Virus record (IMG/VR): IMGVR_UViG_3300028883_000077
Span: 1 to 42,772 of that record
Length of the DNA stretch: 42,772 bases
DNA from: a virus
Direction: 5' to 3' (one strand)
A program made the translations under genes and the position numbers. This document shows, piece after piece, positions 1 to 42,772 of this stretch. A model generated the notes under the pieces. It worked only from the letters and a program-made list of their open reading frames with translations, searched no databases and was not told where the DNA came from. Positions within the stretch are counted from its first letter, which is position 1. Each line of letters begins with the position of its first letter.

Positions 1-539
1 CTGTACACATTAAGGAGCAGGAATACATTATCGTTATACAGCAATTCCAGGTTCTTGTTGAATACCGTTAAGTATTCTTCGTCGTCGGCCAAATATTTTG
101 GGATATCAAGAACGACAAAAATCTCAAAGTTTCGCCCTCGCCAATTATCACACGTATCTTCCAACAGCTGGATGCGGCGCGCTGTTTCATCGTAATCATT
201 CAAACACGTAGATGTGCATGTGAACGTAAAGTACTGACTCATTTCCTGGAACTTTGGATCGGTGACAACATCATCCAGATTGGATGCGCTGAATATATCT
301 GTTGGCCCCAAGAACAATTCGTTGAAATCATACCCCGCATCTCTCCATTGGCGGACAAGATCGCAAGTCACGTCAAGATCATCTCCCAAGAAAGGAAGTT
401 TTTTGTTGACGAAGCATCCAGGACACTTATGTTCACAACCACCCAACAGATCCAATGTCAGATCTATTGACATCCAGTTAGCATCACGCAGAGCTCTAGT
501 GCCGCCTTTATGTTGAGCATACGCATTGGGCAATTGCAT
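1..539 (-). CDS. Radical SAM protein, 3' part beyond window edge
   Basis: Partial gene: 179 codons are visible and the frame runs off the left edge. The start is ATG at 539, preceded by a purine-rich GGGAGAGA, and overlaps the end of the upstream radical SAM gene by 32 nt. The N-terminus carries the cluster-binding CxxxCxxC (C35, C39, C42, read as GGCEHKCPGCF), followed by the GPTDIFSA motif where a GGE motif is usual. It is a clear paralogue of the 378 aa protein just upstream: LDLL-GC, GPTDIFSA, the FTF-C-ST stretch and the DDEEYLT segment recur in the same order. Radical SAM enzymes use a [4Fe-4S] cluster to cleave S-adenosylmethionine and start radical chemistry. The substrate is unknown. 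The auxiliary-cluster region, if any, lies outside the window. Confidence 0.85.
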   Translation of the reverse strand, partial: MQLPNAYAQHKGGTRALRDANWMSIDLTLDLLGGCEHKCPGCFVNKKLPFLGDDLDVTCDLVRQWRDAGYDFNELFLGPTDIFSASNLDDVVTDPKFQEMSQYFTFTCTSTCLNDYDETARRIQLLEDTCDNWRGRNFEIFVVLDIPKYLADDEEYLTVFNKNLELLYNDNVFLLLNVY

Positions 540-1644
540 TTGCGTTCTCTCCCGGCTCTCTAAGCAACTCTTTTGGTAGCATACATTTCTTGATGTTTCT
601 GGATTCCATGTACGTTAATATATTACGCGATGCGCATGTCGTTAAATGAGGACACGTAGCGCATTCTTTTGTGTCGTCTGCGTATATCATTTGCCGAATG
701 AATAGCTCTCGTGCCTTTGCGTCAAGTTCTTCCGGTGTCCAGAACCCATCAATGTTTCTTGGAATGTGAAACAGTTCGTCTGTAACAGGAATGTTTTCGT
801 ATATGAAGGGTGCTACGTATAACTCATGATTACGATACGTGTAGTCATGAAACGTTAACGCATTCGCGTATATGTTGATCATGTTGGAATACACTTGGCT
901 TATCGTATCTTCGGTGATTTCTCGACGAAGAATATCACGCAGTTTAGTTGCATAGTCCATTACCAACAGTTGATTGTTACTGCGGAAAAATGATGGGTTG
1001 ATTCGTAAGCCGGTGGTGCAGTCTTTTGATGGGGGATTGAATTCTACCATTAATCGGTGATTTAACTCAGCAAGACTTAACTGAGCGAACTTTCCCTCTT
1101 TGTCGACATTGACAGTAAAGAACACGTCATCCAAATCAAACAGTTCTAGCTTCTTCCACAAATCCGTTAAGTACTCTTCATCGTTGTTGAGATACTTTTC
1201 CAAATCCAGCATCACAAAGCATTCAAACCCACGGCCTCTCCAGTTGGGGTGGTACTGCTTGATCTTCTCTACACGAGCTGCTATTTGGTCATACGTATCT
1301 TGTAGTGTAGACACGCAAGCGAACGTAAAATGCTCGCCTAGCATCAAGAAGTCATCATTATCGAATATTGCGTCAAAGTTGTTAGCGCTAAAGATATCTG
1401 TAGGTCCAACGAACGTTTCATTAAATCCAAACCCCTGCGCCTCCCACTGATCAACCAGTCGAGCAATATCAGCCAGGTCGTTACTATTCACTTTATTTCT
1501 GCGCTGAACAAAACACCCATCACAGTGGTACGCGCATCCATCTAGGAGGTCCAGGGTAAGATTAACGGACGTAAGGCATGCATCCCGCAACGGATTCGTT
1601 GCAGTGTGAGGAATAGAGTACGCCTTCTTCAGTAAATCGTCCAT
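508..1644 (-). CDS. Radical SAM protein with C-terminal Cys cluster
   Basis: Predicted radical SAM enzyme of 378 aa. CxxxCxxC is at C37, C41, C44 (GCAYHCDGCF), after a beta strand reading NLTLDLL. The region after the first helix reads GPTDIFSA rather than GGEP, so this and the next gene form a divergent subgroup. Near the C-terminus, CATCPHLTTC plus a later KKC resembles a reduced SPASM/auxiliary cluster motif (Cx2Cx5C). The start ATG overlaps the stop of the preceding partner gene by one base (TAATG), a translational-coupling arrangement. It follows one copy of a paralogous small partner gene and precedes a second radical SAM paralogue. The family assignment is firm from motifs; the substrate and reaction are not predictable. 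Confidence 0.88.
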   Translation of the reverse strand: MDDLLKKAYSIPHTATNPLRDACLTSVNLTLDLLDGCAYHCDGCFVQRRNKVNSNDLADIARLVDQWEAQGFGFNETFVGPTDIFSANNFDAIFDNDDFLMLGEHFTFACVSTLQDTYDQIAARVEKIKQYHPNWRGRGFECFVMLDLEKYLNNDEEYLTDLWKKLELFDLDDVFFTVNVDKEGKFAQLSLAELNHRLMVEFNPPSKDCTTGLRINPSFFRSNNQLLVMDYATKLRDILRREITEDTISQVYSNMINIYANALTFHDYTYRNHELYVAPFIYENIPVTDELFHIPRNIDGFWTPEELDAKARELFIRQMIYADDTKECATCPHLTTCASRNILTYMESRNIKKCMLPKELLREPGENANAIAQCVCST

Positions 1645-2330
1645 TATCTGCTCAAAAATGATTCTACCACTGCATGCAACATGTTTGTAGGGTTGTCAAT
1701 AAAAAACTGGATTAACCGATCCCCTCCATATATGTACTCATCGAAATAGTACGTATAATACGAGCGATTGAAATCCAATAAAGTATCACTGACAAGGCTT
1801 AACAACACCTCATCGTGTTCAATCAGATGAACGAAATTTACTCCAACACCTTCCACCGGGCCGCCAACTTCATGTTGCGTTTCACCGACGATAGGATTCT
1901 TAACTGGACCTGGTGCGTCAGACGATTCAATTAGAAATAGTGGGAGTGATCGAATTACATCCATTTGATGTTCGATGACACTATCAGGAATTGCCTTCAA
2001 TATGCTACTTGACCACATATCTGGATCTTCTAAAGTCTGCACATGGGCTTTCGCTAACAGAACATCTGCATGCAATTGACTTAAATTTGACCTGCCGACT
2101 AAGAAGGGGGTTTTCATATATTCCACTAAAAACTCAGTCGTAAAGTTTGTTACTAAAAAATCAATCTTGAGGTTCGATAAGTATCCCAATATGTGGGCTG
2201 GTTTAAGTGAGCAGTCTTTAAGATCGAATTTGAAAATAATATCGTTATTACCAGAAGCATTCGCTCGGCAGTATTCATTGATCTCCGAAGGTGACAGAGG
2301 GATTGTTGTTTGTATTATTCGCTTTTCCAT
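1644..2330 (-). CDS. Radical SAM-associated partner protein, copy 2
   Basis: Protein of 228 aa that I do not recognise. I start it at the second in-frame ATG (2330, MEKRIIQTT) because AAAGGG lies about 7 nt upstream; an earlier ATG at 2375 lies deep inside the upstream gene. It is a paralogue of the 229 aa protein at 3417-4106. Both begin with a TxPLSP segment, share a LGYLSNL/LLYLANL-type helix and an L-x-x-LHAD/GIHAN segment, and end with a YYxxYFDEYxxxG signature near residues 190-210. There is no signal peptide, membrane segment or cysteine cluster. Each copy lies directly upstream of a radical SAM gene, so a role as chaperone, scaffold or substrate-recognition partner is plausible but unproven. 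Confidence 0.75.
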   Translation of the reverse strand: MEKRIIQTTIPLSPSEINEYCRANASGNNDIIFKFDLKDCSLKPAHILGYLSNLKIDFLVTNFTTEFLVEYMKTPFLVGRSNLSQLHADVLLAKAHVQTLEDPDMWSSSILKAIPDSVIEHQMDVIRSLPLFLIESSDAPGPVKNPIVGETQHEVGGPVEGVGVNFVHLIEHDEVLLSLVSDTLLDFNRSYYTYYFDEYIYGGDRLIQFFIDNPTNMLHAVVESFLSR

Positions 2331-3430
2331 TCTATACCCTTTGTAACATAATTGAAGAATGCCTTCATTGGGCATCGCGGGTTACTCATGTCTCGTTCCC
2401 TATTCTTCCAATCAGATTGCGTGAAGCAACGAAGGCCACAGCGCTGAAAATATTCGCAGGAAAGACACCCAAGGTCGTCTATATAATTCTGCATCATTCC
2501 AGCATTATCGTCCATGTTTAATGTTGTGGTGAAATCGTCTTGGTCATACCGGTGCCATCTGCAGTTTGATGTTCGATTGTCTGGAAAAATTGTTAACTTG
2601 TTCAATGATAGACAATGCATCTCATTTACTTCATTTTCCAACAATGTTGCAACTGGAGCTATTTTAGGGTACCGATCTGCTATAAATTTGTACCACTCGT
2701 ATATCATACTATCTGATGGCATCATCGCATCGGTTCCTTTGTCAGGAATAAAGTCATCGAAATAGATGTTGAAATTGTCATACAGCCATTTGAAGTACTC
2801 GTCCTTATCTTCCATGAAGATCCTTATAGACTCGACTGTACCGACCAAATTAACCGATATGATATACTCTGGACCGAACCATTCAATGTTCTTCTTGTAT
2901 CGGTTTGACATAGGACGGCCATCAAAATCGTATGAAACGATCAGATGCGAATCAACACCAGCATTTCGTAACTGGTCCATCAAATCCTTAACGAGTTCTT
3001 TCTTGGCAAATAGAAAATTACTTACCCAAACGATACGCAATTTCACTTTGTGCTTATACGCAATGTTGTTGATCTGCCAAGCAATATAAAAGAAGTCATC
3101 ACACAGACGTTCCATCCAACGATCTTGAAACAGTTCGCCTCCTACAATATTGAACTGAACTAGATCAACAGTTCCCGCCCGCTCTTCGATAAACTTATCT
3201 GCGATGTGAAGTTTCTCTTGCATTTCATCTCGCGTGAGTCCAATAGTAGATTTTTTATCATGAAAGCAAAAATCACACTCGATGTTACAATTCTCAAACA
3301 ACGTAAGCTCCACTTCAGCAATCGACGGACGCTTACTCTCGAGAAGCTGTTTAGTAACTTCAGCAGGAACCGAAGGATCTTTCCCCTCAGTCAAAGGAAC
3401 TTGGACTATTGGAATTTCAGACAGTTTGGT
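2315..3430 (-). CDS. Radical SAM/SPASM-like enzyme
   Basis: Predicted radical SAM enzyme of about 371 aa. The open frame begins at a GTG at 3445; I prefer the next GTG (3430), which has GGAG six bases upstream, so the start is uncertain. CxxxCxxC is at about C48, C52, C55 (ENCNIECDFCF), and a GGE motif follows (NIVGGELF). The C-terminal part has a SPASM-like cysteine set: NCRWH, then CLSCEYFQRCGLRC (Cx2Cx5Cx3C), then a final RCP. Such domains bind auxiliary [4Fe-4S] clusters in peptide- and protein-modifying enzymes. It overlaps the end of the 229 aa partner gene upstream and is followed with overlap by the second partner gene. The substrate is unknown; a peptide or protein is the family expectation. 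Confidence 0.85.
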   Translation of the reverse strand, partial: TKLSEIPIVQVPLTEGKDPSVPAEVTKQLLESKRPSIAEVELTLFENCNIECDFCFHDKKSTIGLTRDEMQEKLHIADKFIEERAGTVDLVQFNIVGGELFQDRWMERLCDDFFYIAWQINNIAYKHKVKLRIVWVSNFLFAKKELVKDLMDQLRNAGVDSHLIVSYDFDGRPMSNRYKKNIEWFGPEYIISVNLVGTVESIRIFMEDKDEYFKWLYDNFNIYFDDFIPDKGTDAMMPSDSMIYEWYKFIADRYPKIAPVATLLENEVNEMHCLSLNKLTIFPDNRTSNCRWHRYDQDDFTTTLNMDDNAGMMQNYIDDLGCLSCEYFQRCGLRCFTQSDWKNRERDMSNPRCPMKAFFNYVTKGIEWKSE

Positions 3431-4106
3431 CACTGGCCACTCCACTCTCGTGGGAGCGAACAGCAGCGATCAGACCGAAGAACGGACACGTGCTAGCGAA
3501 GTGAAAGAGATTCTTTCCGCGGAACATATACTCATCAAAATAACGAGCGTAATATGTTTGTTCGCTCAACTCTGGAACATCTTGCGAGTAAACGATCATA
3601 AAATCTTCGAAATTGAGCAATGAAATTAACGACATGTTGATCGAATCATATAGTGTGTCATCAACCCTCGTGATGCTATCTTTATCATAACCATCAGTCC
3701 GGGTAAGTGCATACAACATGAACGAATCGAGGAACACAAGTTGTTCTGCCAGTAGATCGGCGTGCGCTTCAGCGAAGGCAATCATACGATCAATAGGAAA
3801 GACTGGTTCGAGTGCTGGAAAAAATACCTCTCCGTATTTGATGTACCCCAAAATATTGGCGTGAATTCCCATCAAATCAGGAGAGTTTACCATTTCTTTT
3901 AGAGCAACATACTCTGCCATCAACTCATCTGTTATTTCGGTAAACGAACAGTGAACTCCGAGGTTAGCCAGGTACAGCAACAGAGAGCGCTCATTCAACG
4001 AAGAAGTAGTTTGCTCCATATCAACGACGAATAGTTGAGACTTGTCTTTAAAAAATTCCACCATGTCTGTCGGCGACAGTGGAAGGGTAACTACTTTTTC
4101 AGTCAT
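3417..4106 (-). CDS. Radical SAM-associated partner protein, copy 1
   Basis: Protein of 229 aa with no recognised domain, and a paralogue of the 228 aa protein at 1644-2330: same TLPLSP start, same helical core, same YYARYFDEYMFRG signature. The ATG at 4106 has a good GAGG ribosome-binding site about 8 nt upstream. It is acidic, mostly helical in appearance and without transmembrane segments or Cys motifs. The downstream radical SAM/SPASM gene overlaps its 3' end. Two copies, each paired with a radical SAM gene, suggest that partner plus enzyme is a functional module that has been duplicated. The function is unknown. Confidence 0.75.
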   Translation of the reverse strand: MTEKVVTLPLSPTDMVEFFKDKSQLFVVDMEQTTSSLNERSLLLYLANLGVHCSFTEITDELMAEYVALKEMVNSPDLMGIHANILGYIKYGEVFFPALEPVFPIDRMIAFAEAHADLLAEQLVFLDSFMLYALTRTDGYDKDSITRVDDTLYDSINMSLISLLNFEDFMIVYSQDVPELSEQTYYARYFDEYMFRGKNLFHFASTCPFFGLIAAVRSHESGVASDQTV

Positions 4107-4123
4107 ATGCGACCTCTATATTA

Positions 4124-5143
4124 TTATGCTGACATCAAGAGAATGCTGTTGAACTTCTCCGCTTTAGATGAAATTAATCCTGTTGATATGAAATTGTACT
4201 TTGCATTCTCTAGAACGGCAACGTCTTTCTTCTCATTAAGATCGAAGAAGAAATCGATTTCAGCTTTATCAACGTCAGGCTGGGAATCATAATCCAACTC
4301 ATTATCAATCGCGGCATAACAAAAGCGCTTCAGCTCCGCAATAGTGTCGGCATTGGTCAGATCAAAAGGAATATCGCCATGATGGCCGCCCACGCATTCG
4401 TGACGGAATAGCTCTTTCAACAGTGCATTACCTTCTATGGCAGACATTATATCATCAACAGACTCGATGGTATCATCATCCAGGAACTGTTGTAAGAGAG
4501 CAGGAGATGCTCCCAATGCAACTTTGGCACTCTCTACCAAGTTATGAATTTGTCCCAGCAACAGTCCTTCGGCTAATGCAGCAATCTTCACGTTGACCTG
4601 CAACTCGGAGATATTACCCCATTTGTACAGTACATACGCTACTTCAAATGGCAATTCGAAGATGTTGCCGTATAGTTTGCCGAGCGCAGTGTATTCGGTT
4701 GCATTATAAACCTGCTCAAACCCACCAGTCTTGCAAAATGTGCTCATTAATGCATTCCCGGACATATAGTCTTTCAGTATCTGAGCATCGCGCATTTTCT
4801 TGAGGTTTGCGTTGCTTACGCCGAACGTTTTGCTTAGTTCGCTCTGAACCATTTTGAACAGTTTAACATAATCATGCTCACTGACGACAATTTGAAGGTC
4901 TTCTTCACGTAGTAGGAAGTCGTGGAACTTTTGCCAGTCGCCCCCGAATACGTTTTCTATAGCATCATTCAGAGATGATTCTACAAACACAACTCCACGG
5001 GCAGTAACATCGTCCTCAATCCCTTCGAATGTTGGAACAGAAACACCTCTGAAGTCGGGGTGCATGATGATAGATCGCTCATACATCAGATCAACCAGTT
5101 CGGAGTTCTGAACTACATAAATTTTCTTCTTGATGTTAAACAT
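4124..5143 (-). CDS. Unknown protein in radical SAM cluster
   Basis: Protein of 339 aa, unrecognised. The open frame extends to 5182, but the likely start is ATG 5143 (MFNIKKKIYVV): GGGGAAGA lies just upstream and the ATG overlaps the previous gene's TAA by one base (TAATG). The sequence looks soluble and mainly alpha-helical, acidic towards the C-terminus, with a CVGGHHGD stretch near residue 260 and a hydrophobic tail ending ILLMSA. No catalytic motif is evident. It lies between the Cys-repeat protein (5143-5673) and the first partner gene, all tightly coupled, so it probably acts in the same pathway or complex. No function is assigned. Confidence 0.7.
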   Translation of the reverse strand: MFNIKKKIYVVQNSELVDLMYERSIIMHPDFRGVSVPTFEGIEDDVTARGVVFVESSLNDAIENVFGGDWQKFHDFLLREEDLQIVVSEHDYVKLFKMVQSELSKTFGVSNANLKKMRDAQILKDYMSGNALMSTFCKTGGFEQVYNATEYTALGKLYGNIFELPFEVAYVLYKWGNISELQVNVKIAALAEGLLLGQIHNLVESAKVALGASPALLQQFLDDDTIESVDDIMSAIEGNALLKELFRHECVGGHHGDIPFDLTNADTIAELKRFCYAAIDNELDYDSQPDVDKAEIDFFFDLNEKKDVAVLENAKYNFISTGLISSKAEKFNSILLMSA

Positions 5144-5673
5144 TATCGTCTTCCCCGCGAACCGTGACACTGACTGTGACACTGACTGTGACAGTATGTA
5201 ATTAGATGTTGTTGTATAAGGTTGTCGGAATTGATCATAGTCTTCAAACTGTTGATCAAGCCCGTGAAGTCAGACTGATCAACGTCCTCGCCAGCATCCA
5301 ATATATCATAGATTGCGTTCCCACTACCAGGAACGCTTGACGATGGCACTGGGGATGTAACGTACGCATACTTATCATACGTTGAGCCAGCTGGCGAAAC
5401 GTTGCCAGTTAACTGATATCGGATCTTACGAACTCGTGACCATGCTTGAGCTTTTGGTATGACAAGGCTCCGAATATCACTACCGTCAACATTTGATGTA
5501 GGCAGGTCGCCGGCAACTGCATTGCCCTCCGTAGTTGATGGAGCGCTCACCGTAACCCCTTGTGCTGATGCACGAGAGATGTCTGTGGCGTTTACTGCAG
5601 GTGTTTTGCCTGCAGGAGCGGTACGCATCGTGTTGATCCAGGTCACATACTGTGTCTTTGTAATATTAGCCAT
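5143..5673 (-). CDS. Small protein with C-terminal CHSQCHSQCHG repeat; candidate modification substrate
   Basis: Protein of 176 aa. The ATG at 5673 abuts the TAA of the radical SAM/SPASM gene with no gap, and GGGGCAAGAG within that gene's end serves as ribosome-binding site. Residues 1-150 are rich in Ala, Ser, Thr and Gly, and look like a small structural or tail protein. The last 17 residues hold all three cysteines (C161, C165, C169) in the repeat CHSQCHSQCHGS, followed by an Arg-rich end (RGRR). The repeat is encoded by two perfect 12-bp units in frame. A short Cys/His-rich tail next to a SPASM maturase is what a ribosomally made, post-translationally modified precursor can look like, but a metal-binding tail or a recently slipped DNA repeat are alternatives. 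No homologue is recognised. Confidence 0.72.
   Translation of the reverse strand: MANITKTQYVTWINTMRTAPAGKTPAVNATDISRASAQGVTVSAPSTTEGNAVAGDLPTSNVDGSDIRSLVIPKAQAWSRVRKIRYQLTGNVSPAGSTYDKYAYVTSPVPSSSVPGSGNAIYDILDAGEDVDQSDFTGLINSLKTMINSDNLIQQHLITYCHSQCHSQCHGSRGRR
5164..5193 (-). repeat. 12-bp direct repeat, 2.5 copies, encoding CHSQ units
   Basis: On the plus strand the unit GTGACACTGACT occurs at 5164-5175 and 5176-5187, followed by a half unit GTGACA at 5188-5193. The period is a multiple of three, so each unit adds exactly C-H-S-Q to the 176 aa protein read from the minus strand. The copies are identical at the nucleotide level, which implies recent expansion. Confidence 0.95.
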
Positions 5674-6747
5674 TTACTCTTGCCCCATGAATCCGTTGAG
5701 AAACTTCTTATACAACTCAACGTCATCGTCTTGTTTTAATTTTGTCATCAGCGACTTAGGTGCTGCACACACATTCCCCTGCCACTGAAGTTGATGACAG
5801 TCGCCATTACATATGTCATATACCGGACAAGTATAACATGCCGGGTGGCGAATTACTTCAGCCTGAATGTTGCACATCCGACCTTCACTTGTCATCAATG
5901 TCTCAACGTCGTCATGAATTGTTCCGAATGTGTTACTAACTGCACTATTCGGACACCCACCAATCGTACCATCGGCATTGATTGTTAATATTTTCTGCTC
6001 ACATTCACGACAGCGGCATCCAGAATGTGTTGAGTATGCAAGCGATGAAAGGATCGAATCAAAAAACATATTGTCGATATATTCATACGTCTTGTGCTCA
6101 ACGCACTGTTCCCACATTTTAAGGAACCACTCATCCAGCGCCTTATTGCCCGGAATTATGCCATCATCAACATGATCAAGCGCGTTACCGTTTGGAGTTA
6201 CACGCTCAAAGTTGATATGTTTAATCCCCAATGAAGCCATATCTTCAATTATTTCAATCGGCTCCATATTATGAACTACATTGCCACTTAGGCAAATCAT
6301 CACTGTGATATCATGTCCAGCATCTGTCATCTGTTTGACATTATGCCGCCACAACATCTCTTTGTTGAGATCAGGCCACCGGATATTCTTATCCCATGAC
6401 GTACCCCAACTCTTTTCGCAAATCGTATCAAAGATTTCAACCTTCTTATCCGTTAGCGGATACGTTAGGTTTGTCTGGACCGACCACCAAATGTTCGGCC
6501 ACAAGTCTTTAATACCGTTCCACGCCTCAAACATGAGATGTGGAGGAGCGAGCATTGGTTCACCACCATGAAACGAAATCGTTCCATTGTCGTAGTGAGG
6601 GTGCCACTCTTTCAACCTCTGAAAGAAGTTGACGGTCGCCTCAACATCAAACCACCCTTTCTTTCCATTCTTTCCATTTGTAAAACAATGGTCACAATGC
6701 AAGTTGCATGTGTCGGTGGTCTTTAAGTAGACCATCAAATCGTTCAT
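5674..6747 (-). CDS. Radical SAM/SPASM enzyme (anSME-like)
   Basis: This 357 aa protein has the most canonical maturase architecture in the cluster. CxxxCxxC is at C14, C18, C21 (TCNLHCDHCF) and GGEP at residues 61-64. A full SPASM domain follows, with CRCRECEQ (244-249), GGC (265), then C304, C307, C313, C317 (HPACYTCPVYDICNGDC) and C327. This is the layout of anaerobic sulfatase-maturating enzymes and RiPP maturases that carry two auxiliary [4Fe-4S] clusters. ATG 6747 follows a GAGGGTAA site, 11 nt after the tail-fibre-like gene. The 176 aa Cys-repeat gene begins at the base after its stop codon. I see no sulfatase in the window, so a phage peptide or virion protein is the more likely substrate; that is inference. 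Confidence 0.93.
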   Translation of the reverse strand: MNDLMVYLKTTDTCNLHCDHCFTNGKNGKKGWFDVEATVNFFQRLKEWHPHYDNGTISFHGGEPMLAPPHLMFEAWNGIKDLWPNIWWSVQTNLTYPLTDKKVEIFDTICEKSWGTSWDKNIRWPDLNKEMLWRHNVKQMTDAGHDITVMICLSGNVVHNMEPIEIIEDMASLGIKHINFERVTPNGNALDHVDDGIIPGNKALDEWFLKMWEQCVEHKTYEYIDNMFFDSILSSLAYSTHSGCRCRECEQKILTINADGTIGGCPNSAVSNTFGTIHDDVETLMTSEGRMCNIQAEVIRHPACYTCPVYDICNGDCHQLQWQGNVCAAPKSLMTKLKQDDDVELYKKFLNGFMGQE

Positions 6748-6758
6748 TTATTACCCTC

Positions 6759-7868
6759 TTACGAATACTGTGCTGGGAATACTTGTACCCATCCATTCCT
6801 GTAAATGTACACGATATTCGACTCAACGGCAACGTCGCCGTTGCGAGGAGTACCGGTCGAAGTTGAGCTGAAGAAGCTAACAAAACGGACAGAACCCGAA
6901 CTCGTCGCTCCACCAACCGCATCATCAACATATTTCTTCGTGGCTGCATGATAGTTTGCTGTTGGGTCAGCATGTAGGGTAATGAACCCTGTCATCGAAC
7001 CACCAGTCTTATCTAGTTTACCATTAAGGTCAGCATACACAGTTCCTGTGCTAGCAGTGTACCCTTTCAATGCGCAAATATCTGCCGCTACTTGAATTGA
7101 AGCAGCTGATGTATTCATACACGAGGACTGTAGAGTGTCCAGCATTTCGTTTTGACGAACAGTTAAGTGCATGCTGTCGTCAGCCATGTGGAGCGATAGT
7201 GTTCCTCCAGGGCCGGTGATTGCACCAATAGCATCATCAACGTACGTCTTATGAACTGCATCATATGGGTCAATAGGATCGCCAAGGTTAGAAATAACGT
7301 TTCTGGTCGTTCCGCCATCATCACTCATGCTAAGAGTGCCACCCATATCACCACCACACACACTCAAACGATCGAATCCAATTTTAACCCAACCGTTAAC
7401 ATCAGCGTCTGGATGGGTTGGATCATAAAGTTTTAGAGTAGGCAACCCACAACCGGTGGTAACATCAAGATCGTACCACAAATCACCCTGTTCAGCGGAG
7501 TCTGGGTTTGTTGTGTTTACAACGACGGATGATGTTTTTTTCCACACCGTTCCAGTGTAGTAATACATTAATTCATCGGTTTTATTAAACCAAGGCTGAC
7601 CCGGAATTGGGGTTGTAATACCTTTCCCTGGCCCAAGATCGCTCTCGTCTTGTGGAGTTCCTGGAGATGCTGCCTTCTCATGACAAGCAAAGTTTTCCGT
7701 CAGACGAAGGAGGTTTTGATCGACACCTTCGCCCCACAGCAGGGCACCCATACCATACAGACGCAAATCAGTATCGCGATTCGGGCCGCCTGGGCCATTT
7801 AATTGGCCTGGTTTCAGTGTGATGGTTAAGGTACCATCAGTGCTTTGTACGTAATATAAGTTGGACAT
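6759..7868 (-). CDS. Tail-fibre-like structural protein
   Basis: Protein of 369 aa. The N-terminal module (about residues 15-65: a GPGGxxxxxDLxLYG segment, then GE, then L-x-ENFAC) is shared with the 488 aa protein at 8530-9996. It is followed by a PIPGQPWFNKTDELMYYY segment and by two copies of the common phage-fibre motif in which GGTLS or GGSMTGFITL is followed by AxxKxYVDDA. The C-terminus, with NGDVAVESNIVYIYRNG, is beta-rich. It has several cysteines (ACHE, GCG, VCG, SCM, ICA), more than the paralogue. A late-promoter motif lies upstream at 7894-7901, and the radical SAM cluster begins 11 nt downstream. It is probably a virion tail component, perhaps a fibre or adhesin attached by the shared N-terminus. 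Confidence 0.82.
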   Translation of the reverse strand: MSNLYYVQSTDGTLTITLKPGQLNGPGGPNRDTDLRLYGMGALLWGEGVDQNLLRLTENFACHEKAASPGTPQDESDLGPGKGITTPIPGQPWFNKTDELMYYYTGTVWKKTSSVVVNTTNPDSAEQGDLWYDLDVTTGCGLPTLKLYDPTHPDADVNGWVKIGFDRLSVCGGDMGGTLSMSDDGGTTRNVISNLGDPIDPYDAVHKTYVDDAIGAITGPGGTLSLHMADDSMHLTVRQNEMLDTLQSSCMNTSAASIQVAADICALKGYTASTGTVYADLNGKLDKTGGSMTGFITLHADPTANYHAATKKYVDDAVGGATSSGSVRFVSFFSSTSTGTPRNGDVAVESNIVYIYRNGWVQVFPAQYS

Positions 7869-7893
7869 TATCCGTTTCTCCGCTTAATTCTTG

Positions 7894-7901
7894 TATTTAT
7901 T
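7894..7901 (-). promoter_or_regulatory. Candidate late promoter (AATAAATA)
   Basis: AATAAATA on the minus strand lies 26 nt upstream of the 369 aa gene, in a 36-nt intergenic gap. It differs at the first base from the T4 late consensus TATAAATA, and NATAAATA is accepted in marine relatives. This would be the nearest promoter for the radical SAM cluster downstream. Confidence 0.55.
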
Positions 7902-7904
7902 CGT

Positions 7905-8516
7905 TTATACTGCGTCCAATAGAGCAATGGTAGCTTCCGTGATCGCACGAATGTCCTCATCCGTTGTGGCATTATCGACCTGAGCTTTTCCGCCAAGCCG
8001 GTGTTTTTCTATCTGAGCGCCGGCTGCTATCCATGCAGATTTTTGATTTAAAATATCATCAGCAGCCTGAGCGTGCGTTTTGCCTGTGGCATCTACTTCT
8101 GCCTGTAGGAATGGATAATCTTCAAGCATTGGGGGCGAACCAGTAGGAGCCGGATATCCGGCTGCAATGTAATCAGCAGCCTCTTCAGCCTTTTCCTGAT
8201 ATGTTAATCCCTGGCCCGGTGCGACTGTGATGTATCGTGTACGTGCAATTCCAGCATGTTTATCAATCTTCGTTTTAGCCCGCGAACGTTCAGCATCAAG
8301 GGATACGTTACCTACATGCCAGGCTGATAGATATGTCTGAAAGTTGTCCACAGCGTCTTGCAGATCAGCATCCAATACGCCGTTGACTGTCAATAGTTCA
8401 TTTGCAGCATCGTAAGAAATTTTAGGACTTGTAGCCCCAGCGAAATGAGCAACCAAAGGTAGCTGATTGTTCAAGTCGTTGACGAGCTGATCGCGTGTTA
8501 CTGTTATTGTTCCCAT
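7905..8516 (-). CDS. Small tail-associated protein of unknown function
   Basis: Protein of 203 aa between two tail-fibre-like genes. The N-terminal 80 residues contain an ISYDAANELLTVNG strand pattern. The remainder is helical and Ala-rich: RARTKI-like helix, then a segment reading ITVAPGQGLTYQEKAEEA, and later segments around DYPFLQAEVDATGKT and AAGAQIEKHRLGG. I associate this helical pattern with small proteins beside phage tail-fibre genes (fibre-assembly or decoration proteins), but I cannot name a family with confidence. Start ATG 8516. Confidence 0.7.
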   Translation of the reverse strand: MGTITVTRDQLVNDLNNQLPLVAHFAGATSPKISYDAANELLTVNGVLDADLQDAVDNFQTYLSAWHVGNVSLDAERSRAKTKIDKHAGIARTRYITVAPGQGLTYQEKAEEAADYIAAGYPAPTGSPPMLEDYPFLQAEVDATGKTHAQAADDILNQKSAWIAAGAQIEKHRLGGKAQVDNATTDEDIRAITEATIALLDAV

Positions 8517-8529
8517 GTTTTAATTTCCA

Positions 8530-9996
8530 TCAAAAAGGTATACCGATTACTGACCATTGTAAAGTTTCACCACTACCATCTGCCGATCCGAATGTATACA
8601 AGAAGCCTATAATCTCACTCGAACCGCCACGCACCCACCCGGCAAATCCATTTGGACTATCTGATTCGCCATTCGGCGGGCTGCCAGAACCATCATCAAA
8701 CCCAATAGTGGCGGACGCAATGCTATAGCTATTAGAAAAAATTACAGAACCAGATACGTTACCGGTCGGTAACAATACTGATCCCTCCTCCAACACAAAT
8801 CCTGATTGGCTTTGGACATATTCTACAGTGGCTAAGTTTTTGGTGTGACTTCCGACCTCAGATACCGTCGCGTTTTGACACCGTATGACGTGTTCCGGCG
8901 AAGTCATAGGAATCTGACCACCCTTCCCAGTTCCACCGTAATATGTAAAGCGTCCCTCCTGCGATACCATGAACAGATCAAGTTGGTTCACGTTGCCATC
9001 AGCGGACCCCGTTATCGTATCCATCTCTAACACAAGGGCACTGCTATCACGGGGGATTAACCGCGTATACGGACGGCGATTAACCACATCATTGTCGGCG
9101 TTGTAGAACACGAGCGAAGGAGGAGCCGAAGAAGTATTTTCGGCTCGAATCTCCACATACGGGCCAGTGTTGGATGTTATATGAATTCCAGGCGTATCAT
9201 TTGGTAAGTCGAAGAACAACGTATCCGTCATGGTATCGCCAGTCTTCTCAACGAAGTTAGTAGGACCTGTACCGGTTGCTGCAGCTATTTCATCATCAAC
9301 GTATTTCTTGTTCGGAATGTCGTCGTCGTGGGTGACAAGCGTCTCGTAGTTGTTAATCTCTGAGTGAAGTGTGCCGTCGATTTCGATACGAAATAGATCA
9401 GTTTCAGAACCATCACGAATCAGTGATCCTTTCGATACAGTAAATGCACCAGTGCCGCTACTATCACCATCCAGATGAACATAGAAACTATCGTCAACAG
9501 AAATCAGTCCGGACTGAGCCATTCGGATATCAGCTCCATTGCTGACATTACCGTTACCTTCATTTAAGAACAATGATTGCCACGAATGAACACCTGATAA
9601 ATTCGAATCTCCAGCTCTATTGACTTTACCGTCTAACTGGGCCTGCAAACCAGTAATATCGCTAATATCTAACGATCCGCCAACAAGATTCCAGGCAGAG
9701 CCGTCATACGTATACAGTTGGTTGTCTGTTTTATTAAACCACAACTGACCAATAATCGGGGAAGAAATATATTTTGGCGTGTTTGGGGCAATCTGAGGAC
9801 ACGCAAAATTCTCAAGCAGGTGATAGAAGTTCTCATTGAATCTCTCACCCCAACTCGGTGCGGCGTTTCCGTAGAGAGTTAGGTCCGATCGCTGCTGAAC
9901 GCCACCTGGACCGTCGAATGTACGCGGCTGGATAGCGAAATCGTCTGGATCGTCAGCATCCGTTCTTGTGATAATATAAACTGTTGTGTCCGCCAT
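8530..9996 (-). CDS. Tail-fibre-like structural protein
   Basis: Protein of 488 aa and paralogue of the 369 aa gene in its N-terminal module: FDGPGGVQQRSDLTLYG, then SWGERFNENFYHLLENFAC, then IIGQLWFNKTDNQLYTYDG. The middle has the phage-fibre motif VEKTGDTMTDTL together with IPNKKYVDDEIA. The C-terminus is a beta-rich receptor-binding or decorative domain with SPPNGESDSPNGFAG. No enzymatic motif is visible. A late-promoter motif at 10039-10046 lies upstream. It is probably a virion fibre or adhesin subunit that attaches through the same N-terminal docking domain as its paralogue. Confidence 0.83.
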   Translation of the reverse strand: MADTTVYIITRTDADDPDDFAIQPRTFDGPGGVQQRSDLTLYGNAAPSWGERFNENFYHLLENFACPQIAPNTPKYISSPIIGQLWFNKTDNQLYTYDGSAWNLVGGSLDISDITGLQAQLDGKVNRAGDSNLSGVHSWQSLFLNEGNGNVSNGADIRMAQSGLISVDDSFYVHLDGDSSGTGAFTVSKGSLIRDGSETDLFRIEIDGTLHSEINNYETLVTHDDDIPNKKYVDDEIAAATGTGPTNFVEKTGDTMTDTLFFDLPNDTPGIHITSNTGPYVEIRAENTSSAPPSLVFYNADNDVVNRRPYTRLIPRDSSALVLEMDTITGSADGNVNQLDLFMVSQEGRFTYYGGTGKGGQIPMTSPEHVIRCQNATVSEVGSHTKNLATVEYVQSQSGFVLEEGSVLLPTGNVSGSVIFSNSYSIASATIGFDDGSGSPPNGESDSPNGFAGWVRGGSSEIIGFLYTFGSADGSGETLQWSVIGIPF

Positions 9997-10038
9997 TAGC
10001 GAAGATCCTCATTATTCTTGTCGTTAGACCTTTCGCGG

Positions 10039-10046
10039 TATTTATG
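10039..10046 (-). promoter_or_regulatory. Candidate late promoter (CATAAATA)
   Basis: CATAAATA on the minus strand lies 43 nt upstream of the 488 aa fibre gene, in the gap that separates replication genes from structural genes. The position at a functional boundary supports the call. Confidence 0.6.
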
Positions 10047-10048
10047 TG

Positions 10049-10729
10049 CTAGAGATTTAGTTCTTCGACGTACAGATCCATGTTTCGAACGACGTCTTTC
10101 CGCTGTTCAAACTTCTCCTTCCAATAAGGCGGGCGAATGATCGCTTGGATCACAGTCATTTCTTCTTGCGACACTTTCTGTGTTAGGAATTCTTTGAATC
10201 TGCGGCTACGTAAGAGAATCCAAGGAGAAAGCCGGCGTTCGCGGAGCATCTGTATGAATTCAGGGCCAGTGATCACATCAAATACTTCCGACACGTCACA
10301 ATCTGCCGCTTCAGCTATACTGAATAGTGTTTTAATCGTTAAATCCGCCCGCTTGTATGGATCGGCCTGTCTGTCAAGGAACTCGAGGTACATTGCGTAC
10401 ACCTGATCATTAACCCACAAGACTGGCGACATATCCTTTTCTTTCATCAGCCAGATAAATGCGTCTATGTCGGGAAGATTAACTCGTTTTGAAAATTGAG
10501 CGAACCTGATGAATGGTTTATAGAATTTGGAATGCAAGAATGCGTCTGAACGAGGTACTTGACGACGATACGCTTTCATCCATTTTTGGTAAAAAATCCA
10601 AGCAGCTTGTCCAGTTGGTGTCTGGAATTCCTCAGCTCGTCTCATGGGTTCGCATTTGTGAGCCATAAAACGATCTTCATGGACAAAATGCTTACCGCAG
10701 TACTTACATTGGAACCGACGCTCTTTCAC
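10049..10729 (-). CDS. Zinc-finger protein, T4-like conserved unknown
   Basis: Protein of 226 aa starting with GTG at 10729. The start is supported because a C2H2-type finger begins immediately (CKYCGKHFVHEDRFMAHKC: Cx2C, then HxxxxC). The rest is helical and basic, with tryptophan and arginine rich segments (AWIFYQKWMKAYRR, RLSPWILLRSRRF). The GTG lies inside the end of the gp62-like gene (26-nt overlap). A nucleic-acid-binding or protein-bridging role in phage DNA metabolism is likely from the finger and the neighbours; the specific function is unknown. Confidence 0.75.
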   Translation of the reverse strand: MKERRFQCKYCGKHFVHEDRFMAHKCEPMRRAEEFQTPTGQAAWIFYQKWMKAYRRQVPRSDAFLHSKFYKPFIRFAQFSKRVNLPDIDAFIWLMKEKDMSPVLWVNDQVYAMYLEFLDRQADPYKRADLTIKTLFSIAEAADCDVSEVFDVITGPEFIQMLRERRLSPWILLRSRRFKEFLTQKVSQEEMTVIQAIIRPPYWKEKFEQRKDVVRNMDLYVEELNL

Positions 10730-11198
10730 GATCTTTTAATTCTTTCTTGATGGCTTTTATTGTATCTGGCTGTACGCCAAGTTCTTCAGCAAATTGTATC
10801 ACATCTTCATCGGAAAGCAACGGTAATACGTCCGCAGCCTCTGATGTACTATACCCAAAATAGTCGCAAATCACATTTACTGTATTGGAAGCACCAGATG
10901 ACTTTTTGGACTTGGCTTTGTTCCAAAAATATTTCTGAGATCGTCCTGACGACGAAACAGTCATCAAGTTGACAAGAAGCTCTTTGTGATTTGCCATTGA
11001 GAACACAAACGGATTGACGAGCTCATTCAAAAACAATATTTGACGAGCATCACGCGTCCCCGATAGCCAGCGCATGACAACAAGCGGAGCTAATGCTTTT
11101 TGTTCATCCTCCGACAAAGACTTGTAATATGCTCGGTCTTTCGTGCTCAGCTTATTGAGAACTTGGAAGATATCGAGTTTGTGTTTTTTATCCGGCAT
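10704..11198 (-). CDS. 62: Probable clamp-loader small subunit (gp62-like)
   Basis: About 164 aa from ATG 11198; a GTG at 11222 would add eight residues. The pattern LVVMRWLSGTRDARQILFLNELVNP, a basic KYFWNKAKSKK segment, and a terminal helical domain DYFGYSTSEAADVLPLLSDE matches my expectation for gp62 of T4-like phages outside the T4 group: short, helical, one W-L-S segment, and a C-terminal repeat of a small three-helix domain. gp62 binds four gp44 ATPase subunits to form the clamp loader that places gp45 on DNA. The gp44 gene lies four genes upstream in the same run, which supports the call. Sequence similarity to T4 gp62 itself is weak. Confidence 0.55.
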   Translation of the reverse strand: MPDKKHKLDIFQVLNKLSTKDRAYYKSLSEDEQKALAPLVVMRWLSGTRDARQILFLNELVNPFVFSMANHKELLVNLMTVSSSGRSQKYFWNKAKSKKSSGASNTVNVICDYFGYSTSEAADVLPLLSDEDVIQFAEELGVQPDTIKAIKKELKDRERASVPM

Positions 11199-11523
11199 TT
11201 GGTTTGCTGATTTTTTTACCACAGAACTTGCACACGACGTGATCGTCTTTTACGACAAGATATTCATATGGATGGATACATTCGGCGACCATCATCTCGC
11301 GCAGTTCTTGAATCTCGTCAAATATTGGAATCTTTTTTGCCTGCAAGGCAATAATTTCTTCTTCGATCGGAGTCAACTTGGTCATCAACTTGACCATGTT
11401 TTCCATCTTTCGATTCCATGAAACCTTCTCGCTGCGGTTTGGACCATTTGCGATTGTTTCTTTAATTTGACGCTCTTGTTTTTGTTCTGGCGATTCGTTC
11501 TGTGGTGTTTTTCTTCTCGGCAT
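11188..11523 (-). CDS. Coiled-coil protein with C-terminal zinc ribbon
   Basis: Protein of 111 aa. It has a basic, charged N-terminus, a central amphipathic helix (about residues 40-80: MVKLMTKLTPIEEEIIALQA) and a C-terminal metal site: C-x-HP-x-EY, followed by CKFCGKK. Ligands are probably Cys, His, Cys, Cys. The same arrangement recurs in the 99 aa protein at 16557-16856. ATG 11523 has AGGA about 7 nt upstream. By size and position it might be a late-transcription or replication accessory factor, but nothing specific supports that. It overlaps the gp62-like gene. Confidence 0.65.
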   Translation of the reverse strand: MPRRKTPQNESPEQKQERQIKETIANGPNRSEKVSWNRKMENMVKLMTKLTPIEEEIIALQAKKIPIFDEIQELREMMVAECIHPYEYLVVKDDHVVCKFCGKKISKPNAG

Positions 11524-11524
11524 A

Positions 11525-11746
11525 TTATAGTCCTAGGGTTTTCATTGCCCGCTCGTATGCTGCTTCTTCTGAGTCATCAGGGCGGCGATCTATAACACGA
11601 CATTCAAGCGTCAGATATACATCCGCGCCGATCATGCGTTCGTCATATTCTACTTTAGTGCGGTACACCATAGCCTCAACGCCTGCTTCTTTCAACTCTT
11701 CGTTGAGTTTTTCCAACGTCATTGGTAACTGGGCTGGAGTCTTCAT
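11525..11746 (-). CDS. Small hypothetical protein
   Basis: Protein of 73 aa, unrecognised. ATG 11746 overlaps the previous gene's TGA by four bases (ATGA), with GAGG about 9 nt upstream. The C-terminal stretch SEEAAYERAMKTL resembles the C-terminus of the 195 aa protein encoded immediately upstream (PEDAYDRAMRII), so the two may share a short interaction motif. There are no membrane segments or cysteine clusters. Confidence 0.62.
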   Translation of the reverse strand: MKTPAQLPMTLEKLNEELKEAGVEAMVYRTKVEYDERMIGADVYLTLECRVIDRRPDDSEEAAYERAMKTLGL

Positions 11747-12330
11747 TCGATAATCCTCATTGCGCGATCGTATGCGTCTTCCGGCTTTTCTTCTTTGACT
11801 ACGGAGATATCAACGTGTTGCCAGTCGACGGTTCGTGTAAACATTTCTGGGAATGCGGTGGCGATTGCGTGCCAGAATTTTTGCGCAGCATAGCTTTCGC
11901 TAACCCCCTCAATGTAGCCTTCGCCGTACTCAACAGCGCCTGATTTGGAAATGTTTATGAGCATGTTGCCGTCATCGTCATGAATGCGCATGATGTGATC
12001 CGACCCACACAATGAAACGGTTGGTGTGTAAGTGTCGGCGGTGTTCGTGAACTCATAATGCCAAGGCAAAGGGTCGGCCGCGACGATACGATCGTTAATG
12101 TATCCTCGCGTTGCAACATCCATGGCGGCAAATACCTGCTCGACTTCATCTTCGGGATGAGGATGAATCAGTGGGCCCTGCGCTTCAATGTCAAAGCTAA
12201 CTGTTACGTTACCGTCCGCTGGAGCTGAACTCCAGTCGCACATATACTCGGTGCGGAAGAAGTCTTTTGATACGATATTATCCTTCATCATTTTAACCAG
12301 TTCTTCTGCATTATCATTCCACAAAGCCAT
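11743..12330 (-). CDS. Hypothetical protein
   Basis: Protein of 195 aa, unrecognised. Start ATG 12330 follows GAGGATAGAGAT. It is acidic and beta-rich in the middle (DGNVTVSFDIEAQGP, IHDDDGNMLINISKSG), with a helical C-terminus that ends in the DAYDRAMRI motif shared with the next gene. It lies directly downstream of gp44, probably co-transcribed with the clamp-loader genes. Confidence 0.65.
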   Translation of the reverse strand: MALWNDNAEELVKMMKDNIVSKDFFRTEYMCDWSSAPADGNVTVSFDIEAQGPLIHPHPEDEVEQVFAAMDVATRGYINDRIVAADPLPWHYEFTNTADTYTPTVSLCGSDHIMRIHDDDGNMLINISKSGAVEYGEGYIEGVSESYAAQKFWHAIATAFPEMFTRTVDWQHVDISVVKEEKPEDAYDRAMRIIE

Positions 12331-12340
12331 ATCTCTATCC

Positions 12341-13273
12341 TCATATTTGTGTTAGTCTTATGAACATAGCCGCCGCATTAATTTCCGGATCCGCTACAAT
12401 ACTATGTTTGTATAGGTGGTCTGCGACAATGACGATCCCAGCCTCCCACTTTTCTTCTGTTGCGAACTTGGGCGACTTGTCCAGGTTCTCATACAGGAAT
12501 CGATATACAGATTCCCACTCCTCTGCCGATACTTCACCACACGCTAATTTTCTAGCGTTAAACCAATCATCAGTTTCAATATATCCGAGTAGCTTAAATT
12601 TATAATCACCCGACTCGCTTTCTGTGGTTAGGGGCATTAACGTCCCCGACCGTGAGTTCTGCTGAAGTAAGTTGATAATTTTTCTAATATCAGGATACCC
12701 AACGCGGACATATTTGTCGAGAAGATCCAGATCGAACTTAATATGTTCTTGGAGAAGAATTTGTGCAACGTTTTCCGTTACGTCGTTCACATCATGCTTG
12801 GAAAACCGGAAATGCTGGCAACGAGATTTGATTGCTGGCTGAATCTTATTCTCGTAGTTGCAGGTTAGGATGAAACGAGCGCTATCCGCAAACTCTTCCA
12901 TCATGCGGCGTAGAACGGCTTGGCCTGCAAGAGATACGTAATCGGCCTCTTCTAGGTGAACGATTTTGAAATCACCCATTGCATATGTTGATATGAATGC
13001 TTTGATCTTCTCTCGCATAACATCAACGCTATTTTCGTCAGATGCGTTAAGAGTTAGCACATCCATCTTATCAACGCCGATTGCTTTGATGATGATTAAA
13101 GCTAGGGTGGTTTTACCTGACCCCTGAACGCCAGACAATAGCAGATGGGGAATGGACCCATCTTCAATCATACTCTCGATTGCTACTCGCTGGTTTTCGT
13201 CGTGGAATACGTAATCGTCTAGGGTCTGCGGGCGGTAGCGCTCCACCCATAAAGCGTGTTTGTTCTGATCCAT
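12341..13273 (-). CDS. 44: Clamp-loader AAA+ ATPase large subunit (gp44)
   Basis: Protein of 310 aa, close to the 319 aa of T4 gp44. It has Walker A GVQGSGKT at residues 48-55, a Walker B-like segment HLEEAD near 105-110, and the SRC sensor motif at 149-151 followed by the RFSKHDV linker. The N-terminus, WVERYRPQTLDDYV, is the classical clamp-loader start. Together with gp62 it hydrolyses ATP to load the gp45 sliding clamp. The Walker B box has Glu where Asp is usual (EEAD instead of DEAD). ATG 13273 has AGGAG five bases upstream and its own sigma70 promoter at 13300-13327. Confidence 0.95.
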   Translation of the reverse strand: MDQNKHALWVERYRPQTLDDYVFHDENQRVAIESMIEDGSIPHLLLSGVQGSGKTTLALIIIKAIGVDKMDVLTLNASDENSVDVMREKIKAFISTYAMGDFKIVHLEEADYVSLAGQAVLRRMMEEFADSARFILTCNYENKIQPAIKSRCQHFRFSKHDVNDVTENVAQILLQEHIKFDLDLLDKYVRVGYPDIRKIINLLQQNSRSGTLMPLTTESESGDYKFKLLGYIETDDWFNARKLACGEVSAEEWESVYRFLYENLDKSPKFATEEKWEAGIVIVADHLYKHSIVADPEINAAAMFIRLTQI

Positions 13274-13274
13274 T

Positions 13275-13319
13275 AGTTCTCCTCACAGTACAACGTTGTA
13301 TTATACCGCAAGGAGAACT
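13275..13319 (-). promoter_or_regulatory. Inverted repeat that can mask the gp44 ribosome-binding site
   Basis: A perfect 9-bp inverted repeat: AGGAGAACT (13275-13283 on the minus strand, containing the gp44 Shine-Dalgarno) and AGTTCTCCT (13311-13319), which lies in the spacer of the sigma70 promoter. The upstream arm exists only in RNA that reads through from genes upstream, not in RNA begun at this promoter. The 12-bp palindrome at 13289-13300 would form a nested stem. Confidence 0.65.
13289..13300. promoter_or_regulatory. Palindrome TACAACGTTGTA at gp44 start site
   Basis: A perfect 12-bp dyad that abuts and shares one base with the -10 box of the gp44 promoter and covers the expected transcription start. 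This is a typical operator position for a repressor, or it may only be the inner stem of the gp44 leader hairpin. Confidence 0.5.
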
Positions 13320-13327
13320 TTTGTCAA
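13300..13327 (-). promoter_or_regulatory. Sigma70 promoter of the gp44 operon
   Basis: TTGACA (13322-13327) and TATAAT (13300-13305), both perfect, separated by 16 bp, in the 60-nt gap before gp44. The expected start is near 13293, giving a leader of about 20 nt. It would allow early expression by the unmodified host RNA polymerase. Confidence 0.85.
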
Positions 13328-13333
13328 CTCGTG

Positions 13334-14350
13334 TTAAGTATTACCCTTATTTGGGTTTCGGATGCGTTCTTTGATTAAACGGTGACGGAGCATCTCTTCC
13401 AGCATACCTTTTTGAGCGAGCTCCTGAGGAGAAAGTTCTTTCTGTTCATTTAGCTCTTCAATAGCGTGCTTGATTTGATCAACAGACACATCGTCTGGTG
13501 GATCTTCAAATAGCTGTTCGATGCTTGTTACCCTAGGGTCAGGCTCATCCAAATCAAGGTCACCCAACGCACCGTCTAACATCTCAACACGGTCATCCTC
13601 ACGGCGGCGCTTATGTGTTTGTCGCTCTACCATAGCGATGTTTGCGCCAACAGTCAATGCCACCGCCAATGGGTCAAACGCGAATATGATAATCATAATC
13701 AGCCAGGTGGTTGCATTGTTTACTTCCTGACCAAATGCCTCAGCAATGAACACAATAGGTCCAGTCTTCAACTCCTGTTGAAGGGTTGATAGTTTGATGG
13801 CTTGTTTTTCATCTGCTGTTGCGCGAATTTGTATAGTATATGATGCAACGTTTTCTTCAATCTTTGCAATTCGCTGCGCGTATCGTTCTGCGACTTGTGC
13901 TTTCTTCGAGGCATAGTTTGCCGGCAGTGCTGCTATCTCTTTCGCTTTATCGTCCTGCAATCGCTGGAGTTGTATTCGATCTTCTTCCCGAACGCTTTCT
14001 AGCTGCGCTATTTTCTCATCTAGCAGCTGAATCTTCGTTTCCATTTCAGCCAGGGGCAGTATATCTTTCTGATATGCCGCTGAAAGAAATCCGAAAATAC
14101 CAGCCGAAGTGATGACCATCAGCACAAAAATTGCTAACAGTAGGTAGGATTTTAATGTAAAAGATATGTGGTTCCAGTAACGATATACGTATGACGCGGC
14201 TACGAGCTTGCCAGCTTCGAGCGATGACATCATAATAACCACCGGAAGGAATGAGCCAGAAAAGATCTGGGCCATACCGTACACAGAAAAGAACGCTGCG
14301 GATCCTGCGATCGACAGCGTTACGAGCATTAATATTGCAATGAACATCAT
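13334..14350 (-). CDS. Membrane protein with cytoplasmic/periplasmic coiled coil
   Basis: Protein of 338 aa with about four hydrophobic segments: three in the first 110 residues (starting MMFIAILMLVTLSIAG, then SFLPVVIMMSS, then YLLLAIFVLMVITSAG) and one near residue 215 (TTWLIMIIIFAFDPLAVAL). A long charged coiled coil (about 120-195: METKIQLLDEKIAQLESV onwards) lies between the third and fourth. The C-terminus is an acidic, helical tail. I recognise this as a membrane protein type widely found in T4-like marine phages, of unknown role. A late-promoter motif precedes it, and the ATG follows GGAGGA. It may act at the host inner membrane late in infection. Confidence 0.75.
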   Translation of the reverse strand: MMFIAILMLVTLSIAGSAAFFSVYGMAQIFSGSFLPVVIMMSSLEAGKLVAASYVYRYWNHISFTLKSYLLLAIFVLMVITSAGIFGFLSAAYQKDILPLAEMETKIQLLDEKIAQLESVREEDRIQLQRLQDDKAKEIAALPANYASKKAQVAERYAQRIAKIEENVASYTIQIRATADEKQAIKLSTLQQELKTGPIVFIAEAFGQEVNNATTWLIMIIIFAFDPLAVALTVGANIAMVERQTHKRRREDDRVEMLDGALGDLDLDEPDPRVTSIEQLFEDPPDDVSVDQIKHAIEELNEQKELSPQELAQKGMLEEMLRHRLIKERIRNPNKGNT

Positions 14351-14374
14351 AAAAATAGTCCTCCAAGTGAGGGA

Positions 14375-14382
14375 TATTTATG
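14375..14382 (-). promoter_or_regulatory. Candidate late promoter (CATAAATA)
   Basis: CATAAATA on the minus strand in the 47-nt gap before the membrane-protein gene, 25 nt from its ATG. RNA from it could read through into gp44. Confidence 0.6.
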
Positions 14383-14397
14383 ATGTTTTAGGTCACA

Positions 14398-14709
14398 TTA
14401 GACAGTTTCTTCAACAAAAAGAACTTGATCAGAGTCAGTACGCCAGTATTTCTCGCCATCAACTTCGAATTCATTTGTCCATTTGAGTTTATCGACGCAG
14501 ATACGCATACCGGGTTGGATGTCCGGATCACAGTCTGGACCCGTCGCTACAACGCGTACGTAACGGGCGCTCTCCATACCATCCGTGGTAGTAGCAAACT
14601 CAAAACCCCAATCAGTTTCTTCTTTGAACTGATCGATTCCCATGTGTTTGGTTTTATCCTCTTCAAATTGAAAGATAATATGATTGCGGATCGCTTTGAG
14701 TTGTGCCAT
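14398..14709 (-). CDS. GroES/gp31-like co-chaperonin (candidate)
   Basis: Protein of 103 aa. It begins with KAIRNHIIFQFEE, comparable to the 'P-L-x-D-R-V-L-V' strand of GroES. It then has a variable loop region (GFEFATTTDGMES), and VRVVATGPDCDPDIQPGMRICV, which matches the GroES pattern of G-x-V-V-A-V-G-P, a gap, then V-G-D-x-V. T4 gp31 is about the same length and is needed with host GroEL for folding of the major capsid protein. Canonical GroES mobile-loop residues are not obvious, so the assignment rests on pattern and size. ATG 14709 follows GGAGAAAGAC. Confidence 0.5.
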   Translation of the reverse strand: MAQLKAIRNHIIFQFEEDKTKHMGIDQFKEETDWGFEFATTTDGMESARYVRVVATGPDCDPDIQPGMRICVDKLKWTNEFEVDGEKYWRTDSDQVLFVEETV

Positions 14710-14720
14710 GTCTTTCTCCG

Positions 14721-15053
14721 TTATTCGTTATCTGTATCTTTTTTCACTGGTGGCCGGGCTTTCTGACGCGAAGACCGGGATGCTGGTTCTTCCACCTCAT
14801 CAATCTTCTTTGGTGCTTCTGTCAGTTCTTCAGTAGCCGGCATTTTAGGGTCAGCCTCAACATTCGCGTCTTTTTTCTTCACAGGCGGAGCTGGAGGAGC
14901 TGTCTTTTTTAGACGGCGACGAAGACGTTTCTCGATGAAATCCTGACGAGCTCGGACATCTTGTGGTGGGGGTTGGTTGGCGATTTGTTCTTTGATCTTC
15001 AGTAGATCAAAATCGACCACTTCCCCTCTTGCGCTGCGGACTTTTTTAGCCAT
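14721..15053 (-). CDS. Basic conserved T4-like hypothetical protein
   Basis: Protein of 110 aa, highly charged and mostly disordered in appearance. The N-terminal half has MAKKVRSARGEVVDFDLLKI and a basic helix RQDFIEKRLRRRLKK. The C-terminal half is rich in Pro, Lys and Glu. I recall the N-terminal pattern from T4-like phages, where it is annotated as hypothetical. AGGAGAATGATAT lies before the ATG. Nucleic-acid binding is possible from charge, but no motif shows it. Confidence 0.65.
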   Translation of the reverse strand: MAKKVRSARGEVVDFDLLKIKEQIANQPPPQDVRARQDFIEKRLRRRLKKTAPPAPPVKKKDANVEADPKMPATEELTEAPKKIDEVEEPASRSSRQKARPPVKKDTDNE

Positions 15054-15072
15054 ATATCATTCTCCTGATCCG

Positions 15073-15654
15073 TTATATAGGGCGTAGGAAATCTGTAATA
15101 TCCAATTCATATTCTACACTATCAACATCGTGCACGCCGATCAAAAACAACACATATGATGCGACACTACTACCACGACCAACACCCCAAACGATATTTT
15201 TCGTTTGTAACGTATTTATGATATAAATTAGCGTGCGGATTACATCAGTAAGACCAGCTTGTTGATATAAATCAAGCTCAGTCTTGGTGCGCAAGATACG
15301 GACCACACCTTCTTCCTTCATACCATCACCGATCCACCCATGGTTCTCTAACTCATCCCAGAGGCGGTCTTCGACGTGTTCTTTTACATTAATTTCCAAG
15401 AACTCAGTCGGTATTACCCAATCGAGCCGGTGCTCACTCACGGACGACTTAACATTGATTTGTTTGCTGGGTGGAACTAGACGATTATATCTACGAATAG
15501 TGTCTGACATCTCATCAACAAACAATCCATCCAAGTCAGGTTGATCCGCAATCAACCGTAGTAACCGTTCTTCAGATACCGTCGAATCCCCATCGTACCA
15601 CAACGTTCGATCGCGAAGTCTGGTATTATTCGAATGAGCTTCCATAGTTTCCAT
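15073..15654 (-). CDS. Truncated DNA polymerase III alpha-like (DnaE-like) protein
   Basis: About 193 aa from ATG 15654; a TTG at 15666 and an ATG at 15645 are alternatives, and none has a clear ribosome-binding site. The C-terminal 40 residues (WGVGRGSSVASYVLFLIGV, then DVDSVEYELDITDFLRP) match the glycine-rich GRGSAAGS helix of bacterial DnaE/C-family polymerases and the following VDPL-Y-L-F-ERFL segment. The protein stops exactly there, before the catalytic aspartates, so it cannot polymerise DNA. It may be a domesticated polymerase fragment that binds DNA or replisome parts. It overlaps the previous gene by 29 nt. Confidence 0.6.
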   Translation of the reverse strand: METMEAHSNNTRLRDRTLWYDGDSTVSEERLLRLIADQPDLDGLFVDEMSDTIRRYNRLVPPSKQINVKSSVSEHRLDWVIPTEFLEINVKEHVEDRLWDELENHGWIGDGMKEEGVVRILRTKTELDLYQQAGLTDVIRTLIYIINTLQTKNIVWGVGRGSSVASYVLFLIGVHDVDSVEYELDITDFLRPI

Positions 15655-16066
15655 CAGCAGTGTCAATGTTCGGTGTTTTTACTTTACCGTCAGATGATGG
15701 AACCATCTCAGAAGGGAGCTTTCCGCTCAGTGCTGCTGCGGCCGCTGGTGTCATTTCGGGAGTGACATCTGCCAATGCAGACCCTGATGGCATTGCCATG
15801 GGAGAAGCTGGTGCTGGTGCTGGTTGGGGCCAAGATACAGGTTCACGTGGGATTGGACCTGGTGGTGGCGCCATAGTCTGAACAGTTGCTGGAGCTTCTG
15901 AAACTTCTTCAACGATGTTCATTAGCTTGTCGCGAATGGTCTTCCACTGATTAGCATCTGGTGCCCAGTTAGCAGGTTGGAGTTCTTCGATGCCTTCTAG
16001 CCATGCTTTAAATTCAGCCAGAGTGTATTCTTTTTTGCTTGTACGTTTTGTAGTTCTCTTAGCCAT
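15626..16066 (-). CDS. Conserved T4-like hypothetical protein, Pro/Ala-rich
   Basis: Protein of 146 aa. It has a basic start (MAKRTTKRTSKKEYTLAEF), a small helical domain (FKAWLEGIEELQPANWAP, then WKTIRDKLMNI), a Pro/Ala-rich linker (about residues 60-115) and a terminal motif DGNYGSSFE. The domain-linker-peptide layout suggests an adaptor that presents a short C-terminal peptide to a partner. An AATAAATA motif lies upstream inside the previous gene. The function is unknown. Confidence 0.68.
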   Translation of the reverse strand: MAKRTTKRTSKKEYTLAEFKAWLEGIEELQPANWAPDANQWKTIRDKLMNIVEEVSEAPATVQTMAPPPGPIPREPVSWPQPAPAPASPMAMPSGSALADVTPEMTPAAAAALSGKLPSEMVPSSDGKVKTPNIDTADGNYGSSFE

Positions 16067-16071
16067 TTTCT

Positions 16072-16557
16072 TTATATGATATCCCCAGCTACCTTATCCT
16101 TTAAATATTTATTATACCCATCTGAGGGGGCTACATTCACCCAAGTATCTGGAGCTACGGGATGACATAGCATTTGGTGTTTGAATAATGAGGGGCCGAC
16201 GTTTAGTTGATTGGGGTGATAATCAGCAACAGATATTACAGCTAATTCGTGCCTTGCTTTATTAGGCCCATACACCAACGCCCTAAATTCTTTGCCAGCC
16301 ACGCTTTTCAACTCAATAACATCCAGCTGCTGAGTTTCATCATCAACCACCAGAATGTTCCAATTCGCTGGAAGCGGAAACTCAAAACCCATTATGTTCA
16401 ACACAATGGTAGGAGCAACAATTTCTTCGAGAACGACGAGTTGAGCTAGCGTGAAATCCATTATATTGAGATCAAGAACCCAAAAGTGGTCAGCTATGGT
16501 CGGCGTGTAAATGTCTTCTAGTATGATTGGTGTATTGTCATTGTCAAATATCAGCAT
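16072..16557 (-). CDS. Conserved T4-like hypothetical protein
   Basis: Protein of 161 aa, unrecognised. ATG 16557 overlaps the preceding TGA by one base (TGATG). It looks like an alpha/beta fold with a well-conserved-looking C-terminal half (YGPNKARHELAVISVADYH, then LFKHQMLCHPVAPDTWV). No catalytic motif can be identified. It lies in the run of small genes downstream of uvsW. Confidence 0.65.
   Translation of the reverse strand: MLIFDNDNTPIILEDIYTPTIADHFWVLDLNIMDFTLAQLVVLEEIVAPTIVLNIMGFEFPLPANWNILVVDDETQQLDVIELKSVAGKEFRALVYGPNKARHELAVISVADYHPNQLNVGPSLFKHQMLCHPVAPDTWVNVAPSDGYNKYLKDKVAGDII
16106..16113 (-). promoter_or_regulatory. Possible internal late promoter (AATAAATA)
   Basis: AATAAATA on the minus strand inside the 3' end of the 161 aa gene, 40 nt upstream of the 146 aa gene. 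It is a weak candidate, as it lies in coding sequence and the motif is short. Confidence 0.3.
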
Positions 16558-16856
16558 CAGTCTTCGCGTCGTACATCGCGTTCCCCGTAATGTTTTATGC
16601 CTGAGAAAATACTGTAGCTTTCAAGTACCTTCCCGCACGCCATACACGTTTCTCGAAAATGATCTGCCTCTAGCGGGTCTGCATGAGGATTGGTCAACTC
16701 CCGATTTGTGTATTCTGGCGGGTGCGAGCAACTAGCTTGCAATTGTTCCGTCAGGCTGTTTTTAGTTTCTAACAAACTATCTAGCTTTTTCCTAGCTTCG
16801 ACGATTTGTGCTTTATTTTCTTTTAATCTGTTTAAGATCCACGATACGTTTTTCAT
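16557..16856 (-). CDS. Coiled-coil protein with C-terminal zinc ribbon
   Basis: Protein of 99 aa. The N-terminal half is one amphipathic helix (ILNRLKENKAQIVEARKKLD). The C-terminal half has CSHPPEY, a short insert, then CMACGK, giving a C-x-HP-x-EY ... CxxCGK metal site like that of the 111 aa protein at 11188-11523. The two are probably members of one small phage family. No function is known. It lies between the sulfotransferase and the 161 aa gene. Confidence 0.65.
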   Translation of the reverse strand: MKNVSWILNRLKENKAQIVEARKKLDSLLETKNSLTEQLQASCSHPPEYTNRELTNPHADPLEADHFRETCMACGKVLESYSIFSGIKHYGERDVRRED

Positions 16857-16875
16857 GGAATGTTATGATCCTTTA

Positions 16876-17547
16876 TTACATTCGATATGTCAACGGGCCG
16901 TCGAATGTATAGTTAAACATATCAATATCTTTTTTGTGGTATTGTGCTACCCAGTCAATCATTTCATTGTCATACACGTCAACATATCGCTTCTTGCTGT
17001 ACTTGTTTTCCCACGGAAGTGTGGTATTGAGTTTGAGGTGGTCACTAACAAGCTGGAAGTCTTGTTGAAGATTTTCGTATGTGCCAACAAAATCCACTAT
17101 CAATTTATCACCTTCCGTCAACCAATCTAACTGTGGGGTTGTTTGTTGGCACACATTAACGTCGACGCCGTAAATCCGTACACGCGTGGCTTTGATACGA
17201 TTATCCAGTAGGAACCATTTGAACCCTCTACGTTCCGCTTCATCCTGGTCGAAGATGAAACCGGCACGGTTGATCTCATCACTGAATGTCATAAAGTTGT
17301 ATAGACTATACAACCGTTCCCAAGGATTGCGAACAAATGAGAATTTATAGTAAGCACTGTACTGGGATGGTCCAATGAACTTGCGCAGTTCGCTAGCATA
17401 CGTATGGGTTGACAATAGCTGTTGTTCGCCAGCAGCATTGCTGGCCCAGAACATCCCCGTATTGCCTCCGAGAGCATGGGATATGCTAGTTCCTGCTACT
17501 TTTGGTATATGGACGAATACGAACCGCTTGTCTTTATTAACTATCAT
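16876..17547 (-). CDS. Sulfotransferase family protein
   Basis: About 223 aa from ATG 17547; the frame also opens at a TTG one codon earlier, and GGAA sits about 8 nt before the ATG. It has both PAPS-binding signatures: the 5'-phosphosulfate loop FVHIPKVAGTS near residues 11-21, and the 3'-phosphate motif FSFVRNPWERLYSLY near 69-83. These are diagnostic of carbohydrate/protein O-sulfotransferases (Sulfotransfer_2 type). The enzyme would transfer sulfate from PAPS to a hydroxyl, perhaps on host surface polysaccharide or a virion glycan. It overlaps the uvsW stop by 11 nt. It is an auxiliary gene inserted in a replication operon, uncommon in T4-like phages and perhaps acquired. Confidence 0.85.
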   Translation of the reverse strand: MIVNKDKRFVFVHIPKVAGTSISHALGGNTGMFWASNAAGEQQLLSTHTYASELRKFIGPSQYSAYYKFSFVRNPWERLYSLYNFMTFSDEINRAGFIFDQDEAERRGFKWFLLDNRIKATRVRIYGVDVNVCQQTTPQLDWLTEGDKLIVDFVGTYENLQQDFQLVSDHLKLNTTLPWENKYSKKRYVDVYDNEMIDWVAQYHKKDIDMFNYTFDGPLTYRM

Positions 17548-19042
17548 CAAGCAGTTCCACTGTGTGTACTTTAAATGGGTACTTAGCCTCGTTGTAATAT
17601 TTCTTTCGTTCGGTTAGATGTTTTCTGCTATACTTCAAATCAGAACACACGTCGGTAAAATGAACAGCGTCTTTATCTGCAGCCTTGCGCAATCCACGAC
17701 CGATTGATTGGATCGTTCGAACGAACGACTTCCCCATATCAATACTAATCATGTTGAAAATTCTAGGGATGTCCAATCCGGTACTAGCTATTTGGACTGT
17801 TGCTATCAATGTTACATCGTTGCTGTCCTTAAAGCGCTTGTATACTTCCCGACGATCCTTCATCTTATCCTTACCGCTCAGGAAGACAGCGCCTGGAATT
17901 TTATCAGCAAGTTTCTTGCCGAATCTGACACCATTAACCAAACATAGCACATTCCCGCGCTTCAACTCATGTTTGGCTTTGATGTAGTCAGCTATCCAAT
18001 CAAGACGGTCGTTGTGACCTTGTAGGTAACTTTTCTCGCTCGTATAGTCAGGGAAGTACCCGTCAACAAATTGCCGATAGGTTAAAGGCTTAGGATCCGT
18101 TGTCTCATCTTTGTATTGCTGGTATTGACGTTTAAAGTCAATCACGTGCTGGATGATATCAATCTGAAGTCTAGCCAAATAACCTTCATCTTGTAATTCG
18201 TGGGCCGGTTTTGTGTATTGTACTAGCCCAACAGCTACCTTGACAGCAAGGGCATCGCTTTCGGCTTTTGGCATCGTTCCAGTTACACCAAACCGGTATG
18301 GAATATCTTTACCATACTCGTTTAGCAGCTTTGTAAGAACGTTTCCTCGAAGCCCATGAGCCTCATCCACGATGATGACTTGGAAGTCTTGTATAAACGT
18401 AGGATTGTTCTGAAGCGATTGCCAGGTAGATACTACATGTTGGTGCTTCATGTCTTTTCGATCGCCAGAAAATTCCCCAACGTCTAAACCGAAATACTCG
18501 TACTCACGAAACGTTTGATCCGTTAGGTTCTTATCAGGTACGATGATTATTGACCGAAGATTGGCTGCGTTTTCGTAAATTTTTGCTAGTGCAGCAGTCA
18601 TGCTGGTTTTACCAGCGCCAGTACCTGCGATACCAACACCACCACCATTTGCTACTAGCGTATTAACCATGTCTACTTGATAACCGCGCATCTCCCACGG
18701 CTCTTCAGTTATCGGATGTGGGATGTGGCTAAAGAAGTTTTTGTCAATCGAGTCAGGGTCAACTTTTTCGGCAGTACGCAAATCATCTAGCCTGATTTTA
18801 TACCCCAGGCTAATTACTTGCGGAAGAATTTCCTCAAGGAGTGTTACATACGTCTTTCCCGTTTTGTGGAAATAACGTATTTTACCATCCCACGATCCTA
18901 GTTTGAATTTTGGATTGAAATAGTAGTTCGCTGCAAATACGCCATACTTCTCATAGAAATGGCCAACGTGGTCAGGATGTAACCCAACAAATACGCAATG
19001 GACTTCGTCCAGTATGCGAACAGTGCAAATATTTTTTGTCAT
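17537..19042 (-). CDS. uvsW: SF2 DNA/RNA helicase UvsW
   Basis: Protein of 501 aa against 503 in T4. The N-terminal DNA-binding region is followed by the Q-like MRGYQVDMV, Walker A GTGAGKT at about 140-146, DEAH at 226-229, the TGTMP motif III near 255 and motif VI QSIGRGLR near 455. UvsW unwinds recombination and replication intermediates, including R-loops, and drives the switch from origin- to recombination-dependent replication in T4. uvsY lies immediately upstream, two bases before, as a recombination partner. The ATG has no strong Shine-Dalgarno, so coupling to uvsY translation is likely. Confidence 0.95.
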   Translation of the reverse strand: MTKNICTVRILDEVHCVFVGLHPDHVGHFYEKYGVFAANYYFNPKFKLGSWDGKIRYFHKTGKTYVTLLEEILPQVISLGYKIRLDDLRTAEKVDPDSIDKNFFSHIPHPITEEPWEMRGYQVDMVNTLVANGGGVGIAGTGAGKTSMTAALAKIYENAANLRSIIIVPDKNLTDQTFREYEYFGLDVGEFSGDRKDMKHQHVVSTWQSLQNNPTFIQDFQVIIVDEAHGLRGNVLTKLLNEYGKDIPYRFGVTGTMPKAESDALAVKVAVGLVQYTKPAHELQDEGYLARLQIDIIQHVIDFKRQYQQYKDETTDPKPLTYRQFVDGYFPDYTSEKSYLQGHNDRLDWIADYIKAKHELKRGNVLCLVNGVRFGKKLADKIPGAVFLSGKDKMKDRREVYKRFKDSNDVTLIATVQIASTGLDIPRIFNMISIDMGKSFVRTIQSIGRGLRKAADKDAVHFTDVCSDLKYSRKHLTERKKYYNEAKYPFKVHTVELLDDS

Positions 19043-19044
19043 TA

Positions 19045-19503
19045 TTATAATACAACATCTTCAAGAGCCGCGACACGTATCTTCGTAATATTGTTAAGAG
19101 CATATCCCCTGGAGGTGAATGCGTCCACGACAGCTTGGTACTTGTTATACATTTCCCTCACCTCAAGATAAATCTCATATACAGTGAGGTATGCGTCTTC
19201 ATTATCAATGTACTTGTCTTTAGCACGATCTGTGAGTTCGCGCTGGTGTGTTTCTGTGTAAGACTTAAACAAACGGCCACGAACACGTTGGACTTGAGCC
19301 TCCATGTAATCAACAAGCGTCTTTAATTCAATTCGACGCTCATCATAATACGCTTGCCATGCTGGGTTTTCTTTGTTTGCATTCTCTAACGACTTGCCTT
19401 CCAAATCGAGGTTCTTTTTGTAATCCTCGTATGCAGCTTCATATTCAGCAAGAACTTCAGGAATGTGCTTAAACTTCTCTCCCAGATCTGGGATCCTGCT
19501 CAA
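19045..19503 (-). CDS. uvsY: Recombination mediator UvsY
   Basis: Protein of 152 aa against 137 in T4. It is helical and charged, and its C-terminus AFTSRGYALNNITKIRVAALE aligns in pattern with the T4 UvsY end (SRGFAIKHIQDMRAFEA). UvsY loads the UvsX recombinase onto gp32-coated single-stranded DNA; all three genes are in this operon. The start is a TTG at 19503 that overlaps the upstream TGA (TTGA), with a strong GGAGG about 6 nt before it, so the rare start codon is well supported. Confidence 0.8.
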   Translation of the reverse strand: MSRIPDLGEKFKHIPEVLAEYEAAYEDYKKNLDLEGKSLENANKENPAWQAYYDERRIELKTLVDYMEAQVQRVRGRLFKSYTETHQRELTDRAKDKYIDNEDAYLTVYEIYLEVREMYNKYQAVVDAFTSRGYALNNITKIRVAALEDVVL

Positions 19504-20018
19504 TTGTTTCCTCCGGATGTCAGTGCGAACAGTCTTAATTGTTCTCGTTGTTCGTCTGTCAGATCATCCAGGTTAAACTCAGTATTGTCAACGTCCGATA
19601 CAGGAAGTTGTACCATCTGTTCCTCTAGGCTTTCTTCAGCGTCCGCTTCTTCTGCCGACTGTATGAGGAAATCAAACACATCATCTTGTGATCCCGTCGC
19701 TGCTAACTTGTACGGGATACCAAGACGTAACAACCGCTTGAAATGTTCTACGGTCTGTTCTGTTACTTCGAATTCCATACCATTCGGTAATGTGATAACA
19801 TCTCCCGGCTCGTAAGCGAGTACCCCAATGATCATGATGTAATCTTCATTGTCGTAGTAGTTTATATCTTCCCACGACAACGCGCCAGTGGATCCTTCAC
19901 GCTGTCTAATGAATTGTTCAGCAGCACCAAAAACGTTTGGAATTGAACGCATAATTCCATCAGACATCTTTTTAAACGCTGCATCTCTCCTCTCAAATAG
20001 TTCTTTTAATTCAACCAT
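19500..20018 (-). CDS. Hypothetical protein in recombination operon
   Basis: About 172 aa. I use ATG 20018 (MVELKELFERRD), with GGAG about 6 nt upstream and an 8-nt overlap with the preceding gene, rather than the ATG at 20033, which lacks a site. It is acidic, with a beta-rich middle (IMIIGVLAYEPGDVITLPNG) and a low-complexity acidic C-terminus (SAEEADAEESLEEQM). It is not recognised. The tight position before uvsY suggests a DNA-metabolism accessory role only by association. Confidence 0.65.
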   Translation of the reverse strand: MVELKELFERRDAAFKKMSDGIMRSIPNVFGAAEQFIRQREGSTGALSWEDINYYDNEDYIMIIGVLAYEPGDVITLPNGMEFEVTEQTVEHFKRLLRLGIPYKLAATGSQDDVFDFLIQSAEEADAEESLEEQMVQLPVSDVDNTEFNLDDLTDEQREQLRLFALTSGGNN

Positions 20019-21087
20019 CGACGCTCCATACAATTTCTTGCGTTTCCATCAATAACTGCGCTGCAAACTTCAAATCTGGTTTCTTGCGCAGAGATGTTTG
20101 TTTGTACCAAACTTCACGAACTTGCTTGTCCATATCTTCAGCGTATTTAACTAAATCTTCATATTTCCAAGACCCGCCACGAATTTCTAACAGCTCAGCC
20201 GCATCAGGGCGTTTGACAATCACTTCACCATCGCGAAGAATTTCCACCCCCATTCTCAACAAACGAACGAGGTGCATTGCATGCTTTGTGTCATACCCAA
20301 AGTTTTCTTCCAGCTCGCTGCGCGCTTCATTGCGGTTCTTCTTCCACGTCCAGTACTGTTCGTGTTTCTCCTTTGCGCGCTTGTATTCTTCCTTGTTGAA
20401 TTTCACAACAGCAAGCGGCTGATCCAGGTTTTCACGATCACCATCGTACAGCGTGTTCAGGTTATATGTTTGAATATTGAAAGGCGTGTACCCAATTTCA
20501 TAATACAACCCATACACTTCACCGCCATACGGGATCAAGCGATAGCTGTCATAATAGTCGCGGATATTGAAATCTCGGTTGAACACCTTATCAGCACCAT
20601 ACCACTGAACCAATGAAACAAAATCTGTCTGACGAGGTGGGTCTTCGGGCTGAGGGTTGTTAATCCATTTATTATGTCCTTTGATTCGCTTCAATTGAGC
20701 AAGCGCATATCCACTGAAAGTGAATGCTACTTTGGACGACAGTAACTCAGACTTCCACGTACGCAGATGTCTATATGCGTTTGATGTTGCAACAATGTCA
20801 CTCTCATCAACCCATAGCGTCTCAATAATGTTCGGGTTACAATCCAAACACAGCTTCATAAAATGAGCCAGTTCATACAGCTTAGTGTCCTCTTCGTTAA
20901 CATCAGAACACTCTCGTACTGGAAAGAATGGCGTCAATACATTAACTGGATCAGCACAGAAGATTCCACGGAAATCTGTATCAGACGTAGGCAGAGCAGT
21001 TCCATATGCGTGAGACCCTGCATAGTGCTTAACCAAGAGATTGTTTTTCATCAGGTCTTCGGCAGACCGAGGCGTATTGTATTTCAC
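20011..21087 (-). CDS. RlaP/YcgL-type nucleotidyltransferase
   Basis: About 358 aa. The start is GTG 21087, chosen because AAGGA is 8 nt upstream and the codon overlaps the preceding TGA as GTGA; an earlier GTG at 21093 is too close to that site. The N-terminus holds the polymerase-beta-type signature GSHAYGT, then DTDFRGIF (G24 S25; D36 and D38 as metal ligands). The remainder is the long helical domain typical of the phage/bacterial 'predicted nucleotidyltransferase' family (RlaP-like, PF10127). Members are thought to transfer nucleotides to RNA ends or other acceptors and often sit near RNA-repair genes. No RNA ligase is in this window. Confidence 0.85.
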   Translation of the reverse strand: MKYNTPRSAEDLMKNNLLVKHYAGSHAYGTALPTSDTDFRGIFCADPVNVLTPFFPVRECSDVNEEDTKLYELAHFMKLCLDCNPNIIETLWVDESDIVATSNAYRHLRTWKSELLSSKVAFTFSGYALAQLKRIKGHNKWINNPQPEDPPRQTDFVSLVQWYGADKVFNRDFNIRDYYDSYRLIPYGGEVYGLYYEIGYTPFNIQTYNLNTLYDGDRENLDQPLAVVKFNKEEYKRAKEKHEQYWTWKKNRNEARSELEENFGYDTKHAMHLVRLLRMGVEILRDGEVIVKRPDAAELLEIRGGSWKYEDLVKYAEDMDKQVREVWYKQTSLRKKPDLKFAAQLLMETQEIVWSVDG

Positions 21088-21908
21088 GTCCACATTCCTT
21101 TTCGTGCTTTGATCAGTCGGATCAGCATCTCTGTATCTTCGTCTTCGTATTGTTGCTCAATCTCGTGCGATCGATTAATCAACTTCATTGTTTCTTTACG
21201 TTCGTCTTCAGTGTCGTCTTCATTATCGATCATACACCAGAAGTCATCTTCTCCACTCTCTTTACATTGCTCACGCTGCTTATCGCAGTGTGCTGACCAT
21301 CCAGACTCGTCCATTGGATCGGGGCGATTCGGTCGAACGTCCTTCCACCACAAATACAGCTCTTTAACTTCTTTTGCGTTGGCAGATTGATATGGGCTTT
21401 CGTCGCCAAGAGAAATTTCCCAATCCAAGTATTCGATGCCTTTCTCTCTGGAAGGGGTTTTCCAGTTGGGATTAGGAAGGTCGTCGTTTAACCATTCGGT
21501 AATATGTTGCCTGTGGGCTTTTTCCACTTCAACGAAATCGACCAGAGTTTCAAACAGTCCATGAACAACACGAGTATCCATCTCATGCCATTCCGTTTTG
21601 GGGAGTTTCGTATCCAAGCACCACGGCTTAGTGATAAAACGATTCTCGATTTTGGCTCGAATGTTATGGTAGGCATCATATGGGAACATTACGATGTCCT
21701 GCATGACGTCAAATCCTTCCTCTACCAACCAATATCCAAACTTACCCTTGTTGCGTTGTTTGTACTCTTTCCAACCGCGGGCAGTGGCGGCGGTGGGTGG
21801 AATTTCCACCCCCAACCGAGCGCGAACCCAATTTGCAAAGTTGGAGTGAGCCCAATATTCCGCGCGTGTGCGGAATCCTACGATTTTATAATAGAGTTTT
21901 TTCATCAT
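21084..21908 (-). CDS. Conserved phage hypothetical protein
   Basis: Protein of 274 aa, unrecognised as to function. The N-terminus KLYYKIVGFRTRAEYWAHS is basic and aromatic, and the C-terminal third is very acidic (CIxDNEDDTEDERK-type). A Trp-rich middle (YLDWEISLGDE, ELYLWWKDVRP) suggests a protein-binding surface. ATG 21908 has no clear Shine-Dalgarno, and a small hairpin (21904-21919) could cover the start codon. The gene lies between the ferredoxin and nucleotidyltransferase genes. Confidence 0.7.
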   Translation of the reverse strand: MMKKLYYKIVGFRTRAEYWAHSNFANWVRARLGVEIPPTAATARGWKEYKQRNKGKFGYWLVEEGFDVMQDIVMFPYDAYHNIRAKIENRFITKPWCLDTKLPKTEWHEMDTRVVHGLFETLVDFVEVEKAHRQHITEWLNDDLPNPNWKTPSREKGIEYLDWEISLGDESPYQSANAKEVKELYLWWKDVRPNRPDPMDESGWSAHCDKQREQCKESGEDDFWCMIDNEDDTEDERKETMKLINRSHEIEQQYEDEDTEMLIRLIKARKGMWT

Positions 21909-21939
21909 CGTTCGATGATATACCCTTTTGCGGTATAAT

Positions 21940-22263
21940 TCAACGCTCTAACAATGAAAGTTTATTGGGTACACCGTCCCATTCTTCAGCGTCTTCGAGT
22001 GCCTCTTTCATGGTGATGATTACCGGCCAACTTTTTGATAGTTCTTCGTTGAGTTCCAGAAAATGTTTCTGGTTTTCAGGTAACTCATCATCAGTGAGAA
22101 TAGCATCGACTGGGCACTCTGGAATACAGAGGCCACAATCGATGCACTCTTCAGGGTCAATGACAAGAAAGTTAGGACCCTCGTGGAAACATTCAACCGG
22201 ACAAACTTCAACACAATCTGTGTGTTTACACTTAATACAATTTTCTGTTACCACGTGTGTCAT
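21940..22263 (-). CDS. fdxA: 7Fe ferredoxin (FdxA type)
   Basis: Protein of 107 aa, the same length and layout as proteobacterial FdxA. The nine cysteines of Azotobacter FdI are all present at the same spacing: C9, C12, C17, C21, C25, C40, C43, C46, C50, in [19 protein letters not shown] and [13 protein letters not shown]9, C17 and C50 would hold the [3Fe-4S] cluster, and C21, C40, C43, C46 the [4Fe-4S] cluster. The C-terminal extension ends [13 protein letters not shown] as in cellular homologues. It is translationally coupled to uvsX (TAATG overlap, GGAGAAAG site). It is intact, so it probably works as a low-potential electron donor, possibly to the phage's own radical SAM enzymes. Confidence 0.95.
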
Positions 22264-23342
22264 TATTCTTTCTCCACTTTTTCCTGCCGTTTGGATTTTG
22301 AACTTGGGCCTTCTGACAAATCAAGGTCGACATCATCTACTAATGCTTCCAGGAACAGCTCGCGTTTGGCTTCGCATGCATTCAGTACGTCTTCAGCCCT
22401 CTCATCGAAGTTTTTAGATTGGAATTTATCCTCACCGAATTGATACCACGACCCCTTCTGCTCAATGACATTAAGCTCTTTGGCTACCTCAAGCAGACCG
22501 TTGTATGGATCCATACCAGTATCATAAGGAACTTCGATCGTCACAGTCTGGAACGGCTTGGTGAATCGAGTTTTAAATCCCTCACACTTCATCCGAATAC
22601 CAGCGACGTCTTTAGCTCCAGTATCCCGCAGTTTCAATTTCGTTAATAGAACAATCTGAGATGCTGAGTAACGAACTGCATCAGAAACGATCCAGTTACC
22701 TTCCCCATTAAGCAGGTCTTGGTTCTTGTACACTTGAGTGGTGGTCACGATGGCAATATTCAGATCTTTGATATCCTGAACGAATGCACGTAACATTGCT
22801 TTCAACTGTTTGTTACGCTGTCCTTGATCGCCTTTCTGTACGCCTTTGCTGTAGTTATCCAGCTCTGTGTCTGTCAGTAACATCGACAATGAGTCAATTA
22901 CAACTAGGACGTTCGGAGCTTCTTTATCAGATCCATATTCCTTACGGTAACCTTTGATAAAAGAGGATACAATCTTCTGAGCTTGCCCAATGGTTGTTAC
23001 CCCGACATACTCATAGTCCTCATGTGGATTTGCTCCAATCGCTGATACGAAATCATCATCGAGTGCGTTTTCAGAATCTACCACCAGAACGAAAGCTCCT
23101 GATTTCTGAGCTTCTCTAATTAGGTTGCCGGTAAGGAAACTCTTTCCTGACGCGGATGGCCCTGCCAGAGTTGTGATACGACCTTGTGGAATTCCTCGCT
23201 TGAATGAGCCAGAAATGATCTTATTCAGAACATGATTTCCGGTATCAATCCAAAAACGAGGAGGTTGGGATGAACGGCCGACGCCGTCCATCCCGTCCAC
23301 GGTCTTATCAAAATCTTTCAAGAATGAAAGTTTGTTTGACAT
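22263..23342 (-). CDS. uvsX: RecA-like recombinase UvsX
   Basis: Protein of 359 aa (T4: 391). Walker A GPSASGKS is at 61-68 and Walker B VLVVID at 145-150, with the RecA-like TTQVYKNQD region near 200. UvsX forms filaments on single-stranded DNA and performs strand exchange in phage recombination and recombination-dependent replication, with UvsY and gp32. ATG 23342 has AAAGGAGT upstream, 17 nt after gp32. The C-terminus is shorter than in T4 and ends in a basic [13 protein letters not shown] tail. Confidence 0.96.
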
Positions 23343-23359
23343 GATAAGACTCCTTTAGC

Positions 23360-24244
23360 TTATTCAGCTTTCGATTTACGACGATTGCGGATTGCAGCTA
23401 AGATTTCATCGGCCTCATCGTTGCCGTCGTCAGACTCGTCAGAAGACGATTCCGTAGACGTATCTGTAGCCTCGGAGGCAGCAGACGCTGATGCAGCAGG
23501 AGCTGAAGAGGGTGTACTTGCATTCTCCGCCAACGGGGTGCCATTCATGGCCGCCTCTAGCATCGAATGTAGCTTTTCTTCGCCAAGCGCTTGTGGCAGG
23601 AGAGATGTCAATTCGACCATCTGATCTTGTGCCAGAGCAATCTCATCGTCAGACAGATCACGGCTCTTACGGGCAAATTTAGAACCAAGAGCGTACGTGG
23701 AGTATTCACCCTGTTTAGACTTCTTGATGATGAAATCAGTTCCGCCTTGATAAGCATAAGGAATTTCATCCAGTTCGCCAGATTCAAACGCCTCTTTAAT
23801 GATGTTGAATAGCTGGTATCCTAGTGCAACGAACCGAACTTTACCTTCATGGTTTTCGCCTGTTTCACTATCAGGTGGTAGAGGGTCTTCGATAATCAGT
23901 GCCTGCGCAATGTGTTGTTTCTTGCGCCAATACTTCTTGCCGTTTGCTTTATCTTCAGCCTTGTAGTAGCTGGAGCTGACTTCGCAAATAGGGCACTTAT
24001 CGCCATACATGGTTGCACAGGGAACAGTCTTTTCTTCCCCGTTAATTGTCAGCACGTGAGTGCGTTTTTCGACCATGAACCCCATTGGGTTTTCTGGATC
24101 TTTGTCCGGCAGGAATCGAACGATACATTGTTCGCCGTCTTTCATGTTCCAGAATGGGTAGTAATTGTTTGGACGAGAGCTGCCGCCCTCTTTCTTATCG
24201 GCCTGGCCGAATGCGGATTTTAGTTGGTCTAATGAAAGTGTCAT
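23360..24244 (-). CDS. 32: Single-stranded DNA-binding protein gp32
   Basis: Protein of 294 aa (T4: 301). The zinc-binding set H63, C76, C84, C87 (THVLTIN ... CATMYGDKCPIC) matches the T4 pattern H64, C77, C87, C90. The N-terminal cooperativity domain is followed by the OB-fold core (PFWNMKDGEQCIVRFLP), and the C-terminus is acidic and Ser-rich (ESSSDESDDGNDEADE), as needed for binding replication partners. A long regulated leader precedes it (24245-24360) with a sigma70 promoter, a late promoter and a predicted pseudoknot. ATG 24244 follows GAGGAGAACTATT. Confidence 0.96.
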   Translation of the reverse strand: MTLSLDQLKSAFGQADKKEGGSSRPNNYYPFWNMKDGEQCIVRFLPDKDPENPMGFMVEKRTHVLTINGEEKTVPCATMYGDKCPICEVSSSYYKAEDKANGKKYWRKKQHIAQALIIEDPLPPDSETGENHEGKVRFVALGYQLFNIIKEAFESGELDEIPYAYQGGTDFIIKKSKQGEYSTYALGSKFARKSRDLSDDEIALAQDQMVELTSLLPQALGEEKLHSMLEAAMNGTPLAENASTPSSAPAASASAASEATDTSTESSSDESDDGNDEADEILAAIRNRRKSKAE

Positions 24245-24286
24245 AATAGTTCTCCTCTAGTTGTAATTTTCACTTCTATGACGTTA

Positions 24287-24326
24287 ACGGGTAATTTTTA
24301 TTATTGTGCTACGCCCGTCGGAGCAC
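24287..24326 (-). promoter_or_regulatory. Predicted gp32 leader pseudoknot (autoregulatory)
   Basis: In minus-strand RNA, GUGCU pairs with AGCAC (24322-24326 with 24306-24310). After one mismatch, CG pairs with CG, closing a five-base loop ACGGG (24314-24318). This loop is complementary to CCCGU (24287-24291) after an A/U-rich linker of 14 nt. The result is an H-type pseudoknot about 43-82 nt upstream of the gp32 AUG, followed by an A/U-rich run to the ribosome site. T4 gene 32 has a pseudoknot at a similar distance, where gp32 nucleates to repress its own translation. Confidence 0.6.
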
Positions 24327-24355
24327 ATATTAGACAGTTTTGTAATGACTGTCAA
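24327..24355 (-). promoter_or_regulatory. Sigma70 promoter of gp32
   Basis: TTGACA (24350-24355) and TAATAT (24327-24332) with a 17-bp spacer. The predicted start is near 24319. It drives gp32 and, by read-through, uvsX, fdxA and the recombination genes. Confidence 0.8.
24333..24353. promoter_or_regulatory. Operator-like inverted repeat in gp32 promoter
   Basis: GACAGT (24333-24338) and ACTGTC (24348-24353) are perfect inverted arms with a 9-bp centre, filling the spacer between the -35 and -10 boxes. A repressor dimer bound here would block RNA polymerase. It could also be chance, as the arms are 6 bp. Confidence 0.4.
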
Positions 24356-24358
24356 CAT

Positions 24359-24366
24359 TATTTATA
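24359..24366 (-). promoter_or_regulatory. Late promoter (TATAAATA) upstream of gp32
   Basis: Exact T4 late consensus TATAAATA on the minus strand, 115 nt from the gp32 ATG. Transcripts from here would contain the whole pseudoknot, whereas those from the sigma70 promoter would not. Confidence 0.7.
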
Positions 24367-24371
24367 TATGA

Positions 24372-24426
24372 TCGGATCAGAGTTGCCAATAACCCCATCA
24401 GGCGCTATTAGACAACTCTGATCCGA
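24372..24426 (-). other. Long hairpin between fibre gene and gp32
   Basis: A 14-bp perfect stem (arms 24372-24385 and 24413-24426) with a 27-nt loop that holds a further AATA/TATT pairing. It begins 15 nt after the stop of the 876 aa fibre gene. No T-run follows on the minus strand, so it is not a classical intrinsic terminator. RNA 3'-end protection, or separation of late fibre transcripts from gp32, is plausible. The remaining intergenic sequence (24245-24286, 24427-24441) shows only the leader and no gene. Confidence 0.7.
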
Positions 24427-24441
24427 AAAAGTTCCAGCGAA

Positions 24442-27072
24442 TTAAGATCCGACCGTGTAGAACCAAGCAAGGTCCGTGGCCATGCCAGCCGGGCCAAAAG
24501 CTGTTACGCGCATCAGATAGTAACCGCCACTGCTTGCTCCGAAACACCCCTGGATTGTGTCAGTTGGGTCTGTGATAGTATGATATTCGCCACTATATTG
24601 AAAATCAAATTGCCCTATGGTGTCGAATTCTACCGTGATACCATTGCTACTATTCAGCCATCCCGCTGGGCGGAAGTCGCCGAACGCTGCAGGTGGGAAC
24701 GTTCCAGCAGAAACAAAACCAAGACAAGCCATCTCAACATGAGTGTAATCGCCCGTGATGGTCGGCATTTCATATGGGTCATCATAAAACTCACCGATGG
24801 AAGCATCTTTAGAGAAACTAACAGTCAGTGTGCCAACAGGATTTGCCGGCTCGACAAAACCACGTAAAGTGATTGCAGGTTCGCTCATACCAGCATTCGG
24901 CGAGGTTGGTGATTTTATTTCAAGAGTATCGCCGCGGCTGATTGACGCAAATCCAGTTAGATAGTATCCACTCATCCATCCACCATCACCAACATCAGCA
25001 TAGAACAGCGCATTACGCGCGCCAGAACCGCCGGCACTATCGTCGGTGAAACCAACCCGACCTATCTGTGTTCCGTTCTTATGAATGGTGAATGTTGTTG
25101 ATGGGTCATCATAACCAAACGGCTCGTATATGTCATCCATGCCTGGCAAATCGTCCGATGCTTGCCCCACAAATTGACCTTGTGGATCGCCAATCAGTCC
25201 TGTGTGACCATAATCAAGCAGCGTAATGTTGTGAGATGCTGTACGCTTGAATACTTTAGCGTTGCTTGGAATTGCATCCAACGTAAAGAACGTAAAGTCG
25301 TAAGGATGAGAAAGCTCAGCTAATGGAGCGCCTCCACCCGAAGGAGCAATAGTAGTCCACCCACTACCATCCCACGCAATAATGTCACCAGAGTTTGGGG
25401 ATGATGCGTTTACGTCCGTCAAATCGTTCAGAACAGTTGCTCCGCCACCGGATGCGTCGATAGTAATCGTATCAGCTGCTGGCGTTAACGTAATGTTCGT
25501 ACCAGCGACAAGCGTCTTGAAGTTTAGATCAGTTCCCGTCTTATTACGGAATACGCCATTTCCAACACCAACATTTGCACCATCTTCTACTTTCGCATCC
25601 AATGATGTCTGTAAGTTAGTGACATCACCGATTGCGTGCGTGTGCACGGTAGGAGCTTTACCATTAAGCTCGGTCTGAAGGTTAGCGACATCGGCAATGT
25701 TGTGTCCGTGTAGAATATCGGCCTTATTCGCCAGGAATATATCAACTTCTCCGGTGGTATACTTGTCGAGGTCGGTAATGTCCGTTTCGGTGTGAGCGTG
25801 CCCGATATCAGACTTGCCGGCAACAAGAGAATCAACCTCAGCTTGCGTGTATTTGTCCAGGTCGGTAATGTCCAACTCATTGTGTGTATGAACAAGAGGA
25901 GCTTTCGTATTCAACTCAATGAGCAAGTCAGTCTGAGAGGATAGCGATCCTGTAATATTGCCCCACATTGGATCTGGGTGTGTTACTTCAGACCACACCA
26001 AACCATCACCGAGTGAGTTAACACGAACGAATTTATTTGCCGCGTTCAGATAATCAAGAGGAGTATCTGATAGTTCAGTGAACGTCAGCGGAACAGTAAT
26101 TGTGGTGTCCAACTGAGGGAATAACCGTGGTGAGAAAAGAATCTCACTACGGCCCGTAATTACACCAACCGGTAGCTGATCAGGAATAGCTGGGGTTAGT
26201 GACAGCTGGCCTGTAGAGTCGTTGTATACTGGATCATTTACATCAGCACCATCTGCTACGAAATCCCAATCATCATTAACGATCATACCTTCAGTGATGA
26301 AGTTGATCACTTCGCCTGTTGGTGCGTCCTCTTCGATAAAACCATATAGTTTAATACCTTGGGTGTACGGAGAAGCATGAACGAGTTTATTGAAATCATC
26401 GTATTCGACGACAGAGTAAGCCGCAAGAGGTTCTTGTGCGATGCCTGGAATAAGAATGTTACTAACACGAACGGATGCGCCAGAAGGAACACCAGTCACA
26501 AATACATCTTCTGTCGTGAAGAATTTATTATCGCCAGTACGGATAGGTTTGCCAGAGCCGTCGAATGCCAACCCACCGGCGCGAGTTGACGTCGTCAGGC
26601 CGACTTGCGTTCCCGTGAACACAGGAGCATTAATACTCATACTGCGTGGCGTTGTTCCGTTTTCTAGGCGGCAAGCGAATACGCGAATCTTTTCAACCCA
26701 CGACGCGCCATTCCATTCACGCCACATTTTGGTTGTGGTATCAAACCACATCTGGCCGATATTAGGACCCGTAGGCATAGAACCTGTTTCAATGGGTTCA
26801 AGATTAGTGCTACCGAACTCTCTGGTGCCAGTTACAGGATTCAACTGCCAATACAACCACTGATCTGCGCCAGGTGCGAATGGTCCCCATGCATTGGGAA
26901 CAGATTGGCGCTCGGTGTACAGATAGTCTTTCGTTCCGTGAACGAAAGTAATAATCGTTGGATCTGGAGATACAATCAGCGATACGTTACCTCCAGCAAC
27001 GTTCAGGAACGTAGGTGTTCCTAACGCGTCCTGTTGGTGTCTTACGATTCCTTGTCTAAAACTAAGTTTCAT
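24442..27072 (-). CDS. Large tail-fibre protein
   Basis: Protein of 876 aa and paralogue of the 1150 aa fibre at 36200-39652: the N-termini share an F-R-Q-G-I-V-x-H-Q start, a W-x-L-Y-W-x-x-N-P-x-T block and MWFDTTTKMWREWNG-type segments. The middle (about 385-500) has tandem HxH motifs (VHTHNELDITDLDKYT, GHAHTETDITDLDKYT, LHGHNIADV, VHTHAIGDV), typical of fibre stalks that bind metal ions. The C-terminus is beta-rich, with two or three Ig-like segments. It probably forms a trimeric fibre or adhesin. ATG 27072 follows GGAGATGCAGCAAA. It is the last gene before the gp32 regulatory region. Confidence 0.85.
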   Translation of the reverse strand: MKLSFRQGIVRHQQDALGTPTFLNVAGGNVSLIVSPDPTIITFVHGTKDYLYTERQSVPNAWGPFAPGADQWLYWQLNPVTGTREFGSTNLEPIETGSMPTGPNIGQMWFDTTTKMWREWNGASWVEKIRVFACRLENGTTPRSMSINAPVFTGTQVGLTTSTRAGGLAFDGSGKPIRTGDNKFFTTEDVFVTGVPSGASVRVSNILIPGIAQEPLAAYSVVEYDDFNKLVHASPYTQGIKLYGFIEEDAPTGEVINFITEGMIVNDDWDFVADGADVNDPVYNDSTGQLSLTPAIPDQLPVGVITGRSEILFSPRLFPQLDTTITVPLTFTELSDTPLDYLNAANKFVRVNSLGDGLVWSEVTHPDPMWGNITGSLSSQTDLLIELNTKAPLVHTHNELDITDLDKYTQAEVDSLVAGKSDIGHAHTETDITDLDKYTTGEVDIFLANKADILHGHNIADVANLQTELNGKAPTVHTHAIGDVTNLQTSLDAKVEDGANVGVGNGVFRNKTGTDLNFKTLVAGTNITLTPAADTITIDASGGGATVLNDLTDVNASSPNSGDIIAWDGSGWTTIAPSGGGAPLAELSHPYDFTFFTLDAIPSNAKVFKRTASHNITLLDYGHTGLIGDPQGQFVGQASDDLPGMDDIYEPFGYDDPSTTFTIHKNGTQIGRVGFTDDSAGGSGARNALFYADVGDGGWMSGYYLTGFASISRGDTLEIKSPTSPNAGMSEPAITLRGFVEPANPVGTLTVSFSKDASIGEFYDDPYEMPTITGDYTHVEMACLGFVSAGTFPPAAFGDFRPAGWLNSSNGITVEFDTIGQFDFQYSGEYHTITDPTDTIQGCFGASSGGYYLMRVTAFGPAGMATDLAWFYTVGS
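25580..25915 (-). repeat. HxH/DITDLDKYT repeat block in fibre gene
   Basis: Four units within the 876 aa fibre have the pattern H-x-H, then D-(I/V)-(T/A)-(D/N)-L, then E-V-D or E-L-N, about 28-30 residues apart. They are imperfect at the DNA level. This is a stalk-type repeat. Confidence 0.75.
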
Positions 27073-27087
27073 TTTGCTGCATCTCCA

Positions 27088-30000
27088 TTAATATTCGTGC
27101 AATATTACATTGTATCTATCAATTGTTAACGTTTTTCCGACATCTGAGGGGCTAAAACGTATCCTTCCGCGGTGCGCTAACACATCAACCTCACCTGCTG
27201 CTAGTGGTGTTGTGTAGTCGTTGACGTATACTGTTGTAGCTTCAACGCCATTAATCTTGATCGAACCTGGCCGGCCTGGAACGGTGTAATCGATTGCCCA
27301 GAAATTTGGGTCAAAATACCCTGTGGACGATCCCGAATCGCCAAGCTCAATCATATAATCATCAATAGAATAACCGATCGTATCCAATCTAGCGTAGTGG
27401 AACTGACCTGGATAACCAACAGAACGTACCGCTGGCATTAACGTTTCAGTTACACCCGAAAACGTGTATACTACCTTATCGCGCCACAACAGATTGAGAT
27501 CCGTCGACCCTTCGTCACGACGAAGTTCCATCGTTACGTAGTCTTCGTTGTTTCTCCAATGAGGAGAGTGGCTAGTATCTCCAATAGATGAGTAGCTACC
27601 ATCATGTATGGTGTGTACGACAGTTCCGTTGTTAATAACTTCGATGCGGAAATTATCGCCATTCACGACGCCCGCTGAGATGCGGAAACTGTAATCGATA
27701 TTATCTCCGGTAACTGTTGTTCCTATCTTGGTCGTGTTGCATAGACCAGCGTTAATGTGGTTACCAGCTCCAAACCCCGAGCCGGTGTCCACTCTCCAGC
27801 GGAATCGAGCAAAGTCGGTCATTGGAAAGTTTAAACGCGTCCCCCACTCCTGACTGCCACCAAGAACGTTGTCGGTGTTGGCTGCTGACATATTGTTAGG
27901 ATCGATATACACCTCACGACTGCCAGACGGAACATAATAGTCTGCTTTCTGAGTAGTTGCTGGTAATAGTCCAGCGCCCTCTACTTCTGTTCGATCAAAT
28001 TGTACTGGTTTATAGTACATAGAGTAGCTGTGATTGAATTCAGTGGCGGCGTCTACGAGGATACCGTCAATGACACCACACGTATAGTGATCCGTTGCCA
28101 CAAACGTTTCTGCTGCACCGTCATCATCAAATGCCACCGTCAGGCCGTCTATTAGGGCCTCGTGACCGGCGTGGGTCGTTTTAGAGTTGGTGTTACCTTC
28201 AACCCAGTTAGCACCATCCCATCCATACCCTTTCCATAAGATATGATATCCTTCTCCACCAAGAGGAGCATCTTGATCATTCCAAGCAGGAATCATGTAC
28301 CATGCTCGAATTTCTCCCCATGAGTTGTTTCGGAGAGTAGAACCAACCAACATACCACTAGAAAGTATACATTTCTGTGACTGGCTTCCTGAACCGTCAG
28401 CATACCATCCAGACATCGTTCCTAGCGGAAGATCAGATCTGTACATTCTATCAGAAAGCACCCGAGTTCCATCTTGTTTGCATATTGCAAACCGAGTATC
28501 ATCATTTGACCAGTATACAACATGCATTGCGTCGTCGCCGTTCAAATCTCGTGTCCAGTTTAAGAAGTATCTGTTTTTATTGTTTGGAGATCCGTGTGTT
28601 GCGTAGGTGTGAGTATGAGTCGTTGCGTTGTAAGCAAACATTGTAACTTGCTGGCTTTGAGCGTTGTATGCTCGGCAACCCCACACACTGTCGTTAGGAC
28701 TGCACGAGAATAAACGGAATGTTTCGCAACGAAGGCGTGGATCATTACCCGTGCCACCATAATACACGTTCGTTAATGTATTACCGTTACCCGACACACT
28801 GTCCCACCAATAGATGTCCAAATCAGCTCTGTTATTTGGAGTTCCTTCAGTGTTGTACGCGATAGCTAGCCTGTGATCAGCATGACTCGGGTCGCCTTGT
28901 ATGAACCAGATGCGGCTATAGTCTGCGATATTAAACGCCGGTGTTGATCCCGAATCGTACACCGTAAACGTCGCACCATTGTCATCCGTCCACGCTAGAC
29001 CGCCGTCAAATGCAGCCCATATACGTCCTGGGGTATATGTTACGCCATAGCATGCGTTGCTTGATAATCCTGACAGATCCGGATGCGTCGTATCAAACTT
29101 ATCAATCGTGGAGTTATCAGCATATATTCGGTACAACCCAGCAGCGTCTGCCACCCACATATCATCAGGGACACAGGATCCCACATTGCTCCGATCGTGT
29201 ACTACATATACTTGGTGCAACGAGGTTCCGTCATAAGCAGGTGTTGTAGTTCCCGTGAAACGATGGCGTTCGTTTGTTATAACATCCATACGGCCAATAA
29301 CGTCATACTTGAATACCACCATCTGTGTTGGATTCGTTCCATGCTCCATGGCCAGCAGGCCGTTATAATCACTGTAATACGTCGAACCGTCTTCGAACCA
29401 TGTGTGGCCCCCAAAGTTATTAGCTGAATGACAACTCAGAATTCCAACAATAGCGGGATAATACGTGTTATTTTTGAATCCGGTGATGTTACTAATATGA
29501 GTTTTATATGTTGCTGTTCCGGTGTTGCCGCTGCCGGTGATTTCAATATGCAGTAGCTTGTTCCAGTCAGGATTGGTCCACGAATCGCCATTAACATCAA
29601 CAGTAGCTCCTCCAGCGGGAACTTCTGTTGAACGGTAGAAAGGACCTGTTCCAGCCGCCGAATGACCAAATATATTCTGAATAGGAGAATCAGAAGGACG
29701 TAATAGTGGGTTATAAAATAGTGCTCGCGAATTGGGAGCATATTGGTTACGTAGGTGCCCCACACCCCCTACTATTCGGCCGGTCAACTGCGTTAGACTG
29801 CAAGAGAATGTCATCACGCGCGAACGATAACTAGTATCTGCATATGCCGAACCGCCAGCATATGTAGTGCTTCCGAAATAACTTCCTAGGCCACCGGATC
29901 CAATACCACAATAACTATCTCCTACGTACTCACCATCCATGAATGGTAGGGCTTTGGTCAAGTGATAGTAGAATATGTTGTAGTTTGGATAGTACGTCGC

Positions 30001-30585
30001 TTCGGAGTAATTTGCTCCTGCGTGACGACGAGCTAGTTGTAGCATGCGGCTGTTATTCATTCCAGACGCTACTGGATCTGGATTATCCCAAATAATGCGA
30101 TAGAAAACATCCAGTGTTTCCGTTGTTGTCTGGGTGCATGGCGTGGTTAGTGCCAAGTATGCCGCCGCGTCGGTAGGCTCATTACCACCCCGGGGGGATG
30201 TTGTCCCATCCCACGGAACAGCGACCACGTAGATGTCACGATCCGATGATGGGGGATTGAAACGCTGTTGGTACTCATAGTAGTATGCAAACGTTCCACC
30301 AGTTCCAACATTACCAGACAGAAAACGAGGTTGTGTTACGCCGGTCTCAGTATATCCAAACGCGAAAACGTCCCAAATTCGGTACGTGTCACGGTCCGTT
30401 GGCTGTTGCCAACCACCAATGAATACGTAGTCGCCAAAGCGCCCGTAGCCGCCATTGAAGTTGAGATCACAGCCCGCCATGCGATTAAGCATCGTCTCTG
30501 TAATTGTGTTCTTCTGCCTGTGTTCTCTTGTGATTTCGCCTGTTGTTATATCTCTAAAAACCAGGTGAGCTTCGCCTCGTAGCAT
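27088..30585 (-). CDS. Large virion adhesin with propeller-like and lectin-like regions, copy 2
   Basis: Protein of 1165 aa and paralogue of the 1178 aa protein at 31635-35171. The N-terminus (RGEAHLVFRDITTGEIT, then NTITETMLNRMAG, then FIGGWQQPTDR) is a conserved docking module. A central stretch reads like propeller blades (WVADAAGLYRIYADN, IWAAFDGGLAWTDDNG). A later beta-sandwich, LamG/lectin-like region follows (FRWRVDTGSGFGAGNHI, FRIEVINNGTVVHTI). The C-terminal motif GRIRFSPSDVGKTLTIDRYNV is shared with the other copy. This layout suggests a surface adhesin or host-recognition protein. The partner Ig/FN3-like protein is encoded just upstream. Enzymatic residues are not evident. Confidence 0.8.
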   Translation of the reverse strand: MLRGEAHLVFRDITTGEITREHRQKNTITETMLNRMAGCDLNFNGGYGRFGDYVFIGGWQQPTDRDTYRIWDVFAFGYTETGVTQPRFLSGNVGTGGTFAYYYEYQQRFNPPSSDRDIYVVAVPWDGTTSPRGGNEPTDAAAYLALTTPCTQTTTETLDVFYRIIWDNPDPVASGMNNSRMLQLARRHAGANYSEATYYPNYNIFYYHLTKALPFMDGEYVGDSYCGIGSGGLGSYFGSTTYAGGSAYADTSYRSRVMTFSCSLTQLTGRIVGGVGHLRNQYAPNSRALFYNPLLRPSDSPIQNIFGHSAAGTGPFYRSTEVPAGGATVDVNGDSWTNPDWNKLLHIEITGSGNTGTATYKTHISNITGFKNNTYYPAIVGILSCHSANNFGGHTWFEDGSTYYSDYNGLLAMEHGTNPTQMVVFKYDVIGRMDVITNERHRFTGTTTPAYDGTSLHQVYVVHDRSNVGSCVPDDMWVADAAGLYRIYADNSTIDKFDTTHPDLSGLSSNACYGVTYTPGRIWAAFDGGLAWTDDNGATFTVYDSGSTPAFNIADYSRIWFIQGDPSHADHRLAIAYNTEGTPNNRADLDIYWWDSVSGNGNTLTNVYYGGTGNDPRLRCETFRLFSCSPNDSVWGCRAYNAQSQQVTMFAYNATTHTHTYATHGSPNNKNRYFLNWTRDLNGDDAMHVVYWSNDDTRFAICKQDGTRVLSDRMYRSDLPLGTMSGWYADGSGSQSQKCILSSGMLVGSTLRNNSWGEIRAWYMIPAWNDQDAPLGGEGYHILWKGYGWDGANWVEGNTNSKTTHAGHEALIDGLTVAFDDDGAAETFVATDHYTCGVIDGILVDAATEFNHSYSMYYKPVQFDRTEVEGAGLLPATTQKADYYVPSGSREVYIDPNNMSAANTDNVLGGSQEWGTRLNFPMTDFARFRWRVDTGSGFGAGNHINAGLCNTTKIGTTVTGDNIDYSFRISAGVVNGDNFRIEVINNGTVVHTIHDGSYSSIGDTSHSPHWRNNEDYVTMELRRDEGSTDLNLLWRDKVVYTFSGVTETLMPAVRSVGYPGQFHYARLDTIGYSIDDYMIELGDSGSSTGYFDPNFWAIDYTVPGRPGSIKINGVEATTVYVNDYTTPLAAGEVDVLAHRGRIRFSPSDVGKTLTIDRYNVILHEY

Positions 30586-30600
30586 TACATATTCCTCTGT

Positions 30601-31629
30601 TTATCCGCCGCCAATTCCAGAACCGCCGTATCGAGTTATATTTATCGCTTTGTTGTTATGCGAAAAGCCTGTTCCGGATATCATCGTTTCGTTGGTTGTC
30701 AGCGATATGAAACCATATCTTGTAGCGTTCATCGCGGATTGGTCGTCAGAAAATGACGCCGGGGCAACGAAATCTTGGTTTGATGCGGCAGGTAAAAATA
30801 TGTTTGTATATTCAACTTTGCTGAATGCGTTATTCTCGCTACTAAATGATGCTCCCTTCGCGGAATCATTGTAGCCTTTAACCAACGGTATTGTTAATCC
30901 AGAGAAGTCTTTAGTACAACTTTGACGCACAAATTTACGGCCGCCAATATTATAAAGAGTATCAATGCGATACTCAGCAAGAGTTCCCATGTACAATAAC
31001 GGATCTGATGGGGGGCCACCGCCGGCTCCTTGAATATCTCCAGCAGTTGGGATTGGTGTATCCGGTATAGAATCTACCAACACATTGTTTTCAAACACCT
31101 GATATTGTTCTATATGTAGGTCTTTAACCGGATCGCCTGGATGGGACCATGTAATTTCAATGTCAATTGACGCTCCCGTTTCTTCTCCCTCCAGAGATGT
31201 TGGAGGTGGCATTGATACGTTGACGAACGAAAGAATATCATTACAATCTACAGGGATAGGATCAAGCAAGTCGCGCGTAGAAGGATTGTTGTCGCTAAAG
31301 GAACACTGCTCGAAGGATGTTGGAGTTTTAAGGATCAGCACATCATCGAATTGCTCATAAGGTGTCCCCCTATCGATCCACAAACGGAACACTTTATCTG
31401 TATTATCAACAAAGTCAAAGAACGGCGTCAGTGTGTTTGCGTTCTGGAGTGTGACAAGCGTGCCACTAATTTGCTCCCATTCGATAACATGGCCGAGCAA
31501 ATCACCATTAACAATACCTTCCAAGTAAACTGTAGGCGAACAGATGTGCAACTGATCATCACCAGCGGTGACCAGTTCTACTTGTTTAAACTGTCTGTGT
31601 CGCGTCGAATATGTTACTTGAAATGGCAT
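30601..31629 (-). CDS. Ig/FN3-like virion protein, copy 2
   Basis: Protein of 342 aa and paralogue of the 333 aa protein. The N-terminus MPFQVTYSTRHRQFKQVEL is followed by a PKD/Ig-like domain (IEWEQISGTLVTLQNANTL) and then by an FN3-like domain near 145-190 (PPPTSLEGEETG ... YQVFENNVLVDS). The C-terminus has three short repeats of the type FSxxxxAxNxTRYG. It is predicted to be a beta-rich virion component paired with the large protein encoded 15 nt downstream. The function is unknown. Confidence 0.78.
   Translation of the reverse strand: MPFQVTYSTRHRQFKQVELVTAGDDQLHICSPTVYLEGIVNGDLLGHVIEWEQISGTLVTLQNANTLTPFFDFVDNTDKVFRLWIDRGTPYEQFDDVLILKTPTSFEQCSFSDNNPSTRDLLDPIPVDCNDILSFVNVSMPPPTSLEGEETGASIDIEITWSHPGDPVKDLHIEQYQVFENNVLVDSIPDTPIPTAGDIQGAGGGPPSDPLLYMGTLAEYRIDTLYNIGGRKFVRQSCTKDFSGLTIPLVKGYNDSAKGASFSSENNAFSKVEYTNIFLPAASNQDFVAPASFSDDQSAMNATRYGFISLTTNETMISGTGFSHNNKAINITRYGGSGIGGG
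30639..30646 (-). promoter_or_regulatory. Possible late promoter (GATAAATA), copy 2
   Basis: GATAAATA on the minus strand near the end of the 342 aa gene, 54 nt before the 1165 aa gene. The same octamer occurs at the same distance in the duplicate unit. It is also coding (I-N-I-T-R-Y), which may explain its conservation. Confidence 0.35.
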
Positions 31630-31634
31630 TGTTC

Positions 31635-34600
31635 TTAGTCATATAGCATTACATTGTATCTGTCAATTGTCAGAGTTTTTCCAATATCAGATGGACTGAA
31701 ACGAATTCGTCCGCCTGTGTATAGAGAAATTTCACCTGCCGCTAGCGGTGTCGTTGTATCGTTTAGCAATATCGTAGTTACTGGAACACCATTAATTTTA
31801 ACGTCTTCTGGTAATGGACGGCCCGGTAATGTGTAATCAATTGACCAGAAGTTCGGTTCGAATCGACCAGTCGAAACGCCGTCACCAAGACTGATGATAT
31901 AATCAGTATATTCTTTTACCATCCAATTCCAGTATAGGTAGCCAGACTGGTGACTGGAATACACAGAAGGAACTAACTCTCCTGACACGCCAGTGAATGT
32001 GTAAACTACTTTGTTGCGGATCTTGACTTCTAGGTCAGTAGACCCTTCTGGTCGTTCGAACCAATAGTAAATCCAATTGTCATTATCTCTTGTGAACTCA
32101 CCATCTTGGTAACCAGGATCAGGCGTCGGATCATATTCTGTGTGAACAACAGTACCGTTCTGAATAACCTCAACGCGCCAGTTTTCATTGGATACTGATG
32201 TTACCCGAACAGCGTAATCTATATTCGTAGCAGATACGCCTGTACCAATTTTACTTGCGGCGGCTAATCCAGCTACCATATTTTGACCGCCAGGAATATC
32301 AATGAAACGGAAACGGAAAACACATCTTCCTGTTCCCAGCGAGCCGTGTAGGCGTCCGGAATAATCACCACTACTAGTTCCTTGAAAGCGGTTGCTAGGA
32401 TCATTATATGTCATCCGACCATTATTATCGAGAATTACGCTTTGCTCCGTTTCTGATAAACTTCTGGCTAGAGTAGTCGTTGTAGCCGGAAGCAGACCTC
32501 CACCTTCAACGTCTGTTTGGTCGAATTTAACTTTCTTATAGTAAACACCTACAAAACGAGAATCAAACTCAACACCACCATCAACGAGAACACCATCTAC
32601 AACTCCGACAGTGTAATAATCAGTGGCGACGAACGTCTGTGTTCCACCTGCATCATCAAAGGATACAGTTAGGCCATCTACAATTGGTTCTTCAGTAGCA
32701 TGCATGGTTTTTGAGCCAGCATGACCTTCAATCCAATTAGCACCATCCCAACCGTACTCTTTCCATGCTACGCCTCTGAAACTGCCGGCATCGGAAGATG
32801 ACGAGTCAGTTACTGGCACCACGAACCAAGCAGAGTCTGTGGTTTCAATTGCTTGGTGGCCGGCGAACATACCAGAGTCTCTAAAGAACACTTTGGCACA
32901 TTCGCCAACCATGTATCCTGTGTTGGTAGCGCCATCTACGGTATTGATATCCGTCTCGCGGTTTAGTAAAGACGCGAAGTTGTGTGTGCCATCTTGACGG
33001 CCAAGAGTAAAACGACCCTGGTTTGAGTTTTCATAACGACCCATCACCATAGCGTCTAAACCATTAGGATCTTTACCCCACCAGAACTGTCTACATGATC
33101 TACCGTTCTCGTTGCTATGAGAAGCAAAAACATGAGTCGGAGTTGTTGCGTTATAGTTCCAAATAGCAGAACTTTCATCGTCGCTCGTTGGGCTTGTTTC
33201 CCATACAGTTCGTGATCCCCACACCCCATCATTCGGGCTGCAGTGGAATGACTGACACATTTCTCGCCGACGAGAAGGATACGCGTATCCTAAGGTAGTG
33301 TTCGCATCGCCACGGTAATAATCAGCTGTTGTATTTCCAACACCACTTACACTATCCCACCACGTAACACGAAGATAAGATCTCCACTGGTAGTTTGAAT
33401 CACTGTTCCATACTATAGCCAGTCGATGATCCGCATGAGTAGGATCTCCCTGTAGGAACCACTGGCGATATTCCTGACCGGCTGGAACTATATTGTAAGC
33501 AGGAGAGGATCCTGAATCATACACATTAAATGTCGTGCCATTGTCGTCAGTCCATATCAGACTATCGTGCATGATCGCCCATATACGACCTGGTGTTTTT
33601 GTTACGCCATAACATTTACTAGTTGTTATACCCGTCAAGTCGGTGTGAGTGTTATTAAACTCATCGATCGTGTTCCCATCAGCATGAATGCGGTGTAGTC
33701 CAGTGACCGCATCTGCGACCCATATATCGCCGTTATCAGCAACACACACCTGACTAATATCACTAACGTTCAGAGGTACTGAAGAGGTACTGTGCCAGGA
33801 ATCACGTTCGTTGTTAATCAAATCATAACGTATGACCAGATATGATAAGAAACCTATTACCTTACTGGTTTGATCATATGGTACTGTATTCACACCAGTA
33901 CGTCGGTCATATGAAAGACGCTGCCAAAATCCACCAGCATTATCATCCGTGCCGTGGTTAAACATAACGCCGTGATAATTACTGAACTTGCTGATAAACG
34001 GTACCGCTACAAACATGTCCTGGTATGTGTTGTTATAGAAACCAGTCGTATTTCGCATCCACACTTTGTATGTTCCTGCACCCACTCCACCAGAGCCGGT
34101 AACTTCTATACGTAAGAATTTCTGCCAATCAGGATTGGTCCAACTATCGCCGTTAATCGCTAGTGTGCCTGTTCCTGAAGGAACGGTAGAAGCGAAGTAG
34201 AACGGTCCAGTCGCGACTGCGCTGTGAGAGAAGATGTTTTGAATTGGGCTGTTTGATTCTCTGTTTAGTGGGTTAAAGAACAACGACGGTTCGGCACCGC
34301 TGTAGTTTTGGTTACATCCAAGAATGGTTCCAATCAAACGACCTGTCGCTTGGGTCAAATCACCAGTAGCCCGGATTATACGAGCTCTATAAGAGCCATC
34401 ACCGTACGCTATACCGCCAATACCGAAACTGTTCGGGTATCGCTGGTCCCCGGATCCATACCCGCGGTTGAAATCTGTAAGGTAGTAGTTACGAACATTT
34501 GGAATCATTTTCCGGCCGTGTGCAACGAAACGAACAGTTTGTGGGTAAATGGTATAATCGTTTGGATACCCGCTGTTTACCCATATATGACGACGAGCGA

Positions 34601-35171
34601 TTCGGTATATCTGATCTCGTGACGGAGCAGTATCGCTGGTATCTTCTTCTGGGTTATCCCAGATGATACGGTAAAATATGTCAAGCGTTTCTGTTGGCGA
34701 CTGAGTGCATGGGGTAGTTAGCGCTAGGTACGCAGCAACATCAACCGGGCGGTACGGTTCCGGTAATGGCCAACTTGTCTCATAATCCATACCGATGCCA
34801 ATAGTATAGATCGTACGGAGAGCGGCAGGTGGATCAAATCGTTGCTGGTATTGGTAATAGTACGCAAACGTTCCACCAGTTCCCACATTACCAGATAATA
34901 GGTTTGGGTTCTGAATACCAGGCTCCGTTCGCCCACGCTCAATTGGATTGTACATTGCTGCCCAGTTACGATCCGTTGGTTGATCCAGCCCGCCAATGAA
35001 AATATACTCCCCAAATCGTCCATCGTTCGATGGAGTGTTTGTGTCGAAGTAGCCAACATTAGCCATACGATTCAACATCGATTCCGTGATCGTATTCTTT
35101 TGCTTAACTTCTTTTGTTATTTCGCCGGTGTTAATGTCTCTGAACACCAAGCGCGCTTCGCCGCGTACCAT
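31635..35171 (-). CDS. Large virion adhesin with propeller-like and lectin-like regions, copy 1
   Basis: Protein of 1178 aa with the same layout as the 1165 aa copy. It has an N-terminal module RGEARLVFRDINTGEIT, the FIGGLDQPTDR segment, propeller-like blades (IWVADAVTGLHRIHADG, IWAIMHDSLIWTDDNG), a lectin-like region (FRFRFIDIPGGQNMVAG) and the C-terminal GRIRFSPSDIGKTLTIDRYNV. The two copies differ most in loop-rich middle segments, as expected for proteins that diversify receptor contacts. It is probably exposed on tail or baseplate. The start ATG 35171 follows GAGAGGAATTA. Confidence 0.8.
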   Translation of the reverse strand: MVRGEARLVFRDINTGEITKEVKQKNTITESMLNRMANVGYFDTNTPSNDGRFGEYIFIGGLDQPTDRNWAAMYNPIERGRTEPGIQNPNLLSGNVGTGGTFAYYYQYQQRFDPPAALRTIYTIGIGMDYETSWPLPEPYRPVDVAAYLALTTPCTQSPTETLDIFYRIIWDNPEEDTSDTAPSRDQIYRIARRHIWVNSGYPNDYTIYPQTVRFVAHGRKMIPNVRNYYLTDFNRGYGSGDQRYPNSFGIGGIAYGDGSYRARIIRATGDLTQATGRLIGTILGCNQNYSGAEPSLFFNPLNRESNSPIQNIFSHSAVATGPFYFASTVPSGTGTLAINGDSWTNPDWQKFLRIEVTGSGGVGAGTYKVWMRNTTGFYNNTYQDMFVAVPFISKFSNYHGVMFNHGTDDNAGGFWQRLSYDRRTGVNTVPYDQTSKVIGFLSYLVIRYDLINNERDSWHSTSSVPLNVSDISQVCVADNGDIWVADAVTGLHRIHADGNTIDEFNNTHTDLTGITTSKCYGVTKTPGRIWAIMHDSLIWTDDNGTTFNVYDSGSSPAYNIVPAGQEYRQWFLQGDPTHADHRLAIVWNSDSNYQWRSYLRVTWWDSVSGVGNTTADYYRGDANTTLGYAYPSRRREMCQSFHCSPNDGVWGSRTVWETSPTSDDESSAIWNYNATTPTHVFASHSNENGRSCRQFWWGKDPNGLDAMVMGRYENSNQGRFTLGRQDGTHNFASLLNRETDINTVDGATNTGYMVGECAKVFFRDSGMFAGHQAIETTDSAWFVVPVTDSSSSDAGSFRGVAWKEYGWDGANWIEGHAGSKTMHATEEPIVDGLTVSFDDAGGTQTFVATDYYTVGVVDGVLVDGGVEFDSRFVGVYYKKVKFDQTDVEGGGLLPATTTTLARSLSETEQSVILDNNGRMTYNDPSNRFQGTSSGDYSGRLHGSLGTGRCVFRFRFIDIPGGQNMVAGLAAASKIGTGVSATNIDYAVRVTSVSNENWRVEVIQNGTVVHTEYDPTPDPGYQDGEFTRDNDNWIYYWFERPEGSTDLEVKIRNKVVYTFTGVSGELVPSVYSSHQSGYLYWNWMVKEYTDYIISLGDGVSTGRFEPNFWSIDYTLPGRPLPEDVKINGVPVTTILLNDTTTPLAAGEISLYTGGRIRFSPSDIGKTLTIDRYNVMLYD

Positions 35172-35185
35172 ATTAATTCCTCTCG

Positions 35186-36187
35186 TTATCCGCTACCAAT
35201 GCCCGATGGATCGTATCTTGTAATATTTATCCATTGTGCATCTGGTTCAAAAGCGAGTTGTGTTATTGTAGATTCCCCATACTCCACAAGGTTACTGTAA
35301 TTGATTCGAGAAAAATACGTATCTCCACCATTCGCTGATGTTTGTGAGCTTGATTCGTTAGTTAGGAATAGGTTGGTATAATCCACCCGGCTAAAATATT
35401 GTTGGTCTGGATTGGTTGCAGTTCCGCGCACTGAATCGTTGTAAGCGCGGACTGATGGTGCCACCAACGTGGTGTAATCGATCGTACAGCTCGGACGGAT
35501 AAACTTGCGGCCAGCAATGTTGTACAGCGTATCAACGCGGTATTCAGCAAATGTTCCATTATACTGGAGCGTCTCAGTAGGAGGTCCAGGTCCATCACCA
35601 GCATCCCATATTGGCGTATCTGGTAATGAATCTACCAGCACCCCGTCTTCAAACACCTGGTATTGCTCAATATACGCTTGATGTATCGTGTCCACAGGAT
35701 GGTTCCATGTCACTTCCACGATTGTTTGGGAGCCCGTTTCTTCGCCTTCTAGTGATGTTGGAGGAGGAACGGTAACGCTGACGAACGAAGCAAAACTATC
35801 ACATTCAACCGGTTGTGGATCTAGTGGTAGATTGAAATACTGCTGATCAGGCGCATACGACGTATCACATATACCTGTTGGCGTTTTCCATATCGTGACA
35901 TCATCATATTGCTCGTAAGGAGTTCCACGATCAACATAACAACGAAATACTTTATCTGTTCCATCTACCGCATCAAAGAAAGGTGTCAGTGTATTTGACA
36001 GCTGCAGTGTTACGGTTGTTCCACTTATCTGTTCCCATTCAACAAAATGCCCAGACAGATCGCCATCTACCTCAGCTTCGAGGTAGATTGTTGGTGAACA
36101 TATGTGTGTCTGATCTTCACCAGCAGTTCTCAGCGTTATCTGCTTAAACTGTCTGTGGCGAGTGGAGAACGTAACCTGAAAAGGCAT
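35186..36187 (-). CDS. Ig/FN3-like virion protein, copy 1
   Basis: Protein of 333 aa and paralogue of the 342 aa protein: identical order of an MPFQVTFSTRHRQFKQITL start, PKD/Ig-like domain (VEWEQISGTTVTLQLSNTL) and FN3-like domain (PPPTSLEGEETG). The C-terminal repeats read QYFSRVDYTNL, TYFSRINYSNL and QWINITRYDPSG. The gene sits immediately downstream of the 1150 aa fibre (12-nt gap) and upstream of its 1178 aa partner. Probable virion structural role; the function is unknown. Confidence 0.78.
   Translation of the reverse strand: MPFQVTFSTRHRQFKQITLRTAGEDQTHICSPTIYLEAEVDGDLSGHFVEWEQISGTTVTLQLSNTLTPFFDAVDGTDKVFRCYVDRGTPYEQYDDVTIWKTPTGICDTSYAPDQQYFNLPLDPQPVECDSFASFVSVTVPPPTSLEGEETGSQTIVEVTWNHPVDTIHQAYIEQYQVFEDGVLVDSLPDTPIWDAGDGPGPPTETLQYNGTFAEYRVDTLYNIAGRKFIRPSCTIDYTTLVAPSVRAYNDSVRGTATNPDQQYFSRVDYTNLFLTNESSSQTSANGGDTYFSRINYSNLVEYGESTITQLAFEPDAQWINITRYDPSGIGSG
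35224..35231 (-). promoter_or_regulatory. Possible late promoter (GATAAATA), copy 1
   Basis: GATAAATA on the minus strand in the end of the 333 aa gene, 53 nt before the 1178 aa gene, matching the position in the duplicate unit. Confidence 0.35.
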
Positions 36188-36199
36188 GGGATGCTCTCC

Positions 36200-39100
36200 T
36201 TAACTTCCGCCAGTTATCGTCCAGACGCCCTCATCAAACGCTGTGTCGGAATTACTATCAGTAACAGTCACACGCATGGTAAAGTCTATATTAGCTGCCA
36301 CCGCAAATGGCGAACCTACAATCACGTTTGGATCAGTAACTGTGATAGAATCGCCAACACTGAGAACTGTTCCATCAATTTCAATTTCTTCACCACCTGG
36401 AGGCCCAAAGCCGGAATTGACCGCGCTAACAACCTCAATGAAGTAACTAACATATGGAGGCGTACCAAGCGTCACGTTAATTAACGTCGAAAGAGAAACC
36501 CCGATGTCAAATGAGCTGATTGAATCATCATACACTTCAATGCTCAATGTGGACACTATAGGAAGGGTGCAACTATCAGCTGGAGCACATCCAGCCAGTG
36601 TTATGACAACATCTTGGATGGTTGGTTCTAATGTAACCGGAGTAACAACTTCGATTGCTGTTCCTGCTACTAGGTCAACGTTGCTAGGGAATGTAATAGC
36701 ACCATTTCTATTACCAGCAACAAAATCAATCTGCCCCACTGCAGTAGTGCTTGTACCGTCGTCTGTTATGATCTGGTATGTTACATCGACTGCAGGTGCA
36801 ATCTTTGCTCGTGCAATTGATCCCGGCAAGTTCGCAGGTAAATGTATTTGCCGCGTTGCTATAAACGAACCCGTTATTGCATTTGCGAATAACATCTGAC
36901 CTGCTAGGAAGAATGAAATGTCATATGGGATTGTTAACGGATAAGTCGCTAACTTATTCCAGCTTCCGTTTTGTGCAACATAGTGCGTATTTTCGCTTGT
37001 TACTTGAGCGATCATCCCGTTGTATGTTGACGGGTCTGGTAAATCACCGAACGTAGGATAGTTTGGCGTTATGGACGCTTTTTCGTTATATGTTTCTTGT
37101 ACCGCATTCTGGATCGACGTTGCTGTTATATCACCAAGTCCTGGAACCGGGCTGACATATGGCGAAAACGATAAGTTACTTGCAGAGTGCGTATGAGTAA
37201 TTGGCGAGTATAGGAGAGCCAGATCACTAGGTTCCAACCCCTGCCAATATCTCGAATCAATAATACCACCATCACCAAATTGAATAACAGAAAGAGTATT
37301 TCCGTTCTGTACGATAGTTGCACCATCAGCACTTAGAGCTTGTGCTCCGCCGAACAAGATCCATTCAGTTCCAGAGAATGCGTATTGATTGTATGCAAAA
37401 ATTTCCGAACTGTTACAAGCATACACTGCATTGTTTGATGTTGGCACCTCAAAATAGTCCAGAACACCAGTCGACGTGTATTGTGCGATTTCGTTCTTAT
37501 GGCCAGCAAACGAACCAGATGGAGTCGTGGATGATTGTATTGCAACAGCCAGTCGTGCCCCAGCTGGATTCATTCCTGTTAACGGACCACGGTCCAACCA
37601 AGCAGCACCATCCCATGTTACGATGTTGCCTGCTGGAATTGCTGCCCAAAGACCAACAGCGCCAGGTGGGATGATATAACTATCGCCCAAATCGTTGATA
37701 ATTGGTGGCATAGTTACCACATCCGAAATCATATTGACAACACAGATCGGGTTCAGCCACACCAGTCCACTAACCAATGAATCAACATATCGTTTAGGAA
37801 CTGCATGCAAAGCATTAATTGGGTTTGCATGTAATGTTAAGAACCCCGTCATCGTATCGCCAGCTTTATTGACTTTCTCATTGCCCAGCTCTTCGAGTGC
37901 GCCCTGAACATTTAGCGATGCAATTCCATGACCAGGGGTAAAGTTGATTTCAGAGGCACCGTGCGTGTGAGCTAGTGGAGGGCGAGCGTCAGAGAGACGA
38001 GGGTCGTTATCGCCAACAACCAATGGAATGTCTTGATCAACAGGCGGTAGGTTAAGGTAAATACCGCCAAGATCGGTTGTCGTTGCTATTGGTAGATTCT
38101 CAATAGATCCTGCAGGACCACGATCTCCCTTACCGCCTAACCCCTGCTCAAATACGATAGAATCTTTGTCCAAAACTCGAGCGACTGGTACTTGTCCTAT
38201 CGGATAGTTACCGACTGTAAGGAACATCTGTCCAGCGACGATTGCATCTATGATTATTTCTTCGACATAGATTGTTGTGGTAGCCGGAGATGAGTTGTAC
38301 ACAGACTCAACAACACGATACGAACCATCATTATTTGTTGAGTTACCACGAACAGTAATTACCTGTCCTTTTTCTAGCGTGTAACCTCCTGCAACAACAA
38401 AGTACGGATTTGTGCTACCATTGTTAATTCCAATGATAGGAGGGCCTGCACGATTACCCTGAACGTGTGGATCGTATGGAACCAGCTGTCCGTTTTCGAT
38501 CCATAGTGGTGTACCTACGGGAACAGCGCTCGGTCCAGTTGTCCAGTTCCAATCAGGGTTTGTAATGACACCTTGGATCATTACAGCACCAACTTCATTC
38601 AGTCCAAGAGGTTCTGTCAGAATACCAACAACGGTTGTTCCAGCATCGTCGTAGTCAGCGACACGGATACGACCACCTACAGCAGGAGTCGGATCTGGTT
38701 CCCAAGCAACAACGCTAAACTCATCGATAGCGGAACCTGGACCTGCGAATTGTGCTCTAGCTACATTTGATTCTAATCGAATGGCGTCAACGCGAGCAGC
38801 ATTTGCAAAGAATTGATCTTCTGTGGTAAAGAAGGTTCCGTCATCGCGACGAATAACATCCGAAGCTTCGTCATAAACAACACGGCCGGTTCGTACTGAT
38901 GTAGTATCGCCGATTTGTGTTCCAATGAAAGATCCAGTGTTAATTGTTTGAGGTAAGAATTGTGACGCATTACGTAGATGTGCAGCAAATACACGAAGAA
39001 CTTCAGTCCACTGATTACCATTCAGAACATAATGACGGTTTGTTTCGGTATTATACCAATGGCGACCGTTCGTTAATAGAGGAATGCCGTAGGCATCAAT

Positions 39101-39652
39101 ATCAAGAGTCGCATCGCCGTACGTGGTGTCGGTTGGGGTAGCTACGACTTCATAAACAGCAATCTGTGTTTGACCGAGCAGAGGGCTATATGTTGCTTGC
39201 TTGACGGTATACGTTCCATCATTATCAGTAGATCCGATAATAGCGAACTGTCGGTTCTCACGAAGGACGAAATGGCCTTCAACAACAAACGCTCCAACGC
39301 CTGGAGTTGATCCGGGAATTACGTCAATAACTTCAACATCACCATTTCCAGGAACGGCATCTTGAGCCACTGGTTCCAAAGTGGTGTAGCCAAACGTGCG
39401 CTGGAAGGTTAGAGGGTTGAAGTCCCAATACAGCCAATAGTGCGTCGAGGCTGAAAATGGCCCCATCCACGCATTAGTAACTGTGTAGTTATCGGTAAAC
39501 GTGTAGTTGGTATTTGCGTGTGCTACTGTGATAGTGACCGGGCGGTTATCCGCCTTCAGGTCCACGTGTCCTGATGGATTTTTACTTAGAAAATCCTGCA
39601 CATTGCCACTCGTTTGGTGGCTTACTATCCCTTGACGAAAATTGATTCTCAT
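36200..39652 (-). CDS. Large tail-fibre protein
   Basis: Protein of 1150 aa. The N-terminus RINFRQGIVSHQ and the block YWLYWDFNPLTFQRTFG are shared with the 876 aa fibre. The middle has the phage-fibre motif NKAGDTMTGFLTLHA with AVPKRYVD, and HTH motifs (LAHTHGASEIN, ITHTHSASNL), followed by segments with a tail-fibre DPRLSDARPP signature. The last 150 residues look Ig-like (TMRVTVTDSNSDTAFDEGV). It probably forms a trimeric fibre. A late-promoter motif (39686-39693) lies 34 nt upstream. The protein is the head of the adhesin block. Confidence 0.85.
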   Translation of the reverse strand: MRINFRQGIVSHQTSGNVQDFLSKNPSGHVDLKADNRPVTITVAHANTNYTFTDNYTVTNAWMGPFSASTHYWLYWDFNPLTFQRTFGYTTLEPVAQDAVPGNGDVEVIDVIPGSTPGVGAFVVEGHFVLRENRQFAIIGSTDNDGTYTVKQATYSPLLGQTQIAVYEVVATPTDTTYGDATLDIDAYGIPLLTNGRHWYNTETNRHYVLNGNQWTEVLRVFAAHLRNASQFLPQTINTGSFIGTQIGDTTSVRTGRVVYDEASDVIRRDDGTFFTTEDQFFANAARVDAIRLESNVARAQFAGPGSAIDEFSVVAWEPDPTPAVGGRIRVADYDDAGTTVVGILTEPLGLNEVGAVMIQGVITNPDWNWTTGPSAVPVGTPLWIENGQLVPYDPHVQGNRAGPPIIGINNGSTNPYFVVAGGYTLEKGQVITVRGNSTNNDGSYRVVESVYNSSPATTTIYVEEIIIDAIVAGQMFLTVGNYPIGQVPVARVLDKDSIVFEQGLGGKGDRGPAGSIENLPIATTTDLGGIYLNLPPVDQDIPLVVGDNDPRLSDARPPLAHTHGASEINFTPGHGIASLNVQGALEELGNEKVNKAGDTMTGFLTLHANPINALHAVPKRYVDSLVSGLVWLNPICVVNMISDVVTMPPIINDLGDSYIIPPGAVGLWAAIPAGNIVTWDGAAWLDRGPLTGMNPAGARLAVAIQSSTTPSGSFAGHKNEIAQYTSTGVLDYFEVPTSNNAVYACNSSEIFAYNQYAFSGTEWILFGGAQALSADGATIVQNGNTLSVIQFGDGGIIDSRYWQGLEPSDLALLYSPITHTHSASNLSFSPYVSPVPGLGDITATSIQNAVQETYNEKASITPNYPTFGDLPDPSTYNGMIAQVTSENTHYVAQNGSWNKLATYPLTIPYDISFFLAGQMLFANAITGSFIATRQIHLPANLPGSIARAKIAPAVDVTYQIITDDGTSTTAVGQIDFVAGNRNGAITFPSNVDLVAGTAIEVVTPVTLEPTIQDVVITLAGCAPADSCTLPIVSTLSIEVYDDSISSFDIGVSLSTLINVTLGTPPYVSYFIEVVSAVNSGFGPPGGEEIEIDGTVLSVGDSITVTDPNVIVGSPFAVAANIDFTMRVTVTDSNSDTAFDEGVWTITGGS

Positions 39653-39685
39653 GCTATTACCCCTGTTATACGGTCTGCGTTACCA

Positions 39686-39693
39686 TATTTATG
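39686..39693 (-). promoter_or_regulatory. Candidate late promoter (CATAAATA)
   Basis: CATAAATA on the minus strand, in the 55-nt gap between the 82 aa gene and the 1150 aa fibre gene. The intergenic position and correct orientation support it. Confidence 0.6.
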
Positions 39694-39707
39694 ACGGGGT
39701 TAAAGCA

Positions 39708-39956
39708 TTACGCGGTTATATCTGAGTCGCTATAACCAGCAGCAGCACCCGGACCAGCTACACGAACCGCCATGATTGCATTTGGTGAGATCCAATCGTA
39801 TGTATTCTCATCAACCTGGCGGCGATATCCTTCTTTGAGTATTTGTAATGCATGAGCATTTGCCTTCTCGGCTGTGTCAACGGAAATTTCAAACGAGGCC
39901 TTTTTCCCACTGGCCTTTTCGTAAGACGTAAAAACTTTTAATGTATAGTCAGACAT
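39708..39956 (-). CDS. Small hypothetical protein
   Basis: Protein of 82 aa: MSDYTLKVFTSYEKASGKK start, a helix (VDTAEKANAHALQILKEGY), then a strand IMAVRVAGPG and a flexible Gly/Ala end. It looks like a compact alpha/beta fold. Not recognised. It lies between the 310 aa structural candidate and the 1150 aa fibre, so a structural or assembly role is possible. Confidence 0.6.
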   Translation of the reverse strand: MSDYTLKVFTSYEKASGKKASFEISVDTAEKANAHALQILKEGYRRQVDENTYDWISPNAIMAVRVAGPGAAAGYSDSDITA

Positions 39957-39967
39957 GTCAATCCTTA

Positions 39968-40900
39968 TTATTTTATTGTCTTTTCTCTGTAAATTTCAAG
40001 AAACACCTGAGCATTCCAGTTTGTATCAGATGCATTAGTAAACGCAACACGAATAAAGTATGGGTACATCAATTCTGCTGTATCGTCGGATGCCAGGTTA
40101 AAGTATGTTCCTGTGGTTCCACGGCATGGAATCTTAGTTACAAACTTATGCACTGGTTGCTCTATATCGGAGATACGGTAAGCACCAGTTCCGGTCATGT
40201 TTGGTGTTAAGTCTGTTCCATCATAATCCCAATCTCCATCTCGCGACGCGGTACGTGGTATCAGTGCTGGGGTAGCAGCAAAACCATGTGTTCCTGTGCC
40301 TGGGCCACCCGGAGCAAACTTTACCAAGTTATCTTCAACTATTAAATCTAAATTTGCTAGTTGCTGTAATTGTGTTGCTGGAGCCATAATTATTCCACAC
40401 GTCCAATCGCCCTGTCCTGCATTTTCATAACGAATGTATGCTTCGTTAATCCACACACGACCATTATCTGGGTGGAATCTTACATCCTTTGTGACCATTG
40501 GAACACCTGTGGTCATGGTAAAATCTAGCAACTCGCCATCGCCAGTTTCTCCAGTAACCATATCGTCACCAGCACCTGCCCAAACAGCGTATGTAACCTT
40601 GCCATCAAGCATTGGTTTTGCTGATGATTGAACAGCAAGTTTATTTGTATCGGCGGATATTGGTAATTCTGTAATGTTGATTTCGCTTGTATCAGGAACG
40701 TGATTTTCAATCATCGTTTCTAATACCGCCTCTTCTTCAACAGAAAGTGCAACAGCAAATTCGAAATCAAAGGCTCCACTATTTAAAGAGATACTTAAAC
40801 ACGACGGAGCAATGGCAGGTACAGCATTGATCTCCGTCTGTAACTGATTAAGATTATACCCGAACTCAGTTGTATCCGGTTTTGTTACAATTACTGACAT
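39968..40900 (-). CDS. Probable virion structural protein
   Basis: Protein of 310 aa, not assigned to a family. The start MSVIVTKPDTTEFGYNLNQ is followed by a domain with VALSVEEEAVLETMIENHV and then by a beta-rich region (VRFHPDNGRVWINEAYIRY, YPYFIRVAFTNASDTNWNA) that resembles a jelly-roll or carbohydrate-binding type. A short Gly/Pro segment GPGGPGTGTHG lies near residue 200. It is encoded one base downstream of the collagen-repeat fibre gene. A fibre-associated tip or adaptor is a reasonable guess. Confidence 0.68.
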   Translation of the reverse strand: MSVIVTKPDTTEFGYNLNQLQTEINAVPAIAPSCLSISLNSGAFDFEFAVALSVEEEAVLETMIENHVPDTSEINITELPISADTNKLAVQSSAKPMLDGKVTYAVWAGAGDDMVTGETGDGELLDFTMTTGVPMVTKDVRFHPDNGRVWINEAYIRYENAGQGDWTCGIIMAPATQLQQLANLDLIVEDNLVKFAPGGPGTGTHGFAATPALIPRTASRDGDWDYDGTDLTPNMTGTGAYRISDIEQPVHKFVTKIPCRGTTGTYFNLASDDTAELMYPYFIRVAFTNASDTNWNAQVFLEIYREKTIK

Positions 40901-40901
40901 T

Positions 40902-42772
40902 TTATGCTACTCTCCAAATTTCTAATCGTGCAAATCGAATGCTTGATGTATGAAAAGACCCTTGCATTCTATACCGCAATGTAATAGTTTGAACACCCGA
41001 ATAGGTGTTAGTGTTAAATCCTGTAAACGGTGTCCAGTCAGCGGTATCTTCGTGTTCAACGGAAGGATCTGCTATTTCAGTGCCATTGCGTGATATTGAA
41101 ACGTCTGTACGTCCAGACGTGCTCGTTCCACTAACTTCACAATACCATTGTATTCTATATGTACCACTTGGTAATGATGGAGTTGTCATTGTTAACTTTG
41201 TTTGATAGCTAGTGGAGGTTGTTGACGATGTTCCGCTACTTTCCTCAAACTGGTAGTTTGATCCAAAAACTGAACTGCTACCTGCATTAACTAAATCTTG
41301 CCACGATCCGTTCTCATACCCTTCTAGTTTGTTGGTAGAGGTGTTATAACGGATCATACCATTGGCTGGCGATCCTGGACGTTGTGCCGTTGTTCCCACC
41401 GGAATACGAAGGAAGTTGCTATCCAACGACATAATCTCCGTGCCACCATTTGACACGTTACCTTGGTACCAACTAAATCCAGTTGTTCTGTTTGCGGTGG
41501 AACCGCGAGCACCAAACGAGTTTTCATACTGTGGTGATGAAAACGACCCATTACCGATAGTGCGGAATGAAATATACGGGGAATCATCATCTTCGTCGAT
41601 TAAACGAAGGTTTGGCGTATTGCTATCATAATGGTAGAGAATCCATCCACTGATACCAGGAGATCCTCTATTGAAGTATGTACGCAATCCTTCGATTTCT
41701 GATCCAGGTGTATTAACTTCAATATATAACGTGGCATCACCTGTTTCGCCACATTCTATGTCAGTACCAATGTTAAGCATTGCTGTTTCAGCAATACCGT
41801 TGATTGCAACACGTTTTGCAGTTGGACAATACTCAAACGCACTATCGCCAGCAAATCCACCCGCACCATCATTGTACTGGACGTCACGAATATCTCCGCC
41901 TGGTGTAGCATCGGCACCTGCTGGGCCTTCAGGTCCTTGAGGTCCTTCGGGTCCTTGAATACCTTGCGTACCCTGAGGTCCTTGTGGCCCTTGGGGACCA
42001 GTTTCTCCCTGAGGTCCTGCTGGGCCAGTATCGCCAGTGTCTCCTTTAACACCCTGAGGTCCTTGAGGTCCAGTTTCGCCTTGTGGTCCTTGTGGTCCAG
42101 TGTCTCCCTGAGGTCCTTGCGGGCCGGGATCACCTGTGTCACCTTTAGGTCCTTGAACGCCCGCAGCACCAGCAACAGACATATCTGTGATATATGTCCA
42201 GTTAGCTCCGTCATAAAAATACAAACGACCATAATCAGGATCTGTATCTGGCAGTGTTCCAGCAACTAAGCCAAACTTGCCTGCTGTAACGGAACCGGCT
42301 AACAATTCCGCAACAGAGTTGAATATGGTTTCAATTTCAAAACTTGTTCCGTCGGCACCTGCAGGTCCTTGAGGTCCTTGTGCTCCAGCTGGGCCAATTA
42401 GGCTTGCAATGAAGTCGGATTCTGTTCCAGTGTTCCCTACAGCCAGCCAAGACTGGTATGCGCTACCTACACCCGTCGGTCCGTCGACACCAAGTACAGT
42501 AATGTAATGGTCTGTATCTACCGGAGTGTCGTTGGTTGTACTGTTATCTCCTTGACCAACAACTACTCGGAATGATGATGATGTTACGTTAGAAATTTGA
42601 ATGTTTGTGTCGGTCGTTGTTCCGAGCGGAAGTCCTAGTACAACATAGTGTGGCGACCCATAGTCTTGCGATAGCGTATAGTCGTATGTTCCTGTTCCAG
42701 TTCGGTTTACTGTCAATCCGTTACTTGATGCAAGTGTGCCATTGGCAAATGTTTTTGCATAGGCATAAACAC
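40902..42772 (-). CDS. Collagen-repeat tail-fibre protein, 5' end beyond window
   Basis: At least 622 codons are visible. The frame stays open to the right edge (reading [16 protein letters not shown] before the apparent TTG start at 42716), so the true start is outside the window. A beta-rich N-terminal part is followed by a short G-x-y segment ([16 protein letters not shown], about 42352-42399) and a long collagen-like block (about 41910-42162). The C-terminal region has fibre-type motifs ([19 protein letters not shown]) and ends in a beta-sandwich ([13 protein letters not shown]-like). Collagen-like stalks form trimers in phage fibres. It probably is a tail fibre or adhesin. Confidence 0.85.
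41910..42162 (-). repeat. Collagen-like G-x-y repeat tract
   Basis: About 80 residues of G-x-y with GPQ, GET, GDT and GPE units (for example [16 protein letters not shown]). At DNA level it appears as recurring CCTTGAGGTCC-type 9-mers. It is a protein stalk, not a CRISPR array. Confidence 0.92.

Follow-up and report, generated by a model that had tools for sequence, protein, structure and literature searches.

In a T4-like phage, eight tightly packed genes, four of which encode radical SAM (rSAM) enzymes, lie beside tail-fibre-like genes, and we think it somewhat probable that the whole operon is a dedicated pathway by which a fibre-associated protein that contacts Gram-negative cells is hypermodified at its C-terminal tail. 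The window (i.e., the whole stretch of DNA that was analysed, 42,772 nucleotides) is a 42.8-kb fragment of a T4-like phage genome, an assignment already made in the sequence-only reading of this DNA and borne out by homologues of the gp44 clamp loader, UvsW, UvsY, UvsX and a gp32-type SSB. That reading also proposed a maturation pathway acting on virion proteins or on a phage-made peptide; a virion protein as the target is the best-supported version, but a 176-residue protein that had been taken for a mere partner, its C-terminal tail overlooked, is probably the substrate, via that tail. The genes, in the order of the minus strand, are:

8530-9996, minus strand: second tail-fibre-like protein, 488 aa (phrog_15511, 2e-17; virion structural protein family phrog_16122)
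7905-8516, minus strand: 203-aa protein between the two fibre-like genes (phrog_8983, 7e-16)
6759-7868, minus strand: tail-fibre-like protein, 369 aa, directly upstream of rSAM-A (phrog_15511, 8.7e-17; weaker tail-fibre families)
5674-6747, minus strand: rSAM-A, 357-aa radical SAM/SPASM enzyme (Pfam Radical_SAM, 30.8 bits; phrog_1802, 3.7e-48)
5143-5673, minus strand: CH-tail protein, 176 aa, the proposed substrate (phrog_35144; tail common to all relatives)
5146-5193, minus strand: terminal tail codons for CHSQCHSQCHGSRGRR, directly 5' of the stop (from the sequence)
4124-5143, minus strand: X352 family protein, 339 aa (from the sequence; same family in relatives)
3417-4106, minus strand: P20767 copy 1, 229 aa (phrog_20767, 8.4e-21)
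2315-3430, minus strand: rSAM-B, 371-aa radical SAM/SPASM enzyme (phrog_1802, 4.7e-29)
1644-2375, minus strand: P20767 copy 2, 243 aa (phrog_20767, 1e-17)
508-1644, minus strand: rSAM-C copy 1, 378 aa, with CxxxCxxC and a short C-terminal Cys set (phrog_31457, 2.7e-12; Pfam Radical_SAM, E 0.014)
3-539, minus strand: rSAM-C copy 2, truncated where the contig ends (CxxxCxxC; synteny with loci L026 and L055)

The layout described from the letters alone holds. Neighbouring cluster genes overlap or are separated by at most 17 nt, the start of the 339-aa gene (ATG at 5143) overlapping the stop of the 176-aa gene as TAATG; the CxxxCxxC motif occurs in rSAM-A (CNLHCDHC), rSAM-B (CNIECDFC) and the two rSAM-C copies (CAYHCDGC in copy 1, CEHKCPGC in copy 2), with SPASM-type C-terminal Cys sets in rSAM-A and rSAM-B; the two partner proteins at 3417-4106 and 1644-2375 are indeed paralogous, both matching phrog_20767; and the flanking genes at 6759-7868 and 8530-9996 are tail-fibre-like by their phrog matches, as had been supposed. 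Further rSAM-C genes follow rSAM-C copy 2 in L026 and L055, and L026 has rSAM-D as well. The cluster had been called late-expressed: the exact T4 late promoter motif TATAAATA occurs once, at 24366, far upstream, with none near the cluster, and scans for sigma-70 promoters and terminators gave signals at chance level.

The last 16 residues of the 176-aa protein are exactly CHSQCHSQCHGSRGRR, a tail of the pattern CHxxCHxxCHxxRxRR; the usual unit of such tails is CHxS, and their usual terminus SRGRR. In about 150 loci among the IMG/VR matches listed, the tail forms the exact C-terminus of proteins whose N-termini are variable, and its residues are fixed while synonymous codons vary (at least 145 distinct tail DNAs). 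The structure model of the family shows a folded domain followed by a disordered C-terminus (tail pLDDT about 51). Pfam and NCBIfam gave no match to the 176-aa protein above cut-off, the best PDB match by Foldseek had an E of 1.9, no VIA match reached a Z of 2, and matches in BFVD were to phage relatives only. Homology between the tail protein and P20767 was not detected, and no fusion of the tail protein to a fibre was seen among the loci examined. DNA-pattern matches in Streptococcus mitis (L152, L160, L163) contain no tail ORF and were dismissed as chance.

Chance is excluded: five isolated jumbo phages and more than 100 viral contigs carry this set of genes in this order. Across related phages the reading frames are intact, and none of the homologues points to a role in ordinary metabolism. 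The module is not confined to T4-like phages; jumbo phages of other kinds have it too, as do chromosomes of Bdellovibrionota. Tail scans of IMG/VR returned at least 149 tail loci, and among the matches listed an rSAM gene neighbours the tail gene in 143 of 149, the remaining six loci being truncated; 25 listed tail loci with at least 8.5 kb downstream carry three to six rSAMs each. Searching by rSAM-A alone, with the tail not used, placed the CH-tail gene just downstream in 72 of 74 usable loci. Because many phages and some predatory bacteria encode a battery of radical enzymes beside a protein whose short Cys-His-Ser-Arg tail is always the same, this tail is probably chemically remade, and there is good support for its being the substrate.

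The canonical operon runs from tail-fibre genes through JmjC/cupin, rSAM-A, the tail protein, the partner and a further two to five rSAMs to 2OG-Fe(II) oxygenases. Contigs that are unrelated to one another likewise have tail-fibre genes upstream. JmjC_2 and 2OG-Fe(II) oxygenase families lie inside the operons of relatives, sometimes together with a B12-rSAM; no JmjC or oxygenase gene was seen in the available DNA of the window's own lineage. A strict tie between JmjC/cupin and RxRR was ruled out because this lineage keeps RxRR but is without JmjC in the DNA seen. The rSAM-B family is present in 72 of the 80 RxRR-tail loci listed as against none of seven in the clade without RxRR, a sequence pattern suggestive of rSAM-B absence going with RxRR loss, in a single clade. 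The most constant partner is the P20767 family, found in 86 of the 87 listed loci with at least 5 kb downstream; its AlphaFold2 model (pLDDT 89) had no fold match in the PDB, and we propose that it is a substrate-presenting factor. The X352 family recurs in L026, L055, L169 and L172 and in the Bdellovibrionota clusters L254-L257 and L259.

A possible explanation for a precursor and rSAM/SPASM maturases sharing one operon is a true RiPP: the tail, once modified, would be cleaved off and set free as a small peptide acting in antibacterial defence, signalling or superinfection exclusion. Known rSAM/SPASM RiPP systems (PapB ranthipeptide, DynA, YhhB, SCIFF) likewise set a peptide substrate beside enzymes with CxxxCxxC and SPASM, and the present loci have both a neighbouring precursor, in which a conserved segment could be modified (the CH tail beside rSAM-A in those 72 of 74 loci), and the CxxxCxxC core with SPASM auxiliary Cys, each invariant in alignment A3 of rSAM-A (TIGR04085, 28.1 bits against a cut-off of 27). 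The nearest curated NCBIfam families of rSAM-A are mostly peptide maturases, PapB, DynA and YhhB among them, although all score far below cut-off (for the PapB family NF047865, 45.5 against 340 in the window and 55.6 against 340 in L107). In contrast to those systems, what is conserved here is the C-terminal tail of a folded protein of about 190 aa, the carrier is the variable part, its N-terminal portion is modelled as a domain rather than a leader, and the setting is one of phages and predators; the phage operons, which adjoin fibre genes, share no recurrent protease, whether for a leader or otherwise, and no recurrent exporter, and in Atu_ph07 the tail protein opens the virion-protein cluster. 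We regard peptide release as quite unlikely. The His-Xaa-Ser system (HxsA/B/C/D) is similar in combining several rSAMs with a protein bearing short C-terminal His/Ser repeats, and the tail of Bdellovibrionota locus L260, WCHSSHSSHSSHSSRGRR, is HxS-repeated with a weak HxsA match; the cut-offs were nevertheless missed for HxsA TIGR03979 (L260 scored highest, with 16 bits where 121.65 are required, and the window protein had no match), HxsB (25.7 against 370) and HxsC (28 against 267.9), and the present family differs in its usual CHxS unit, its terminal SRGRR and the additional 2OG oxygenases and P20767.

Cys-His tetrads are able to bind metals, so that the modified tail might instead be a metal-binding or cross-linking virion element (e.g., an iron or copper fibre tip) serving assembly, stability or metallophore receptor mimicry, in line with the Ferrojan Horse idea of iron in marine phage tail fibres mentioned in PMC11705849. 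Four to seven rSAMs and several oxygenases would be needless for such an element, and some tails, CHGNFPPPCHGSRGRR, have few Cys; we consider it unlikely. That the rSAMs serve auxiliary metabolism or are viperin-like nucleotide enzymes, with the tail protein an unrelated passenger, is highly improbable: the viperin-like matches of rSAM-B and rSAM-E that would favour it are weak and far below family cut-offs (rSAM-B against NF038283, 28.3 against 180), as is every such match, no metabolic genes recur in the operons, and rSAM-A is tied to the tail gene. Among the four cluster rSAMs, rSAM-A alone passes the Pfam Radical_SAM cut-off, and its nearest solved structures are the anaerobic sulfatase maturase anSME (4k37) and other rSAM enzymes; anSME and other whole-protein rSAM modifiers act on residues of large proteins, not on a short peptide, and differ from the present case in substrate, in lacking a multi-enzyme operon and in not being located in phages.

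The preferred reading, modification of a tail that stays on a virion protein, has some backing in published work. Virion proteomics of Atu_ph07 delimited a virion-protein cluster, "CDS 170-215" (PMC6102473), and gp170, the first of that cluster, is its tail protein (numbering checked via portal gp198 and prohead core gp204); the cluster boundary suggests that gp170 is present in the virions. Pelagimyophages carry rSAM cassettes within the host recognition cluster (PMC7029224). The tail protein is likely displayed on fibres.

The Bdellovibrionota copies extend this association. The view that all bacterial matches are misbinned phage is false for L249 and L251, which have bacterial metabolic flanks; L153 and L154 are misbinned phage, their contigs also encoding portal and sheath. 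An S74 fibre gene lies within 10 kb of the module in 10 of 13 genomes, against about 0.4 genomes expected from S74 counts; this adjacency is partly inherited by descent, though the rSAM-A copies sit in at least three separate places in the tree. Some of these S74 neighbours have a prepilin-type N-terminus. Mosaic adhesive trimer (MAT) fibres of Bdellovibrio consist of S74-type phage-fibre-like proteins involved in prey recognition (PMC10769870), and it is S74 genes that adjoin the module in Bdellovibrionota; no rSAM modification of MAT proteins is described, the term "radical SAM" being absent from that paper.

Under the tail-modification reading, the 176-aa protein would combine an N-terminal folded structural domain with a flexible 16-residue tail, on which rSAM-A would act before the other rSAMs, with help from P20767 as the universal partner; most relatives would bring in JmjC/cupin and 2OG-Fe(II) oxygenases as well, and at times a B12-rSAM. 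From the enzymes encoded, we infer that the tail is modified, with Cys, His, Ser and Arg side chains cross-linked and/or oxidised. The modified tail would be kept on the protein and presented on the virion alongside the tail fibres encoded by the adjacent genes; there it may contact the Gram-negative host surface, an adhesion role that we likewise infer; some Bdellovibrionota predators would use the same module beside phage-fibre-like S74 genes. More tentatively, and with rather more doubt than confidence, we suggest a weapon shared by phages and predators and exchanged between phages and Bdellovibrionota, in which four to seven radical-SAM enzymes and 2OG/JmjC oxygenases would rebuild the tail into a hypermodified, non-protein-like tip on fibres, with which phage or predator would grip the outer membrane of Gram-negative cells or breach it.

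We know of no earlier description of a virion protein modified by radical-SAM enzymes. Literature searches on phage RiPPs in connection with radical SAM, on the tail sequence, on biosynthetic clusters in phages and on His-Xaa-Ser found no description, an absence that is weak evidence given that subscription journals and preprints lay mostly outside coverage; the jumbo-phage overview PMC7824862 does not mention "radical SAM", and no tail-modification operon is described in passages of PMC11118758, which treats RiPP links between prokaryotes and phages. The module is common in uncultivated phages and rare in isolates (7 of 50,697 GenBank phage records), which may account for its having gone unnoticed. 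If the proposal is true, the surfaces with which phages contact their receptors can bear chemistry that is invisible in sequence, and the operon would supply a new set of enzyme families, and with it a defined substrate of 16 residues, for the production of cross-linked peptides; it would also bear on host range, on the evolution of adhesins and on how relatives of Bdellovibrio recognise prey, for which an explanation is lacking.

The eight genes that the sequence-only reading had recognised lie on the minus strand at the positions it gave, each overlapping its neighbour or standing no more than 17 nt from it, and four of them carry the radical SAM (rSAM) motif CxxxCxxC, the gene at 3-539 ending at the edge of the 42,772-base IMG/VR record.

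Genes of the cluster
5674-6747, minus: rSAM-A
5143-5673, minus: 176-aa tail protein
4124-5143, minus: X352, the 339-aa protein
3417-4106, minus: partner protein of family phrog_20767 (P20767)
2315-3430, minus: rSAM-B
1644-2375, minus: P20767, other copy
508-1644, minus: rSAM-C
3-539, minus: rSAM-C, other copy

Among the four rSAM proteins of the window, rSAM-A alone passed the Pfam cut-off; rSAM-A and rSAM-B both strongly match the phage rSAM family phrog_1802, and the first rSAM-C matches phrog_31457. The paralogous partners are the 229-aa and 243-aa proteins, both phrog_20767, and the T4-like assignment is borne out by homologues of gp44, UvsW, UvsY, UvsX and gp32. T4-type genes for replication and recombination (clamp loader, UvsW, UvsY, UvsX, SSB) occupy 10049-24244, a block separating the fibre-like genes that adjoin the cluster from the main region of tail-fibre genes, at 24-43 kb.

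What had been overlooked is the C-terminal tail of the 176-aa protein, which ends exactly in YCHSQCHSQCHGSRGRR and is matched after rSAM-A in jumbo phages. A tblastn search with rSAM-A matched 7 of 50,697 phage records, all jumbo phages, with hosts in Agrobacterium, Sinorhizobium, Burkholderia and Pseudomonas; in five jumbo-phage regions, located via rSAM-A without use of the tail pattern, the following gene ends CHTSCHASCHSSRSRR, CHSSCHASCHNSRSRR, CHSSCHTSCHGSRGRR (two phages) or CHTSCHTSCHSARGRR. IMG/VR was scanned twice with a codon pattern for the tail (CHxxCHxxCHxxRxRR, its Arg end being RxRR), and the resulting counts are among the matches listed. Although the first pattern had no stop requirement, true matches finish exactly at the stop. 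Outside the pattern-fixed positions, Ser stands at -13 in 141 and at -5 in 139 of 155 tails among the matches listed. The 145 distinct tail DNAs among the matches listed use TGT and TGC, CAT and CAC, and all six Arg codons; because synonymous codons vary in this way, selection acts on the protein. N-terminal parts of the tail proteins form one large cluster, one medium and several small. A second type of ~126-144 aa, mostly in tandem pairs (L007, L031, L040, L050, L060, L074, L076), has a different N-terminal domain and the same tail, with rSAM-C-rich operons downstream.

In a tail-independent test, the rSAM-A alignment alone retrieved 80 loci from IMG/VR, and a CH-repeat tail gene was close by in 72 of the 74 usable ones, i.e., those with at least 700 bases downstream (71 by count plus L179, whose tail has five CH tetrads); the two others, L176 and L216, both reach the contig end. 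Conversely, among the matches listed, 143/149 tail loci have an rSAM gene, the remaining six each offering at most 1.65 kb of downstream sequence, and each of the 25 with at least 8.5 kb downstream holds 3-6 rSAM genes.

Local profile searches gave a canonical order of tail-fibre gene(s), Cup, rSAM-A, tail protein, P20767, X355, rSAM-B, oxygenase(s), rSAM-D, rSAM-E and R140, with rSAM-C copies in some operons; P20767 is found in 86 of 87 loci with at least 5 kb downstream. The window's lineage (L026, L055, L127, L169, L172) runs rSAM-A, tail protein, X352, P20767, rSAM-B, (P20767), rSAM-C repeats, except that X352 precedes the tail protein in L055 and L172; the L026 operon has four or more rSAM-C genes and one rSAM-D. 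Cup belongs to the JmjC_2/cupin proteins, and for the OG and OGb genes the matches are to 2OG-Fe(II) oxygenase families. Ribosomal His and Arg hydroxylases are among the JmjC_2-type enzymes, and such an activity would by analogy suit the CH tail. Some operons also encode a B12-binding rSAM protein (~560-630 aa, TRGCPYxCVxCEWGG), suggestive of methylation or some other cobalamin step there, and in FLC6 and SURPRISE13, jumbo phages of Burkholderia, the rSAM operon contains two tandem dihydrofolate reductase genes.

Additional operon genes
L101:5328-7163; L109:4684-6408; L131:5671-7341; L193:11077-12969: B12-binding rSAM
L003:18307-19520; L004:18394-19571: tandem dihydrofolate reductase genes, between rSAM-B and rSAM-D

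The tail-protein family model (L107, 98 sequences; pLDDT 88) shows ~175 residues folded as an alpha/beta domain, followed by a disordered tail. Its matches in BFVD are phage proteins only, that of the isolated jumbo phage Atu_ph07 among them; neither it nor the P20767 model (pLDDT 89) matched the PDB, a result that says nothing firm on fold novelty. Three larger proteins of Myoviridae sp. ctijX18 (504-660 aa) share the domain by fold and are perhaps fusions with other virion domains.

Domain-sharing larger proteins, by fold
BFVD A0A8S5USJ7, A0A8S5USV2, A0A8S5USJ8

Tail-fibre or virion proteins are encoded upstream of Cup or the tail gene in unrelated contigs. ESI-MS/MS of Atu_ph07 virions defined a virion-protein cluster, 'CDS 170-215' (PMC6102473); the phage's tail protein is FDI40_gp170, a numbering that the portal (gp198) and the prohead core (gp204) bear out. 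In pelagimyophages, host recognition clusters are told apart by rSAM cassettes (PMC7029224).

When 84,980 genomes of bacteria and archaea were scanned for the tail, 23 matches emerged, ~17 of them real and many in Bdellovibrionota; some other bacterial matches were binned phage contigs that carry T4 portal and sheath genes as well. The Bdellovibrionota copies of the module stand in the chromosome; their neighbours include, for instance, 3-hydroxyacyl-CoA dehydrogenase at L249 and, at L251, a set of CcoG/FixG-type oxidase genes. The tails of these copies vary (CHGNFPPPCHGSRGRR, CHTNVPTPPPCHASRGRR, CHSNHCSHSNHGSRGRR, WCHSSHSSHSSHSSRGRR). Within the class, 13/129 genomes have rSAM-A. Adjoining the module are a companion gene and one for a phage-fibre-like S74 protein, which in some cases has a prepilin motif; S74 lies within 10 kb of rSAM-A in 10 of the 13 genomes examined, where S74 counts and genome sizes predict ~0.4, common descent lowering the independence of these cases. 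B. bacteriovorus uses S74 fibres in prey recognition (PMC10769870). Beside S74 stands a ~200-aa protein ending GRHWVKxK, possibly a second domain with a chaperone-like or fibre-processing function, and in one genome (G058, L253:5156-8408) several ~170-340-aa proteins run beside the module, one assigned to oxygenase family OGb and the others of no assigned kind.

GRHWVKxK-ending protein
L249:7195-7824; L250:16651-17205; L251:930-1529; L254:11715-12299

In the rSAM-A tree the window falls in a supported clade (100/92) mixing viral contigs and Bdellovibrionota copies; therefore, genes moved between viruses and Bdellovibrionota. A Bdellovibrionota host for the window's phage is possible, which we offer as a lead only.

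We consider it highly probable that the tail is the modified substrate. On the reading we favour, rSAM-A with P20767 would first modify the tetrad repeats, later enzymes would add further modifications, and the modified tail would remain attached, its tip displayed near the fibres. That the tail protein sits with fibres on the virion or surface is likely; a role in host or prey contact we judge evenly balanced. Such a system would work like rSAM peptide-maturation systems, and some of its tails resemble the His-Xaa-Ser system. It could, on a cautious reading, be a variant of rSAM maturation; curated cut-offs for HxsA, HxsB, HxsC, PapB and viperin were not reached, and we rate the system as new because no described system that we found corresponds to it in substrate family, partner family and setting.

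Natural tail variants include CHSSCHSSHSSRNRR and one clade that ends CHSNCHGSCHGS[I/L] and lacks the Arg end. This CHGS[I/L]-ending clade comprises L193, L196, L206-L209, L211 and relatives; its loci long enough to judge keep rSAM-A, rSAM-D and P20767 and are without rSAM-B, rSAM-C, rSAM-E, JmjC and 2OG oxygenases (rSAM-B, JmjC and oxygenases in 0/7; rSAM-B elsewhere in 72/80). The pattern, from a single clade, is suggestive of a role for rSAM-B, JmjC and the oxygenases at the Arg end, and the clade is a natural experiment for assigning an enzyme to that end.

Follow-up and report, generated by a model that had tools for sequence, protein, structure and literature searches.

A SPASM radical SAM enzyme encoded by a T4-like phage probably matures the Cys/His-rich C-terminal tail of a small fibre-tip protein, and the modified tail would be retained on the virion (probability of this whole reading about 0.7). 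In jumbo phages, in marine T4-like phages and in Bdellovibrionota alike, one clade of this enzyme is tied to one 16-residue tail, and the proteins that carry the tail (CH-tail proteins) appear, from their sequences, to be a widespread and previously undescribed family. To our knowledge, radical SAM genes are common in phage genomes and their substrates are mostly not known.

The tail gene and the surrounding module

The window (the whole stretch of DNA that was analysed, i.e. the 42,772 nucleotides from position 1 to 42,772 of IMG/VR record IMGVR_UViG_3300028883_000077) belongs, judging from its gene content, to a T4-like phage, because it encodes RecA/UvsX-type, gp32, UvsW and clamp-loader-type genes. 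The tail gene and its neighbours are listed in Table 1.

Table 1. Tail gene, putative modification site and neighbouring genes in the window
Feature	Position	Strand	Basis
CH-tail protein, 176 aa	5143..5673	(-)	PHROG 35144, E 1.7e-6, residues 65-176
C-terminal tail CHSQ-CHSQ-CHGS-RGRR, residues 161-176, putative modification site	5146..5193	(-)	sequence read directly
Partner SPASM radical SAM enzyme (rSAM-A), 357 aa	5674..6747	(-)	PF04055 and TIGR04085 above cut-offs
Gene downstream of the tail gene, likely ATG at 5143	4124..5143	(-)	overlap seen in sequence
PHROG 20767 module protein, copy 1	3417..4106	(-)	PHROG E 8e-21
Second radical SAM enzyme of the module	2315..3445	(-)	PHROG 1802 radical SAM, E 4e-29
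PHROG 20767 module protein, copy 2	1644..2375	(-)	PHROG E 1e-17
Third radical SAM-type enzyme, PHROG 31457 group	508..1644	(-)	PHROG 31457 E 3e-12; PF04055 weak, E 0.014
Fibre-like protein upstream, PHROG 15511 N-terminal domain	6759..7868	(-)	PHROG 15511 E 9e-17; weak tail-fibre PHROGs
Second fibre-like protein, N-terminal domain likewise PHROG 15511	8530..9996	(-)	PHROG 15511 E 2e-17

The first-pass annotation described a 176 aa protein with all its cysteines in a terminal, perfectly repeated CHSQ motif, encoded base-to-base with a SPASM gene. The protein is confirmed, with the C-terminus YCHSQCHSQCHGSRGRR followed by a stop (TYCHSQCHSQCHGSRGRR), and its three cysteines (3/3) all lie within the last 16 residues. 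The perfect repetition holds for two of the three units, which are identical at the DNA level (TGTCACAGTCAG twice), and fails for the third one, which reads CHGS. The coupling is as described: the TAA of the SPASM gene (5676-5674) directly precedes the ATG of the tail gene (5673-5671), whose own TAA (5145-5143) overlaps the likely ATG (5143-5141) of the following gene as TAATG. The window contains a single match to the three-unit DNA pattern, and this match has 0 mismatches, for a chance expectation of 0.12 when up to 2 mismatches are allowed; a chance origin of the tail is ruled out by its conservation in relatives.

The gene that directly follows the tail gene has no match in a Pfam search, and its cluster (cluster 23) is found at position +1 in 6 loci. 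Homologues of the PHROG 20767 proteins occur in 132 loci, mostly immediately after the tail gene, and are a nearly universal partner in the module; a confident AF2 model was obtained (pLDDT 92), for which a fold search of the PDB gave no match (best Z 3.3). Homologues of the third radical SAM-type gene (cluster 3) also recur across module loci. Among the radical SAM enzymes of the module, a substrate is proposed here for rSAM-A alone. Elsewhere in the window, a ferredoxin (Fer4 and DUF3470, 21940-22263, minus strand) is a possible electron donor for radical SAM enzymes; it was rejected as a part of the module, as it was not found in 21 other module phages. The window also encodes, on the same strand, a sulfotransferase-family protein (16876-17550, PF03567, E 1e-14) and an RlaP-type nucleotidyltransferase of an RNA repair pathway (20011-21093, PF10127).

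The CH-tail family

At least 168 tail ORFs (the IMG/VR matches listed together with the first related loci, translated) have three CH units, the C, H and R residues being fixed by the search pattern of the IMG/VR tail scan. Among the matches listed, every reading frame stops at the Arg end. The tail is also conserved where the scan left it free, namely Ser or Asn at the fourth place of the units and, in one scan, the position of the stop. The length of the body in complete genes is highly variable, from about 124 to 364 aa. PHROG 35144 is matched by the window protein and by 10 out of 10 further members tested, always through the C-terminal end; the description of this database cluster mentions no tail, no coupling to an enzyme and no role in fibres, and neither NCBIfam nor Pfam has a family that matches the CH-tail proteins.

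The number of units is nearly fixed at three, and tails of four or five units exist but are rare, so that a repeat number varying as in the core of a RiPP was mostly rejected. The alignment of homologues proposed in the first-pass annotation, with a conserved N-terminal part and a variable number of repeats in mind, gave the reverse picture, i.e. a variable body followed by units almost fixed at three. A heme-c reading of the CxxxCH spacing was dropped, as the cytochrome context is absent.

The SPASM enzyme

The window enzyme passes the cut-offs of the radical SAM model (PF04055, 30.8 versus 29.5 bits) and of the SPASM model (TIGR04085, 28.1 versus 27 bits). Among 14 diverse members, the three cysteines of the CxxxCxxC radical SAM motif (C14, C18 and C21) are invariant, as are C249, G260, C265, C304, C307, C313, C317 and C327 of the SPASM pattern Cx9-15Gx4C ... 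Cx2Cx5Cx3C ... C. These enzymes share a general resemblance with peptide maturases (DarE, PapB, anSME, HxsB). With the RiPP maturase models (PapB, DarE, DynA, CXXX-repeat), the window enzyme reaches 49.7 bits at best, the peptide-maturase cut-offs shown being at least 225. As these scores come nowhere near the curated cut-offs that the models shown require, rSAM-A appears to be a SPASM enzyme outside the named maturase families.

Association of the enzyme with the tail

Since C, H and R were imposed by the pattern of the first scans, only a reverse set, i.e. 80 relatives of the enzyme retrieved by the enzyme alone, without use of the tail, is unbiased. A CH-tail gene is found downstream in 71 out of 71 evaluable loci, the remaining 9 of the 80 being cut by contig ends; it lies directly after the enzyme gene or about 0.3 to 1.2 kb further on. 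Loci that keep the SPASM gene and have lost the Cys tail, which the first-pass annotation had named as contrary to its proposal, were not encountered among these 71, and the adjacent enzyme very probably has its substrate region in the tail, as had been suggested.

In 40 representatives of the reverse set, the fraction of the majority residue is 0.77 in the tail versus 0.43 in the body, and the last 30 residues contain 124 cysteines versus 12 in all bodies. Both TGT and TGC, and both CAT and CAC, are in use, about equally. This mixture of Cys and His codons, combined with the conservation of the tail, indicates selection on the residues. The same set includes a lineage devoid of the Arg end, whose tail finishes with CHSNCHGSCHGS[IL], i.e. 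CHGS[IL]; the Arg-rich end would therefore be dispensable. A further variant, CHSSCHSSHSSRNRR, has lost the third Cys.

The association extends beyond these loci. Ninety-one enzyme genes have a tail gene at a distance of at most 60 nt, and radical SAM proteins are encoded in all 50 tail-bearing phage records tested (50/50), in 47 of them above the Pfam cut-off. In an annotated phage collection, the enzyme was found in 7 out of 50,697 records, and a tail gene follows it in all 5 loci examined. A second arrangement (class B) consists of tandem tail genes of about 127 aa located directly behind a large tail-fibre gene and not beside an rSAM-A-type enzyme gene. An enzyme of the rSAM-A clade is encoded elsewhere in 8 out of 10 such records (about 450 to 506 bits, clearly apart from other radical SAM proteins); the 2 records without it are fragments of 24 and 39 kb. 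From this co-occurrence in cis and in trans, there is strong reason to regard the tail as the actual substrate of the SPASM enzyme, while the coupling could instead reflect a common role without contact between enzyme and substrate.

Body fold and fibre context

In the AF2 model of a homologue (pLDDT 89 overall), the body is confident and the tail of low confidence. A fold search of the PDB with the body gave no match; no RRE or other known fold was therefore assigned to it or to the PHROG 20767 protein, which does not prove that none exists. A sequence search of the PDB returned nothing useful. Fold matches among viral proteins were other CH-tail proteins, one of them from Atu_ph07, plus larger phage proteins. 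A search with the body only retrieved 203 ORFs, 192 of which carry the tail.

Genes are usually arranged as baseplate protein, tail fibre, cupin, enzyme, tail protein and PHROG 20767 protein. In homologue L193, one of the body matches outside these 192 and encoded directly after its own enzyme gene, four CH units precede a Peptidase_S74 chaperone that has the SDxxxK motif, and S74 domains are known to cap trimeric fibres (PMC10769870). A paralogue in locus L020 has its body fused to a glycine-rich domain (Gly_rich_2). The S74 and Gly-rich fusions are each found in a single lineage, the window protein itself being unfused; together with the fibre neighbours, they suggest a structural role of fibre type. 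In L020 (4643-5569) and in L095, the N-terminal part is combined with a glycine-rich domain and the tail is on the shorter next gene, so that the gene looks split or recombined. In the window itself, the protein encoded at 40902-42716 (minus strand) has collagen-like repeats (PF01391) and is probably a fibre.

In the Atu_ph07 report, the virion cluster defined by mass spectrometry comprises CDS 170-215, and the tail gene, gp170, is the first CDS of this cluster (PMC6102473); the presence of gp170 in the virion is an inference from the cluster boundary. The main texts on the RP31 and AP-J-162 virion proteomes do not name the tail gene. On the whole, the 176 aa protein is quite probably a virion component. 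Of the two fates proposed in the first-pass annotation for the Cys/His core, cleavage or persistence on a structural protein, the S74 fusion, the fibre neighbours and the Atu_ph07 virion cluster favour the latter, and a modified tail would rather likely stay attached to its protein.

Module loci in Bdellovibrionota

The enzyme was found in 16 out of 290 genomes of Bdellovibrionota, one copy being carried by a 4.15 Mb contig, and the tail is present there too. In several of these module loci, a nearby gene combines an S74 domain with a prepilin methylation motif. Genes combining this motif with Peptidase_S74 were seen beside radical SAM genes in L356, L355, L359 and L360. A 195 aa neighbour from Bdellovibrionota has no similarity to the phage tail fibre detectable by BLASTP. 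The S74-capped MAT fibres of Bdellovibrio are used for prey recognition (PMC10769870), a use that fits a fibre role of the module.

Some tails from Bdellovibrionota are divergent (CHGNFPPPCHGSRGRR and CHTNVPTPPPCHASRGRR), and one (L366, CHSSHSSHSSHSSRGRR) retains a single Cys. As the extra cysteines can be lost while His-x-Ser and the Arg end persist, a thioether chemistry on Cys should not be assumed. Thioether or other links through Cys are plausible; from the single-Cys His-x-Ser variants, a modification centred on His or Ser appears equally possible.

Proposed maturation and alternatives

Taken together, the maturation can be pictured as follows. The 176 aa protein would be a small protein of the phage fibre tip or an accessory protein of the tail fibre, its N-terminal body being folded and its C-terminal (CHxx)3-RGRR tail flexible. 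The translationally coupled SPASM enzyme encoded directly upstream would modify Cys, His or Ser residues of the tail, and the modified tail would be kept on the protein, as part of the virion and next to its tail fibres. Confidence decreases along these inferences, from the modification of the tail by the enzyme, through the presence of the product in the virion, to the retention of the tail on the protein. A generalization, according to which phages and predatory bacteria would share a His/Cys/Ser-based modification installed by radical SAM enzymes at the exposed tip of adhesive fibres as a post-translational contact group, is tentative, its chances being slightly below even.

The same gene pair could be read as a RiPP system, in which an N-terminal leader would guide the modification of a Cys-His core, which would then be cleaved off and set free as a diffusible peptide. 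The distant relationship of the SPASM enzymes to the maturases PapB, DarE and DynA and the Cys-rich repeat at the C-terminus agree with it, but the N-terminal part is the variable one and the tail the fixed one, and the body is folded, at least in the modelled homologue. The long leader with a released core considered in the first-pass annotation therefore does not fit well. The S74 and Gly-rich fusions and the fibre context point to a structural part, and the annotated loci of isolates show neither a peptidase nor an exporter, although this is no proof of absence. A released peptide is therefore unlikely.

Phage tail needles and spikes carry His-ligated iron, and the regular spacing of Cys and His in a fibre-tip context could likewise suit an unmodified metal-binding tip, the enzyme acting on another fibre protein. 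That the tail is so strictly paired with a single SPASM clade, whether in cis or in trans, is hard to explain unless it is acted upon, and the spacing is lost in variants from Bdellovibrionota such as CHGNFPPPCHGSRGRR; this explanation is slightly less probable still than a released peptide. Least probable is a tail that would itself stay unchanged and act as a signal for docking or targeting, either in assembly or towards the enzyme complex: a flexible, highly conserved C-terminal segment with a positively charged end would be suitable, but a whole lineage without the Arg end has retained CHxS, and conserved Cys and His are unusual in a mere docking peptide.

Significance and comparison with known systems

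The enzyme and its tail would constitute a directly testable enzyme-substrate pair that is available in cultured phages. If the proposed maturation is true, radical SAM chemistry joins the ways of virion maturation and may bear on the contact between fibre and host; a contact group at the fibre tip would be the first case of radical SAM maturation of a virion part. A literature search, with subscription journals mostly outside its scope, found no text on the SRGRR tail in phages or on substrates of phage SPASM enzymes, and no report of virion maturation by such an enzyme.

On the structural side, the CH-tail family recalls the S74-capped phage tail fibres through the S74 chaperone of L193, whereas most CH-tail proteins lack S74. 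With the MAT fibres of Bdellovibrio, the common point is that the module adjoins prepilin-S74 genes in Bdellovibrionota; the MAT paper (PMC10769870) does not mention radical SAM enzymes.

On the enzymatic side, both cluster signatures and the location of the gene beside a conserved C-terminal Cys target are shared with the SPASM peptide maturases (anSME, PapB, DarE, DynA and SCIFF groups). The window enzyme is however far below their curated cut-offs, and the target here is a folded fibre-type protein, theirs a short peptide. The CXXX-repeat peptide maturase family (TIGR04115) likewise has a four-residue Cys repeat at the C-terminus of its target, but the window enzyme scores 24.9 bits versus a cut-off of 350. 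The His-Xaa-Ser system (HxsA/B/C/D) is similar in that most tail units contain His-x-Ser. Its HxsB model has hits to 12 out of 14 enzymes (best E 1e-14), which may or may not reach the family cut-off. HxsA has no match in 11 tail proteins and HxsD none to the PHROG 20767 proteins. Unlike the His-Xaa-Ser system, the tails described here have a period of four and carry Cys in nearly all members.
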